From Chloranthus sessilifolius (Eukaryota; Streptophyta; Magnoliopsida; Chloranthales; Chloranthaceae), in NCBI GenBank assembly GCA_021018995.1, contig CM037598.1, forward strand, positions 63,816,671 to 63,880,670: 64,000 nucleotides of DNA, written 5' to 3'. Below the pieces are notes generated by a model. That model made no database searches, was not told the origin of the DNA, and saw only the letters and a program-made list of their open reading frames with translations. This document shows positions 1 through 64,000 of the stretch, in pieces (position 1 is the stretch's first letter; each line of letters opens with the position of its first letter). The position numbers and the translations under genes were made by a program.

Positions 1-1
1 A

Positions 2-1053
2 TGTCCCCATCATCAAATCCCTGAATGGCAACTTGTTCAAAGTTTCTATCAGGGAATTGACCCTAAGAGCAGAGACATGGTTGATGCCTCTTGTGGTGGT
101 ACTTACCTCCACAAAACTGCTGATGAGGCTTGGGAGCTATTTGATATCATCAGTGAAAACTCCATGCAAAGGGAGACATTATCAAGGGAATTTGAAACCC
201 CTAGAATGGTAAGAGAAAATACCATGAGAGGAAAAATGTATGAGGTGAGTGGATACAATGATTTGGAGAGGAAAGTGGGCAGCCTGACCCAAAAATTTGA
301 TAAGCTCATGGCAGCAATGCAGTCACCCATGGCTGCTAAAGTAGAGGAGGCATGTGTGATATGCCAGCCCTCCACTCACTCCCTTGAGGAATGCCCTTCA
401 GCTGTCCAATTTTTAGATCTTATGATGGAACATGTGGCTGCTACTCAGTCTTATTGACAATAGCCTACTCCTGATTACCATTGGAGAAACTACCCCAACT
501 TGAGGTGGAGACAAGATACCTTTCCAAACCAGCAGCAGCAGCAGTCTCAGCAATCCATGCCTTACAGGAATGCCCAGCCATACCAACAGAATTATTTTTC
601 AAGGCCCAATACCAGCAGCCAATAGCCCAGCCAACAGCTCAGCCTGTGCATCAAAGTGCACCAGCCTCAACACCCTCTAGATCCCTCTCATTTGAAGAGC
701 AAGTTCTGACTTCACTGCAGAATTTAGGCTCTTTATCAGAAACTATCAACTCTCATAGCCAGAGTATTAAAAAGATAGAGGACCACCTTGGTCAGTTGTC
801 TAATACTTTGACTATGAGAGAGGAGGGACGACTGCCAAGTCAGCCCATGAATAACCCAAGAGGGCAGTACATGGCGGGTGAGACTTCTTCCCACGAAGAA
901 GTAAAATCTGTCACCACCTTGAGGAGTGGGAAGTTTGTTGATAACTAAGTTGGTATTGAGCCTGTTGAGCCTGTTAAGCCTGATGAGTTAAGTGCAGAAA
1001 ATGAAGGAACAACTAATAAAAATATGCAGCAGGAGCAGCATGAAAAAAAATAA
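2..1053 (+). pseudogene. gag: Athila-1 gag, 3' part, broken
   Basis: This encodes the C-terminal half of an Athila-type capsid/nucleocapsid polyprotein, which would package element RNA in the cytoplasm. Frame 2 covers the start of the window to about base 640, then the homology continues in frame 1, so there is a frameshift near 640. A CCHC knuckle is readable (C-x2-C-x4-H-x4-C, beginning CVICQ near 355). A glutamine-rich stretch follows. The later part (FEEQVLTSLQNLGSL, about 690-735) matches Athila-2 gag closely. In-frame stops include 455-457 and 946-948. The stop at 946 lies where Athila-2 has glutamine. Confidence 0.85.
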
Positions 1054-1862
1054 GGGGGGTGATGTGCCCCAACAGAAATTTGAAAATAAAAATAAAGAAA
1101 AATCTGATAAACTTGCTAAGGCTGCAAATGGAAGGTCAGTTCCCCATTTGCCATTTCCCAATGCGTTGAAAGTAGCTTCTCCTTTTGACAAGGGGAATGC
1201 TAAGGTTGAGGAGATGATGGAAATTTTAAAATAAGTAAAGATCAACTTGCCTTTACTTGATGTCATCAAGCATGTTCTAGCCGATGTAAAATTTTTGAAA
1301 GAATTGTGCGCCCACAAATGACAGACTAGGATACACTTATCCAAGAAGGTTTTTTGTGCTGAGAAAGTGAACCAAGTGCTGTCTATTGTAACTCCAACCA
1401 AGCTTTAAGACCCTAGAATTCCCACAATCCCCTGCATCATTGGGGATCATACCAATGAGAAGGCCTTATTAGATCTGGGAGCTAGTGTAAACTTAGTTCC
1501 ATATTCTGTTTATGAGAAGTTAGGATTGGGAGAATTGAAGCCGACACATGTGGTGCTATAGTTAGCCGACAGATCTGAAAGGAGGCCTGTGGGAATGATA
1601 GAGGATGTTTTAGTTGGAGTTGGCAAATTTTTCTATCCAGCAAATTTTTTGGTGCTTGACATGGAGCCAAGCAAGTGCACAACCTCTATTCTTGTGATTT
1701 TTAGCAGGCCTTTCATGGCTACTGCCAATGCTTGTATTCAGTATAGATCAGGAGTAATGGAGGTGTCTTTTGGCAACATGAAGGTTAAACTGAATGTTTA
1801 CCATGCATCCAATCAGCCTCACTTGAATGGTGAGGATTGTTTTTCAATTGATATATTGGATG
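1054..1862 (+). pseudogene. Athila-1 protease region, broken
   Basis: This is the Athila aspartic protease, which would cleave the Gag-Pol polyprotein. The active-site segment ALLDLGASVNL lies near 1468-1500 and is followed by the conserved block RSERRPVGM and a GVMEVSFGNMKV block. The region aligns end to end with 62548-63310 of Athila-2. In-frame stops at 1232, 1406 and 1559 interrupt frame 2. The first two stand at positions where Athila-2 keeps glutamine. The reading frame runs without shift into an integrase tail at about 1863, so reverse transcriptase, RNase H and the integrase core are missing. Confidence 0.85.
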
Positions 1863-2194
1863 AGCTGAGAGTGGAGGCACACTCAAATGCTAGGATCTAC
1901 AAGGAGAGGATCAAGGCTTTCCATGACAAACATCTGTTGAAGAAGGAGTTCACAGCTAGCAACAAGGTATGGCTGTGCAATTCTATGCTAAAGTTTTTTT
2001 CTAGAATACTGAGACCTAGATGGGAGGGACCTTACCTAGTTGAGCACGTATCCCCATCTAAAGATGTTGAAATCAAGGACCCAACAGATGGTAGGACCAT
2101 GAAAATGGATGGTCAGAGGCTCAAACTTGCTGTTCAAAATGTGGTAGAACCAGTAATGATCACCCACTATCATGAACCTCCAAAGCATGTCTAA
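1863..2194 (+). pseudogene. Athila-1 integrase C-terminal tail fused to protease
   Basis: The translation contains ARIYKERIKAFHDKHLL and, further on, LRPRWEGPYLVEHV, then an end at 2194. This matches the usual C-terminal, non-catalytic DNA-binding part of Athila integrases. No HHCC zinc finger or D-D-E core precedes it. The upstream residues are protease, in the same open frame, so an internal deletion of several kilobases joined the two parts. Such a protein could not integrate DNA. The tail is probably under no constraint now. Confidence 0.8.
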
Positions 2195-2402
2195 GTTTCA
2201 ACAATGTACATTATGTATACTAGTTTCTGTTTTTGGTTATTTTTGTTGTTGTTTCAGTCTTTGATTCATTTTTGTTTGGCATTGTATATGAATTTTGCCA
2301 TGTTTGTTTAATGTCTCATGTAGGATAATAAGTCAAATTTACAAAGTAGACAGAGCTGGAGTGTCAAAGTCATTGGGAAATGAACTAGGGACTGAGTATA
2401 AT
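2195..2402 (+). other. Non-coding spacer after integrase, Athila-1
   Basis: T-rich sequence with no supported ORF separates the integrase stop from the motif array. It contains stretches of TTTTTGTTTGG type. Nothing else recognisable is seen. Confidence 0.5.
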
Positions 2403-2860
2403 TCTGATTAAACTGAAATAGAACCTGTCGATAGGTCTTATGAACATCTCGATAGGTTCTGAGAATGCCTAGTTACTTTTCGACATGATCTGGCAGCCGT
2501 TGAAATGTGCGAATTAATTCTTGATAGGTTTTGAAGGAGTTTGGTTGAGTTCTCGATAGGTTCAGGGTCAGGGTACCTATCAAGAGGATCTTTTAACCTC
2601 TCGAAGTGTTTTTCTGGAGCTTGGAACCTGTCGAGAGGATTTTTATACTGAGCTCAAAATGGCCGTCGAGAGGTTCTCTAAACCTCTCGAAAAGAACCTC
2701 TTTGTACCCTTGGAACCTATCAACAAGTTGAATTGAACCCCTCACCCGAATTAGTTACCTTTTGCTCTTCGACAGGTTGTTCCTACCTGTTGACACCTTG
2801 CCCCAATCCTGTCGAAACTCGTTTTCCTTGGTTTTAAACCTAGCGACATCTCCATTTGTG
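2403..2860. repeat. Palindromic motif array upstream of ORF3, Athila-1 (AACCTCTCGAGAGGTT type)
   Basis: More than a dozen imperfect copies of a 16-bp palindrome with a TCGA core occur in both orientations, for example CTGTCGATAGG, CTCGATAGGTT, CTGTCGAGAGG and AACCTCTCGA. Spacing is irregular, about 20-60 bp, so this is a dispersed array, not a satellite. The same motif family fills the U3 part of the 3' LTR (8910-9470) and the LTRs of element L. The array lies about 335 bp upstream of the ORF3 start. Its position suggests a regulatory role for ORF3, which is inference. Confidence 0.75.
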
Positions 2861-3194
2861 CCATTCGACAGCTTCTCTCTGAGTTTTAATTCTTCTCTCG
2901 CAATTTTTCCATTTTCCTTTTTCTTCCTCCACCTCCCTGGTTGCTACTGTATACACCGGGGCATTGGTCTGATTGCTTCAATTCATCACGAGCTACATTT
3001 TGCACCTGGTCTGAGCAGGTTTGGTTCTGTGCACGTCGAACGCTGAAAACCCTAGGTTTTCGTTAGTAAGCCTCTCTTCAGCTCCATTCTGTGATTTCAA
3101 GTTTGGCACTTTAATTTCTAGTCTGTGTCGGTAATTTGTGTAATCAAAGAAGTTGTGTGGTGATTGGAATTAAGTTGAGAAGATTGAGTAACCA
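2861..3194 (+). other. Leader region before ORF3 of Athila-1
   Basis: Pyrimidine-rich DNA (2880-2940) lies directly before the ORF3 ATG at 3195. It could hold a promoter or splice acceptor for ORF3, but I see no clear TATA box. The short open frame across 2762-3046 begins inside the motif array and has no family resemblance. Confidence 0.3.
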
Positions 3195-5924
3195 ATGGCT
3201 GATCAAGAGGATCTCTTGGCTAATCTTTTTAAAGCACCCTCCAAATCTGCCACCAAAGCTACTAGGAAATCTAGTAGGCTATCTGAAAAGCCTAAGGAAA
3301 CCCCACCTGTAAAAAGGAAACTTGCCATGGATGAAGCTGAGAAAATTGTCAAATGTAAGAAGGCCAAGAAGGATAAGAGGGCCCAAATCATTGAAGAAAT
3401 TGTTGAGGAGGCCCCTGCGACAGTACTTGCCTCCGAGCCAGAAATTCCTGATCCTAAGGCCAATGCCCACTTGTCCACCCCCAATGAGTTTGTTGATGCA
3501 TTAGGCCCAATCCCAGAAACAATTGTAGATACCCCTTATTTTTCTAAAGAGGGTGATTGTAAGGCCACAATGGTCTTTTTGGTCCAAGCAGATCTGACAC
3601 CATTGATGGCCCCATTGAATGAAAAGTCTTACCCCAGGCTTGTCAAGCTGTGGTATTAGAACCTGAGGAAGAGGACCAAGCAAGGTTCCATTGAGCCTTG
3701 TCTTGCGATTTTGATTGATCACCAGGAGCTACTAGTGGACTACAGAGATATTGGATTGACTTTGGGAGTCCCATCAGTTTTTGATCCAATTTATGGGTTA
3801 GGTGCACCTGAGAGTATGCCTTTTAAAACTATGGTCAGGCACCTAACTCAGGGCATTGTGGGGTCTGGGGACTCAATCATGAGAACAGATTTACCCCCCA
3901 GCATGCATTTCTTTGATCCCATTCCGAGAAAGAACATCTATGTCAGTGGCCATCAATAGGAGACGAGAACACCAATAGTGGATGCCCTATATTTTTTCTC
4001 GAAGGGCCAATTTATTAATACTGCCTGGCTAGTGTTTGAAGCAATGGTGGATGTGAAATGTAGGAAAGATCAAGCCCTACTACGGCTCCCCTACAGCAGG
4101 CTCATCATTGCCTTGCTCAAGAGGGGGGATTTGTGTTTAAGCAAAAACGAGGAGGTGGAGATTATGAAGCCCATAATGTTTGGAAAGAGGGCCTAGTCTA
4201 CCAATAGGACTCTCATTGGGAAGAGCAAGAGCAAATATGTGGAGAGTCCTGAAAGGGAGGCACCTCCAGTCACTAGCTCTGCAGTTGCTCCTTTGATTCC
4301 CTCAGCACCTCCAGTCACCCCTTCCATGACATTTATGTATGTGCCTTTGCCGGATATCCCTAGCTTTTTCATTCCATCTGCCCCTCTACCATCCATCTCA
4401 GTTTCCTTACCTTCCATTCCAGTTTCTATTCCCTTGCAGCTCAGCCACCCTTTCCACCATCACCACATCCACACCTTTATCGGCCCCATTCACCATTGAC
4501 CCTATCCTTACCTTGCCTTCACCCATCATTCCATTTAGCCTTTCCATATCACCCACTCAACCTTTGAGCCCTCCATCAGCTCCATCAACTGGCCTAACCA
4601 CTTCTTCCCCTCCTTCCATTCCTTTTGACATTGACCCCACCTTTTCCCTCTCCCCTCCACGCACCCAAGATCAGTTGACTAGTGAGGGGTATTCATCTCT
4701 GATGCAATCCATTGTGGATGATATTGGACATGAATATGGTCCACTACCTGATTCTCCACAGCCGACCCATTTCCAGCCTACATACACCACATCTTTTGAA
4801 CATGCCCACACCTCACCATTTCAAACCATACCACCCATCCACTCCCCAACCCCTATCATACCTGACCCATTTCCCCAAATACTCAACCTCTTACTATCCT
4901 TACAAGCATAGGTTATGGCCAACAACCAAGCCCAATCATCCATTGAGGCCAACCTTCAATCCATTACCCCCACCCTCCTCAATCAAGCCACCATTCATAA
5001 TGACCTCCAAGCTATCCAAGCAACATTGACCAACCTAAACCAACCATCTCAGCAGCCACCCACCCCTCCCCCTTCACCCTAACCTTTAGCTGCAACCTCC
5101 TCTGTTGCCTTACCCATTGACCCTCATCCAGTACTTTCCCCACCTACATTTGTCGATGCCTCCACGAATGTGGATGACTTAATCCCCACCTCCTCACATC
5201 CAACCAAAAATGACCTTGTACCTGAACCTGTCCTTGAAGTCCATCATCCTTTCTCTTCAATCTCTACCCAACCCATGCTGCCCTCCCTTCCTTCCTCCCC
5301 TGCTGAGCTGCCTCTAGTTCCTGCCTCCTTTTACATACCTCGTTAGACCACCCTCCTGTATACCATGAGGAACAATGCCTACCTCAAGTGGGATGTCATT
5401 CGAGCCATGACTGACCTCGACAACGCAGTCAAGAGGCCCTTTAAAGCCAAGATCAACCAAATGGAGGTTGACCATAACTATGAGCTGATGCGAATCTCTA
5501 AGGGTTGACAACATATTTTACTGCAATATCAAGCTAAAAAGCTTATTGTAGCCTCGGAGAAATCATGAGCTGATGGTTTAGAGAAGAGGTTGGAAAATGC
5601 CAAGCCTTGAACAAGGCTACGAAGGAATTGTATGACACTCAAGTTGCACTGTCTAACAAGAAGATTGAAATCCTTGAACGAAAAATTACTATCTTGACTG
5701 TCAGACAGGCTGCCCAAGCTGCTTAGCATACCTCAATTGAGGAGAGGGAGATAGCTACCTAGTCTGAAGTGGTTGCTACCAAAATAGTGAGTATCAAAGT
5801 TGGTGCTTCAAGCGCTGATAAGAAGAAAAAGAGGGCACAAATCAATGAAGATTATGCTGAAATTACGAAGAAGCATGGCTGAGAGCCAGTTACTTTATCC
5901 AACTCTGACACTGAGTCTGATTAG
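3195..5924 (+). pseudogene. Athila-1 ORF3 (env-position protein, plant transposon-like domain), broken
   Basis: This long third ORF sits between integrase and the 3' LTR. The N-terminus from ATG 3195 is lysine-rich (KRKLAMDEAEK, KCKKAKKDKRA) and looks like a nuclear localisation signal. A core follows with YPRLVKLWY, MVRHLTQGIVGSGDSI, MHFFDPIPRKN and LPYSRLIIALLKR. Next comes a very proline/serine/threonine-rich linker (about 4240-5340), then a heptad-like tail (DTQVALSNKKIEILERKITIL, about 5632-5694) ending at TAG 5922. Stops at 3657, 3957 and 4194 and a frame change near 4440 break it. The core aligns with ORF3 of Tekay elements A and B. It resembles the domain called putative plant transposon protein in plant annotations, from memory. 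Function unknown. Confidence 0.7.
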
Positions 5925-6129
5925 GTGTACATTTCTTAGAATGTGTGTTTCTGTCGTCTTGTGTCTTAGGTGGTTTGTCTCTAGGTACTTGACATTGTGC
6001 TTTTCATATTTTTTTCAATTTGATGTGACTCACTATTCCTTATCTTGCACACTGTTTATATCATAGTTGCTCATGTGCTTGTTTTGCTCACACAGATCTT
6101 GTGCACTCTGAAGCCTTACCAATTACTAT
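5925..6129 (+). other. T-rich 3' flank of ORF3, Athila-1
   Basis: T-rich, non-coding. It joins ORF3 to the nested LTR fragment. The left junction of that fragment was not located exactly. Confidence 0.4.
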
Positions 6130-8141
6130 GTGAGCGCAGGAGCATATTTGCGTGAGTACTCAACGAGAGAGAGCTTTTGAAGCTCTACTATGCAAGAAAT
6201 CCAGGCGCCCCATATCATCTTTGCGATAGCCTTGTAGCACAAAGGAACTGCGCGATTAAATGAAGACTCATTGCACGAGTGAGCACTTCCCACCAGCTAA
6301 AGGCTACTCCGTGAAGGCTCTACAACTGTGTGAATGAATGAATGCATATGCCAGCCCCACGAAGCACGGGCTCCCCACTTCTCAAATTTAACTCAAGGAC
6401 TTTTTGGGAATTTATGGATTTCGATGCACATATCCCAAGGCATTTAAGGGTCGTAATAGTGCCACGTCTGCTAGAAAAATTAGGATTAATCTCTTCAGAG
6501 CCAAGGCCTTATGGACAGAGTATATAAGTTATACTTGGAGTGTAGTTTTAAGAATCAATCCTTCTTTCTTCCTCTGTCGGCTGAGAGCTCCAGCGGGCTA
6601 GGGTTAGGGTTTGATCACCTCTTTTTCTCATTTTTCTTCTCTCTTAGCCCAGCACTTGCCGGCTAATCCCTTTGTAAGTAGCTAGGTTTAGTTTATTTTA
6701 GTTTTGTAATAAGTTTTGTATACATTGGGATTTTCGATGAGCAATTGTGTACAGGCTACAGCCTGGAGGCAGTTCATTATAAGGTTTGCTTTTATTAATG
6801 GATTGTTGTTTTAATGACTAATTGAATCTAAAGATCTTATGGTTTCCTTAGATGTCTATAGGATCTATGTATTTGGGACGAGCCCATTCAGTTTCTAGTA
6901 GATCTATTATTTATCATCTGATTTCCTTTAGTTCGATAGCCCCATGGAAAGTAATACTGGATCTGTAGTGAGATCTGGGGAGCTCGGAGGCCTGTGGACC
7001 ATGGTGGTTGCAGTAGATTACATGTTCTTTATCAGATCTCTGTGGTGTGGACACACTAATGGCAAACCCTGTGACCATTTGAGTGGATAGAGTATAACCC
7101 TAAGGTGGTGTCCAGCCACATGTTTGAGAAGGATTCTTCTCCCCTGCACATGAGCTTCTAGAGTCTTGTGAGGAGGTTTGTACAAGAATTAGCTCCCCTC
7201 TGTTTTACCTAACCGATATTAGATGTTAGATCTGATTTCTTTGTAGTAATTACAACTTGAGACTGAGTCATTGCAGGCTTTTTGTAGTAATGACTAGCTG
7301 AATCTAGAGCCTTATTCGTCCTGTTGCATGGTCCTTTTTGTGGGCACCGTGAGCCGTTGGCCTCGGCAACGTACTTAGGATCTTATGGGTTGGAATACCT
7401 AGGAATGTCAGCCAGATCTATGCGTAGATCTGGGGAGCTCGTAGAACTGGCATTACATAGCGCTGCAATAGTATTCATGGTTGGATCTGGTCCAGTGGTT
7501 TGGGAAATGATCAGTCCACTCCTTTGGATTAGTTTAGCAACTTCTGGCTTGGTCAATGGGATTTGACAGACTCTGTAGGATAGGTTGTGGCCATTTGAGT
7601 GGACAGCCTATAGCCTTAAGAGCGGCCCACCCCAAATGGCATAGGTTAAGTTGGATATTTCTACCATGTTGAGACTTTTAATAGCATCTCTGCAAGGACC
7701 ACTGCAGAGACAGACTAAATCTGAGTTACATTACTATTTTAATTCTAAACTTAACCTGCTTACTACTCATAATTTTTATATTTTACACACTCCATCAGCA
7801 TCTTCTCTTTAACCCTTTCTTTAGGATAGGGCTACATTTTATTTCTCTTTTTTTAGGATAAATTTAGTATAGTTGTGACACCCAACTCCCTTTCTTTAGG
7901 ATTGTCAGATCTGAAGGCCTACTATTAAAGCCCATTTTGAGTTCTAGATCAACTTCTCTATCGGACAAACTCTTACTTATCAAAACTTGCTACAATGGGA
8001 CCTGCATCTTGCAGGTCTAGGATGTTTTAGGAATGCTGTTTTCACCATATCTTTATCCTCTGTTTCACTTTGTTGTTAATTTTCTTCCAACACATAATAA
8101 ATCAACAGTAAATCTTCCACCACCTAAAAGTCCAAACAACA
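6130..8141 (+). mobile_element. Nested Athila-type LTR fragment
   Basis: From about 6415 the sequence follows the Athila-2 LTR (58980-60492): a GGCATTTAAGGGTCGTAATAG-like block, a TATA box at 6521-6528, a CCAGCACTTGCCGGCTA block and the terminal block CTTGCAGGTCTAGGATG near 8009. It ends near 8141 with CAAACAACA, resembling the Athila-2 LTR end. It lies between ORF3 and the Athila 3' untranslated region, so it is probably a second LTR inserted into Athila-1. No target duplication was found and the 5' edge is uncertain. Confidence 0.6.
6521..6528 (+). promoter_or_regulatory. TATA box of nested LTR fragment
   Basis: TATATAAG, in the same position relative to the downstream blocks as the TATA box of the Athila-2 LTR (59104-59110). 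Confidence 0.5.
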
Positions 8142-8613
8142 AGCAGCCCTGTAAGATTTGGATCTGAAATTATGTTTGATGGGGGTAATATCCAAAACAA
8201 AATTCTCAATTGAAAGGTAAGCTTAGCATTATTTTCATATAAATTGCCTTGACATGAGCTGATGGACTGTGTAGGAACTATAGCAGAATTTTAGTTTTTG
8301 AACTGCTATATTTTTGCTGAGAATCATCTAAAATTGAATGGGTAAGGTGTGGAATGAATTTTATGTTGCTTAAATTTTTATTTTAACATGTTGCACTGAT
8401 ATTAACTGAGTCATTGGAGAAGTTTATGGGTAACTTCACTGAAAACCCTCAGGAGACTTCACTCCTCCACTAGGGATCACCTAGGGGTTTAAAAGGCTTG
8501 ATGCATATGCTAAATGCATTTGTGTTCCCTACAAAAGTGGCATTTTTCATTTTTAATAATTATTTTTACTTTCTCCTTTGCTCAGGGACTAGCAAAGCTC
8601 AGATTTGGGGGTG
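8142..8613 (+). other. Athila-1 3' untranslated region and polypurine tract
   Basis: This non-coding segment is homologous to the PPT-proximal internal end of element L (22983-23450 read on the minus strand). Shared blocks include CTTGACATGA and the LTR-proximal AGCAAAG. It ends in the purine tract AGATTTGGGGGTG (8601-8613), which would prime plus-strand synthesis and abuts the LTR. Confidence 0.75.
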
Positions 8614-10791
8614 TGTTAAGCAGTGAAAAATATCATTTTTCACCTCCTAACCTGACCTTTGTTGGACCCTTGAGCTGACTAATAATGTGTTTTGAGTATA
8701 TTTTATAGTTAAAGCAATAAATGGTAAGCTTAGTACAGATATTCACTTAAAAGAGCCCAAGAAACAATGTACTACCCAACTGGAAATGCCTAAGACCAAG
8801 TCCAGCTGCAAGGAATAAAAATTGAACCTACTAAGAGGCTAATGAGTGTTGAAGAAATGAAGAATAGCACACCCAAGATGTGTGCCAGCTGTGGAAGCAC
8901 AAGGCAGAACCTATCGAGGGGTTAAATCTAGCTGTCGAGAGGTTCTGATGCTCGAAAGCCAAGTTACCGAGAGGTGCCATTAAGTTGTCGTGAGGATCTG
9001 GAAGTTTGGCTCAAGCTGTTGAGAGGTAATGAGTTAGAATTGTGAACATCTCGAGAGGATACCTGGAGATGCAGGGGAAGTCGAGAGGCTCTAGTTACAT
9101 CTCGAGAGGTTGAAGTTGAACCTGTCGAGAAGTTCAAAACAACTTGTCAACAACTCACCTGAAGCTAAACGACGCTCATCCTCGTGAGGCTCAGGCAACC
9201 TGTTGAAAGCTCAAACAGGAACTTCACAAGATGTCGATAGGATTTTCTATAACCTGTCGACAGGATGAATGCAGAACTAGATAGCAGGATTAATTTCGTA
9301 TCCAATCCTATCGAGAGATACTCCCAGCCCTGTCGAGATGCTGCCAAACTTGTCGATTAGTTACTTTAATCTTGTCGAGAAGTCTCTGAAGCTGTCGAAA
9401 ACAAATGCAACCTGTCGATGTAAATATAAGGCAAACAGAGAACCTGACGAGAGGTTCCCTGAACCTCTCGATAACCTAACTGGCAACTTCTCAACTTTCT
9501 TTCCTCAGTAACTGCCAATTCCAGAGTTTTGTGCATGAGTTCCAAAGCACATCAGTGACCCCTAGGGGTATTTTTGACACATAGCGGGGCACGAATGGAA
9601 ACCCTAACTACTTCATGTGTATTTTCCGATTGAGAGCCAACGGGAGGGGAGCTTCTAGAAGAGAAATCAGCCACATCAGCATAACATAATTATTCCCTTA
9701 CACTCTGATTGGCTGAAACAAATCTGAGGACAGAGGAGGAGAGTATAAAAGCTTGAAGAAAATATAGAACAACAATGCAGAATTCGAGAGAACTAGAGCC
9801 TAATTCCAGATCCATCTTCTCCAAAATCCCTCTCTCTTCCTTCTTCTCCCATTCTCTCTTTAGGCAATCATGAGTGGCTAAACTCTTTTGAGCAGTAAGG
9901 GTGAGATTGATCTGTAATTTGGGGAAGTTGAGAGCATTATTGTGGGTCAACTATTGCACTTACTACAAATCTGAGAGCATCTCATTGTACCTTGTGTTTA
10001 ATTCCAGGAATTGCTGATTTTATTGCTTAATTAGATCTATAGTTCATCTTGTTTCACTTGATTCTCAATCAGATTTGTGTAGATGGGACCAGCCCACCCA
10101 CTTAACTGGTAGATCTTTTTAATACCATTTGATCTTCCTAGATCTGATAGACCTGTGGCTGCTTGTGCTTGTGGCCTAGCATCCACATCATTTGTAGTGC
10201 TTACCAGTTCTAATGGAGGCCTTAGAAAGGAGGGACTCTATTGGATGATCTGTGACCATTGAAGTGGACAGATCATAGCCTTAAGAGCAGTCTAATTCTC
10301 TAGTTTAGATCAGATTCTTCTTCCCTGCAGCTGTGCTTATAGCCAGATGAGGGATTGCTGCACATTGAACCCTTATAATGTTATCAAATCACCCAAGTAG
10401 CAGTGAGATCAAATCCCGAGCTGCTCTTCTTCATTTTTCTGTTTTCTTTTCATTTGCAAGATCTGAACTCTTTGGTTAATCTCAATTTATTTCTGCAATT
10501 AGTTATATTTTGTTTCTGTAGTTTAGCTTAAAGTGACAACCCCTTAAAACCTCTCCTCTTCCTTTTGCTATTTTTGTTTAGAGTAGTATAAGGTAGGGTG
10601 CCAGATCTGTCTTGGATCAGGAGATTTCTCATCCTTTAGAACACATTTCCCTATGGACATACCCTTACTTACCTATCAAAACTTGCTGCAATAGCCCTGA
10701 TTCTTGCAGGACCACCTGCTTGCCTTAAGACCATTTTTACTATAGTTAAATGTTTTAACCCCTTAATGATTGTGAGGCAGGCAGGCCAACA
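8614..10791 (+). mobile_element. Athila-1 3' LTR
   Basis: It begins TGTTAAGCAG directly after the polypurine tract and ends CCAACA at 10791, about 2.2 kb. Its start is alignable with the Athila-2 LTR start (57974), and its end block with CTTGCAGG is shared with the other Athila LTRs here. A motif array fills the first half. The 5' LTR partner lies outside the window, so age cannot be judged. Confidence 0.75.
8910..9470. repeat. Palindromic motif array in Athila-1 LTR (CTCGAGAGGTT type)
   Basis: Around twenty imperfect copies of (C)TGTCGAGAGGTT/AACCTCTCGA occur at irregular spacing and in both orientations, for example CATCTCGAGAGG, CTGTCGACAGG and CCTCTCGATAACC. The consensus is the same as in the array before ORF3 (2403-2860). 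Confidence 0.75.
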
Positions 10792-10990
10792 GTGGTGTAT
10801 CGGCTTAATGCCTAATCCCGTGTAACCAATTATTTGGGTGTGTGAGCCCCACACCGAACCAAAAGATTATGTGCATAATAGCTAAAAATTTATTTTGGTG
10901 TATCAGTTCCACATCGAAACAAGTCCTGTGGATAAGACTTAACACCCAAATGGGTGTATGTGTTTAATAAGGGAACCAGCCCCTTTAACT

Positions 10991-10997
10991 TATAAAA
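10991..10997 (+). promoter_or_regulatory. TATA box of LTR-C
   Basis: TATAAAA follows a CCCCTTTAACT stretch. A (GA)n run at about 11058-11078 lies 60-80 bp downstream, in the expected early leader. Confidence 0.5.
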
Positions 10998-11454
10998 GGC
11001 AAGGCTTCCTTTGTAAGCCATTACTCGTTTGCAAACTTAGAGGGATTGGGTTTCTAGAGAGAGAGAGAGAGAGAGAGCTTTGAGAAAAGAGAGAAGAGAA
11101 TGAAAGGAAGGGAACCTAGATGTTTTCTCCCAACCTTCATTTGTGAGCCAACCGCTTGATCGAACCATACACGATAGATAGAGTGATGAGTGTTGTGTGT
11201 TTAAGGGGGGATTCATTGTAGGCTTTGTTTCGATTCAATCGCGAGAGGAATCCATGAATTTCTCTCTGAAACCCCCCGTAGCCACGATTCATGGAAAAGC
11301 GTGTGATCGACCAAATAAAGGTTTGCAAGATGTGTTAAATTTATGATGAGTGATTGTGTTAAGCTTTAGTAACAAGGTGATTTAAATTATGATTAATAGG
11401 ATTCAAATTTGAAGGAAAATGAGTTTGGGATGAAGATACCAGAGATTCTAAAAA

Positions 11455-11830
11455 ATCTGTCAAAACTGATCGAAATAAGTATCTGATCGATCAATTTTGA
11501 TCGAACAAATGTGTGAAGGTATCTGGTGAAACCGATCAATCGAAAGGAAATATGAATGATCAATTTTGGGAAATCATTGATCGATTTTGGAGGCCGATCG
11601 ATTGGTTTGTGCACTGATCGATAGGATTGTAAAATTGAGTGTGTTAGGAGTTAATGGAGAAACCGACCGATCAAAATGAATTTTAATCGATCGATTTGGA
11701 ATTCGATCTATTGATGCATTGATTTGAGAATCGATCGATCGGTTTGTGACTTGAGAAACATGTGGATTTCCTATGGAAACCGATCGATTGAAATGGATTT
11801 TGGTCGATCGATTAGGACATATGCTGAGAT
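11455..11830. repeat. Motif array in LTR-C (AATCGATCGATTT type)
   Basis: Repeated GATCGATCG-containing motifs occur, such as TTGATCGATTTTGG, CCGATCGATTGG and AATCGATCGATCGG, about ten or more copies, downstream of the LTR TATA box. It is related to, but different from, the motifs of A, B and D. Confidence 0.65.
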
Positions 11831-12466
11831 TTTTTCTGTTTTTCGTGTGGGAACTCGGGGAGACATTAAAGCTCTCCGTTCTTCAGCACTTATGATATAT
11901 ATGATGTAATTTGATATGTTCTAGGTTATGATCAAGAGGACGTGATAATGATGTCACCTTGAAGAGGGGATATGTCACCTTGAAGAGGGGATATCTTCGT
12001 TTTGGCTATAAGTTTAGGTAGGGGAAATTCAATGCCTATTTGAAATTAAATCTTGATTTGTATAGACACATATGATAGTTGTTGGATAAGCTAAGATTTG
12101 TTTTGTTAAATGAAAATTTAGTTTGTTATTTTGATTATGAGGATGCTTGATTTCACTTTTGAATATTGTACCAAAGATGCCATTGATATTGTTTGGATTT
12201 TGACTGGTACGATGATAGATAAATTTTGAAATGATTTTTGAACTCGTAATGATTGCTTTGACTGCGTTAGAAAGATGTGAATTATTGACGCTTGGAAATG
12301 TCGACTAACTTGACACTTGGACTTTTGACATAGAACTTGCATTGTGAATCCTTTAGATTCTTTTGACTGCATCCCTTGGAGCCGATACAACGGCATAATC
12401 TGTACACACATTCATACATACGTTGCATATGCATCCCTTGGACAATCATTGATAACTTAGAAACCC

Positions 12467-12575
12467 TTGAATACATTGTGACACCCTTGGAAACATTGTG
12501 ACACCCTTGGATACATTGAGACACCCTTGAACACCCTTGTGACACCCTTGGATACATTGAGACACCTTTGGACAC
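12467..12575. repeat. Short tandem minisatellite in LTR-C
   Basis: Imperfect tandem units of about 20-25 bp contain GACACCCTTGGATACATTG. A 21-bp duplication (GTCACCTTGAAGAGGGGATA type) also occurs at about 11955-11995. The ORFs seen across it are translations of the repeat. Confidence 0.6.
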
Positions 12576-14380
12576 AATTGTACTGTTTCGGTTGCATATT
12601 TGACATTGTTTACAAATTTGTTTGAATCTTGGACACCCTTGGATAAGTGTGACTATTTTAAAATGTTCTTTTATATGTATACTGTTTTGATGAAACTCTA
12701 TTTTGAAAAGTAAATGCTTTGAAAGTTTGTTTTGAAATGAAAGAAAATGATAAATGCTTTGAAACTCAGTTTTGAAAGATGGTTTTAACCCCTGCCATTT
12801 AATCTATGCTTTCATATGATAAGAATGTACATTGATATTGAATGTGTGATAGCCTGAATTTTGGCACCCTGAAATCCGTGCCATCGGCACGACCCTCGAG
12901 GTCGTGCCCAATATAATAAGAGGAACACTTGGTATATCCACACAACCATAAGTAAAACATAGACAAAATAACTAACACAAAACTAAATCTCCAGTTCTAC
13001 TATTTAACACCAAAAATATGTGACCTAAAAGATCATTCTAATCCCATGCCTTTGCATGAGCAAAAGAACCAACCCTAACCATCAGTGCCTTAACTACGGT
13101 TACCCTAGATGGTTCGATAAAAGAATATTTCATATTATATTATTCTTACAAAATAAGCTGGACATACCAAACCCTAAATATCTCTCTCAAAATAATGTCA
13201 AAGTACGCAGAGGGTCTTTTAAAAGAGCCTCTCAGGAGGGGGCTCAGACTCCTCCCTTGGAACGTAATCTAAGTCCTCGAGATTGACGTCACCAGAAGCA
13301 GCTCCTAACTCCGCACCTATGACGTATAGTTAAAGGGTGAGCTACATCCTAGCTCAATAGGGAAAATATCTGAACAAGTACATCTATCTTACTCATACAT
13401 TTCATGACATAAATAAAGCATGATTTCATCATTGTAAAAAAATTAAAAAATAGTTTGAGATGTAAAAAGGATAAACAGAATGCTTGTACTACACTACTCA
13501 TGGCATCCTATACTCACTAGTTCTCATATTTACAACAAGGTTGGTCTCATGACTTAAATCCATTAACTTAAATATTTCCCGAGTAATATAGCATTGAACC
13601 CCGATGGAATACCCTCCATCGTCGTCTAATCAGACTATTTTTCATGTAACCTGACCCAAGCCTCTTTATCATAGGCGACGGGCACATAACTACTATACAT
13701 CCTTGAGATGTCTACTGGTGTACGGATTGGCCGCCGTACCAGTCACAAATTTCCTGCCGAGTCAGTCACGGGTATACGGCCGCATCGGTGGGGTATTCTA
13801 CAAACCTTAAATCAATTATACACTATATATAGTTATTCACCGTGTAATTGTGCTCAATACTTAATAATTCATAGCCTATTCAAATCCCATTCATGGACCT
13901 TCACATAACGTGGATCTTTACATCCACCATACATGCCTGGGATGTCACACATTTCGATGCATCACTTAGATGCCCAATGCACATATGCATCCCTGGGATG
14001 GCTCAATTCTTTTACTAATTGATTTCCTCATTTATCCGTGTACCCACACATCATACTTTCCTATTCTTATCTTACCATTGTAAAAATACAATTATTCAAC
14101 TAAGCTTTTAAACGAATATGCATCCACAGAATATAACTACATACATGCTCTCGTAATCAAGTGTATAAGTTTAGAATGTTCCCTACCTCACAGGCAATTT
14201 TAATCCACGAATCCTTCAATCTGAGCTCGTACTTAACCGTCCCTAGGTTCAGCTTAAACTAAGCCTGACCAAACACACATAACATATCACTATTTGTGTA
14301 AAAACACTGGGGTTAGAAGCCTAACCCCAACTATGAGCAGTCCATAAGCAAAAACTCATCAATTGCTTGAATTTGTCCAA

Positions 14381-14695
14381 ACTGATCAAATGATTTTTAA
14401 TCGATCGAACGATTTAGAAAATCGATCAAACGATTTTAAATTGATCGAACGAAATCCCAAAATCGATGGAATGATTTTAATTCGTTCAATTGATTTCCAC
14501 ATAAATCCATAACACCTAATTTTTGCCCCTTGGCAAACCGATCAAACAATTTTAATTTTGTTCGCACAGTTCCACAAATCGATCGAACCATTTTATAAAT
14601 CGTTTGAACGATTTCTCCAAAATCCATATTTCACCTCATTCTTCATTGGTCAAAATCGATTGAACGAGTACTAATTTCGTTCGATCAATTTTGCC
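14381..14695. repeat. Motif array in element A 3' LTR (ATCGATCGAACGATTT type)
   Basis: About a dozen copies of ATCGATCGAACGATTT or its reverse AAATCGTTCGATCGAT occur, many mutated. The same array is in the other LTR (37155-37475) and in the spacer upstream of ORF3 (17453-17862). It lies downstream of the LTR TATA box, so it would be transcribed. Confidence 0.75.
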
Positions 14696-15064
14696 CATTT
14701 CTGATGCACATCGAGTTCTATCATCTAGAACTCATCTCATCATCATCCACACCATTCTTCATCTATTTCTCAAACCAATTCACTTAGATTTATAACCTAG
14801 CAGGTAAAACTAGTTTAAAATAGTCAAACTTACCATTTCCAATGGCTAAATCCTTTGATCCAAAGCTCTAGCCACAGAAGGGTTTCATAAACCCCCAAAT
14901 CTCGAATCTCCCTTCGATAACAAGCCCAAATCCATTAGCTTTCCGATCCTAGATCAATCATTCATATTTAATACACCGTTCTCAATTTCACAACAAAATC
15001 ACTCTCATTTACTCTCTCTAAATTTTCTCAACAACTCAACCAAATAGAACAGAAATGCTTCCCC

Positions 15065-15073
15065 CTTTTATAA
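15065..15073 (-). promoter_or_regulatory. TATA box in element A 3' LTR
   Basis: Minus-strand TTATAAAAG followed by a GGGGGAAGC block. The equivalent in the 5' LTR is at about 37839-37847. Confidence 0.55.
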
Positions 15074-15295
15074 CTTATAACTTACTTGGGTGCAAAGCAT
15101 ATATAACTAACTACATATATGTACATATATATGTTTATAAATATATATATATATATATACCAACTAAGTTTTATATACCACTTAAACTAACCATCCTAAG
15201 GCAACGAACTCAATGTTGACCCAATCAAACAAACGACTAGTCGGGTCCGCTTCCCAAGGTGCACTATATAAGCATGAAATTTTTGGGAGGTTGCA

Positions 15296-15315
15296 TTCTC
15301 CCGTCCTTTGGAATT
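15296..15315 (-). other. Polypurine tract of element A
   Basis: On the minus strand the sequence GGGATGAAAATTCCAAAGG followed by ACGGGAGAA directly precedes the 3' LTR start TGCAACC. It is collinear with the better preserved tract of element B (GGACGAAAATTTCTAAGGGG, 48081-48100). It would prime plus-strand DNA synthesis. Confidence 0.65.
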
Positions 15316-15837
15316 TTCATCCCTAAAAATTGCATGCAAGGGCTCCCCACACCCTGACATGGGAACCCACACACGTGGCATAGCCCATCTAAAACAGAAT
15401 GACAATAACGCATCCTACACATTCACAACCATAGATCCTACAAACGCAACTGACAGTGTGTATTTAACCATGATATCATCCAGCAAAAATGTTTAACACG
15501 CATGTGCAACAACAGGCACACCATATAACAAACTACTAAATGATGATAACAACCATACTACATAATAAAGCAGCTACATAAGAAAAAAACTGCTTAGGAA
15601 TCCCAACACACCAAACCATAACGCACACCCAAAGGAGCTAAAATATATCCGAACATTGCACACATTAAAATAGGAACATATATATAATCATTAGCAAAAA
15701 CGTATTCATAGATTGGGGTGGCAACCAGCCACGATTGTTAGAAAGGACACATGTCCATTGGTACTTGTTGTAAATAATTACAATTTCCCAAAAAGTTGTA
15801 TAAAATTATCCAAAATTTAAACCTCACAAAACATCAC
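15316..15837 (-). other. Non-coding 3' region between ORF3 and polypurine tract, element A
   Basis: No supported ORF. The sequence is A-rich on the plus strand. Nothing recognisable beyond its place as the 3' untranslated region. Confidence 0.5.
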
Positions 15838-17163
15838 TCAAGACACTGCATCTCTCGGCTGATCGCTGCCATCACCATGCTCTCCCACACCCGAAGTCGA
15901 CGCACCCGGGAACCATGCCTGCACTGCCGCCATGCACTGGAGATAGGTGGCGGGGTACATGAAGTGCATCTCCTCGGCGTGTAATGCATCGTAGAAATCC
16001 AATCATCGATTGAGGAGGCAATTATTCTCCACCATTTTCTGAGTGTTTGCTTCCAAAAGGGCATAAAGATCCGCAATGGTCGGGGTAGGAGCACCCTCAG
16101 GTGGTGGTGGTGCTTGCGTCTGCGTATGACGTCTAGCCCGCTGCTGAAGTGGAAAGGTAGCAGCTGGCTCATCAGGGATAGGAGCATCATGTGGTGGTTG
16201 GTCTTGAGGTTGTGGTTCCGGCTGTGGTTGGTCTTTGACTGGTGGCTTCTTAATCAATTTCACGTATGTCCGATTCCAATCAACCATGGTGTATGGTTGG
16301 ACATTACTTGTGAGTTTTGGTTCGTTCTTTAAGTGGGTGTACATGTCACCCCCGCGTAATCTTCGACCATAAGTGGATCAATCGAGCATAGGGCATGTCC
16401 TCCATGGGTTTCTTAGCGCCCTCTAACATTTTCTAGCATGCATACTTCATACCCTCAATGGCTACTCATGGCACGTTAAACAGCCACTAAAGGCCGCAAA
16501 GAACATCATTTGAACTTCACCCACCTATTCGGTTCTATGTCTTAATGGGTACAAATTGCAATGAATGATTGTATCGAGCGTCCAAAGCTCATGTCGCAAG
16601 TCAACTCATTTAATCAAGTGACCCGATCCCATCCGGCCATGTGTCATCTCAGCTGCGATATATTTGTAATCTAAAGGGGCTGGGTAAGGCTCGGCTAAGG
16701 CAATGTCCTCATGATTATAAGTGTGGAGACACTCCAAGGCATTGACCATGTCATCGTAGGTGAACGTATAGTCCCTACTGTCTATTTTGGTTCTAAGGAT
16801 GGTTGGGTCAGTGATTACTTCCATGTTTTGATAGAATAGTCTCACTATTCGGGGGTAGAAACTATCCTTGCACGGGCGGAGTATCCCAGTCAAACCCGCC
16901 GTGGAAATGCAGTTGAAAGCCCAGTGTGTTTCATCTTGTTTGGCAAAAATTTTAGGATCTATGATACACTCGGGCTCAAAATCCTTATCAGCCCACCATT
17001 CATTGGGTCGCTCACGTGTAAGTGGTGGTGGGGGCGGTGTCTGTGTAGGCGGTGCAGACGAAGAACCCTTCGGTGGTTTCTTTGGCGGTGGTTGTGATGA
17101 GGAACCCATAGTGGGTTTCTTCGGTGTTGCACTCGCCGTAGTTTGGCGAGTCTTAGGTGCCAT
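15838..17163 (-). pseudogene. Element A ORF3 (extra protein downstream of chromodomain), broken
   Basis: ATG at 17163 opens a basic, proline/threonine-rich N-terminus (MAPKTRQTTASATPKKP) and a core (WWADKDFEPECII, FYPRIVRLFYQNMEVI, AAEMTHGRMGSGH) with an in-frame stop at 16606. Homology continues in decayed form to 16344. A proline-rich linker and a coiled-coil-like tail (IADLYALLEANTQKMVEN) then run through a single TGA near 16000 to the end at 15838. The core and tail align with ORF3 of element B, which has the same WWA...PE start and IVRLF block. Chromoviruses normally end their coding capacity at the chromodomain, so this ORF is unexpected. Confidence 0.75.
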
Positions 17164-17452
17164 TTAAATCACACACTAAAACTAGGGATTTTTAGCAAGG
17201 GTTTAGCTCTAATTTCTCTAATACTAGGGTATGAAGCAAAATTTGAAATTCCAATGACCTAAGAGAGGTTAGTGGTTACCTCTAGTGTGACTAGGAGTTA
17301 TTCATGTGCTGATCCAAGATTAGAGATGACTGGAAATTGCTAATGTCACTGTCACTCGCAAGCTCTAGAACTTCTCCAAGAGGAAAGAAAACAAAAGAGG
17401 ATTTTTGGTTGTGGAATGAATGACAAAAAAATCACATGCCAATATATAGTTA
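17164..17452 (-). other. Leader between motif array and ORF3, element A
   Basis: Non-coding. On the minus strand TATATATTGG near 17440-17450 lies about 280 bp upstream of the ORF3 ATG and could be a TATA box for a separate ORF3 transcript. This is a guess from position only. Confidence 0.3.
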
Positions 17453-17862
17453 CGAAATCGATCGAACAATTTTTAAATCGTTCGATTAGTTTTCGAATAT
17501 TAAATGCAGTTCCCAATTTTCATTCGATCGGATGCTAATTTCGATCGAACGATTTTCCTTAGTTAATGTAGCCCCCAGAATTTCGTTCGAACGGTTTCTA
17601 ATTCCGATGGAACGATTTTCTTAACCTCACTTATAGGCTATTTTTCTCACTCCACTAGCCCATCCAATTCATTCGAACGATTTGAAAATTGATTGAACGA
17701 TTTCCTGGCAACAGCTTGGACTCCCACTGGCCATTTCATTTCATTCAAACGATTTGAGAATCGATTGATCGATTCTCTGGCAATCGATTCTCTGGCAACA
17801 GTTAAGGCCTTAACCTATTGAAATTTGATATAACAAATTTAAATTTGGATCGAACGAATTCC
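17453..17862. repeat. Motif array upstream of ORF3, element A
   Basis: About a dozen copies of the LTR motif of the same element (ATCGATCGAACGATTT and its reverse) occur, for example TTTCGATCGAACGATTTTCC and AATCGATTGATCGATT. It lies 290-700 bp upstream of the ORF3 start and is separated from the chromodomain stop by about 400 bp. Confidence 0.75.
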
Positions 17863-18098
17863 CAAAAATGGAGCTGAGGTTGTTTTTACATGCCCCTGAA
17901 ATCTGCTAATGAACTAGCTTCTATTCTCACTAAAACGTAGCTCTTCATAGGGGGATTACTCACATCACTCGTAGATCAGCCCTCATTCGCCAATCCATTT
18001 AGACATTAGCTCATCTACTTACAATTTACGCATCAGTCTTTCATCTAGACATTTACATAGCTCCGTCTAGTGTTACACACCATATTCAAAATTTTAGA

Positions 18099-18194
18099 GA
18101 TCACACATAAATTTCAATATAGGTTAGCTTGGTTTTTACACATATCGATCACACATAAATTTCAATATAGGTTAGCTTGGTTTTTACACATATC
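18099..18194. repeat. 48-bp tandem duplication in spacer of element A
   Basis: Two identical adjacent 48-bp units begin GATCACACATAAATTTC and end TTTTTACACATATC (18099-18146 and 18147-18194). Identity suggests a recent slippage or duplication event. It is non-coding. Confidence 0.85.
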
Positions 18195-18272
18195 CATTCA
18201 AAAATTTGAAAATTCAACTTATAATTATAAGAAAGTTCTGACTTGTGCTCTACACCTCGCACCTATCATCTA

Positions 18273-19796
18273 CTATTCCTCAAACAAATGGTGGTATAAT
18301 TCCTTGATTTCAGCCTCATGCTCCCAAGTCGCTTCTTCGACCGGATGATTCCCCCACTTGACGAGCACTAAAGGAATGATCTTAGTGCATAGAGTTTGTT
18401 CTTTTCGATCCAAAATTTGAATCGCTTCCTCAATCATAGTCATATCCTCATGCAGCTCGATCGACTGATCTCCCAAGATGTGTGTAGGGTCCTTTGCGTA
18501 CTTCCGGAGCATAGAGACATGAAAGACATTATGTACCCTATCAAACAACGGAGGTAGTTCGATGCGATAAGCTACTTCACTGACTCGTCCCAAAACTTCA
18601 AAGGGTCCAATGTAATAGGGACTTAACTTTCCCTTCTTTCCAAACCTCATCACGCCCCTCATGGGTGATATCTTCACAAATACATGATCACTAATAGCAA
18701 AGTCTAGGCTCGTTCTTTTGATATCGGCATAGCTCTTCTATCTGCTCTGAGCCAATTTAAGTCTCTCTCTTATCATATGAACGACCATGGCATTATCTTC
18801 AAGAATTTTTTAACCCAATATAAATTCCTTCCTGCTTTCTTCCCACTTGGTAGGCAATCTGCATCGCCTTCCATAGAGAGCTTCATACGGTGTCATTCCA
18901 ATACTCGCTTGAAAATTATTGTTGTACACAAATTCGATCAACGATTGATGTTGCTCTCATGATCCCTGTAACTCGAGCATACACACCCTGAGCATATCTT
19001 CTATCACTTGATTTACTCGCTCTGTTTGCCCATCGGTCTGCGAATGGAATGCCGAACTATAGTCCAATCGAGTGCCCATACCTCCCTAAAACTTTTGCCA
19101 AAATTTTGAAGTATATAGTGGGTCACGATCAGATACAATACTGCTTGGAATGTCATGCAAATGTATGATCTCCTTCATATAGAGTTTCACGAGTCTTCCT
19201 GCCGTATACATCGTGTTGTAGGACAAGAAGTGAGCTGACTTCATCAGTCTATCTACTACAACCTACATAGCATTGTACCTCTTTACTATCCATGGCAACC
19301 CCAAGATGAAATCCATCGAGATTGACTCCCATTTCCATTCCGGTATGGGTAGAGGCTGCAATAATCTAGTAGGGTGTCTATGGTCTACCTTCACCTGCTG
19401 ACATGTCAAACATCTTGGCACCTACTCGGCTACATCTCGTTTTAGACCTCTCCACCAATAGCTCTTCCTCATATCTTGATACATCTTGGTGCTACCTGGA
19501 TGGATCACGTATTTAGACTTGTGAGCCTCATCTAAAATAGTTTGTCACAATTCGGCATCAACTGGAATACAAAGGCATCCCCTGAATAACAAGGAACTAT
19601 TCTCCCGTATAGAGAAATCTGGTCTGGTGCCTTCAATCACCTGTTGTCGAATCTTGACTAACTTTGAGTCTTTCATCTGTAGCTCGTGAATGTGTTCAAA
19701 AATCATCACTCTCACCGTAATGTTGGCTAAAAGAGCCCATGAAGCTTGTACTTTAATTTTTGCGTCATACAATGAAAGGTCTTCGAACAATTTCCA
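18273..19796 (-). pseudogene. Element A integrase and chromodomain, broken
   Basis: On the minus strand the segment starts just after RNase H, at the L insertion (19797-19801). It contains the integrase zinc-binding part ([10 protein letters not shown], then CLTCQQVK), the catalytic core ([29 protein letters not shown] supplying the D-D-E residues), the GPFEVLGRV C-terminal block and a chromodomain ending LVLVKWGNHPVEEATWEHEAE near 18275. Integrase would insert the cDNA in the nucleus, and the chromodomain would direct it to methylated-histone chromatin. Numerous stops break it. The final 134 residues are open. Confidence 0.85.
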
Positions 19797-19801
19797 CCTG
19801 T
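19797..19801. repeat. Target-site duplication of element L, left copy
   Basis: CCTGT here and at 32136-32140. It fixes L as a single insertion into element A. Confidence 0.85.
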
Positions 19802-20180
19802 TATTGGCGATTTCTAGTGTGCTGATTTATTCTGTAATGATAAAGACAAAATAAAATCAGAGTAAAACTGGGGATGGATTCAACACAATAAAAAGATCCT
19901 AGACTTGCAAGATACAGGGTCCTTTGTAGCAAGTTTTACTAAGTAAGAGTTTGCCCCACAGGGAGTAGTGATCTAAATCCAGAAGGAGCATAGTAGACCT
20001 CCAGATCTGGCTACAGATCTGGCAATTCTATGAAAACAGGGAAAAGAAAGAGAGTTTTTCTGTGTCACTAGATCTAATTATTTTATAGAACTACAGGAGA
20101 TTTTCTACACTACTGGAGAAATATGAATAAAAGAATGGTTATTTAACTAAAGTGCATAAAAATAAATCCTCATCCTCCTT

Positions 20181-20490
20181 CAGATTAAGGTCGTCAATCT
20201 TAGTCATCAGCTATCGGATATTTATGAAAATAAACAGTACCATTACACCATATATCAAGTTTCCTACCATTGGTCATCAATCAAGTCTAGGATTCTATCG
20301 ATACAGATTTAATCTAATCTTAATCCACCTTCTTCAGATTAAGGTCGTCAATCTTAATCCTCAGCTATCGGATATTTATGAAAATAAATAGTACCGTTAC
20401 ACCATGTATCAAGTTTCCTACCAATGGTCGTCAATCAAGTGTAGCATCCTATCAATATAGATTTAATCTAATCAACAATCAACCAGAAAT
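20181..20490. repeat. 154-bp tandem duplication in element L LTR
   Basis: Two adjacent copies start CAGATTAAGGTCGTCAATCT (20181 and 20335). The second LTR has the same pair, starting at about 26621 and 26775, with solo LTR D sitting inside the second unit. The duplication therefore predates transposition of L. Confidence 0.8.
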
Positions 20491-21433
20491 TTGGGTGTCA
20501 ATCAAACTCTAACAAACTGAAGATGAAAAAGTAGAAACCGTTACACTAATCTGCAAATTCTAACCTGAGTCATCAATTCAAGTCAAAATTTGGAGATGTT
20601 CACAAAACTGAAATAAAACTAAACTAAAAGATGGAGGAAGATGGATGGAAAAATAAAGATCAAATGGTGAGAAATAGAAAGCTTGGGCCTGATTTTCATT
20701 CCAAAATAGATCAAGATTTGAGGATATGTAACCATCCTTCATTTGGCTACAAGCACAAATGCAAGGTATAAGAATCTGATCTAGACCGGTGGTTTGGATT
20801 CATCTTCAGGCTATGATCTATCCACTTAAATGGTCACAGATCATCCAATAGATTTCCTCCATCCTTGGTTTAGATTCATCTTATGGCTATGATCTGTCCA
20901 CTTAAATGGTCACAGATCATCCAATAGATTTCCTCTATTCCAATGGCTTCGATCAGAACAAGATAACCACTATAGATGTTGTGGATGCAAAGCCACAGGC
21001 ACAAACACCCACATGCATATCAAACCCAGGGAAATCAGATGGTCATCAAGAGATCTACCAGTTAAGTGGGTGAGCTGATTAACAAACTCCTCTACACAAA
21101 TCCGATCGAGAATCTAATGGGACAATAAGATCTTTAGGTTTAACTAAGCTTTAAAATCAACAATTTATTGCTCAAACAAAACAACTTACAATAAACTTGT
21201 TCCCAGATCTGTAGTTTGTGCATCGATCCGCATTTCTTTATGCCAAAATTACAATTACAAACCAGATTCGAGCTACTATCTAGATCTAATCCAACAGGCT
21301 GGATTAGAGAGAGAAGGGGGAAGAAGAAAGAAAATATAATACCTAAAACTAAACCTAAATGAGCTAAGGAGAACTCAAGCTATTCCTTTGTTCCTACTTT
21401 CCTTGCTGAAGAAAAAACAGCAAAAAGATAGGC

Positions 21434-21440
21434 ATTTATA
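21434..21440 (-). promoter_or_regulatory. TATA box in element L LTR
   Basis: Minus-strand TATAAAT, repeated in the other LTR near 30379-30385. The motif array (21896-22600) lies upstream of it in the element orientation, hence in U3. Confidence 0.45.
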
Positions 21441-21785
21441 CATATGCATTGATCCTTGTGCCTTGGGTTTCAGCCAATCAGAGAGCAGAGATGGATCCCT
21501 TCTATTGTGCTTCAGTTGCATTCCTGCCAAATATTTATTCACACCCATGTGCAGCATTTTCTATGTATTGGAGTTCCTAATCTACCTTTGTCAACCAAAA
21601 AAATGTCTACTACTCATCTTCGTACTTGCTGTCCGCAAAATAAACCCAAGCTGCCCCTGCTGTCCATTACTTTTTCCAGTTGCACACGTCAAGTGATTGC
21701 CCACAGAATAATCATTCTCGCTGCCCCAAAATACCTCTGCTGTTTGTTACCAAAATAGCCCCAAATGGGCCCCGTCTGAAGCAAG

Positions 21786-21787
<2 letters not shown>

Positions 21788-21847
<60 letters not shown>
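21788..21847. repeat. (TA)n microsatellite
   Basis: About 30 TA units. The matching run in the other LTR (about 30734-30770) is clearly shorter. ORFs reading Ile-Tyr repeats come from it. Confidence 0.95.
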
Positions 21848-21853
<6 letters not shown>

Positions 21854-21895
21854 GTAGCTGCAGTCAAGACATCAGGTTTGAGGGGCTTTCTGAGA

Positions 21896-22600
21896 ACTCG
21901 ACGGTTGGATAGGATCTTGACTGCATCTCGACAGATTTGGGGTAAGCTGGAGGTTGGGCTTCTCAACAGGTTGAGATATTTAGGCGGTCAAAGGGTGCTA
22001 TGATGTGAATTGCGGCTGAAACTCTGCATGGCTACAGCTTTGAAGATGTCGATAGGTTTGGGTTGAAAGTTCGCTTTGCTGTTGCCGCTTGTCGTGAGGA
22101 TTGATGGGCGCTGCAAATTCATTTTGAGAGATTCCTTTGGAAGCTCATCCATTCGATAGGTGTAAATGCAACAAGATGTCGACAGTTTCAAATTGAACTT
22201 CACTAGGTTCATTCTGCAGCTGATCAGATGGTAAGTTCGATAGGTGCAAGCTGGTTATTTCAGCATTTCGATAGATTGGATGAATGCAGCAGCTTCAGCT
22301 CCAAGTGGTCAACAAGATTGGTTAGAAGGCTAGGCGTTTTGCTTTGAGAGGATTGGTGAATGGATTATGGGTTGCACTCTCTTTGAGCCTTTGACAGGTT
22401 CAACAACAACTCAAGGCTTTAGCAACTATTTCGATGGGTTCAAGGATCCATTCGACAGGCTCCATGGCTGCTGATGCAGCACGATAAGTTTACTATTTTA
22501 ATTACAGCAATGCTCGAGAGGAAGAAAGATGTCAAGCATTATTCAATGGGATGGCTGAAGTGTAGTTTGGATGTTCTTTACAAGCCACCAGTCGATAGGT
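21896..22600. repeat. Palindromic motif array in element L LTR (TCGATAGGTT type)
   Basis: Repeated TCGACAGG, TCGATAGGTT and CTCGAGAGG motifs occur at irregular spacing, as in Athila-1. The corresponding array in the other LTR is at about 30820-31750 and is longer because of the 265-bp deletion here. Confidence 0.7.
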
Positions 22601-22982
22601 TAAAGTACATGTGTAGCTGCTGAATTTTCTACTCCATTGAAAGCTTCCACTACTGCAGCTTGTTTTCCAAGGTGTGCAGCTAGGTGACCCCTTTGCTGCT
22701 CCCTATACACTGCTGCTGTGTAGGTGGGGTCCCTAGCTTGAAGATGCTGCTGTATTTGGAGAAGTCGGGGATAAAATTGATGCCATTTCGTTCATGCCTC
22801 ACTCCTAGCTGTTGCTTGGTTCCACAACTCCTCTAAATGGCACCTTTTTAACTGAAAACTACACTAAGGATGTATTTACCTCCTTGCTGCAAAACAATAC
22901 TAAAAACAAATATTAAATACTCTAAGTCCTAGCAAAATTCAGGTTTAAAGGTGTAGAAAGTGGCAAAAATCAGTGACTAACA

Positions 22983-22994
22983 CACCCCCAAACC
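22983..22994 (-). other. Polypurine tract of element L
   Basis: Minus-strand GGTTTGGGGGTG next to the 3' LTR start TGTTAGTCAC. The same sequence type adjoins the Athila-1 3' LTR at 8601-8613. Confidence 0.85.
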
Positions 22995-25900
22995 TAACCT
23001 TTGCTAGTCCTCGAGCAAAGTGAAATTTAAAATGACTAATCCTAAGAAATTAAAATGCTACTTTCGTAGGGGACACAGATGCATTTAGCAGAAGCGCCAA
23101 GCCTTTTAAACCCCTAGGTGATCCCTAGTGGAGGAGTGAAGTCTCCTAAGGGTTTTTAGTGAAGGTACCCACAAACTTCTCCAATAAAACAGTTAATACT
23201 CATGCAACATGTTAAAACAGAGTTTAAGAAAAACAAAATAACTTCCACACCATGTTCATTTAGTTCTAGAGGGTTTTCAGCAGAAAAATCACCAACTTGA
23301 AACCTGAAATTTTGCTGCAATTCCTTCATTCTCAATCAGTTCATGTCAAGACATTGTGCCTGAAAATTGATGCAGAGCTCACCTTTACTTTAAAAATTAT
23401 GTTTTGATAATGCCCCAAACAAATCAGATTTCAGACCCAACTCTTACCGGGGTTGTCACTCACAATAAAAATAGAAAGGTGCATCATCTCACACAGCTCA
23501 AGAGTTGTTGCAGCCCTCAAATAGGACTGCAAGCATGAGCATAGGCATAGCTCTAATTTCTAAAATTTTCTAACTCTTTTCACCATAGATTAAACAAATC
23601 CTCATCTCCACATGACAGCTCAATTAATTTTAGATCAGTAAGGTCATTTTATTGGGTTGTAGCGTGGCTTAGGGATGAGGTTTGTAAAAGAATGAATAGG
23701 TAAAATAGGATTCAAAATTGAGAAATCAGTAATGGTAAGGAGGTGATTTGCAACTCAACCTTCTTCATTTCAGCATAATTCCATTTACTTGAATTTTCAG
23801 ATTTTGAAGTGATTAGTTTCTAATCCTCATTTCAATCTTTCAATGAAATGACTTGTCCTTCTCATTCTTTTTCTTTTGTATACTTTATTTATTTTTATTT
23901 ATTTATTTATTTATTATTATTTTTTTTTTTATGGGTTGGAATGCCACAACAACACCAAATGAGTTTCCGTCTTTCTGAACCAAAAGTCACACCATCTCTA
24001 CCTTCTTCCATTTCTTCACCTTTACCTTCTAAATTCTCAGAGTGAGGGTCAGGCTGCATTAGGTCAAAGGTTTTTTGGGTTTGAATTTTCTGGTTTCCAT
24101 CAAAGAAATTGGGATCTTTAAAGCTCAAAGTGGGTGTATCAAGGGTAGTTCAAAGGTGGGGCATTTAAGGCTCAAACTGTCCAAGGGATGCCCTTACTTC
24201 ATGTCCTCAATGTCATGAGTGTTGTCAAGTTGTTTCAATTTGGATTTGCCTAACTTCTAGTGATTAAAATTGGATCCTATCAGTCCTTAGAGCAGAAGAA
24301 ATTTCCCAGACACTCTTCAAAGAAATTAAAATTTTTTCAGGCTCAAATCTCACTGGGTATGGTCTTCCATCAAAATTTCTGGGGGGTCCTTACAGTTTTT
24401 CTCTCATTTCAAGTTCACTAAACATCAATTTTTTTTTGAAAATTTTTGCCATTTGCTTCATGAAAAATGTTCAAACTACAGCTCATTTCAGTTTCAAAGA
24501 GTTTTTAATTTCCTCTTTTCAAAAAAATTCAGGTGGGAAATCACTTTATTGTCAATAACTTTTTCAACATAGCTGCACAAAGCATTAACTTATTTTATTG
24601 GCACACCCTCCATACTCCCAAACCTAAGATGAACATTCTCCTCAATGTTCTACACAATGAGAAACTAGGGGTAGCAGGGTAAAAGAAGAAAGAAATCCTT
24701 AAGTAGAAAAATTGCAGCTATGTGTAGCAGAAATTAAAAAAATGCAAAACTGAATACATGAGCAAGAAAATGGAAAAAAATGCTATGCAAATGCAGGAAA
24801 TTACTGATAAAATAGAAAAAACAGCAAAACTAAGCTAGAATCGCTACAAATTAAAATCTAGAAACTAAATGACTAGAAAAACTGCAGTGCAAATGAAGGG
24901 AAACTAATGCTAATGACAGAAAAACATCAAAAACAGAGTAAGGACCTGAATACTAAGCTACAAAAACAGAGAAATGTAGATGCAAAAATAAAATTTCAAG
25001 GACAAAAAATAGAAAAGGAAAGTTAGAAACCAAATACAAAATTATAAAAGTGCAAAAAATCAGTAAAAGTAGGACACATTAACCTAAGAAAGAAAAATCA
25101 GCAATCTAAAAACAGAATTTTAAACTAAAATTTCTAAAACAAAAAATCCTAATACCAAATCATAAATCCCCTAAGCCCAAAGAAAACCCCAAAAGCCTGA
25201 GATACTTATGAATCTAAGTGATCATAAAAATGATCAGCAGGAATAACATACAATGAAAAGCAAGATTCATAAGACTAACCCCTTTGTTGATGATGTGTAT
25301 GAATAAAAAAGAATAATGAATCATGGGAGCACACATTAAAAACAGGGTTCATACACAGCTAAGACTTATTAATGATAAAGGAATCTCAGAGGAAAATAAA
25401 ATCGGTGGGCCCATTGAATATTCAAAACAACATATGATCCACTGCTCATTATCCTACATGATTCCTTAAAATGAAAAAAACATGATCTCAACAGGTCCAG
25501 ATGGAAAAATTGGATACAAACAAAGAAAAACAGCCCATCTGGAAGATATTTTATGTTTTTATAATTTTCTCTTTTTATTTGTTTTGGATCAGCCTGGGCT
25601 TAGCAAGAGCCCTTATTTACTATTGCTAAAAAATAATAAGAATTTTTAATTTGTATTTTCATTTTCTTCTATTTTTTTTTTTTTTTGGTTTTGTTGAGTT
25701 ATACAAAAATTAGAATGATAGCAAACACAACAAAACTGCTGGTCCTAGAGCATTTTTTAAAATTTTTTTTAAATGAAAATATATGCAAGGGAGAAAGGGG
25801 TGCAAACTCAAGCAGATCTGGTCCTGCTACAGTCCATTTGCTCCTCGTTTGGCGGCTACTCCAGATCTGCAAAAAATCTAAAACTGCAGCAATACCTTAT

Positions 25901-26217
25901 TCAAGTATATTGATAAAAATAAAAAGAAAAACTCCAACTGCAGCCTCATTTATTCAAAAATGCAACAGGCTATAGCAGCATTTATTCAAACACCTAGAAG
26001 GCAGAAAATAAAAATTCAGAAAAATAAGAAATTCTGCTGCAGTAAAATTGGTTTTCTATACAAAAACTGCAGCAAACTGTAAATTAAATAGTTGGAATGC
26101 ATTATAAAAATTTAAAACAGTATAATAATAAAAACTAAAAAATCAGATCTACAAAATCAAAATAAAAATCGGATCCACAAAAAATGAAAAACTCAGATCT
26201 ACTATCTAGATCAAAAC
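22995..26217 (-). other. Internal region of element L, non-coding
   Basis: No gag or pol similarity can be read in any frame. The first 460 bp next to the polypurine tract are homologous to the Athila-1 3' untranslated region. The rest is low-complexity: T-rich around 23850-23930, strongly A-rich at 24660-25180, and poly-T near 25670-25686. Short ORFs in it have no resemblance to known proteins. Confidence 0.7.
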
Positions 26218-26235
26218 TCCCCGGCAACGGCGCCA
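26218..26235 (-). other. Primer-binding site of element L (tRNA-Asp)
   Basis: The plus strand reads TCCCCGGCAACGGCGCCA, the 3' end of plant tRNA-Asp including CCA as I recall it. The minus strand is therefore its complement. Six bases separate it from the 5' LTR. It would prime minus-strand cDNA synthesis. Confidence 0.9.
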
Positions 26236-26805
26236 AAAACTTGTTGGGGATTTCTAGTGTGCAGATTTATTGTGTAATGATAAAGACAAAATAAAATTAT
26301 AGTAAAACAAGGGATGGATTCAGCACAACAAAAATATCTTAGACCTGCAAGATACAAGGTCCTCTGTAGCAAGTTTTAATAAGTAAGAGTTTATCCCACA
26401 GGGAGTAGTGATCTAAACCTAGAAGGAGTATAGTAGACCTCCAAATCTGGCTACAGATCTGACATTTCTATGAAAATAGTGAAAAGAAAGAGAGTTTTTC
26501 TGTGTCACTAGATCTAATTATTTTATAGAACTACTGGAGATTTTCTAAACTACTGGAGAAATATTAATAAAAGAATGGTTATTTAACTAAAGTGCATAAA
26601 AATAAATCCTAATCCTCCTTCAGATTAAGGTCGCCAATCTTAGTCCTCAGCTATCGGATATTTATGAAAATAAACAATACCGTTACACCATATATCAAGT
26701 TTTCTACCATTGGTCGTCAATCAAGTCTAGGATCCCATCAATACAGATTTAATCAAATCCTAATCCTCCTTCTTCAGATTAAGGTCATCAATCTTAATCC
26801 TCAGC

Positions 26806-29306
26806 TGTAACAGCCCGGATTTCCGTTTCCAGAAACCCGTACCGTTAGGATCATACTCTGGATGATCCCGGATCGATCCCACGTGTCCGCGCATATAGCG
26901 GAAGCTAGGTGGACACATCCGAGCAGCGGTAGTCTGAGTCAAACAATTTCTACGCTAAATACACGTCAACAATATTTAAATGTAAAGAAAAACATACACA
27001 TTCCCAAAAAGGAACCAAGAAGAACCATCGGTGATGGACGTACATCACCCAAACAATGGTTCCCTATAGTGGTTCCGAAATGGAATGTGAACTAACATAA
27101 AATGAGTAAATGTAGAACTACATATGTTTATACAAAGGTGGCCACCAGGCACACAGTAATCCAAAAGATTAAAAGTACAAAATGTAGGGCATCAATACCC
27201 AGGCTACGGATAAAACTCGTCACGGGCGTCGACGTCTCCTCGTCCTGCCTCGGCCTCGGGATCCGGTGATAATCCGGATCGCTCTCTTGAATTTCGACCC
27301 TCGAACCTAAAAGATTTGAGCGGTGGTGAGCTACATCCTAGCTCGATAGAGTTCGATTAATTTAGAACTAGATTATTAAACATGATTGCAGAACATATCC
27401 TAAGTCGATAAGAGAAACAAAACTGAACAGAGTATGGATTGATGCTCAAACATGCAGAAATCGAATGCATAATAACCGTAATAGCAAATGTAACTTGAAT
27501 TTGCAAAATGCTATGCTTATTATATTTAAATGACTTAAATCATGCATATCTCTAACTTAAGTAACTCCGTATATATATATCACGTGGTAGCCGCATTTGT
27601 GCCAATAGGAAACCCCAACCAATCGTCGCTCAATGAACAATCTTGCAGGAATGCATCAAAGCCCCACACATGGAGTGCAATTTTGCCGAGGATTTTCAAG
27701 CAACTGCACATTGTGCAAGAAACGGATATACCGCCGAGTCGGTGGGGATCGTCTGAATATTAAACCTCAAATCAAATACATACTTATTACCTCATGAATC
27801 GATTATCGGAGCATATGCAAGGAAGCGAGATATCGAATACGGGAATCGAGTTTAATGTATATCGGGCATGTTTTGAAAATCAGAGATAGCATACAATGTT
27901 AAGGTATCATGCAATTAAATTTAGATGCACTTTAAGTTAAATTTTCCCCTACCTCAGATCAGTTTATCTTCTAGGCAAATCCAAAGCTTTTACGACGTGT
28001 CAGGGTTTATCCTATACCACATGCACAGTACATTAAGTGTTAGGAACGTCAGAGAACTACCCGGCACAATATCCGGGGTGTCTACTTCATGAAGTCAAGA
28101 CAGGCAAAAACAGGGGTAAGTGATCGATCACCACCCACTGTAGATCGATCACCACCTTAGTGATCGATCACGAACCTGCTTATCTCTCTCTCAACACAGT
28201 CAAGGTTGATCGATCACCACCTTGGTGATCGATCACCAACCCTCCTGTAGATCGATCACCACCTTGGTGATCGATCACCAATGCAATTTCAAAAACTTCC
28301 CCCCTCTGTCCACATCACTTCCTTATACAGATTGATCGATCACCAACCTCATTGTAGATCGATCACCACCTTGGTGATCGATCACCCACTCGGGCAAGAA
28401 CTTCCCATCTTCTGGGGTGTCTGTTTCCCATGAGGTTTATACAGATTGATCGATCACCAGTCCTTGGTGATCGATCACCAACCCTCAGTGATCGATCACC
28501 AACCCTCAGTGATCGATCACCACCCTTTGGTGATCGATCACCAATGACAGAAAAGCTGTCATTAATGGAGTTCACCTCCCATCCATTTTTGATCTCCCTC
28601 CACTAATGGTTGTTCAATCACCATTAATACCTCATAAATACACACTTTAAGCTATTCATTAAACCCTATTTAACACACACAACTCACCTTGTTCGTGGGT
28701 TTCTTGGGGTTCCGGCAATGACCCGAAAAGAGGGTTTCAAACCTAGATCTCGGAGCTCTTCCTCGATCCGGATCCGGCGAGAAGCTCTTCAGCTCTGGTT
28801 CGACAGATCAAGGCCTCACACACCAATCTCAACCCCAGGTAACTCAATCACCTTGGTCTAGCTATTCTAGCTTAGGAATCCCTCATCTCTATCTTGCTAA
28901 CCCTATTCTTCTCTCTCAAGAATCCTCTTGGAAACTCTCTTAGCACAGATCTCCAGTTAATGGACCAGTTAGGGCAAGAGGATGAAGGAGAAGAAGGAAT
29001 GAAGATCTCTTTCCTTTGTCTCCCTTCCTTCTTCTATAAGCTATCCCCTCAAAACAGAATTCCTGTTTTGCCCTTGGTGCCTGTTCCGGTGTGAAGCATG
29101 AACACAGTTGCTTCTGCGCAACGTGTTCCACCTACCCTCTACACATCTAGGATCTAGATGAAATTTCACACGTGTTCTCATCTCACTACAGTGCCACATT
29201 ATTTAAACTAATATAACCCTAAAGTTTTTGAATCAATCTTGGTTTCCGTGTCGGGCACGCGAATCAAAGCAGTCAGGCTTGTGTTCTAATTTTCGGGGTC
29301 GTTACA
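26806..29306 (-). mobile_element. Solo LTR D (Tekay-type)
   Basis: A 2501-bp sequence with TGTAAC...GTTACA ends is flanked by the 5-bp duplication TCAGC (26801-26805 and 29307-29311). On the minus strand it begins TGTAACGACCCCGAAAATTA and ends with a GATCATCCAGAGTATGATCC block and CCGGGCTGTTACA, as in element B. No internal sequence is present, so the two original LTRs recombined and left one. Confidence 0.9.
28118..28545. repeat. Motif array in solo LTR D (TGATCGATCACCA type)
   Basis: More than a dozen copies of TGATCGATCACC, often paired in opposite orientation (CACCTTGGTGATCGATCACC). It shares the TGATCGATCA core with element B but has different flanks. ORFs reading GDRSP repeats across it are translations of the array. 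Confidence 0.85.
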
Positions 29307-30731
29307 TCAGCTATCGGATATTTATGAAAATATGCAGTACCGTTACATCATATATCAAGTTTCCTAGCATTGGTCGTCAATCAAGTCTAGGATCCTATCA
29401 ATACAGATTTAATCTAATCAGCAATCAACCAGAAATTTGGGTGTCAATCAAACTCTAGAAAACTGAAGATGGAAAAGTAGAAACCGTTATACTAATCTGC
29501 AAATTCTAACCTGAGTCGTCAATTCAAGTCAAAACTTGGAGATGTTTACAAAACTGAAATACAACTAAACTAAATGATGGAGGAAGATGGATAGAAAAAT
29601 AAAGATTAAATGGTGAGAAATAGACAGCTAGGGCCTGGTTTTCATTGCCAAACAGATCAAGATCTAAGGATATGCAGCCATCCTTCATTTGGCTACAAAC
29701 ATAAATGCAAGGTATAAGAATCTGATCTAGACCGGTGGTTTGGATTCATCTTAAGGCTATGATCTATCCGCCTAAATAGTGACAGATCATCCACTAGATT
29801 TCCTCCATCACTTGCTTGGATTGATCTTATGGTTATGATCTGTCCACTTAAATTGTCACAGATCATTCAATAGATTTCCTCCATTCCAATGTCTTCGATC
29901 AGAATAAGATAATCACTACAGATGTTGTGGATGCAAGGCCACAGGCACAGACACCCACAGGCATATCAAACCCAGGGAAATCAGATGGTCATCAAGAGAT
30001 CTACCAGTTAAGTGGATGAGCTTATTAACAAACTCCTATACACGAATCCGATCAAGAATCTAATGGGAACACAAGATCTTTAGATTTAACTAAGCTTTAA
30101 AATCAACAATTTATTGCTCAAACAAAACAACTTACAATAAACTTGTTCCTAGATCTGTAGTCTGTGCATCGATCCACATTTCTTCATGCCAAAATTACAA
30201 TTACAAACCAGATCCGAGCTACTATCTAGATCTAATCCAACAGGCTAGGTTAGAAAGAGAAGGGGGAAGAAGAAAGAAAAAATAAAACCTAAAACTAAAC
30301 CTAAATGAGCTAAGGAGAACTCAGGATATTCCTTTGTTCCTACTTTCCTTGCTAAAGAGAAAATAGCAAAAGGATAGGTATTTATACATATGCATTGATC
30401 CTTGTGCCTTGGGTTTCAGCCAATCAAAGAGCAGAGATGGATCCCTTCTATTGTGCTTTAGTTGCATTCCCTCCAAATATTTATTCACACCCATGTGCAG
30501 CATTTTCTGTGTATTAGAGTTCCTAATCTGCCCTTGTCAACCACAAAAATGTCTGCTACTCATCTTCATACTTGTTGTCCGTAAAAGGGACCCAAGCTGC
30601 CCTTGTTGTCCATTACTTTTTCCAGTTGCACACCTCAAGTGATTGCCCAGAGAATAATCTTTCTCGCTGCCCCAAAATACCGTCGTTGTTTGTTACCAAA
30701 ATAGCCCCAAATGGACCCCGTCTGAAGTAAG

Positions 30732-30775
<44 letters not shown>

Positions 30776-32140
30776 GCAGCTGCACTTAAGACGCCAGGTT
30801 TGAGGGGCTTTCTGAGAACTCAACGGTTGGATAGGATCTTGACAGCATCTCGACAGATTTGGGGCAAGCTGGAGGTTGGGCTTCTCGACAGGTTGAGATA
30901 TTTAAGCGGGCAAAGGATGCTATGGTGTGAATTGCAGCTGAAACTCTGCATGGCTATAGCTTTGAAGATGTCGATAGGTTTGGGTTGAAAATTTGGTTTG
31001 CTGCTGCAGCTTGTTGTGAGGATTGATGGAGGCTGCAAATGCATTTCGAGAGGTTCCTTTGGAAGCTCATCCATTCGATAGGGTTGAAGGTGTAAATGCA
31101 GCACGGTGTCGATAGTTTCAAACTGAACTTCGCTAGGTTCATTCTGCAGCTTATCAGATGGTAAGTTCGATAGGTTCAAGCTGGTTATTTCAGCATTTTG
31201 ACAGGATTGCAGCAGCATCCTCCATGTGGTTGATAGGTGCTAGGTGTTACTTGCTGTTTCGATAGAATGAAGGTTTCAGCAGAATGTTTCAATAGCTCAG
31301 CTGTAGAGGGCTGCTGCACTTCGATAGGATTGGAAGCTTCTAGTTGTCGACAGGTTTGGTTGCTCTAGCTTCCTCACCATTCAACAGGATGAAGTTTCAG
31401 CTGCATAAACCAATCGACAGGTTCCTTGCAGCATTTTGATAGGTTGCCCCCCCTTGAACTGCTCGATAGGTTGGATGAATGCAGTAGCTTCAGCTCCAAG
31501 TGGTCGACAAGATTGGTTAGAAGGCTGGGCATTTTGTTTTGAGAGGATTGGTGAATGGATTATTGAGAGGATTGTTGAGCCTTTGACAGGTTCAACAACA
31601 GCTCAAGGCTTAAGCAACTATTGCAATGGGTTCAAGGATCCATTCGACAGGCTCCATGGCTACTGATGCAGCACGATAAGTTTGCTATTTTTATTACAGC
31701 AATGCTCTAGAGGAAGAAAGATGTCGAGCTTTATTCAAGCCACCAGTCGATAGGTCCAAGTTCATGTGTAGCTGCTGAATTTTCTACTCCATTGAAAGCT
31801 TCCACTACTGCAACTTGCTTCCAAGTGTGCAACTAGGTGACCCCTTTGCTGCTCCCTATACACTGCTGCTGTGTAGGTGGGGTCCCCAGCTTGAAGATGC
31901 TGCTGTATTTGCAAAAGTCGGGGATAAAACTGATGCCATTCCGTTCAGCCCTCACTCTTAGCTGTTGCATGGCTCCACAACTCCTCTAAATGGCACCTTT
32001 TTAACTGAAAACTGCACTAAGGATGTATTTACCTCCTTGCTGCAAAACAACACTAAAAAAAAATATTAAATACTCTAATTCCTAGCAAAAGTCAGGTTTA
32101 AAGGTGTAGAAAGTGGTAAAAATCAGTGACTAACACCTGT

Positions 32141-33459
32141 GCATTCCCATCACAAGGCTATCTAGCTGAGCCAAACCCTTACAACTTAATGCATCGGCTA
32201 CAACATTAGCCTTGCCTAGATGATATTGAACAGAGCAATCGTAATCTTTGAGAAACTCCATCCGCCTTCATTGCCTCATATTTAGTTCCTTCTATGTGAA
32301 TAGGTATCTGAGGCTTTTATGGTCAGTGAAAATCTCAAAGGTCTCCCCATATAAATAGTGTGTCCAAATCTTTAATGCGAATATGACCGCCGCCAGTTCC
32401 AGGTCATGTGTTGGGTAATTCTTCTCGTGGTCTTTCAGCTGCTGCAACCCATAAGCAATTACGTTCTTGTGTTGGTTGAGCATGTAGCCTAAACCATTAT
32501 GAGAAGCATCGCTATAAACTGTAAAACCTCCACTGCCTGAAGGAATTGCTAGTACTGGAGCTGAAGTGAGCCTCTTCTTGAGTTCCTAGAAGCTCTTTTC
32601 GCATGCTTCAGACCACTCGAATCTCACATCTTTTTATGTGAGCCTCGTCAGTGGTCCCAGTATTTTTGAAAATCCCTCCATAAAACATCGATAATACCCA
32701 TCTAGACCAAGGAAACTATAGATATCTATAACCGTCTTTGGTTGTTCCCATTACACCACGGCCTCGATCTTAGCTGGATCCACCATGACACCCTCCTTCG
32801 AGACGACATGTCCCAAAAAGCTAACTTTCTCAAACTAAAACTCGCACTTATTGAGCTTGGTGTACAGTTGTTGTTCACGCAGAGTTTGTAGAGTGGCTCT
32901 CAAGTGTTCTTCATGTTCCTTCTTCGACTTAGAGTATATTAGAATATCGTCAACGAATACCATGATGTAGGAGTCCAAGTGTGGTTTAAACACCCGATTC
33001 ATCAAATCCATAAATGACGCTGGTGCATTCGTCAAACCAAACGGCATCACTAAGAACTCGTAGTGTCCATATCACGTCCAGAACATTGTCCTCTGCCTTA
33101 ACTCTCAGCTAATGGTATCCAGATCTCAGATTGATCTTGGAGAAATACCTTGCTCCTTGCAACTGATCGAACAAATCGCCAATCCTAGGCAATGGATATC
33201 GATTCTTGATATTTTGTTTGTTTAACTATCAATAGTCGATGCATAGCCTCATCGACCCATCCTTCTTCTTGACAAACAAGACTGGTGCACCCCAAGGAAA
33301 CACACTCGGTCTTACAAGTCCTTTGTCTAAGAGCTCTTGAAACTACTCTTTCAATTCCTTCAACTCAGCCCGAGCCATTTTGTAAGGTGCCTTGGAAATC
33401 TGCTCCGTTTCAGGTGCCAAGTCGATAGCGAACTCCACCTCTCTATCTGGAGGTAGTCC
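32141..33459 (-). pseudogene. Element A reverse transcriptase and RNase H, broken
   Basis: On the minus strand the RT palm is readable: [20 protein letters not shown] and the catalytic [10 protein letters not shown] (about 32925-32965). RNase H follows ([35 protein letters not shown]). These copy element RNA into DNA and degrade the RNA strand. Stops and frameshifts lie between readable blocks, for example at the start of the palm near 33060 and after RNase H near 32290. The reading direction continues into integrase on the far side of element L. Confidence 0.85.
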
Positions 33460-34008
33460 TGATACTTCTTCTAGAAAGACGTCGTCAAACTCACATGCAA
33501 TAGCGATCTCAGAAATAACATTCTTCCCTTCCATGTCATCTTTCAAAAATACCAAGTAACCACTGCATCCATTTCTGATCAAACATTCGGCTTTGATGGC
33601 AGACACAAGTGACAAAAACTTTGTTCTCATCCCTACAAATCGGAATGATCTCCTTGTATTCAGCCTAAAGATGATAACTTTGTTCTTACAATAGATAGTT
33701 GCATAATGCTGTGACAATCAGTCCATGCCAAGGATCGAATCCTTGCATGTCTAACAGAACCAAACTTGCTGGTAGCTCAAAGACGTCCCCATCTGTAATG
33801 GTTACTATGACTGACCTGCAGACTAAGTTCGTATCAACCAATTTTCCAGTTGGAATAGACACTGCCAAGATAAAATCCAAAGTCTCGGGCTTAACTTTCA
33901 TCTTCCTTGCAAATCGAGAAGTGGCAAATGAATGAGTAGACCCTGGGTCTATCAACACTCTAGCCACGTACTCTACATAACTCCCCTTCCCATACACTTC
34001 TAAGGTAC
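33460..34008 (-). pseudogene. Element A protease and linker, broken
   Basis: The protease active-site block ARVLIDPGSTHSFATS lies near 33905-33950, followed by the usual LDFILAVSIPTG and LVLLDMQGFD blocks. The linker to RT contains GCSGYLVFLK and LPPDREVEFAIDL. The first exon-like base is 34008, directly after an AG dinucleotide on the minus strand, which is the predicted splice acceptor. A frame break lies near 33700-33720. Confidence 0.8.
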
Positions 34009-34178
34009 CTATAAAGCATACTCATTTCAGCATTCCACTCATGCTGCATATCAAAGCATGACATCAATTAGATCAACTAATCTTACATATATAATCTATA
34101 TAGATTCACCTTCTCTATCAAAATTTTTTTTTCAATACATTTGATACAATGTATAATTTAATCCAAATAAAGTCTCAC
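34009..34178 (-). other. Probable intron between gag and protease, element A
   Basis: The 170-bp interval has GT (minus strand GTGAGACTTT) and AG (GCTTTATAG) borders and is A/T-rich with stops in the gag frame. Removing it joins gag to protease in one frame within a glycine codon (ACAAG|GT). The same codon and phase are used in element B. An alternative acceptor GATATGCAG further upstream would leave a stop. Confidence 0.65.
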
Positions 34179-35480
34179 CTTGTATGATATCATTGGTATT
34201 CTGAGCGTCCTGAGCCGTAACTGCATAGGCCCTTCCTTGTACGACCGGCTTCTTTGCTTGGATCGGCCTTGGTGCAGAAGCAGAAGTTGTTCTTCCCTTG
34301 TTCATCTTCGGACAATCCCAAATGATGTGGCCTATCTTTCCATATTTGTAGCATCTCCGCATCCCCCGTCTATAGTCAACTGTTCTGTGAGACTTGCCAC
34401 ACTTGGCACAAGTCTCATTTGGTGTAGAAGAGGCTGCTCGTGAGAAGCCTTGAGTAGCGAACACTCCGGTGGTGGCAGTAGGGCTCTCATACCTAATCGG
34501 TCCCACCAATGTCGATACAGGTGGCTTGGAATAACTTGTATATGCAATTTGTCTAGGGATCGGAGCTGGTGCCGTAAACCTCAACTTTTTATTCCCCGAG
34601 TCATACTCACCCACTCTCCCTTAAATTGTTCAACCTTTATCTTGTTGCTCCCTCCGTTTGGACATGTTATTAATATCCCTTTCAGCCACGATCACTTTCC
34701 CCATCACGCCCGCATAGTTTTCAAGTTTAAAAATTGAAACACTCTCACGGACGTTCGACCTCAGACCTTCCTCAAATTTGCCAGCCATCATTACCTTTGT
34801 GGATACTAACTCAAGTGTGAATCATGATAAGCGTGTAAACTCCACACCATACTCTCGCACAATCATGCTTCCTTGCTGCAGATTTGCAAAGTCTCTTCTC
34901 ATCTGAACTCTCACCTGCTTGGGGAAGTACTCTGTGTTGAACTCCCTAACAAAGTCTACCCATGTCCATAGACGGTGAGGGTCCTCAATTTTCTTTTTTC
35001 TCAATACCAATTTCCACCAGGGATTAACATCTCCCTCAAGCTGGAAGGAGGCCCAGCCTACCTTCTCATCCTCTATACTCCGCAGCTTATCCAGAAGCTT
35101 TTCCATCTGGTTTAACCACTTTTTAGCTTCCAATGGATCTATTTGCCATAAAATCTAGGAGGTCTCAATCTCCTAAAATCAACGAATGACGAGGGTAAAA
35201 ATGTTGGAAGAGGTGGTGGTGGCGGCTGATGACTATTGGCATTATTAGCCGCCAATAGTACGGTCTGCTAGGCCAATAACGCGGTCTGTTGCGTCTGTTG
35301 GGCCATAACAACAGGCATAGCTTCCATGGCTAATGCCATACGATCAGTCGTATCAACCCTCCTATCTTCCCCATCATGAGGATTCCTTTGGTCTCTACTA
35401 GACCCTGCACAAAACTCATCTTCACCTCCAGGATTCCTACTCTGGCTACGTCTAGGTCGACCCCTTCTCTTTGAAGACAT
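34179..35480 (-). pseudogene. gag: Element A gag, broken
   Basis: The start is ATG 35480 (MSSKRRGRPRRSQSR), about 100 bp from the primer site. The capsid part (MEKLLDKLRSIEDEKVGWA, NPWWKLVLRKK, ADFxNLQQGSM-like block) lies at 34822-35133. The nucleocapsid (34132-34614) has two damaged CCHC knuckles: in the first (CAKCGKSHRTVDY) the last Cys is Tyr, and in the second (CYKYGKIGHIIWDC) the second Cys is Tyr. Element B keeps both Cys. An in-frame TAG (ALLA*QTV) ends the first segment, and frameshifts lie near 35140 and 34620-34820. Confidence 0.8.
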
Positions 35481-35570
35481 CACGCTCTGCACATAAAATA
35501 AATATTTCATGAGTAGAAGATCCCTTCACTCTGACAAAATCCATGACTTATCAAAAATTCTAATGAAAAT

Positions 35571-35582
35571 GCTCTGATACCA
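35571..35582 (-). other. Primer-binding site of element A (initiator tRNA-Met)
   Basis: The minus strand reads TGGTATCAGAGC, the classical plant iMet primer site, two bases from the 5' LTR. Confidence 0.9.
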
Positions 35583-35584
35583 AT

Positions 35585-38067
35585 TGTGATAGCCTAAATT
35601 TCAGCACCCTAAAACCCATCCCATCGGCACGACCCTCGAGGATGTGCCCCATATAATAAGAGGAACACTTGGTATATCCACACAAAAATAAGTAAAACAT
35701 AGACAAAAGAACTAACGCAGAACTAAATCTCTAGTTCTACTATTTAACACCAAAAATATGTAACCCAAAAGATCGTTCTAATCCCATACCTCTACATGGG
35801 CAAAAGAACCAACCTGAACCATCAGTGTTGCAACTACGATCACCCCAGATGGTTCGACAAAAGAATATTTCATATTACATTATCCTTACAAAACAAGCTG
35901 GACATACCAAGCCCTAAATATCTCTCTTAAAATAATGTCAAAGTTCATAGAGGGTCTTCTAAAAGGACCTCTCAGGAGGGGGCTCAGACTCCTCCCCTAG
36001 AACGTATTATGAGTCCTCGAGATTGACGTCACTAGAAGCAGCTCTTAACTTCGCACAGGTGACGTATAGTCAAAGGGTGAGCTACATCCTAGCTCAATAG
36101 GAAAAATATCTGAACAAGTACATCTATCTTACTCACATACATTTCATGACATAAATAAAGCATGATTTCATCACTGTAAAATAATTAGAAAATAGTTTGA
36201 GATGCAAAAATGATAAACAGAATGCTTTTACTACACTACTCATGGCATCTTATACTCACTAGTTCTCATATTTGCAACAAGGCTGGTCTCATGACTTATA
36301 TCCATTAACTTAAATAATCCCCGAGCAATATAGCATCGAGCCCCGATAGAATACCCTCCATCGTCGTCTAATCAAACTATTTTTTATGTAACCTAACCCA
36401 AGTTCCTTTCTCATAGGCGACAGGCACGTAACTACTATACATCCATGGGATGTCTACTAGTGTACAGATTGGCCGCCGTACCAGTCACCGATATCCTGTC
36501 GAGTCAGTCACGGGTATACCACCGCGTCGGTGGGGTATTCTACAAACCTTAAATAAATTGTGCACTACATATAGTTATTCACCATATAATTGTGCTAAAT
36601 ACTTAATAATTCACAGCCTATTCAAATCCCATTCATGGACCTTCACATAACGTGGATCTTAACATCCACCACACATCCCTGTGATGTCACACATTCCGGT
36701 GCATCACTTAGATGCCCAATGCACATATGCATCCCTTAGATGCCCAATGCACATATGCATCCCTGGGATGGCTCAATTCTTTTACTAATTGATTTCCTCA
36801 TTTATCCGTGTACGCACACACACTGTACTTTCTTATTCTTATCTTAGCATTTTAAAAATATAACTATTCAACTAAGCTTTTAAATGAACATGCATCCACA
36901 GAATATCACTACATACATGCTCTCGTAATCAAGTGTACAAGTTCAGAATGTTCCCTACCTCACTCGCAATTTTAATCCATGGATCCTTCAATCCGAGCTC
37001 ATACTTAACCGTCCCAAGGTTCAGCTTAAGCTAAGCCTGGCCAAACACACATAACATATCACTATTAGTGTAAAAACACTGGGGTTAGAAACCTAACCCC
37101 AACTATGAACAGTCCATAAGCAAAAACTCACCAATTGCTTGAATTTGTCCAAACCGATCGAATGATTTTAAATCAATCAAACGATTTGGAAAATTGATCG
37201 AACGATTTTAAATTGATCGAACAAAATCCCAAAATTGATAGAACGATTTTAATTCGTTCAATTGATTTCCTCAGAAATCCATAACACCGAATTTTTGCCC
37301 ATTGCCAAACCGATCGAGTGATTTTAATTTCATTTGCACGGTTCCACAAATCGATCGAACGATTTTATAAATCGTTCGAACGATTTCTCCAGAATCCATA
37401 TTTCACCTTATCCTTCATTGGTCAAAATCGATTGAACGAGTACTAATTTCGTTCGATCGATTTTGCCCATTTCTGATGCCGATCGAGTTCTATCATCTAG
37501 AACTCATCTCATCACCAGCCACACCATTCTTCATCTATTTATCAAACCAATTCACTTAGATTTCTAACCTAGTAGCTAAAACTAGTTTAAAATAGTCAAA
37601 CTTACCATTTCTAACCGTTGAATCCTTTGATCCAAAGCTCTAGCCACACAAGGGTTCCATAAACCCTCAAATCTCGAATCTCCCTTCGATAACAAGCCCA
37701 AATCCGTTAGCTTTTCAATCCTTGATCAATCATTTGTATTTAATACACCATTCTCAATTTCACAACAAAATCCCACTCTCATTTACCCTCTCTAAATTTT
37801 CTCAACAACTCAACCAAAGAGAACATAAATGCTTCCCCCTTTTATAACTCATAACTTACTTGGGTGCAAAGCATATATAACTAACTACATATATGTACAT
37901 ATATATATATATATACACACATATATATATACCAACTAAGTTATATATACCACTTAAACTAACCATCCTAAGTCAACCAAGTCAATGTTGACCCTGTCAA
38001 ACAAACGACTAGTCAGGTCCGCTTCCGGAGGTGCACTATTTAAGCACAAAATTTTTGGGACGTTATA
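35585..38067 (-). mobile_element. Element A 5' LTR
   Basis: 2483 bp from TGTGATAGCC to GACGTTATA; its outer terminus has mutated from TGTAAC to TATAAC in element orientation. A TATA box lies at about 37839-37847 and a motif array at 37155-37475. A tandem copy of about 28 bp near 36709-36755 is absent from the other LTR. Confidence 0.85.
37155..37475. repeat. Motif array in element A 5' LTR
   Basis: Same ATCGATCGAACGATTT family as at 14381-14695, with private mutations in each copy. Confidence 0.75.
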
Positions 38068-38118
38068 GAATGTCCTCTACTGAGCTTAGTTGCTAGCTCA
38101 CCCTGACTATACATCATG
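38068..38118 (+). mobile_element. LTR-C, 51-bp fragment between elements A and B
   Basis: It starts with the GAATG duplication of A and ends with the TCATG duplication of B. It contains a TAGCTCACCCTG block also present in the B LTR (ATGTAGCTCACCCTG near 40241). It therefore continues LTR-C. Confidence 0.65.
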
Positions 38119-38381
38119 TGTAACAACCCTAAAAATCTAAAACACAAACCTGACTATTTCGATCTACGTGCCCGGCACGGAAATCGAGACCCATTTAAAA
38201 TTTAAGAAGTAATATTAGTTGAGATAAAGTTATACCACGGTTAGATTAGTTCACATTTGAATTTTCGTTTAAGTCTGAGTTGGGTAAAGGGTTAGCGTAG
38301 CACTTCGCGTCGTAGCGACCGTGTTAGTGCTCCACACCGGAACAAAAATAAGGGGAAAACAGAAATATCTGTTTTCTTAGC

Positions 38382-38388
38382 TTATAAG
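38382..38388 (+). promoter_or_regulatory. TATA-like box of element B 5' LTR
   Basis: TTATAAG precedes GAAGGAAGGGAGACCTAGAG. The homologous site exists in the 3' LTR and in solo LTR D, at a similar distance from the LTR start. Confidence 0.45.
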
Positions 38389-38858
38389 AGAAGGAAGGGA
38401 GACCTAGAGGGAGTCCTTCTTCTTCTTCTCCCTCTTTCCCTTGCTTTAGAAGCTGAGAAGTCTGTAGCTAGGTTGGTCTGTGAGGGTGTTCCTTGAGAAA
38501 CGGAGTTAGCGGTACCCGGGGATCCTACATTATCCGAGATAGAGGATAGAGAGATGAGCTAGGACACTCCACACTAGCTTAAGAGTGAGTATGGTCTAGA
38601 GGGTTGAAAGGAAACTGGGCATCGACTTATCCAAGCCGTAGCGACAACAAACTCCGGAAACTAGATCCGAAACCCTCATTCAAATCGATTTGCCGAAACC
38701 CCGTGAGGGCCCTAACAAAGGTAAGATTATGTGTTTTAATAGGGGCAAATGAGATGCCCAGGTGTGGGCATTGATGTCATGATAATGGTGGTTGAGAACC
38801 ATTAATGAAAAATAGGGTTGGAGATGAACTCCATTAATGACAGAGTTTCTGTCATTAT

Positions 38859-39484
38859 TGATCGATCAACACAAGTGGTGATCGATCAATAGCAGTGGTG
38901 ATCGATCAATGAAGCCCATTGATCGATCAATCTATATAGGACAGAATAGGGGAACAGAGACCCAAAATGTTAGAAGTTCAATGCCCGAAGGGCATTGATC
39001 GATCAATTTAGGCATTGATCGATCAATGAGGGCATTGATCGATCAACAGGAGAGTGATCGATCATGATATTGGTGATCGATCAGCGTAAGTATTGATCGA
39101 TCATCAGGTGTTGATCGATCAATGAGGTCGGTTGATCGATCAATCAGTATAAAGAGAATGTGTGAGCGAAAGGTGAATTTTTGAAAAAGGGTTGGTGATC
39201 GATCAATGAGAGGTATTGATCGATCAACAGGAGGCATTGATCGATCAACCCAAGTAGTGATCGATCAATTTAAGCTATGTTAAAAATGAGTAGAAGAGAG
39301 GTTATTGATCGATCAATGAGTGTATTGATCGATCAATGATGGTAGGTGATCGATCAATAAGGTGTATTGATCGATCAATTGGGTTGTTGTAGAGTGGAGA
39401 CTAAAAGAGTGGTGATCGATCAATGAGAGGTATTGATCGATCAACAAGGAGCATTGATCGATCAACAGGAGTAGTGATCGATCA
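38859..39484. repeat. Motif array in element B 5' LTR (TGATCGATCAAYR)
   Basis: About 24 copies of the palindrome TGATCGATCA, mostly followed by AT or AC and preceded by AT or G. Gaps are irregular, about 10-60 bp. Nearly the same array is in the 3' LTR (48839-49469), and a second, non-identical one is upstream of ORF3 (45931-46342). Confidence 0.95.
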
Positions 39485-40773
39485 ATAACCCCTGTTTTGG
39501 TTCTGTTTTGGTTTTGTGGATTAAACACCCTCGGACATTGTGCCGGTTAGCTTACTGACACCCCTAACATTTAAAGTACTATGTTTATGGTCTAGGAATC
39601 AAACCCTGACACCGTGAAAAGGCTTTGGATTTGCTTAGAAGATAGATTGACCTGAGGTAGGGGAAAACCAACCTAAACTATTTTTTTGAGTATGATTCCA
39701 TGTTTATCTCATATCTATGCCCTGATTTCTGTTTTTATCAAACATGTGTGCATATCTTGAGTTCTGCTATTTTGATTTCTGTTTCCTGATTCGCATTCTG
39801 AAAACTTGCTTCTGATTCTGTTATCTGATCTGTGAGGTATATACGTATGTGATTTGATGATTTAAACCAGATGATCCCCACCGACCCGGCGGTATATCCG
39901 ATGCACAGCACACTTGTGCACCGCTTGTAATCCCTAATTGCACTCCATAGATGAGGCATTGTTGCACTTTCAAAATTGTTCATGTGAACGACGATTGGTT
40001 GGGGTTTCCTATCGGACATTCCTGTTTACTCCGTGCTATATAGTCATGGGAGTTTCTTAAGTTAAATATACACAATTTAAGCTCTCTGATAATATACTTG
40101 CATAACATCTGATTTCTTGTCTAAAAGCTCAGTAATTGATTTGATTTGTCATGATTGTACGCTCCTGATTTGATTTCTGTTATGAGATGGCATGATCTGC
40201 ATATTCAATTCATTTAATTGGAATTCTTCTATTGAGCTATGATGTAGCTCACCCTGCGTTCTAAATTAATTTTTAGGTTCCGAGGCTGTCGTTAAGAGTG
40301 ACCCGGACTATCACCGACCCAGGCCGAGGTCAGAGACGAGGAGACCGTTCGGAGACGAGTTCTATCCAGTAGCACAGGTACTAGTGTCTCATCTTATTTT
40401 GGATCTTTTGGATTATGGTGTGCCCGGTGGCCACTTTTGTGTACATTTTATTAGGATTACTTATTGTATAGTTACGCATTCTATTCGGAACCACTATTGG
40501 GAACCATTGTTTGGGTGATGGATGTCCATCACCAATGGTTCTTTTTGGTTCCTTTTTGAGAATGCATTTTCTTTGCTTAATATAGAATTAATTGTTTTAA
40601 TATTATTGTTCTTTATGACTAAATGCGTTGATAAGTGACTGGCTCGATCTACCACTGCTGGGTAGTGTCTGCTTGGCTTCCGCTTTACAAGCAGACACAT
40701 ATGATTTGTCTCGGGGATCATCCAGAGTATGATCACGGATGGCGCAGTTTACGGTGCAATCAAACATCCTGAT

Positions 40774-40784
40774 TGGTATCGAGC
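40774..40784 (+). other. Primer-binding site of element B (initiator tRNA-Met, one base missing)
   Basis: TGGTATCGAGC, which is the iMet site TGGTATCAGAGC with one A lost. It lies seven bases after the LTR end. Confidence 0.75.
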
Positions 40785-42127
40785 TAGGCGTTAGGTTGAA
40801 CTACGGGTTCGGGTTGGATTGTTTCACAATCTAGGTCTTGTCGATGTTGTTGTTTTCACAATGACCGATTATGGGCCCTAAGTTGGAGGAGACGCAGGTA
40901 GAAAGCAGTCGAGAGAGATTCCTCGAGGATGTGCCCGGGTTATAGGCTCGTCGAGGGGCTTGGAGTTCCTATCACAAGCAAATGCGGTTCCATTGGGACC
41001 CAGAGGAGGTGAAGGAGAAAGCGAAGAGAGGATGGGCGGTGTTGGAAGCATTAGCTACCAGCGTCGCTCGTGCCAGAACATTGCTTTAGCTCAGCAGTGA
41101 CTAGACCACCCCATCACTGGTGGATTTTGGAGTTTAGGAGAATGAGACCTCTTAACTTCTCGGGTCAAGCGGATCCCATTGAGGCGAAGGGTGGATAGAA
41201 GAGATGGAAAGCTCTTTGAAGTATTGCAATGTGGACGTAGAGAAAGTCGTTGGGCCACTTTCAAATTGGATGGTGACGCCGGACCTTGGTGGAAGTCGGT
41301 GTCACAAAATAGACAGAGAGAGTTTCTTCACTCCTTGGACATGGGAGGAGTTTACGGTGTTTTATCACAAATACTTCCCGAAAATTGTGAGGCATCAATG
41401 GGAGGTGAAATTCATAGAGTTGAGGCAAGGCGCCATGTCAGTGAGAGATTATGGAGCAGAGTTTGATAGGTTGGCTAGGTTTGCACCTCAACATGTAGCC
41501 ACGGAGTTGATGAGAGCAAGGAAATTCCAACTCGGCCTGAGACAAAATTCTGACGTAAAGACGTCGCCATGTGGGAAATGGAGACTTATGAGGGAGTCAT
41601 GGCCAAGGCTCTCATAGCTGAGGAAGAGAACCAGAAACAATTCTCTTGGAGGGATAAGCAGGCGAGAGAGAGACCATTCCAAGGGCAATCTCAGGATACA
41701 GAGCAAAACAAGAGGGCTAGATTTTCCAGACCTCCGAGATACCCTACGCACTCTCGACCGGCGATTTCTTCAGGACCGAGTTCATATCAGAGAGCAGCAG
41801 CGCCTACATCTTCCAGATCATTTCGACCAGCTGGATCTTCTGGTAGCGGGGCCTCAGTGACTCAGGGACCTTCAAGAGTCTCGTCCTTCACTCCGGCCGC
41901 GATATGTGCAAAGTGTGGGAAACCACACAAGACAGAGGACTGCAGGAGAGAGACAGGGGCATGCTTCAGGTGTGGCAAGATGGGTCACTTGGTTAGGAAT
42001 TGCCCTGAGGAGAGCAAAGAGCGGTCAGGATCGGTATCTACACAAAGATCAGCCCGACCAGTGGTTCACGGTCGAGCTTATGCCGTCACCGCCACCGATG
42101 CTCTGACATCAAATGACGTCATTCAAG
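40785..42127 (+). pseudogene. gag: Element B gag, frameshifted
   Basis: Recognisable capsid blocks (EEMEKLFE-like in the shifted frame near 41195, FKLDGDAGPWWKSVS at 41261, EFTVFYHKYFPK at 41350, RQGAMSVRDYGAEFDRLARF at 41425) are spread over two frames. The nucleocapsid at 41569-42127 is open, with two intact knuckles (CAKCGKPHKTEDC and CFRCGKMGHLVRNC). The N-terminal start was not identified: the first ATG (about 40863) meets a stop soon. At least two 1-base indels lie near 41190 and 41550. The frame ends at a predicted splice donor, CAAG|GTATGA. Confidence 0.8.
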
Positions 42128-42277
42128 GTATGATTAGAATTCAAGAGATATGGTGTTGTTTGATATAATAGACTGGAAAATTAGAAATATATAAATTAAA
42201 TTATTTATTTTGATTATAATAGCACGCATAAACCTACACATCTAGAACGTTACAGTAATGTTGATATTGGTATGTAG
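42128..42277 (+). other. Probable intron between gag and protease, element B
   Basis: This 150-bp A/T-rich gap starts GTATGATTAG and ends GGTATGTAG. Excising it joins NDVIQ-G of gag to the protease frame within the same glycine codon used in element A. Left in, the gag frame stops at 42166-42168. The two intron sequences are hardly alike although position and phase agree. Confidence 0.7.
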
Positions 42278-42849
42278 GTGAGCTGAAACTGTATAGGAGT
42301 TGCGATATTTGCTTCCATAGAGCACGAGCCCTGATAGACCCAGGCTCTACACATTCTTTCGTACGGCCTCAATTTACAAAGGAATTGAGTGCCACTCCAG
42401 AACAACTAGATTTTATCCTGACAGTGTCAATCCCCACAGGTAGTGCAGTGAATGCACTCACCGTGTGTAAATCAGTGATAGTGGCAGTAGATGATCATGA
42501 GACGCGGGCAGATTTGATTCTGTTAGATATGAAAGATTTTGACATCATCTTGGGAATGGACTGGCTATCTGCTTACCACGCAAGTGTGGATTGTCTTCGG
42601 AAGATGGTAGTTTTCCGCCCTCCAAAGGAGCGATCCTTTAGATTCTTCGGAGTGAAGTCTAAGGTAGCTCCTTTGATATCCGCTATTCGGGCAGAGAGGA
42701 TGATGGAGAGTGGATGTAGTGGATATATAGCCTTCCTACAAGAGCAACGGGAGAAGACAAATGTGATATCCGATATTCCCATTGCATGCGAGTATTCCGA
42801 TGTATTTCCTGAGGATTTACCGGGACTACCACCAGATCGGGAGGTGGAG
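42278..42849 (+). CDS. Element B protease and linker
   Basis: The aspartic protease active site RALIDPGSTHSFVRP is at about 42326-42370, followed by LDFILTVSIPTG and LILLDMKDFDIILGMDWLSA, which holds the second conserved family block. The linker (GCSGYIAFLQ, CEYSDVFPEDLPGLPP) leads into RT. The frame is open from the predicted splice acceptor through about 43050. The enzyme would release Gag, RT and integrase from the polyprotein. Confidence 0.8.
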
Positions 42850-44090
42850 TTTGTAATCAATCTAATCCCAGGCACTGAGCCAGTATCAAAGGCTCCCTAT
42901 TGGATGGCTCCAGCAGAATTACAAGAGCTAAAGGAGCAATTGCAAGAACTACTTGACAAGGGTTTTGTGCGACCTAGTGTGTCCCCTTGGGGAGCACCAG
43001 TATTGTTTGTCAGAAAGAAGGATGGTTCAATGCGCTTGTGCACTATCATCGATTAAACAAGTTGACGATTAAGAATCGTTACCCACTTCCTAGAATCGAT
43101 GATCCGTTTGATCAATTGCAAGGAGCGAGGTTCTTTACGAAGATCGACTTGCGGTGGGTTATCATCAACTACGAGTCGAGTCAAGACATTGAGAAGACGG
43201 CGTTCAGAACCAGATATGGGCACTATGAATTCCTTGTTATGCCATTTGGATTGACGAACGCACCTGCGTCTTTCATGGACTTGATGAACCGAGTGTTTAA
43301 ACCACACTTGGACACATCAGTGGTGGTATTTGTAGATGACATCCTTGTCTATTCCAAGACAAGGGAGGAACATGAAGGGCATCTACATGTTACTTTGCAG
43401 ACCCTCAGAGATCACAAACTTTATGCGAAGCTCAGTAAGTGTGAGTTCTGGCTTGACCAAGTTAGTTTCTTGGGTCATATCGTCTCTGCAAAGGGTATTA
43501 CAGTGGATCCGGCTAAGATTGAAGCCGTTGTGAACTGGGAACAGCCGAGGACAGTAACAGAGGTCCGTAGTTTTCTTGGTTTGGCCGGATACTACAGACG
43601 GTTCGTGGAGGGGTTCTCTAAACTATCCGGTCCACTCACTCAGCTCACTAAGAAGAATGCTAGATTTGATTGGACTGATCAGTGTGAGAAGAGCTTTCAG
43701 GAATTGAAGACGCGTCTGACTACAGCACCAGTGTTGGCAATACCTTCTGGCAGAGGAGGTTTTGCTATCTACAGTGACGCATCATATGGTGGTTTGGGTT
43801 GTGTCCTCAACCAGCACAAGAAGGTTATCGCTTATGGCTCTAGACAGCTGAAGGAGCATGAAAAGAATTATCCGACTCATGACTTAGAGTTGGCTGCGGT
43901 AATCTTTGCCTTGAAGATTTGGAGGCACTACTTGTACGGTGAGACGTTTGATATCTTTACCGACCACAAAAGCCTTAAATATTTGTTTACTCAAAAGGAT
44001 TTGAATATGAGACAACGCAGATGGATGGAGTTCTTGAAAGACTACGATTGTTCCATCCAGTATCACCCTGGGAAGGCCAATGTTGTGGCG
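42850..44090 (+). pseudogene. Element B reverse transcriptase and RNase H, small frameshifts
   Basis: RT domain: [14 protein letters not shown] (about 42999), then a frameshift near 43040, [37 protein letters not shown] and catalytic [10 protein letters not shown] (about 43330). RNase [40 protein letters not shown] and [12 protein letters not shown]. Near 43150-43190 about a dozen residues are out of frame (after KIDLR), with the frame restored before DIEKTAFRT, so two compensating indels are present. The domain is otherwise long and open, which is unusual among the elements here. Confidence 0.85.
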
Positions 44091-45237
44091 TATGCTTTGA
44101 GCGTAAAGTCGTCAGCACATCTTATCACCCGAGTACAAAGGTGGCACCTACTTGAGGACCTGGCCTTATGTGATACGCTGATTGATGTTAGAGGTTCAGG
44201 GACACTAATGGCTACCATCGTGATACGCCCTACATTGTTTGACAATGTACGTAAGCTCCAGATGATTGACAATGAGCTTATGGCAATTAGAAGAGATGTG
44301 ATCAACGGGATCAGACCGGATTTTACCATCAAGGATGATGGCACATTGCTATTTCGAGATCGGGTATGCATACCGGATACAAAGGACCTAAAAGACACAA
44401 TTTTGGAGGAAGCGCATAAGTCTACATATGCTATACATCCTGGGAGTACCAAGATGTACCAAGATCTCAAGAGAAGTTTTTGGTGGAGAGGATTAAAGAA
44501 GGACGTGGCAGATTACGTTTCTAGGTGTTTGGTCTGCCAGCAGGTGAAAGTAGACCATCGAAATCCAGCGGGTTTGTTACAACCATTACCAGTGCCAGAG
44601 TGGAAATGGGAGGCCATTTCTATGGACTTTATACTAGGATTGCCGAGCACATTGAGAAAGAATAATGCCATTTGGGTTATTGTAGATGATCGACGAAATC
44701 AGACATTTTCTACCGTGACGGACCCGGACTCGTTTGACAAATAAACTAGCCGAGCTATACATGAAGGAAATAGTTCGACTACATGGCATACCGGTTAGCA
44801 TCGTGTGTGATAGAGATCCGCTATATACATCGCAGTTTTGGCGACGATTCCAGGAAGGCATGGGCACTAAATTGGAATTCAGCTCAGCATTTCATCCTCA
44901 GACAGATGGGCAAACCGAGAGAGTGAACCAGATTATAGAGGATATGTTGCGTGCGTGTATGTTGGACTTTCATGGTTTATGGGATCAACACTTACCTCTG
45001 ATCGAATTCGCTTACAATAACAGTTATCAGTCAAGTATTGGGATGGCGCCTTATGAAGCTTTATATGGACGTCGATGCAGATCTCCACTGAATTGGGAAG
45101 AAGTCGGCGAAAAGCTTGTCTTAGGACCAGCGATCGTGGACAGTACTCGAGACGGTTAGAGTGATTCGCGAAGATTGAGGATGGCCCAAAGTCAAAAGAG
45201 CTATATGCGGATCTTCATCTGACGCAAGTGGAGTTTC
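44091..45237 (+). pseudogene. Element B integrase, frameshifted
   Basis: The zinc-binding segment ([28 protein letters not shown]) and the core start ([10 protein letters not shown], about 44620) are in the RT frame. That frame ends at 44744 after a cluster of small indels at 44680-44740. The rest of the core (CDRDPLYTSQFW, QTDGQTERVNQII, then APYEALYGRRCRSP) is in another frame, 44734-45159. The three catalytic acidic residues are present. Further indels follow at 45150-45235 before the C-terminal domain. Confidence 0.85.
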
Positions 45238-45312
45238 GTATAACCAAATCGCCGACGATAATGATGCCCATGGTTAAAATTAAATCAATAGAGGGTTAAC
45301 ACTTGTTTTCAG
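45238..45312 (+). other. 75-bp intron-like insertion before integrase C-terminal block, element B
   Basis: GTATAACCAA...TTGTTTTCAG separates VEF from VGDKVFVKISP, which are continuous in element A. The borders are GT-AG with a pyrimidine-rich acceptor. Excision does not restore frame exactly, since about two bases seem lost at the donor side, so it may be an intron with a local error or simply an insertion. Confidence 0.35.
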
Positions 45313-45750
45313 GTTGGAGACAAGGTGTTTGTGAAGATTTCGCCAACCAAGGGCGTCATGCGCTTTGGAAAACGCAGAAAGTTGAGTCCTCGATACGTCG
45401 GACCATTTGAAGTGCTTGGAAGGGTTGGAGAAGTCGCTTATCAGATTGCCTTGCCACCACAGTTGGCAAGCATGCACAACGTCTTTCACGTGTCCATGTT
45501 ACGCCGTTACGTACACGATCCGACTCACGTCTTGGATTACCAACCAATAGAACTTCTGAAGGATATGACGGTGATAGAAGAACCAATTGCGATTTTAGAT
45601 CGTCGTGATCAAGTTCTGCGGACTAAGTTAATTCCACTGGTACTAGTCAAGTGGAGAAATCATTCGGACAATCGGTTACTTGGGAACGCTGCGAAATCAA
45701 ATCCGACAGTACCCACATTTGTTTACCCATTGAGAGAGGTAAATTCTTAA
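45313..45750 (+). pseudogene. Element B integrase C-terminus and chromodomain, frameshifted end
   Basis: The block KISPTKGVMRFGKRRKLSPR and GPFEVLGRVGEVAYQ is the usual integrase tail, followed by MHNVFHVSMLRRYV and the chromodomain start LIPLVLVKWRNH. After NH a one-base loss near 45672 changes the frame, so the TWE block of the chromodomain appears in the next frame. The element would be expected to target heterochromatin if intact. Confidence 0.85.
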
Positions 45751-45930
45751 TCATTTTCGCTTAAAGGTTCATCACATTATTAAGTCATTGTGCGTAAGCA
45801 TGCATCAATTACTAGATGAATCTTCGTATAGGGGTACTCTGTATGATGTGCACGTATCCTTAGTTTCGAAATTCGGACGGCTCACTGTTGGAAGAAGTTG
45901 ACTGTTACAATGAAGTCTCACGAAGGTCAT
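45751..45930 (+). other. Non-coding spacer after chromodomain, element B
   Basis: No ORF or recognisable site. It leads into the motif array. Confidence 0.5.
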
Positions 45931-46342
45931 TGATCGATCAATAGAGGTTAGTGATCGATCAATCTCATGAGTGATCGATCAACAGAAGGAGGTGATCGAT
46001 CAATGATAGTGAAGGATTTCACCCAGAAGTAAGGTAGGTGATCGATCAATAGCAGTATTGATCGATCAATAGAGCTTCAAGTGATCGATCAACATAGATC
46101 AGTGATCGATCAATTTTGCATTGGAAGGAAAGTAGTGATCGATCAACATTAGTAGTGATCGATCAATAAGGGCGTCAGTGATCGATCAACAGAGGTTAGT
46201 GATCGATCAATGCATCGATTTAGGGCTTAAAGATGCTTCATTGATCGATCAACAAAATCCGTGATCGATCAATGCTGGGGTTTAAGTTAAAAATAGGGGA
46301 TGTCGAACGGTCATTTGCACGAAGCGTTCACTGTGATCGATC
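45931..46342. repeat. Motif array upstream of ORF3, element B (TGATCGATCAAYR)
   Basis: Fifteen copies of TGATCGATCA, nearly all followed by AT or AC as in the LTRs of the same element. Gap lengths and the sequence between copies differ from the LTR array, so it is not a simple copy of it. It ends about 160 bp upstream of the ORF3 ATG. Confidence 0.95.
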
Positions 46343-46505
46343 AAAGGCTTGCACTTCGACCGTCCAATCTCCTCCCCAACTCTTCTCCGGCCATTTCTGT
46401 TCGTTCTCCGACTTGATTCGAGTGGACCTCGCTCCATTCATTCGGTAAATCTCTCGTTTCATAAATTTCGATCTCTCTTTTCAAATTTTTAGCCGAGATT
46501 AGATC

Positions 46506-48056
46506 ATGGGACCTCGCACGAAGAACGCTTCGCGTAAGGTACCCACGTCTCGGGCTCGTACCCCGGTACCGCCCACCATTTCCGTTCCCTTGCCAACCAT
46601 GCCACCTATGGCACCGGTTTCGACCACTGTCCCGACCGTACCCGCGCCCGTTCCGCTCCCCATTGAGCGTGAAGTTCCCAAACCGTGGTGGGCTTCAAAA
46701 ACCTTCCTACCCGAATACGTCTTTGCTTCCTCGCTCTACGAGGACCGACCCGAAATGGCTTGGGCCAAGGGTTACATCCAAAAGCTCGGGTTAAAACCCT
46801 TGCTCGAACCCTTCCACGACCATTATTGCCCACGCATCGTGAGGCTTTTCTTCCAAAACCTACGATGGGGTGATAGTCGCCATCGACTTGTCACGACCAT
46901 CGATGGTTTTGAGTACAAATTCAACCATTTCCATGTCGCGGCGGCACTTCAATGCCCGTCCGCCTATATCGAGACTTGTGGCCTTGATGCCCCGTACATC
47001 AAGGAAGTCTCTTACGCCGATGTGGTCACTAAGATGACCCAAGGCCAACACGGGAGGGGCCAATCCATATCCAGGGCCCAACTACCCGACCGACTGTGGA
47101 TGCTTGATACGTATATCAAGTGTGCACTAAACCCCTTTCTGCACAAGTCCTCGCGGACTGGAGTAGTGCAACAAGCACTATTCTCGGCCTATGAGAACCG
47201 TTGGTTCTCTATGGCAGATTTGGTCATTGAGGGCATCATCAACGCCAATGACCTCATGTCTGAGAAGGTCAAATCCGGGGTTAAGAAATAGATCCCCTAT
47301 GCCCGCCTTATCACCAAACTCGTAGAGCAGTATGCCGCTCTACGAGAAGCCTACACTTTGGCTCCCCACAAGCCACGCTTGGTTGACAACACCAAGGTCT
47401 TTCAATTGAAAGACTGGACCAAGAGCTACAACCTACTTGTGAGACGGCTTCCAGAGGAGGATGAGGGCGCAGTCGAGCCCGTTCCACCTACCATTGTTGA
47501 GGGTTCGATTCCTGCCGAGCCTGCATCAGGAGAGGGGGAGGCCCCACGTGATCCACCACCTCCATCTGAGGTGTCTACCCGACCGACCCCCACTACACCC
47601 CATCGACCGATTCGTCAGCCCGCAGCCCATCCCCCACCATCTTCTTCCGACGACGTCGCCACGATGCTTCGGGAGCTGGTGGAAGGCAACCACCGTATAC
47701 ACGAGAGGCTGGATGGCATGGAGGCATTCCAGCGACAGATGCATCGTCGTCTGGATTACCACGAGGGGATGCATGAGCTCGTCATGCAGCACCTATATGC
47801 CACGACGTCCACCCCGATGATCGCTCATGCTCACAAGACGTCAGGACCCGCTGACTCACCAGCTCACCACCACCGCCTCGTCCCCACATTACCTGCTACT
47901 ATAAGTTATTCTTATGTAATTTATCTGTCTATATCTACAGTGCTCTGCTTAGCATATAAATTATGTTCTGAATACGTGATTATCATTGCATGCTATCTCG
48001 ACTGTCTGATTCTCAATTACATTTATTTGTTAATCTTACAACTAACTATTGCCTGA
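46506..48056 (+). pseudogene. Element B ORF3 (extra protein, one in-frame TAG)
   Basis: Start ATG 46506. It has a basic N-terminus (PRTKNASRKVPTSRAR), then a Pro/Thr/Val-rich stretch. A core follows (WWASKTFLPEYVF, YCPRIVRLFFQNLRW, TKMTQGQHGRGQSISRAQL, ENRWFSMADLVIEGI, then IPYARLITKLVEQY) and a proline-rich linker. The tail has heptads (MLRELVEGNHRIHERLDGM) and looks like a coiled coil. A single TAG at 47289-47291 interrupts an otherwise continuous frame of 517 codons. The last 45 or so residues are hydrophobic and may be translated 3' untranslated sequence. It resembles ORF3 of element A and, in its core, of Athila-1. I infer a nucleic-acid-associated accessory protein. Confidence 0.75.
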
Positions 48057-48091
48057 CCACAACTCTTAGACATTTTCGAGGACGAAAATTT

Positions 48092-48106
48092 CTAAGGGGG
48101 GGATAA
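48092..48106 (+). other. Polypurine tract of element B
   Basis: CTAAGGGGGGGATAA directly before the 3' LTR start TGTAACAACC, preceded by the typical GAGGACGAAAATTT. Confidence 0.9.
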
Positions 48107-50761
48107 TGTAACAACCCTAAAAATCTAAAACACGAACCTGACTATTTCGATCTACGTGCCCGGCACGGAAATCGAGACCCATTTAAAATTTAAGAAGTAA
48201 TATTAGTTGAGATAAAGTTATACCACGGTTAGATTAGTTCACATTTGAATTTTCGTTTAAGTCTGAGTTGGGTAAAGGGTTAGCGTAGCACTTCGCGTCG
48301 TAGCGACCGTGTTAGTGCTCCACACCGGAACAAAAATAAGGGGAAAACAGAAATATCTGTTTTCTTAGCTTATAAGAGAAGGAAGGGAGACCTAGAGGGA
48401 GTCCTTCTTCTTCTTCTCCCTCTTTCCCTTGCTTTAGAAGCTGAGAAGTCTAGCTAGGTTGGTGAGGGTGTTCCTTGAGAAAGCGGAGTTAGCGGTGCAG
48501 GATCCTACATTATCCGAGATAGAGGATAGAGAGATGAGCTAGGACACTCCACACTAGCTTAAGAGTGAGTATGGTCTAGAGGGTTGAAAGGAAACTGGGC
48601 ATTGACTTATCCAAGCCGTAGCGACAACAAACTCCGGAAACTAGATCCGAAACCCTCATTCAAATCGATTTGCCGAAACCCCGTGAGGGCCCTAACAAAG
48701 GTAAGATTATGTGCTTTAATAGGGGCAAATGAGATGCCCAGGTGTGGGCATTGATGTCATGATAATGGTGGTTGAGAACCATTAATGAAAAATAGGGTTG
48801 GAGATGAACTCCATTAATGACAGAGTTTCTGTCATTATTGATCGATCAACACAAGTGGTGATCGATCAATAGCAGTGGTGATCGATCAATGAAGCCCATT
48901 GATCGATCAATCTATATAGGACAGAATAGGGGAACAGAGACCCAAAATGTTAGAAGTTCAATGCCCGAAGGGCATTGATCGATCAATTTAGGCATTGATC
49001 GATCAATGAGGGCATTGATCGATCAACAGGAGAGTGATCGATCAATGACAGTTGGTGATCGATCAACAGAAGTATTGATCGATCACTGTAGGGTGTTGAT
49101 CGATCAATGAGGTCAGTGATCGATCAATCTGTATAAAAAGAGAATGTGAACAGAAAGGTGAATTTTTGAAAAAGGGTTGGTGATCGATCAATGAGAGGTA
49201 TTGATCGATCAACAGGAGGCATTGATCGATCAACCCAAGTGGTGATCGATCAATTTAAGCTATGTTAAAAATGAGTAGAAGAGAGGTTATTGATCGATCA
49301 ATGAGTGTATTGATCGATCAATGATGGTAGGTGATCGATCAATAAGGTGTATTGATCGATCAATTGGGTTGTTGTAGAGTGGAGACTAAAAGAGTGGTGA
49401 TCGATCAATGAGAGGTATTGATCGATCAACAAGGAGCATTGATCGATCAACAGGAGTAGTGATCGATCAATAACCCCTGTTTTGGTTCTGTTTTGGTTTT
49501 GTGGATTAAACACCATCGGACATTGTGCCGGTTAGCTTACTGACACCCCTAACATTTAAAGTACTATGTTTATGGTCTAGGAATCAAACCCTGACACCGT
49601 GAAAAGGCTTTGGATTTGCTTAGAAGATAGATTGACCTGAGGTAGGGGAAAACCAACCTAAATTGTTTTTTTGAGTATGATTCCATGTTTATCTCATATC
49701 TATGCCCTGATTTCTGTTTTTACCAAACATGTGTGCATATCTTGAGTTCTGCTATTTTGATTTCTGTTTCCTGATTCGCATTCTGAAAACTTGCTTCTGA
49801 TTCTGTTATCTGATCTGTGAGGTATATACGTATGTGATTTGATGATTTAAACCAGATGATCCCCACCGACCCGGCGGTATATCCGATGCCTGGCACACTT
49901 GTGCACCTGCTTGTAATCCTCGGCGCAATTGCACTCCATAGATGAGGCATTGTTGCACTTTCAAAATTGTTCATGTGAACGACGATTGGTTGGGGTTTCC
50001 TATCGACATTCCTGTTTACTCCGTGCTATATAGTCACGGGAGTTTCTTAAGTTAAATATACACAATTTAAGCTCTCTGATAATATACTTGCATAACATCT
50101 GATTTCTTGTCTAAAAGCTCAGTAATTGATTTGATTTGTCATGATTGTACGCTCCTGATTTGATTTCTGTTATGAGATGGCATGATCTGCATATTCAATT
50201 CATTTAATTGGAATTCTTCTATTGAGCTATGATGTAGCTCACCCTGTGTTCTAAATTAATTTTTAGGTTCTGAGGCTGTCGTTCCGGGCACAGAGAGTAA
50301 CCTGCACTATCACCACCTGCAGGCCGAGGTCAAGACGAGGAGACCGACGCTCAAAGCGACGAGTTCTATCCGTATTCGGGTACTAGTTCTTTTGGATTAT
50401 GGTGTGCCCGGTGGCCACTTTTGTGTACATTTTATTAGGATTACTTATTGTATAGTTACGCATTCTATTCGGAACCACTATTGGGAACCATTGTTTGGGT
50501 GATGGATGTCCATCACCAATGGTTCTTTTTGGTTCCTTTTTGAGAATGCATTTTCTTTGCTTAATATAGAATTAATTGTTTTAATATTATTGTTCTTTAT
50601 GACTAAATGCGTTGATAAGTGACTGGCTCGATCTACCACTGCTGGGTGGTGTCTGCTTGGCTTCCGCTTTACAAGCAGACACATATGATTTGTCCCGGGG
50701 ATCATCCAGAGTATGATCCTGGTGGCACGGATTTCTGGGTGCAGAAATCCGGGCTGTCACA
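48107..50761 (+). mobile_element. Element B 3' LTR
   Basis: 2655 bp, TGTAACAACCC to GGGCTGTCACA. It ends with an inverted repeat, GGATTTCTGGGTGCAGAAATCC-like (read as GGATTTCTG and CAGAAATCC), which is garbled in the 5' LTR. Motif array at 48839-49469. Confidence 0.9.
48839..49469. repeat. Motif array in element B 3' LTR
   Basis: The same two dozen TGATCGATCA copies as the 5' LTR. The only notable differences are around 49035-49140. Confidence 0.95.
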
Positions 50762-51157
50762 TCATGTGTATAACACTTAACAGGATACCAGACTTGTGGA
50801 TTGACGACTTAAGGATTGGTATGATTTCTAGGATCGTAGATTCAGTACGTTATGGATTTCGGTAAGTTTTGGCTTGGTGCATTCTTGCTATTATATACGT
50901 ATTGTACACCACTATTAGATGATGGCTGGCCATCACCGGTGGGTTTTTTTAGTTTACTATCCATGTTGGATATTAGAACTGGAGATTTTATTATTGCCAT
51001 GTCTTATCTGCTTGGATTTCTACATGTGTGTGGATGTATCAAGTATTTTGTATCAGATTTTGATCTATGATCTTGCGGTCCGGGTTTTCCCATTTGGTTT
51101 AAGTTAAAAAAATATATATCTAAAAAAATTCAGGTTGGGAAAATTCAGGTTGCCACA
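50762..51157 (+). mobile_element. LTR-C, right fragment
   Basis: It begins with the TCATG duplication of B. A GATGATGGCTGGCCATCACC block matches GATGGATGTCCATCACC of the B LTR. The right end, about 51157 (GGTTGCCACA), is approximate. With no gag-pol seen for this LTR family, LTR-C may be a solo LTR. Confidence 0.5.
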
Positions 51158-51387
51158 GTTAGACCTCTTACGAGTGGGTCAATCGGGTGCCTAACACCTT
51201 CCCAATTGATAATCGAGCCGCTACACAAGAACATTGGTGTAGACCGATGAATCAAAGTCATATTTTCACACTTCGGTGCTTATAATATCGATTTGGGTAT
51301 CCCGAGAAAGCATAATCTCCAGGTGGCGACTCTAGTTCTCTACCAAGTGCATCGTTGCGACCGATTGATAAAATCTATGGTTTCACA
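51158..51387 (+). mobile_element. 3' end of Ogre-like 5' LTR
   Basis: About 230 bp ending GGTTTCACA. The upstream part of this LTR is displaced or lost through the LTR-C insertion. Confidence 0.65.
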
Positions 51388-51389
51388 GA

Positions 51390-51407
51390 TGGCGACTCTG
51401 CTAGGGA
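51390..51407 (+). other. Primer-binding site, Ogre-like element (probably tRNA-Arg)
   Basis: TGGCGACTCTGCTAGGGA, two bases after the LTR end. Ogre elements are known to use tRNA-Arg with a TGGCGACTC... site. Confidence 0.7.
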
Positions 51408-52224
51408 GAGCTTGTAGAGATTCTCCTTGAAGTTTTGGCCTTTATTTTTGCATATGTGCTTTATTTTGCTTCTTGTTTACTAACTTTTCATTTTTGCGTA
51501 CTTAACCTTATGATTCCAGACTTTTTATACTTACCCTACAATTTCGCGTTTGTTTATACTTACCCCTAATATTTTGTAATTTACGCGCCTCAGCCAATTG
51601 GTGCCCCTACTTGAGCACTTTTATACTTATCCCTACAATTTTGTCATTTACATGCCTTAGCTGATTGGCAGGCTTATTTGATGCAATTTATATTTCTTGC
51701 CTAGTCGCATGACTAGCCCTGCAATTTTCTTCCTCCTTGAACATATACCAATAGTGGACACCAACTGACACAGGCGGCACAAGATTATCACCACCCATTT
51801 TTGAACTTAAAGAAAACTCCCTAAAAATTGAACTCTAAAACTGAACCAAGAAGGGGACTTAATCGAATCTTTATGCGGGTAGATTTAACAAAAGGGGGGG
51901 GGGGAATACATTACAATACACCCGTTCCGGTTCCCGATAAAGCGGTAGCCCTAGCAGTGATGCTCTGGAAAGGAACTACCCCATCCAGTATCTGAGAAGG
52001 CATTTGGGCCCAAGGTATATCGGGTGGGTGACCGAACTATAAAAAACCCTAAAACCTTCGGGGAGAGCATTAGTCATCCCGAAATGGCCTTGTGTCCCTA
52101 AGTACGGTGAGGACCCGAAATAAGAGGGAAAAATAGACCTAGGAAACACTGCTTTCAGAAAATGAAAAAAAAAATAGACCAACTCGGGTCTGCTGCTGTC
52201 CAAAATATATCTATATATACTTTT
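51408..52224 (+). other. Non-coding leader of Ogre-like element
   Basis: No supported ORF. It contains repeated TTATACTTACCCCTA-type blocks (about 51525-51640) and a run of G at about 51894-51903. It is probably the long untranslated leader. Confidence 0.45.
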
Positions 52225-52396
52225 TAGCCTTGCGTATATAAAGTATACGCTAGGTTAAAAACCCCAAGAAATAGCCTTGCTTATATAAAATATACGCTAA
52301 GCTAAAAATCTGTAGTTTTTGCCTTATGTATATAATATATACACAAGACCAAAATTCTGAAATTTTAGCCTTGCGTATATAAAATATACGCTAGCC
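52225..52396. repeat. Four 47-bp tandem units, each an inverted repeat
   Basis: Units start at 52225, 52272, about 52319 and 52366, a constant 47-bp period. Each carries GCGTATAT-AAA-ATATACGC flanked by AGCCTT and CTAGGCT-like arms, so each can fold into a hairpin of about 16 bp per arm. The third unit is the most diverged. Confidence 0.85.
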
Positions 52397-52819
52397 TATT
52401 TCGGCAGAGCAGCCCGAATCTGAGGCATTTTTCACTATTCTCGGGCCCTCCGCTTAGGCAATTTTTGTACCCCTGATAAATCCCACACTTTGACACCCAA
52501 AACGCCCTCCCCAGTCAAGAGACGTTGCCCTCTAATTTACTCTTCCATGGGATCGGGTTGTCGCCTGGATTCTTGTGCCTTTACATAAAACAAAGGATTT
52601 CCTTTGTTTCTGCTAAAGAGCATCGGGATCCCGTTGTGGGAGGTATTAGGGGTGTGAACACCACCAAAAAAAGGAGTTCCAAGGCCTTGAAAAATCACCA
52701 AGAGAAGGGAGCTCAAATTTTTATCATAAAAAAAAAACCATAAAAAAATTTAAAAAAAAATAAAATATATATATATATATATATAATAAAAAAAAAAAGA
52801 GAGGCTTCGGGGTGCCAGA
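52397..52819 (+). other. Non-coding A-rich stretch, Ogre-like element
   Basis: Contains poly-A and (TA)n tracts at about 52725-52800. No ORF of note. Confidence 0.4.
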
Positions 52820-53290
52820 ATGACGGCATCCCCTTACCCTCCATCATCCCATAGGGGAAGGAGGAAGAAAGTTTTTAGGCCTCACTCGATGAATCCATAC
52901 CTGACCTGCCACCAAACCATGTCTTGGGCAGTCGATCCGACTTTCGCCGATCTCGATTCATCCCCACCACGCTCCCCAACACATTCCCATATGGAGGAGA
53001 TACCCATCTGCGATTCCCCCCAATCCCGATTAAATATCTTCAAAGGACCCTTCAGTGCACCCATCTTTCCATCCACCATCGCTCAAAATACACCCCATTT
53101 CCCACCTTATTTTTCCTCCCCTACCATTATCTCCCCCTTTTCCTTTCACATCTACTCCAAATCTCTCCCATTTTTCCTCAACATCCACCCAAAATTTACC
53201 CCATTCTCCCTCCACATTAACCCAACCTACACCACATTTTCCCCCATCTCCCATACCCAAGTTTCCCATCTTTACCCAAGTCATGCCTAA
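52820..53290 (+). CDS. Unrecognised proline-rich ORF in Ogre-like element
   Basis: 156 codons from ATG. The first 75 residues are mixed (basic RGRRKKVFRP, then MSWAVDPTFADLD). The rest is Pro/Ser/Phe-rich and comes from short degenerate repeats of CCCAATTTTCCC type that continue past the stop to about 53460. It may be a remnant of the extra 5' ORF or gag N-terminus known in Ogres, or chance translation. I do not recognise the protein. Confidence 0.3.
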   Translation: MTASPYPPSSHRGRRKKVFRPHSMNPYLTCHQTMSWAVDPTFADLDSSPPRSPTHSHMEEIPICDSPQSRLNIFKGPFSAPIFPSTIAQNTPHFPPYFSSPTIISPFSFHIYSKSLPFFLNIHPKFTPFSLHINPTYTTFSPISHTQVSHLYPSHA

Positions 53291-54194
53291 TTTTTCATCC
53301 ACCCAACACACACCCAATGTTCCCCAATCTACCCTAGTCATGCCAAATTTTCCCTAATCTACACATGTCATGCCCAATTTTCTCACATCGTCTCCAAATG
53401 TCCCTCAATTTCCCCCATCCACCCAGGTCATGCCTAATTTTACCCAACCATCCCACTAATCGGAAGGGCCTTCCACATCCGTCCCCATGCGTTACCCCAT
53501 GTCCATGATGAGGGTCTACTCGGTGTGGAAGGCCTCCCAAAGCCTTCCTCATCCACCCCAAACACCAAATCCACAACAAAACCTTTAAAACCTCCACACC
53601 CCATTTATCCAAAATACCAATCCTACCCAGCCACCCATAATCCACACCACCGAACATCAACCTTGGGGCCACACTAGTGGGCCTCAAAGCCCATTTCCAC
53701 ATCCCAAGCCCATCAAGGCCCAAACTCGAGGATGACATTTTCAAACCCTCCATTATTCTCCCAATTTCCTGCATTCACCTACACCCAATTGTTGATTGAT
53801 GCTTTGTGCTATTCTTTTTATTATAAAATGGTCAAAGTATGGTGGAATCATCGAGGATCTGGGGGTTTGAATCTCAAAATCATGACTGGGTTGCTCTATG
53901 AATTCATCCTCGAAACTCTTTGGTTTCGAAACTTGCCGTCTCCTTTCTCAAAAGTAGTAGCCTCTTCTTCATGTTCTGTTTGAAGAGGATGCTACAGTCT
54001 CAAAATTAGAGTCGGAGCTGTGGAGTGAAATCTCGAAGTTCGAATCTCAAAATCATGACTAATTTGCTCTAGGGGTTCATTCTCGGAACTCTCTGGTTTT
54101 GGAATTTACGGTCTCTCCTCTCTAAATTTTGCAGCCTCCCTCTCTCTCTCTTCGAGAAAAAGTGTTTTTATAGGTTTTCCTTCAATTATGTGCT
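53291..54194 (+). other. Degenerate proline-coding repeats and non-coding DNA
   Basis: C-rich repeats with TCATGCC(C/T)AATTTT continue to about 53460. The rest has no supported ORF. Two similar blocks with GAATCTCAAAATCATGACT occur at about 53867 and 54043, showing a partial internal duplication. Confidence 0.4.
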
Positions 54195-54620
54195 TGTTTA
54201 AGGGCGTTTAATTGAATTACGCACCAGTTTTCTAGCACTTAATCACCTTGAGTCGATCACCGACTTAGTGAGCGACGGGCTGACTTACTCAGCTGGTTTC
54301 CTAGTCCTAATGAAATTAAGGCTAATTACGCATGTGATGGGACATGCGTAATCCAATTAAGCGTGCTACCTGAAGCGTTTAATCGAGGAAATGTAAGGGT
54401 CGAGAGTAGTAAGACTAGGTCGGGCGTAGGCCAATTGCACACTGGTGGTGTAGCGCTCAATCCGATTGCGCGTCTGTTTCCAAGCATGTAATCGAGTCTC
54501 GAAATGCTCTATGAAAGGAAGTTTGGTCTGAAAGGGGACTGATCGCGTGCTTGTGGTTCTGTGCGTGATTGAATTACGTGCGGGTTTTCAAGCGCTTAAT
54601 TCAGGGTTGTCCGGGTATGG
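54195..54620. repeat. Motif array before polypurine tract, Ogre-like element (GCGTTTAATT/ATTACGC type)
   Basis: Copies include GGCGTTTAATTGAATTACGC, GATTACGC-like ends and GATTGAATTACGTGC, with AGCGCTTAATT. They are palindrome-like, with TTAATT centres and GCG flanks. The same motifs recur through the 3' LTR. Confidence 0.6.
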
Positions 54621-54818
54621 TCTCAAGAATGGAATGCAGGACTATTGTTTCAGTCTGCATTCCGGCTACATACTATTGCTTAGTATATAGCTTCCCTATG
54701 TTGGGATCTGAGCCACAGAGCTATTGTTTTAACCTATGTTCAGTCATGTACTATTGCATGGTCCCATGTTGAGGGTTAAAAAAGATCAAGGGCTGACCAA
54801 ACGAATTCCTGTACTCTG

Positions 54819-54835
54819 AGAGGGCGACATGGGGG
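54819..54835 (+). other. Polypurine tract, Ogre-like element
   Basis: AGAGGGCGACATGGGGG immediately before TGTCTACAG. Confidence 0.65.
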
Positions 54836-55149
54836 TGTCTACAGATGCCCCTCTTCGGCGCGCTCTTACGAAGTAAGAACACGTCGACGAAATAGACACC
54901 CCTCATTCGAGGTGCCTTTCTATTTCTTAGGAATTCACAAATGTGAATTGGTGATGCTAACATGATAAGCTTGGCTTTCTTATCTATTAGCGCAAGCTTA
55001 ATGGAGCATTTGAAGGGCAAATGGTAGCTGTCGAAGGGGACATTCTGGATCTGTGAGTGCATGGCTCATCCCGTCGCATGGCATGAGCTAACAGATGGAT
55101 TTTACGCAATCTAGTATGTAATATCGAGAGCTTTTGTAAGTCATGTCAA

Positions 55150-57430
55150 ACTGGGCGCGTCATTGCTCACACCAATGCGCGTCAAGCATTCTGTTTCTAA
55201 TAGGCATTTGTAAGTTCTTAGATTGAGTATACTCATTGTATGGCTTCCCAGGGGAATGGTTGATTTGGGCTGGTAATTGAGGTAAATTTTGTGGAGTGTG
55301 CTCAATTGAATTCTACGTAGTGGCATATACGCTTGGTTCATCTGGAGTCATTGTTTCTCTTTTTTTTTTGCATCTGAACAAGTGATTATGTGTAGTGGTG
55401 TATGCACTCAATCCAATTCTGCGCGGTGGGGTACGCACTTAATTGCGAGTTCAGAGAGCTTTGAGAATTAAGGGTCAAGGTAAAGTGTAGTTAGTTGTGG
55501 TATTTAAAGAAAGGGGAGTCGGGTCTATATATTTTGTTCATTTTGTTCTTTTTCTTTTTTTCTTTTTGTTTTGTAAGTAAGAGAAAAGAGATTTTTAAAA
55601 TAACAGATTTTAGAATGAGTAAGGGGTTTGAAGTTTTGGGGATTTTAACTTAAGATCAATTCGGTGGTAAAACGGCGAAAAAGTAGTTTCCGAGACGTCA
55701 CTGAGCAGATCCATCGGTACAGGATTTGTGGACCCAACCGTTTATGTGGTTGTCAAGATGACAATTGGCATGCCGGATTCTCCATCTAACCTTCTCGACG
55801 AATACTAATGATTGTCTCTTATGGGAGGACTACAGTAATTCGCGCGCTGAGAGAGACGAGTTTTGAAAATATTTTGACTTAATCATAGAAATTATAATTT
55901 AGAAGAAATATCGAGTAATTGAAAAAAAAGGGGTAGTACTTACCTGGAGGTGATATTTACCTGAATTGTGCGGTGAGACCCTAGGAATATTGTAGCGAGG
56001 GTACTTTGGCAGTATTGTAGTGTCGCGACGGGACTTGGTGACTATCGTTGTAATGCAATGTTCCGGGTGCAATGTCGTGGTGGGGTACCTCGGGGATTTC
56101 TTTTCTCTCCTGCTTGTTGCTTAAGCGGTGGTTGGCAGTTGTCGGCGTGATGTCGTGCTGGGGAATTGGTGATTATAGCGATACTGTGATGGGACTTGAG
56201 AGGTATTGCTGGGATGCTCGCACTGTAGCTTGGCAGTAGTGAAATGCGATGGGTCATGGGAGTAGTCCCACGTCTTCCAGCCTTTCTGTTGTAGTGGCAT
56301 CTGGTAGGTTTGTGGCGAGCAATTCGGGAGGAGGCTCTTTGCTTCGGCGATGGGACGTGCTCGTATTATTTTTCTTCCTTTTTTTTAGTGAGATTAGTGT
56401 CGTTTGAAAGTTTTGGGTAGTGGTGTCCGCGATGGGAAGTGAGATAAGCGCGGTCAGCGAGGGGACGCTGAGTAGGATATTCATGTGACGAGTGTGTCTA
56501 GTTTCTTTCTTTGGCAGATATCGAGTTTTGGTGAGATTGTGTTGTAGTTGCATTGTGATCGACTTAGTTTTTTTTTGTTTGGTGTGTTTGCATTTTCGAG
56601 AGATTTACTTTTAGTTTTTCGCAAAGGGCCATCAGGGCATGGCTACAATTTTGCCATGGGACTAAACATCGGGGTGGCATCATGTGTGTGTGTTTTTGTT
56701 ATGGTGGGATGTGTTTGAGTGGCTGGACAATGGGGCGAGATGGTTTCAATTAAGATGGAATAAACGATGTGGTCAGGAGGGTGTGACGGTATCACTCGGG
56801 GCATATATGTTTTGCCTGTAATAGGGTCATAGGCGTGGTTGACGTTTTTTTTTTTTTTTTATGCGATGGGACAACAGCGAGTGACGGTCCTCTTCTCACT
56901 CTGAATAGCCCATGGGGCTATGCGATGGGACAAAGGGGACTCTGGCTCTAGAAGGGGTAAATTTTGAGCAAAATCAGGAATTAAGCGCCTGATATCAGCC
57001 TTTTGATCTAATTGCGTGCCTGATTCCAAGCGTGCAATTCGGGAAGGGTTTAAGCGTGTCAATGTTAATGTGTGATTGAATTGCACGCCATGATTCTTGC
57101 ACGTGATTGAAGCATCACCATGTCATCGAGCAGGCGACGTTTCGGTATTGTGCAGCTCTTCTGAAACGTTTAATTTGATTGTGCGACATAGCATGAGCAC
57201 GGGATCGAAAGGTCGTCCGTCCACTGTATAGATGACCTTTCATATTGAGCATCAAACATCTGTCGTTCGATTGGATTGTGCAGTCTGCAGCAAGTGCGGG
57301 ATCAGAAGGTCACGCCACTTGCGCGGATGACAGCCTCATTACGCGCTTGGTTAGGAGCGCAGGTTTTGGATTAAGCGCCACGTGTGTGGCGCGTTATTAA
57401 ATTAAGCGTGTGTTTTCATGTGCGTGATTA
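55150..57430. repeat. Dispersed motif array in Ogre-like LTR U3
   Basis: Motifs such as ATTAAGCGC, TAATTGCGTGCC, GATTGAATTGCACGC and GGCGCGTTATTAAATTAAGC are scattered, densest at 56980-57430, directly upstream of the TATA box. The core is AATT flanked by GCG/CGC. Confidence 0.6.
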
Positions 57431-57439
57431 GGGTCGTGT

Positions 57440-57448
57440 TATATATAA
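57440..57448 (+). promoter_or_regulatory. TATA box of Ogre-like LTR
   Basis: TATATATAA followed by GCGTGAGAGC. It lies right after the motif-rich U3. Confidence 0.6.
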
Positions 57449-58172
57449 GCGTGAGAGCTTCATTTACTTTTCATTTTTGGGTTTAGTCTCAAGTTTAACC
57501 GTTTTTGAGTGTTCTAGTGTTCTGAAAATTGTGTTTCAGCGATATTGAGTGATGTAACCGTTGGATTGGGATGGCGTTTCTTCCTATATTTGTTATTTCA
57601 CCTGATCTTCGTCCTAGTGTGATGTCCGAGGAGAGTATTATTATGAGAATGGGCAGTATTGGGAATGAGGGCACTACTCTTCACACCATTCCTTTTTAGG
57701 GAGCAGTGAAGGCAGCATTGATGGGGCGGCGGCGGAGGAAGTGAAGATGGCGGGGAGAGGAGGTGTTGTAAATGGAGGGATGTATTATGCAACCAATCCT
57801 TTCGTCCCTTCTGCCGGTGGCTCGTTTAAGTTCTCCAAGTCTGATGGCAACATCTCTAAAGCCTCAGATTGGATGTTTTGCTCCTCTTTTTAGCTCATTG
57901 TAGTTTTTATTTTCATTTTGGGTTGTATGTTAGGGTTTAGGTTTTCATTTTGGGTTGTAATTTATGAGGTATGTGTTAAGACCTGAAAAGTACCACTTTT
58001 TACCCCTTAACTGAACCTTTGATTAGACCCTTAGCCATCTAATAAGTTCTTGTTAAGTATTTTATGTAGGTAATAATCAGCAGTGAAATAAAGCCATGAA
58101 TCCTGCTAAGGAGCCTATTTTGGCACCAGAAGTCCCTCAGAAGGATGGACTATGAATCCAGACTTGAAATGA

Positions 58173-58925
58173 GCCTCACGCAGCTAACCCAAGATTTAGA
58201 GGATTCAGGAGAAATATGCCTCGCGCAGTCCAACTGAGCTTCCCAAGACTTTACAACAACTTCTCGTGCAGTTGAGTGACTAAAGAGCTTCAGAAGCACA
58301 AACTCGAGCAGCTCTCGCGAAGCTCAAGAGTAGAACACATCGCACAGTCTCGCGCAGTTCAAAGCAGACCTCTCTCAACCTCGCGCAGTTTGCTCAGAAT
58401 GGCTGAGGAGAGAGAGCTTCAGAAGACTCTTCGCGCAGCTGTCGCGCAGTAGCCATGGGATGCAAATATCAGAAGAGAACTCCTCACGTAGTTCTCATGC
58501 TATTCAAGAAGAAAGCATCCTCGCGAAGACAGAGCCATCCTCGCGAAGATCAATTAAGACATGGAACCTCGCGCAGTTCAGAACTCATTAAAGCCTAGCG
58601 AGGAAACTCGCGAAGTCCATTGAAGAGAAGTCCTCGCACAGTTCTCGCGCTATTCAAATCCTTCCTCGCGAAGATCAACCCAGCGAATGCGCAGCTACCT
58701 CGCGACCGCTTGAACTCCAACCCCGCGACATCTGAGGCTTTGATGTCTACACAACCTCGCGAAGCCCAATCCAGCGAGTGCGTAATTCTCTACCGCGTGA
58801 CTGCCTGAAGAGCAAACCAAGGCAACCTCGCGACGGTTGAAGCTTCAATGTCAAACCATCCTCGCGAAGAGCAAGAGCTACCACGCGACATGTCTAGGAA
58901 ACAATAGTCACCTAGCGAAGCTCAG
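58173..58925. repeat. Motif array in Athila-2 LTR (CTCGCGAAG/CTCGCGCAGTT type)
   Basis: Around 25 copies of CCTCGCGAAG, CTCGCGCAGTT or near variants, with a TCGCGA palindromic core, at irregular spacing. Its position in U3 is the same as that of the CTCGAGAGGTT array in Athila-1, but the motif is different. Confidence 0.85.
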
Positions 58926-59103
58926 AACTTCAACTTCCATCCCTGCCGCAGAGGACTTTCTAGGAATTTCTAGCGATTAGGACACGCACTCCCAAGCTTA
59001 ATTCTCTGTGCATGCACCCCGAGGCATCCAAGGGTCACTATTAGGCCACGTGGCATCGTTAAAATTAGGGATTCCTAACCCTAATGTGCCGCCACACCAC
59101 TGC

Positions 59104-59110
59104 TATATAA
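59104..59110 (+). promoter_or_regulatory. TATA box of Athila-2 LTR
   Basis: TATATAA followed by ACCCATACTTAG, about 180 bp downstream of the motif array. Confidence 0.65.
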
Positions 59111-59436
59111 ACCCATACTTAGCTTAGGTTTAGAGATCTTAGAGCACGTCTCATCTCTTGGAGATTTGATCTGAGATCGTTTTTCTTTTCTTTTGTAGCT
59201 GTAAGTAGTTTTCTTTTTCTTTTTCCTTTTCTCCATAGTCCAGCACTTGCTGACTATGTCTTTCTATGCATTTTTAACTAGTTTCATGGAAGTTTTGTAA
59301 TTAGATTTTTACATTATGGGATTTGTGTTTGAATGCGATCTGCTCTGTGCAAGGCAATTGCCTTGTGATCCGCTAGTGCTTTGGCTATGATTCAAAGTAA
59401 TGGAGGACTGATTCTAAGGGCCACTCAGATCCAAGT

Positions 59437-59990
59437 GACCTGTGTGTCTGGGCTATCATGGTCCTATACAGCCTTAGCCCCACCACAGGACCCACTAGAT
59501 GTGAAATCCCCATGGGAGCTTGAGCTGGTAGCCTTGTGACCATGGTGGTGGCAGCGATATTCTTATTTTATCTTGGGCTCCGTGAGGAGGATGGCCTCTG
59601 GGATAGTCTGTCACTATTCAAGTGGACAGGTTATAGCCTTAGGGTGATTCTAATCCACTGATCCAAGATGGATCCTTCTTCTCTGCACCTGAGCTTGTAT
59701 TAGCCTGGTGGGAGATTGTGCAGAGCCAGACTCCCCTATATTTGTATAGATCTGCTATCAGCTGTTAGATCTGATCTGGTTATTGAGATTGTAGGCTTGT
59801 GACTGGACCATTGTAGCCTCATTCAAGCAACGGACAGCTAGATCGTAGGTTGTACTCAATCTCTTGCTGGTTTTATGTGTCTGGGCTATCATGGTCCTAT
59901 ACAGCCTTAGCCCCACACATAGATCCTTAGAGGTTGAGGTTCCCTATGGATTCTTGAGCTGGTAGCCTGGATGAAATAGTGCCTACAATG
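59437..59990 (+). repeat. Partial tandem duplication in Athila-2 LTR
   Basis: The two blocks begin TGTGTCTGGGCTATCATGG and continue into GAGCTGGTAGCCT, about 434 bp apart. The nested LTR fragment of Athila-1 has a comparable doubling (about 6880 and 7330). The Athila-1 3' LTR shows only one copy. Confidence 0.65.
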
Positions 59991-60498
59991 TATAACCTTA
60001 AGGGATCGAATCATGGCAGAGAGATGGGTTGGATCCTTTCTCCTCAGTGGTGATAACGTAGCCATTGGACAGGATTTCTATAACATCAGATCTGAATCTG
60101 AGTTACAAAACTCCTCTGATCTAGGCTCAATAACATACTTCTCACTCTTTTATATTTATTTTCCACACTCCATCCATCCTCTCAACCCTTTCTGTAGTTT
60201 AGACATTAGGCTACCATAGGATCTGTAAACTAAGTGACCTTAAACTCCCTTCCCTTAAGGATTGCCAGATCTGTAGTCAGATCTGGAGGGACTACTAGTG
60301 ATGGCTCCCTTGGAGTTGTAGATCATCTTTCCCTGTGGGACAAACTCCTACTTATCAAAACTTGCCACAATGGACCCTGTATCTTGCAGGTCTAGGACTT
60401 CTCGGTTGTGCTGATTTCATCCCCTATTTTATTTTGATTTTAAATTTCTTTCAGCACAAACAAATAAAGAAAGCACAGCTGGGGTAGCAACAAGTTTT

Positions 60499-60516
60499 TG
60501 GCGCCGTTGTTGGGGA
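60499..60516 (+). other. Primer-binding site of Athila-2 (tRNA-Asp, two mismatches)
   Basis: TGGCGCCGTTGTTGGGGA. It differs from the tRNA-Asp complement present in element L by CC to TT. Six bases from the LTR end. Confidence 0.85.
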
Positions 60517-60804
60517 AAGTTGATCTATTAGTAGATCCTAAGTTTTGGTAATTTTATTATTCTTTGGTAGTTAAGAATAATTGATACTGCTGATGTATTT
60601 GTGATTTTTTTTTGCAGATCTAGACAGCAGTAGTGAAGGACAGTTGGACTGCAATTGGAGCTTAGCTACCTCTGTTTGCAAACTCTCTAACTTTTAAATA
60701 TATTCTTTGAATAGCTATAAATTAGTTAGATAAATTTGTTAATTGTAAAGTTATTCATTTGCAATGTGCCTGCAAGAAGCTCTCCTTGCTGTTGGTGTGC
60801 TTGT
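60517..60804 (+). other. Untranslated leader of Athila-2
   Basis: T-rich, no ORF. The gag frame is open from 60736, but the first ATG in that frame is 60805. Confidence 0.5.
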
Positions 60805-62547
60805 ATGCTAGGGAGGAGATCTCTCAGCCCTACTTTAGAGCCTCTTTATCCTGAGTTAGAAAGAGGAAGGAGACTTAGAAGAGACAGGCACACCACAGGA
60901 GAGCCCCCAAGTGAATCTGTGACAGCAAATATGGGTGAAGAACAACCCAGAACTCTCAAGGAGTTGAATGCTTCAGATGACTATAACTCTCCTTTTAGCA
61001 TTCAATTCCCTGATGTTCAGGGGAATTATGAAATAAAAACTTCAATCATCCAGATGCTGCCCTCTTTCCATGGGCTTAGCAAGGAGGACCCTTACAAGCT
61101 TATTGACCAATTCTTGCCCTTGTGCACCACTTTTAATATCACTGGTTTGGGACCTGAGGCTACTAGGCTTAGACTCTTTCCCTTCCCTCTGAAGGATAGG
61201 GCCAGTACCTGGTTGACCACTCTTCCCAACAATAGCATTGCTTTATGGAAAGACCTGCAGACCAAGTTCCTGACCAAGTTCTTCCCTGAGACCAAAACTA
61301 GCCAGTTGAGGAAGGCAATTCTTGCTTTTACCCAAGCCCCAACTGAGGATTTTAATCAAGCCTGGGATAGGTTTAAGGAAATGCTTAAACAATGCCCCCA
61401 GCACAAGATCCCAGACTGGCAGCTTGTTCAAAGCTTCTACAATGGGATTGATGAAAAAAGTAGAGATATGGTTGGTGCCTCTTGTGGTGGCACTTACATG
61501 CACAAAACTGCTGATGAGGCATGGGAATTGTTTGAGGTGATTAGTGAAAATGCTTTTCAAAAGCTATCCTTGGAAAGAACTAGTCAGGAGTCTGAGTCAA
61601 AAGTGGGGTCTGCTGCTACATCAAGAGGAAAAGTTTATGAGGTGTCTGGGGACAATGACCTGCAGCTACAGATGGCAAACCTCAAAGGGAAGTTTGATAA
61701 ATTATTGACTGTGATGCAACCCAGAAGGGCTGCTCAAGTGGTGGAGGCATGTCTGATATGCCAGTCCCCACAGCACACAGTGGAAGAATGTCCATCTGCA
61801 GGGTAATATCCTGAACTGGTTTTGGAACATGCTGCTGCTGCTCAATCTTATGGCCAGCAACAATCTGGGGGCTACAATAGACAGTCATATGGTTACCAGC
61901 ACCAAAATGCTGGTTACCAATGGAGAGACCACCCAAATCTGAGGTGGAGGCAAGACAATTATATGCAACCCCAGCAGATGTTGGCTTTACCTCAAAGGCC
62001 ACAGCAGCAGTTCAATCAAGGGTATGCCCCTAGGTCTAACTTCCTGCACCATCAGCAGCCCCATCAGCAACAAAATTAGTTGGTCATACCCCACTCTCAG
62101 CTAAGAAATGCTTCCTTTGAGGACCAGGTCTTGACTTCATTGCAAAACCTGGGATCCTTGGCTCAGACTGTGGACTCTCATGGTCAGAGCCTCCAGAAAA
62201 TGGAAGAACAGATAAGCCAAATTTCAAATGCCTTGGCTAGGAGAGATGAAGGGAGGTTGCCCTGCCAGCCAGTTGCTAACCCCAAGGGTCAGTTTTTAAT
62301 CGAAGAAGCTTCCTCAAGTTTTGAGGGAACCAATGTTGTTACTACCCTAAGGTCTGGCAGGCTGATAGACAACCAGGTGGGTAACAGACCAGCAGAGGTC
62401 ATTTCCACAGATGATGCAAATGATCGTGATAGAGATGTTGTTGGAACACAAAGCCAAGAATTGCCTGCCACCCTGCAGCAGGAGAAAAATAAAGAGGCTG
62501 TAGTTGAGCCTCAGCAGGAGGAACAACATGAAAAAAGAAAAAAATAG
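60805..62547 (+). pseudogene. gag: Athila-2 gag, three in-frame stops
   Basis: The first ATG in frame gives MLGRRSLSPTLEP, then an arginine-rich stretch. The capsid domain (MLPSFHGLSKEDPYKLIDQF, WLTTLPNNSIALWKDLQTKF, DWQLVQSFYNGI) is intact. TADEAWELFEVIS marks the Athila type. A CCHC knuckle (CLICQSPQHTVEEC) follows, then a Gln/Tyr-rich part and FEDQVLTSLQNLGSLAQ. Stops at 61804, 62077 and 62545 interrupt an otherwise continuous frame. At least two fall in glutamine-rich contexts, suggesting CAA/CAG to TAA/TAG changes. An alternative start at NMGEEQ (about 60931) is possible. Confidence 0.85.
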
Positions 62548-64000
62548 AAGTATAGTCATGGGCTAGCAGTTGAGGGACCAGCAGTACCTCAACTGCCATT
62601 TCCTCAAGCTTTGAATGGTCCTGTCCCTTTTGATAAAGGGAATGCCCAGATGGAGGAAATGATGGAGACCTTCAGGCAGGTGAAAATCAATTTGCCCACA
62701 GCAGAGGCAATTAAACAGGTCCCAGCCTATGCAAAGTTCCTGAAAGACCTCTACACCCAAAAGAGAAAAGCTAGAGGCCATGTGTCCAGAAAGGTCTTTG
62801 CAACTGATACAGTGAATTCTGTATTTAACATATCAATGCCTGAGAAGTTACAAGATCCAGGGATACCCACTATTCCCTGCGTAATTGGAGACCATACAAT
62901 TGGAAAAGCCCTTTTAGACCTTGGAGCCAGTGTTAACTTGTTGCCATATAGTGTATATCTGCATCTAGGTTTGCGGGAGCTGAAAGTTATCCCCATTGTG
63001 CTAATGATGGCTGATAGGTCGGAGAGGAGACCTCTGGGAATGGTTGAGGATGTCTTAGTGGGGGTGGATAAGTATTTCTACCCTGCTGACTTCTTAGTTT
63101 TGGACATGGGCTACAGCAATAGCCCAACTCCCATACCTGTTATATTTGGCAGGCCTTTGTTGGCCACTACCAATGCATGCATTCAATGTAGGTCTGGAGT
63201 GATGGAGGTAACTTTCGGGCATATGAAAGTTGAGTTGAATGTGTACAATAGTGCAAAGTACCCTCAAGAGGACAATGAGGAGAGCTTTGCAGTGGATGTA
63301 CTAGAAGAAATTGTGGATGAAGAATTGCCCACTCTGCTGGAGTGGAGCAACACTATCAGGAATCTAGTTAAAGTCTGGGATATGGTGGAGGAAGAGAGCC
63401 CAACTGTGATAACAAAAGGCATGACCACATTGAAAGCTTCTGTGGGTTCAGTGCAGCATTCCATTTGGAAACCTACATTGCTGCCTCTTCCTCCAATCAC
63501 CAATGCACCAATTTTGCCACCCACCCTACAAGCCCCCGATCTGGAACTCAAGAAGCTTCTAGAAACATTAAAATATGCCTTCCTTGAGAAAGGTGATAAG
63601 CTTCCTGTGATTATCTCTTCCTCTCTTACCAATGAGTAGGAAGAGGAATTACTAACAGTTTTGAGGAAGCACAAGAAGGAAATTGGTTGGACCATTGCCG
63701 ATCTGAGAGGAATAGATGCATCAATCTGCATGCATAGGATTCATCTTGAGGAGGGAGCACTACCCTCCAGGGAAATGTGGAGGAAGTTAAATCCTCACAT
63801 GCAGGAAGTGGTCCTCAAGGAGATCATCAAATTGCTAGATGCAGGGGTGATTTACCCCATCTCTGATTCTAACTGGGTAGCACCTATCCATGTGGTGCCC
63901 AAGAAATCTGGCATAACAGTTATTAAAACCGAGTCTGGAGAGTTGAGACCAGCCAGGGAGACCACTGGCTGGAGAGTTTGCATTGATTATAGAAAGCTCA
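62548..64000 (+). pseudogene. Athila-2 protease and start of reverse transcriptase
   Basis: The same frame as gag continues. The protease active site ALLDLGASVNLLPYS lies at about 62908-62952, with ERRPLGMVEDVLVG and GRPLLATTNACI following. A Glu-rich and proline linker leads to RT after the TAG at 63637 (SLTNE*EEELL). The N-terminal RT blocks WVAPIHVVPKKSG (about 63874) and WRVCIDYRKL are typical of Athila. The catalytic YVDD-type motif, RNase H and integrase lie beyond the window. Confidence 0.88.

Follow-up and report, generated by a model that had tools for sequence, protein, structure and literature searches.

A short motif, TGATCGATCA, forms dense arrays in both long terminal repeats (LTRs) of the retrotransposon that we call element B, and again in the spacer directly upstream of its accessory gene, ORF3. 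Other elements nearby carry motifs of their own in the same two places. With somewhat better than even confidence, we propose that a trans-acting protein specific to each family, most probably encoded by ORF3, binds the arrays as clusters of double-stranded DNA sites and would thereby keep the LTR and ORF3 promoters active in a self-regulating loop. Extra genes downstream of pol are widespread in plant retrotransposons and of unknown function, and a private motif that stands in the LTR and before ORF3, conserved amid changing surroundings, is a concrete candidate target for ORF3. The first-pass annotation of this DNA had suggested a binding site or an RNA/DNA structure serving both the LTR and ORF3, and its overall interpretation is partly supported by our results.

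The window, that is the whole stretch of DNA analysed, is 64 kb long, and all positions are given in its coordinates. Element B is laid out like a full Ty3/Gypsy element, with target-site duplication, paired LTRs, gag, protease, RT/RNaseH/integrase, spacer and ORF3. Its parts, the motif arrays and a related LTR are as follows.

38119 to 40765, plus strand: 5' LTR of element B, starting with TGTAACAACC, end approximate; 96% identical to 48107-50718.
38859 to 39484: array of 24 exact TGATCGATCA copies in the 5' LTR.
41554 to 45747, plus strand: frames for gag (zinc knuckle), protease, RT/RNaseH/integrase and the integrase C-terminal SH3 domain, from Pfam.
45931 to 46343: array of 15 exact TGATCGATCA copies in the spacer between pol and ORF3.
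46506 to 48053, plus strand: ORF3, interrupted by TAG at 47289-47291.
48107 to 50761, plus strand: 3' LTR of element B, from the alignment of the LTR pair.
48839 to 49469: array of 24 exact TGATCGATCA copies in the 3' LTR.
26807 to 29306, minus strand: LTR of a B relative, apparently solo, inside another LTR; 67-71% identical to the B LTR in pieces.

By eye, a target-site duplication TCATG was found around element B at 38114-38118 and 50762-50766. Pfam domains occur in the order zinc knuckle, RVP_2, RVT_1, RT_RNaseH, Integrase_H2C2 and SH3_Tf2-1, and no chromodomain was found by Pfam in the scanned piece of B. The spacer from pol to ORF3 measures 755 bases. The two pieces of ORF3, 46506-47288 and 47292-48053, were searched separately. 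The clade labels Tekay and Athila are names from the first-pass annotation, with no tree behind them.

The window holds 76 exact copies of TGATCGATCA (100 shuffles gave a mean of 0.10 and a largest value of 2). The earlier figures of about 24 copies in each LTR and 15 in the spacer, with none elsewhere in the element, proved correct: exact counts are 24, 24 and 15, and zero outside the LTR and spacer arrays. One mismatch being allowed, no further site was found in the B LTRs and spacer, a single one lies inside ORF3 at 47818 (n=1), and three belong to the solo LTR, whose array at 28121-28540 on the minus strand also has 12 exact copies. One isolated exact copy stands at 11484. Start-to-start steps are mostly 20-21 bp in the LTR and spacer arrays alike, approximately two helical turns. 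The DNA between the copies does differ, as annotated: no identical pair was found between 19 inter-motif segments of the LTR and 10 of the spacer, and mean identity was 0.45 between arrays vs 0.48 within each. Neither array is a copy of the other.

In the 2.17 Gb genome TGATCGATCA occurs 102,427 times, in comparison to 1,418 copies of a reversed control. The motif marks a large family and is not private to one copy of element B. Three TGATCGATCA clusters fetched from the first genomic places listed all lay in B-LTR-like sequence (66-85%, longer pieces), and two single-copy places had no match to the B LTR.

We then compared motif and surrounding positions. Between the two LTRs of B, none of 240 motif columns differs, while the 407 other array columns hold 19 substitutions and 7 indel columns (Fisher 1.5e-4 on substitutions alone, a value which is too favourable since the differences are clustered). 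The differences gather at 38462-38519, 39064-39167, 39905-39935 and 40293-40403, and resemble conversion or template-switching patches with a relative. The same comparison was extended to four B-family copies whose ORF3 is 85-88% identical to that of B, picked from 146 matches for lower identity and long frames. These have 10, 14, 10 and 14 exact TGATCGATCA copies in the spacer and 20, 18, 20 and 19 in the fetched part of the LTR. Against B, motif positions differ at 0/100, 8/150, 5/150 and 1/150 sites (0-5%) and inter-motif positions at 44/183, 88/259, 90/245 and 77/260 (24-37%), five of 15 motif slots of copy L030 falling in alignment gaps. One-mismatch sites number 3, 6, 8 and 4 in the four copies. 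Seven of these 21 sites carry a transition in the central CG, as expected of methylated copies after insertion, which may be the cause. The solo LTR is only about 68% identical to the B LTR yet retains 12 exact copies. These alignments indicate that TGATCGATCA is under constraint.

ORF3 is constrained as well. Among 146 scored relatives (first piece as query), which are only the closest part of 46,342 first-look candidates, 99 have no stop in the query region by hand count, and the frames of the four B-family copies are 479-491 aa long. In the first half of ORF3, comparing B with each of these copies gave dN/dS of 0.09-0.11 at dS 0.63-0.70, and comparing the copies with one another gave 0.15-0.22; with the full frame, the latter comparison gave 0.17-0.21. 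Such ratios indicate a real gene under purifying selection. A genome copy at C14:99827408-99828190 is 100% identical over the query (window 46506-47291) and its open frame likewise runs to 262 residues; this points to multiplication of a copy carrying the early stop, or to duplication of the region.

The ORF3 genes of A, E4 and E5 (chromovirus-like) and of Q, R, S and T (Athila-like) are similar to that of B (E 7e-32 to 3e-6; for the four Athila-like loci, 3e-16 to 3e-6). PF20167 (Transposase_32) gave 15.3 bits with B ORF3, under the Pfam gathering cut-off of 45, and membership in that family was not accepted; two B-family genome copies scored 14.9 and 13.4 bits and two others none, and the ORF3 pieces of A, Q, R and S had no Pfam match to it. 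DUF1985 had no match at E<=10 in any scanned ORF3 piece, with HMMER filters that discard most weak matches, and Pfam detected no recognised DNA-binding domain in these pieces. A collection of 5.8 billion proteins held no ORF3 homologue at E<=10 (343 candidates), and the ORF3 profile had a single, chance-level match (E 0.51) among solved structures.

We surveyed 264 contiguous kb, the window plus 100 kb on each side, where nine elements have a readable stretch after pol. The own LTR and own spacer of an element share short words above random pairings (permutation p 0.00036, 0.00028 and 0.00043 for words of 6, 7 and 8), a result carried mainly by B, A and P, the window used for Q there having missed the Q LTR. 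The best-ranked spacer was the element's own in just 3, 3 and 4 of the nine, respectively. In an analysis of half-sites centred on CG, with LTRs taken from pairs where found, the commonest half-sites agree between LTR and spacer in six of the nine:

B: TGAT, 48 in the LTR and 30 in the spacer.
A: AAAT, 8 in the LTR and 7 in the spacer.
P: CTAT, 14 in the LTR and 9 in the spacer.
Q: CTCT and CTGT, 9 and 7 in the LTR, 5 and 5 in the spacer.
Element 57972-71711: CTCG, 11 in the LTR and 4 in the post-pol stretch.
S: TTTT and TTTG, 6 and 4 in the LTR, 7 and 5 in the spacer; this LTR was placed by its array and not by a pair.

At least 8 of one half-site were found in 36 of 740 windows scanned across the 264 kb, the largest value among 300 resampled windows being 6, and by our own assignment 26 of the 36 lie in named LTRs or post-pol stretches, the other 10 having no assignment. 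Two of the Athila-like elements have the following features.

-3066 to -912: other LTR of element Q, from the LTR pair.
2192 to 3194, plus strand: spacer of Q with CTGTCGA, CCTATC and CTCTCGA sites, before ORF3 at 3195.
8614 to 10791, plus strand: 3' LTR of Q with CTGTCGA and CTCTCGA sites, clustered at 8932-9418.
57972 to 60492, plus strand: 5' LTR of an Athila-like element that extends past the window to 71711; CTCGCG forms an array at 58219-58869.

The post-pol stretch of the latter element, outside the window, has four CTCGCG/CGCGAG sites and its pol none in 5.7 kb. Among the nine elements, four B-family copies and eight copies of the A family discussed below, none with an array and an identified LTR is clearly mismatched, in line with the matching that had been predicted. 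Q is the loosest case. The annotated element "Athila-1", probably Q, had been said to repeat the pattern with its own motif, and it does so for CTGTCGA (6 copies in the LTR and 5 in the spacer) and CCTGTCG (4 and 4), but the commonest 7-mer of the spacer, ACCTATC, is found 6 times there and only twice in the LTR. R has CTCG sites in its spacer, and its LTR was not found in the 264 kb. E4 and E5 retain ORF3 remnants and showed no clear array in LTR or spacer in the half-site analysis; by eye, E4 has only decayed CTCGC-like sites.

P and element 57972-71711 have no detectable ORF3 in this copy, yet their arrays match. On the other hand, the chromovirus-like element T1 (-99999 to -90955), also with no detectable ORF3, has a 3' LTR zone without a CG-flanked array (top half-site CCAT, 6), the fetched sequence ending within its 5' LTR. 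We rejected a cluster of ACCGTTG at -89588 as an LTR array, as it lies beyond the T1 LTR. The ORF3 locus T (-42738) was excluded from the nine-element test because an inverted pol fragment precedes its ORF3.

Further repeats were seen in the same DNA. An LTR-like stretch at 10790-12845 has an array of CCGATCGATT type (half-site CGAT beside CG, 12 in 700 bases) unlike those of its neighbours, and -75326 to -74678 holds an array of TTAATCGA/TCGATTAA sites with 18 copies of TAATCGA. Element N (19801-32136) carries CGATAGG sites in its LTRs (4 and 6, all in one orientation), a motif as in P; no pol or ORF3 was detected in its 3.3-kb interior and it is probably non-autonomous. A 2.8-kb direct repeat (87%) with GAGCTGC/CTGCAGC clusters lies at -16097 to -7903.

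Element A allowed the matching to be followed within a second family. Its features in the window are as follows.

16489 to 17163, minus strand: ORF3 of element A, 37% identical to B ORF3 over 176 aa.
17475 to 17860, minus strand: spacer array of AAATCGTTCGATCGAAAT-type sites.
14380 to 14700, minus strand: LTR array, within the LTR at 12845-15292.
35585 to 38064: second LTR, from the LTR pair.

Pfam gave SH3_Tf2-1 in element A and also Chromo, the latter at E 5e-05 and under its cut-off. The element is old. It had been annotated as doing the same as B with a motif of its own, but in the window this motif, of CGTTCGAACG / AAATCGTTCGATCGATTT type, has decayed; it is clear in relatives elsewhere in the genome. 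Eight relatives were picked from 150 ORF3 matches, mostly for long frames. Sites of CGTTCGAACG / AATCGWTCGAWCGATT type stand in both LTR and spacer in eight of the nine A-family elements, A included; the ninth, C12, has them in the spacer, and its second piece has no match to A-family LTRs. All nine spacers, with 12-32 sites each, exceed the maximum of 200 resampled sequences (means 2.7-5.0), and the LTR pieces exceed their resampled maximum in seven of eight (the exception, C3, has 9 vs 10). Since the non-LTR piece of C12, with other CG sites, also beats its resampled maximum (10 site-like matches vs 8), this control is not specific.

The two families do not share their motifs: TGATCGATCA was absent from 18 A-family pieces and CGTTCGAACG from 10 B-family pieces. 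Within the A family, C11 and C3 have mainly the TTTCGTTCGAACGAAA type in LTR and spacer alike, and the other elements are mixed in both. The inner-base fraction correlates between LTR and spacer (r 0.80, p 0.010) and the half-site permutation gave p 0.006, C12 being included in both. By sequence comparison, motif variants covary between LTR and spacer within the A family, and as the copies are related and not independent, few truly independent motif changes stand behind this.

The spacer also has the look of a promoter. Seven of the nine A-family spacers have a TATATA/TATATT box between most of the array and ORF3, and a donor-like GAGGTAA site lies between this box and the ATG in all five spacers read to the ATG. 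Thus, the A-family spacer resembles an internal promoter with a leader intron, and it is probable that the spacer serves as an internal ORF3 promoter. In element B, inspection by eye showed TATA-like TTATAAGA (near 48370) and donor-like AAAGGTAAGA (near 48700) upstream of the 3' LTR array, with donor- and acceptor-like sites flanking the LTR array; these may be promoter and splice signals.

How could these observations be explained? In the reading that we favour, a family-specific protein would bind the array as double-stranded DNA, both in the LTR and upstream of ORF3. Since families differ in their code, and the code precedes the only accessory gene, this protein is probably ORF3 itself. Once bound, it would keep the LTR promoter and the probable internal ORF3 promoter of its own family active, either as a transcriptional activator or, like VANC, by opposing DNA methylation. 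The ORF3 product acting on its own promoter would then form a self-regulating loop.

It may be asked whether host transcription factors, another one for each family, bind the arrays instead, the LTR and ORF3 promoters sharing sites to fire in the same cells and ORF3 having an unrelated role. LTR enhancer arrays bound by host factors are of an established kind, and the TATA-like box after the array in the A-family spacers agrees with such a function. However, six elements with differing motifs in 264 kb would need several factors, all with CG-containing sites. The A-family subgroups, moreover, carry the same variant in LTR and spacer, and the position of the array before ORF3 would be left without a reason. 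We regard host factors as an unlikely explanation.

A role in RNA, in which self-complementary repeats of the leader and the 3' region bring about dimerisation or packaging of the genome, or long-range pairing, seems to us quite improbable. Folding in comparison to shuffles gave z -10.9 for the B spacer and z -4.2 for the A LTR array, as the RNA-structure option of the first-pass annotation would have it, but good folding of palindromes is trivial. The Athila-like LTR array at 58480-58880 showed no excess structure (z -1.2), thus RNA structure cannot be the common function. Nor is palindromy, which had been put forward for the motif and holds in B, general across families: P and element 57972-71711 have asymmetric sites, those of P not being full palindromes. 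In the spacers these asymmetric motifs stand in both orientations (5:4 in P, 2:2 in the 57972 element), and the LTR sites of the 57972 element all point one way (14:0 and 11:0), which also speaks against pairing. Asymmetric sites in both orientations, together with the z of -1.2, favour recognition of DNA over that of RNA.

A shade less probable again is that the arrays have no function and were left behind by turnover of tandem repeats and by gene conversion between LTR and spacer. Retand elements, according to the accessible text of PMC11963269, commonly carry tandem repeats in the region from pol to the 3' LTR, and the clustering of the B LTR differences recalls conversion patches. Such turnover would, however, homogenise the whole 20-bp unit, whereas here the 10-bp motif stays the same and the intervening 10 bp do not. 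Least probable, in our view, is that the host targets the motif for silencing or heterochromatin and that family history has retained it: CG is the main methylation context in plants and every motif found contains CG (in an analysis centred on CG), but elements would be expected to lose such sites, which are instead conserved at dS of about 0.65.

Among known systems, sunflower Athila elements have a 3' aORF(+), described in the accessible text of PMC11728184 as a 487-aa sense frame with Transposase_32 (PF20167) between pol and the 3' LTR. ORF3 resembles it in position, in length (487 vs 479-491 aa here) and in partial PF20167 similarity; the difference is that motif arrays shared by LTR and spacer are not mentioned in that part of the paper. 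The sunflower Tekay aORF lies 5' and is said there to match no known domain, and the accessible part of PMC12844716 discusses VANC beside this aORF with no mention of motif arrays. Retand elements likewise have repeats and an accessory ORF downstream of pol, the repeats being family-specific, and a regulatory role was suggested for their region between pol and 3' LTR (PMC11963269, accessible text). Their TRP28 ORFs, however, are antisense with domain PF04195, and the same text does not speak of LTR repeats. We found no report of motif sharing between LTR and spacer in LTR retrotransposons in the open literature, a body outside which most subscription papers and all preprints fall, so this is no proof of absence; titles among the matches listed for open papers containing the TGATCGATCA string were unrelated.

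The VANDAL transposons and their VANC proteins offer a further parallel. In both cases an element-encoded accessory protein accompanies short family-specific motifs that are dense in non-coding parts, and the motif arrays diverge between related families (PMC5735166 and PMC10398659, accessible parts). Such dense motifs in non-coding regions are found here, and are absent in E4 and E5. According to the accessible text of PMC5735166, VANC21 removes methylation and binds arrays of YAGTATTAY in non-coding DNA, and the targets of VANC6 carry other motifs. The VANC21 sites share one orientation, whereas those described here contain CG and are palindromic in some families. Binding and hypomethylation were demonstrated for VANC21 (PMC5735166, accessible text), while for ORF3 binding is a proposal and hypomethylation one possible effect. 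VANDAL are DNA transposons whose VANC carries DUF1985; here we deal with LTR retrotransposons and an ORF3 weakly like PF20167. Membership in VANDAL/VANC was ruled out, with gag, PR, RT, RNaseH, INT and two LTRs present and no Mutator-like DNA transposon with VANA, and identity of ORF3 with VANC was rejected as no scanned piece matches DUF1985 at E<=10. The resemblance to VANC is thus an analogy, which is all that the first-pass annotation had claimed for it.

More tentatively, and with less than even confidence, we suggest that a VANC-like recognition of self versus other has arisen in LTR retrotransposons, where ORF3 of chromovirus- and Athila-like elements would be a DNA-binding anti-silencing factor or activator, reading private CG codes in LTR and ORF3-promoter arrays that co-evolve within one genome. 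The proposed codes are TGAT|CG for B, CGTTCGAACG for A, CTAT|CG for P, CTCT and CTGT|CG for Q, and CTCG|CG and TTTT|CG for others. With such a rule, sequence would suffice to assign families their regulators, for non-autonomous elements and solo LTRs too. If ORF3 does bind the motif, retrotransposons would have evolved, apart from VANDAL transposons, a family-specific control of their own silencing or transcription.
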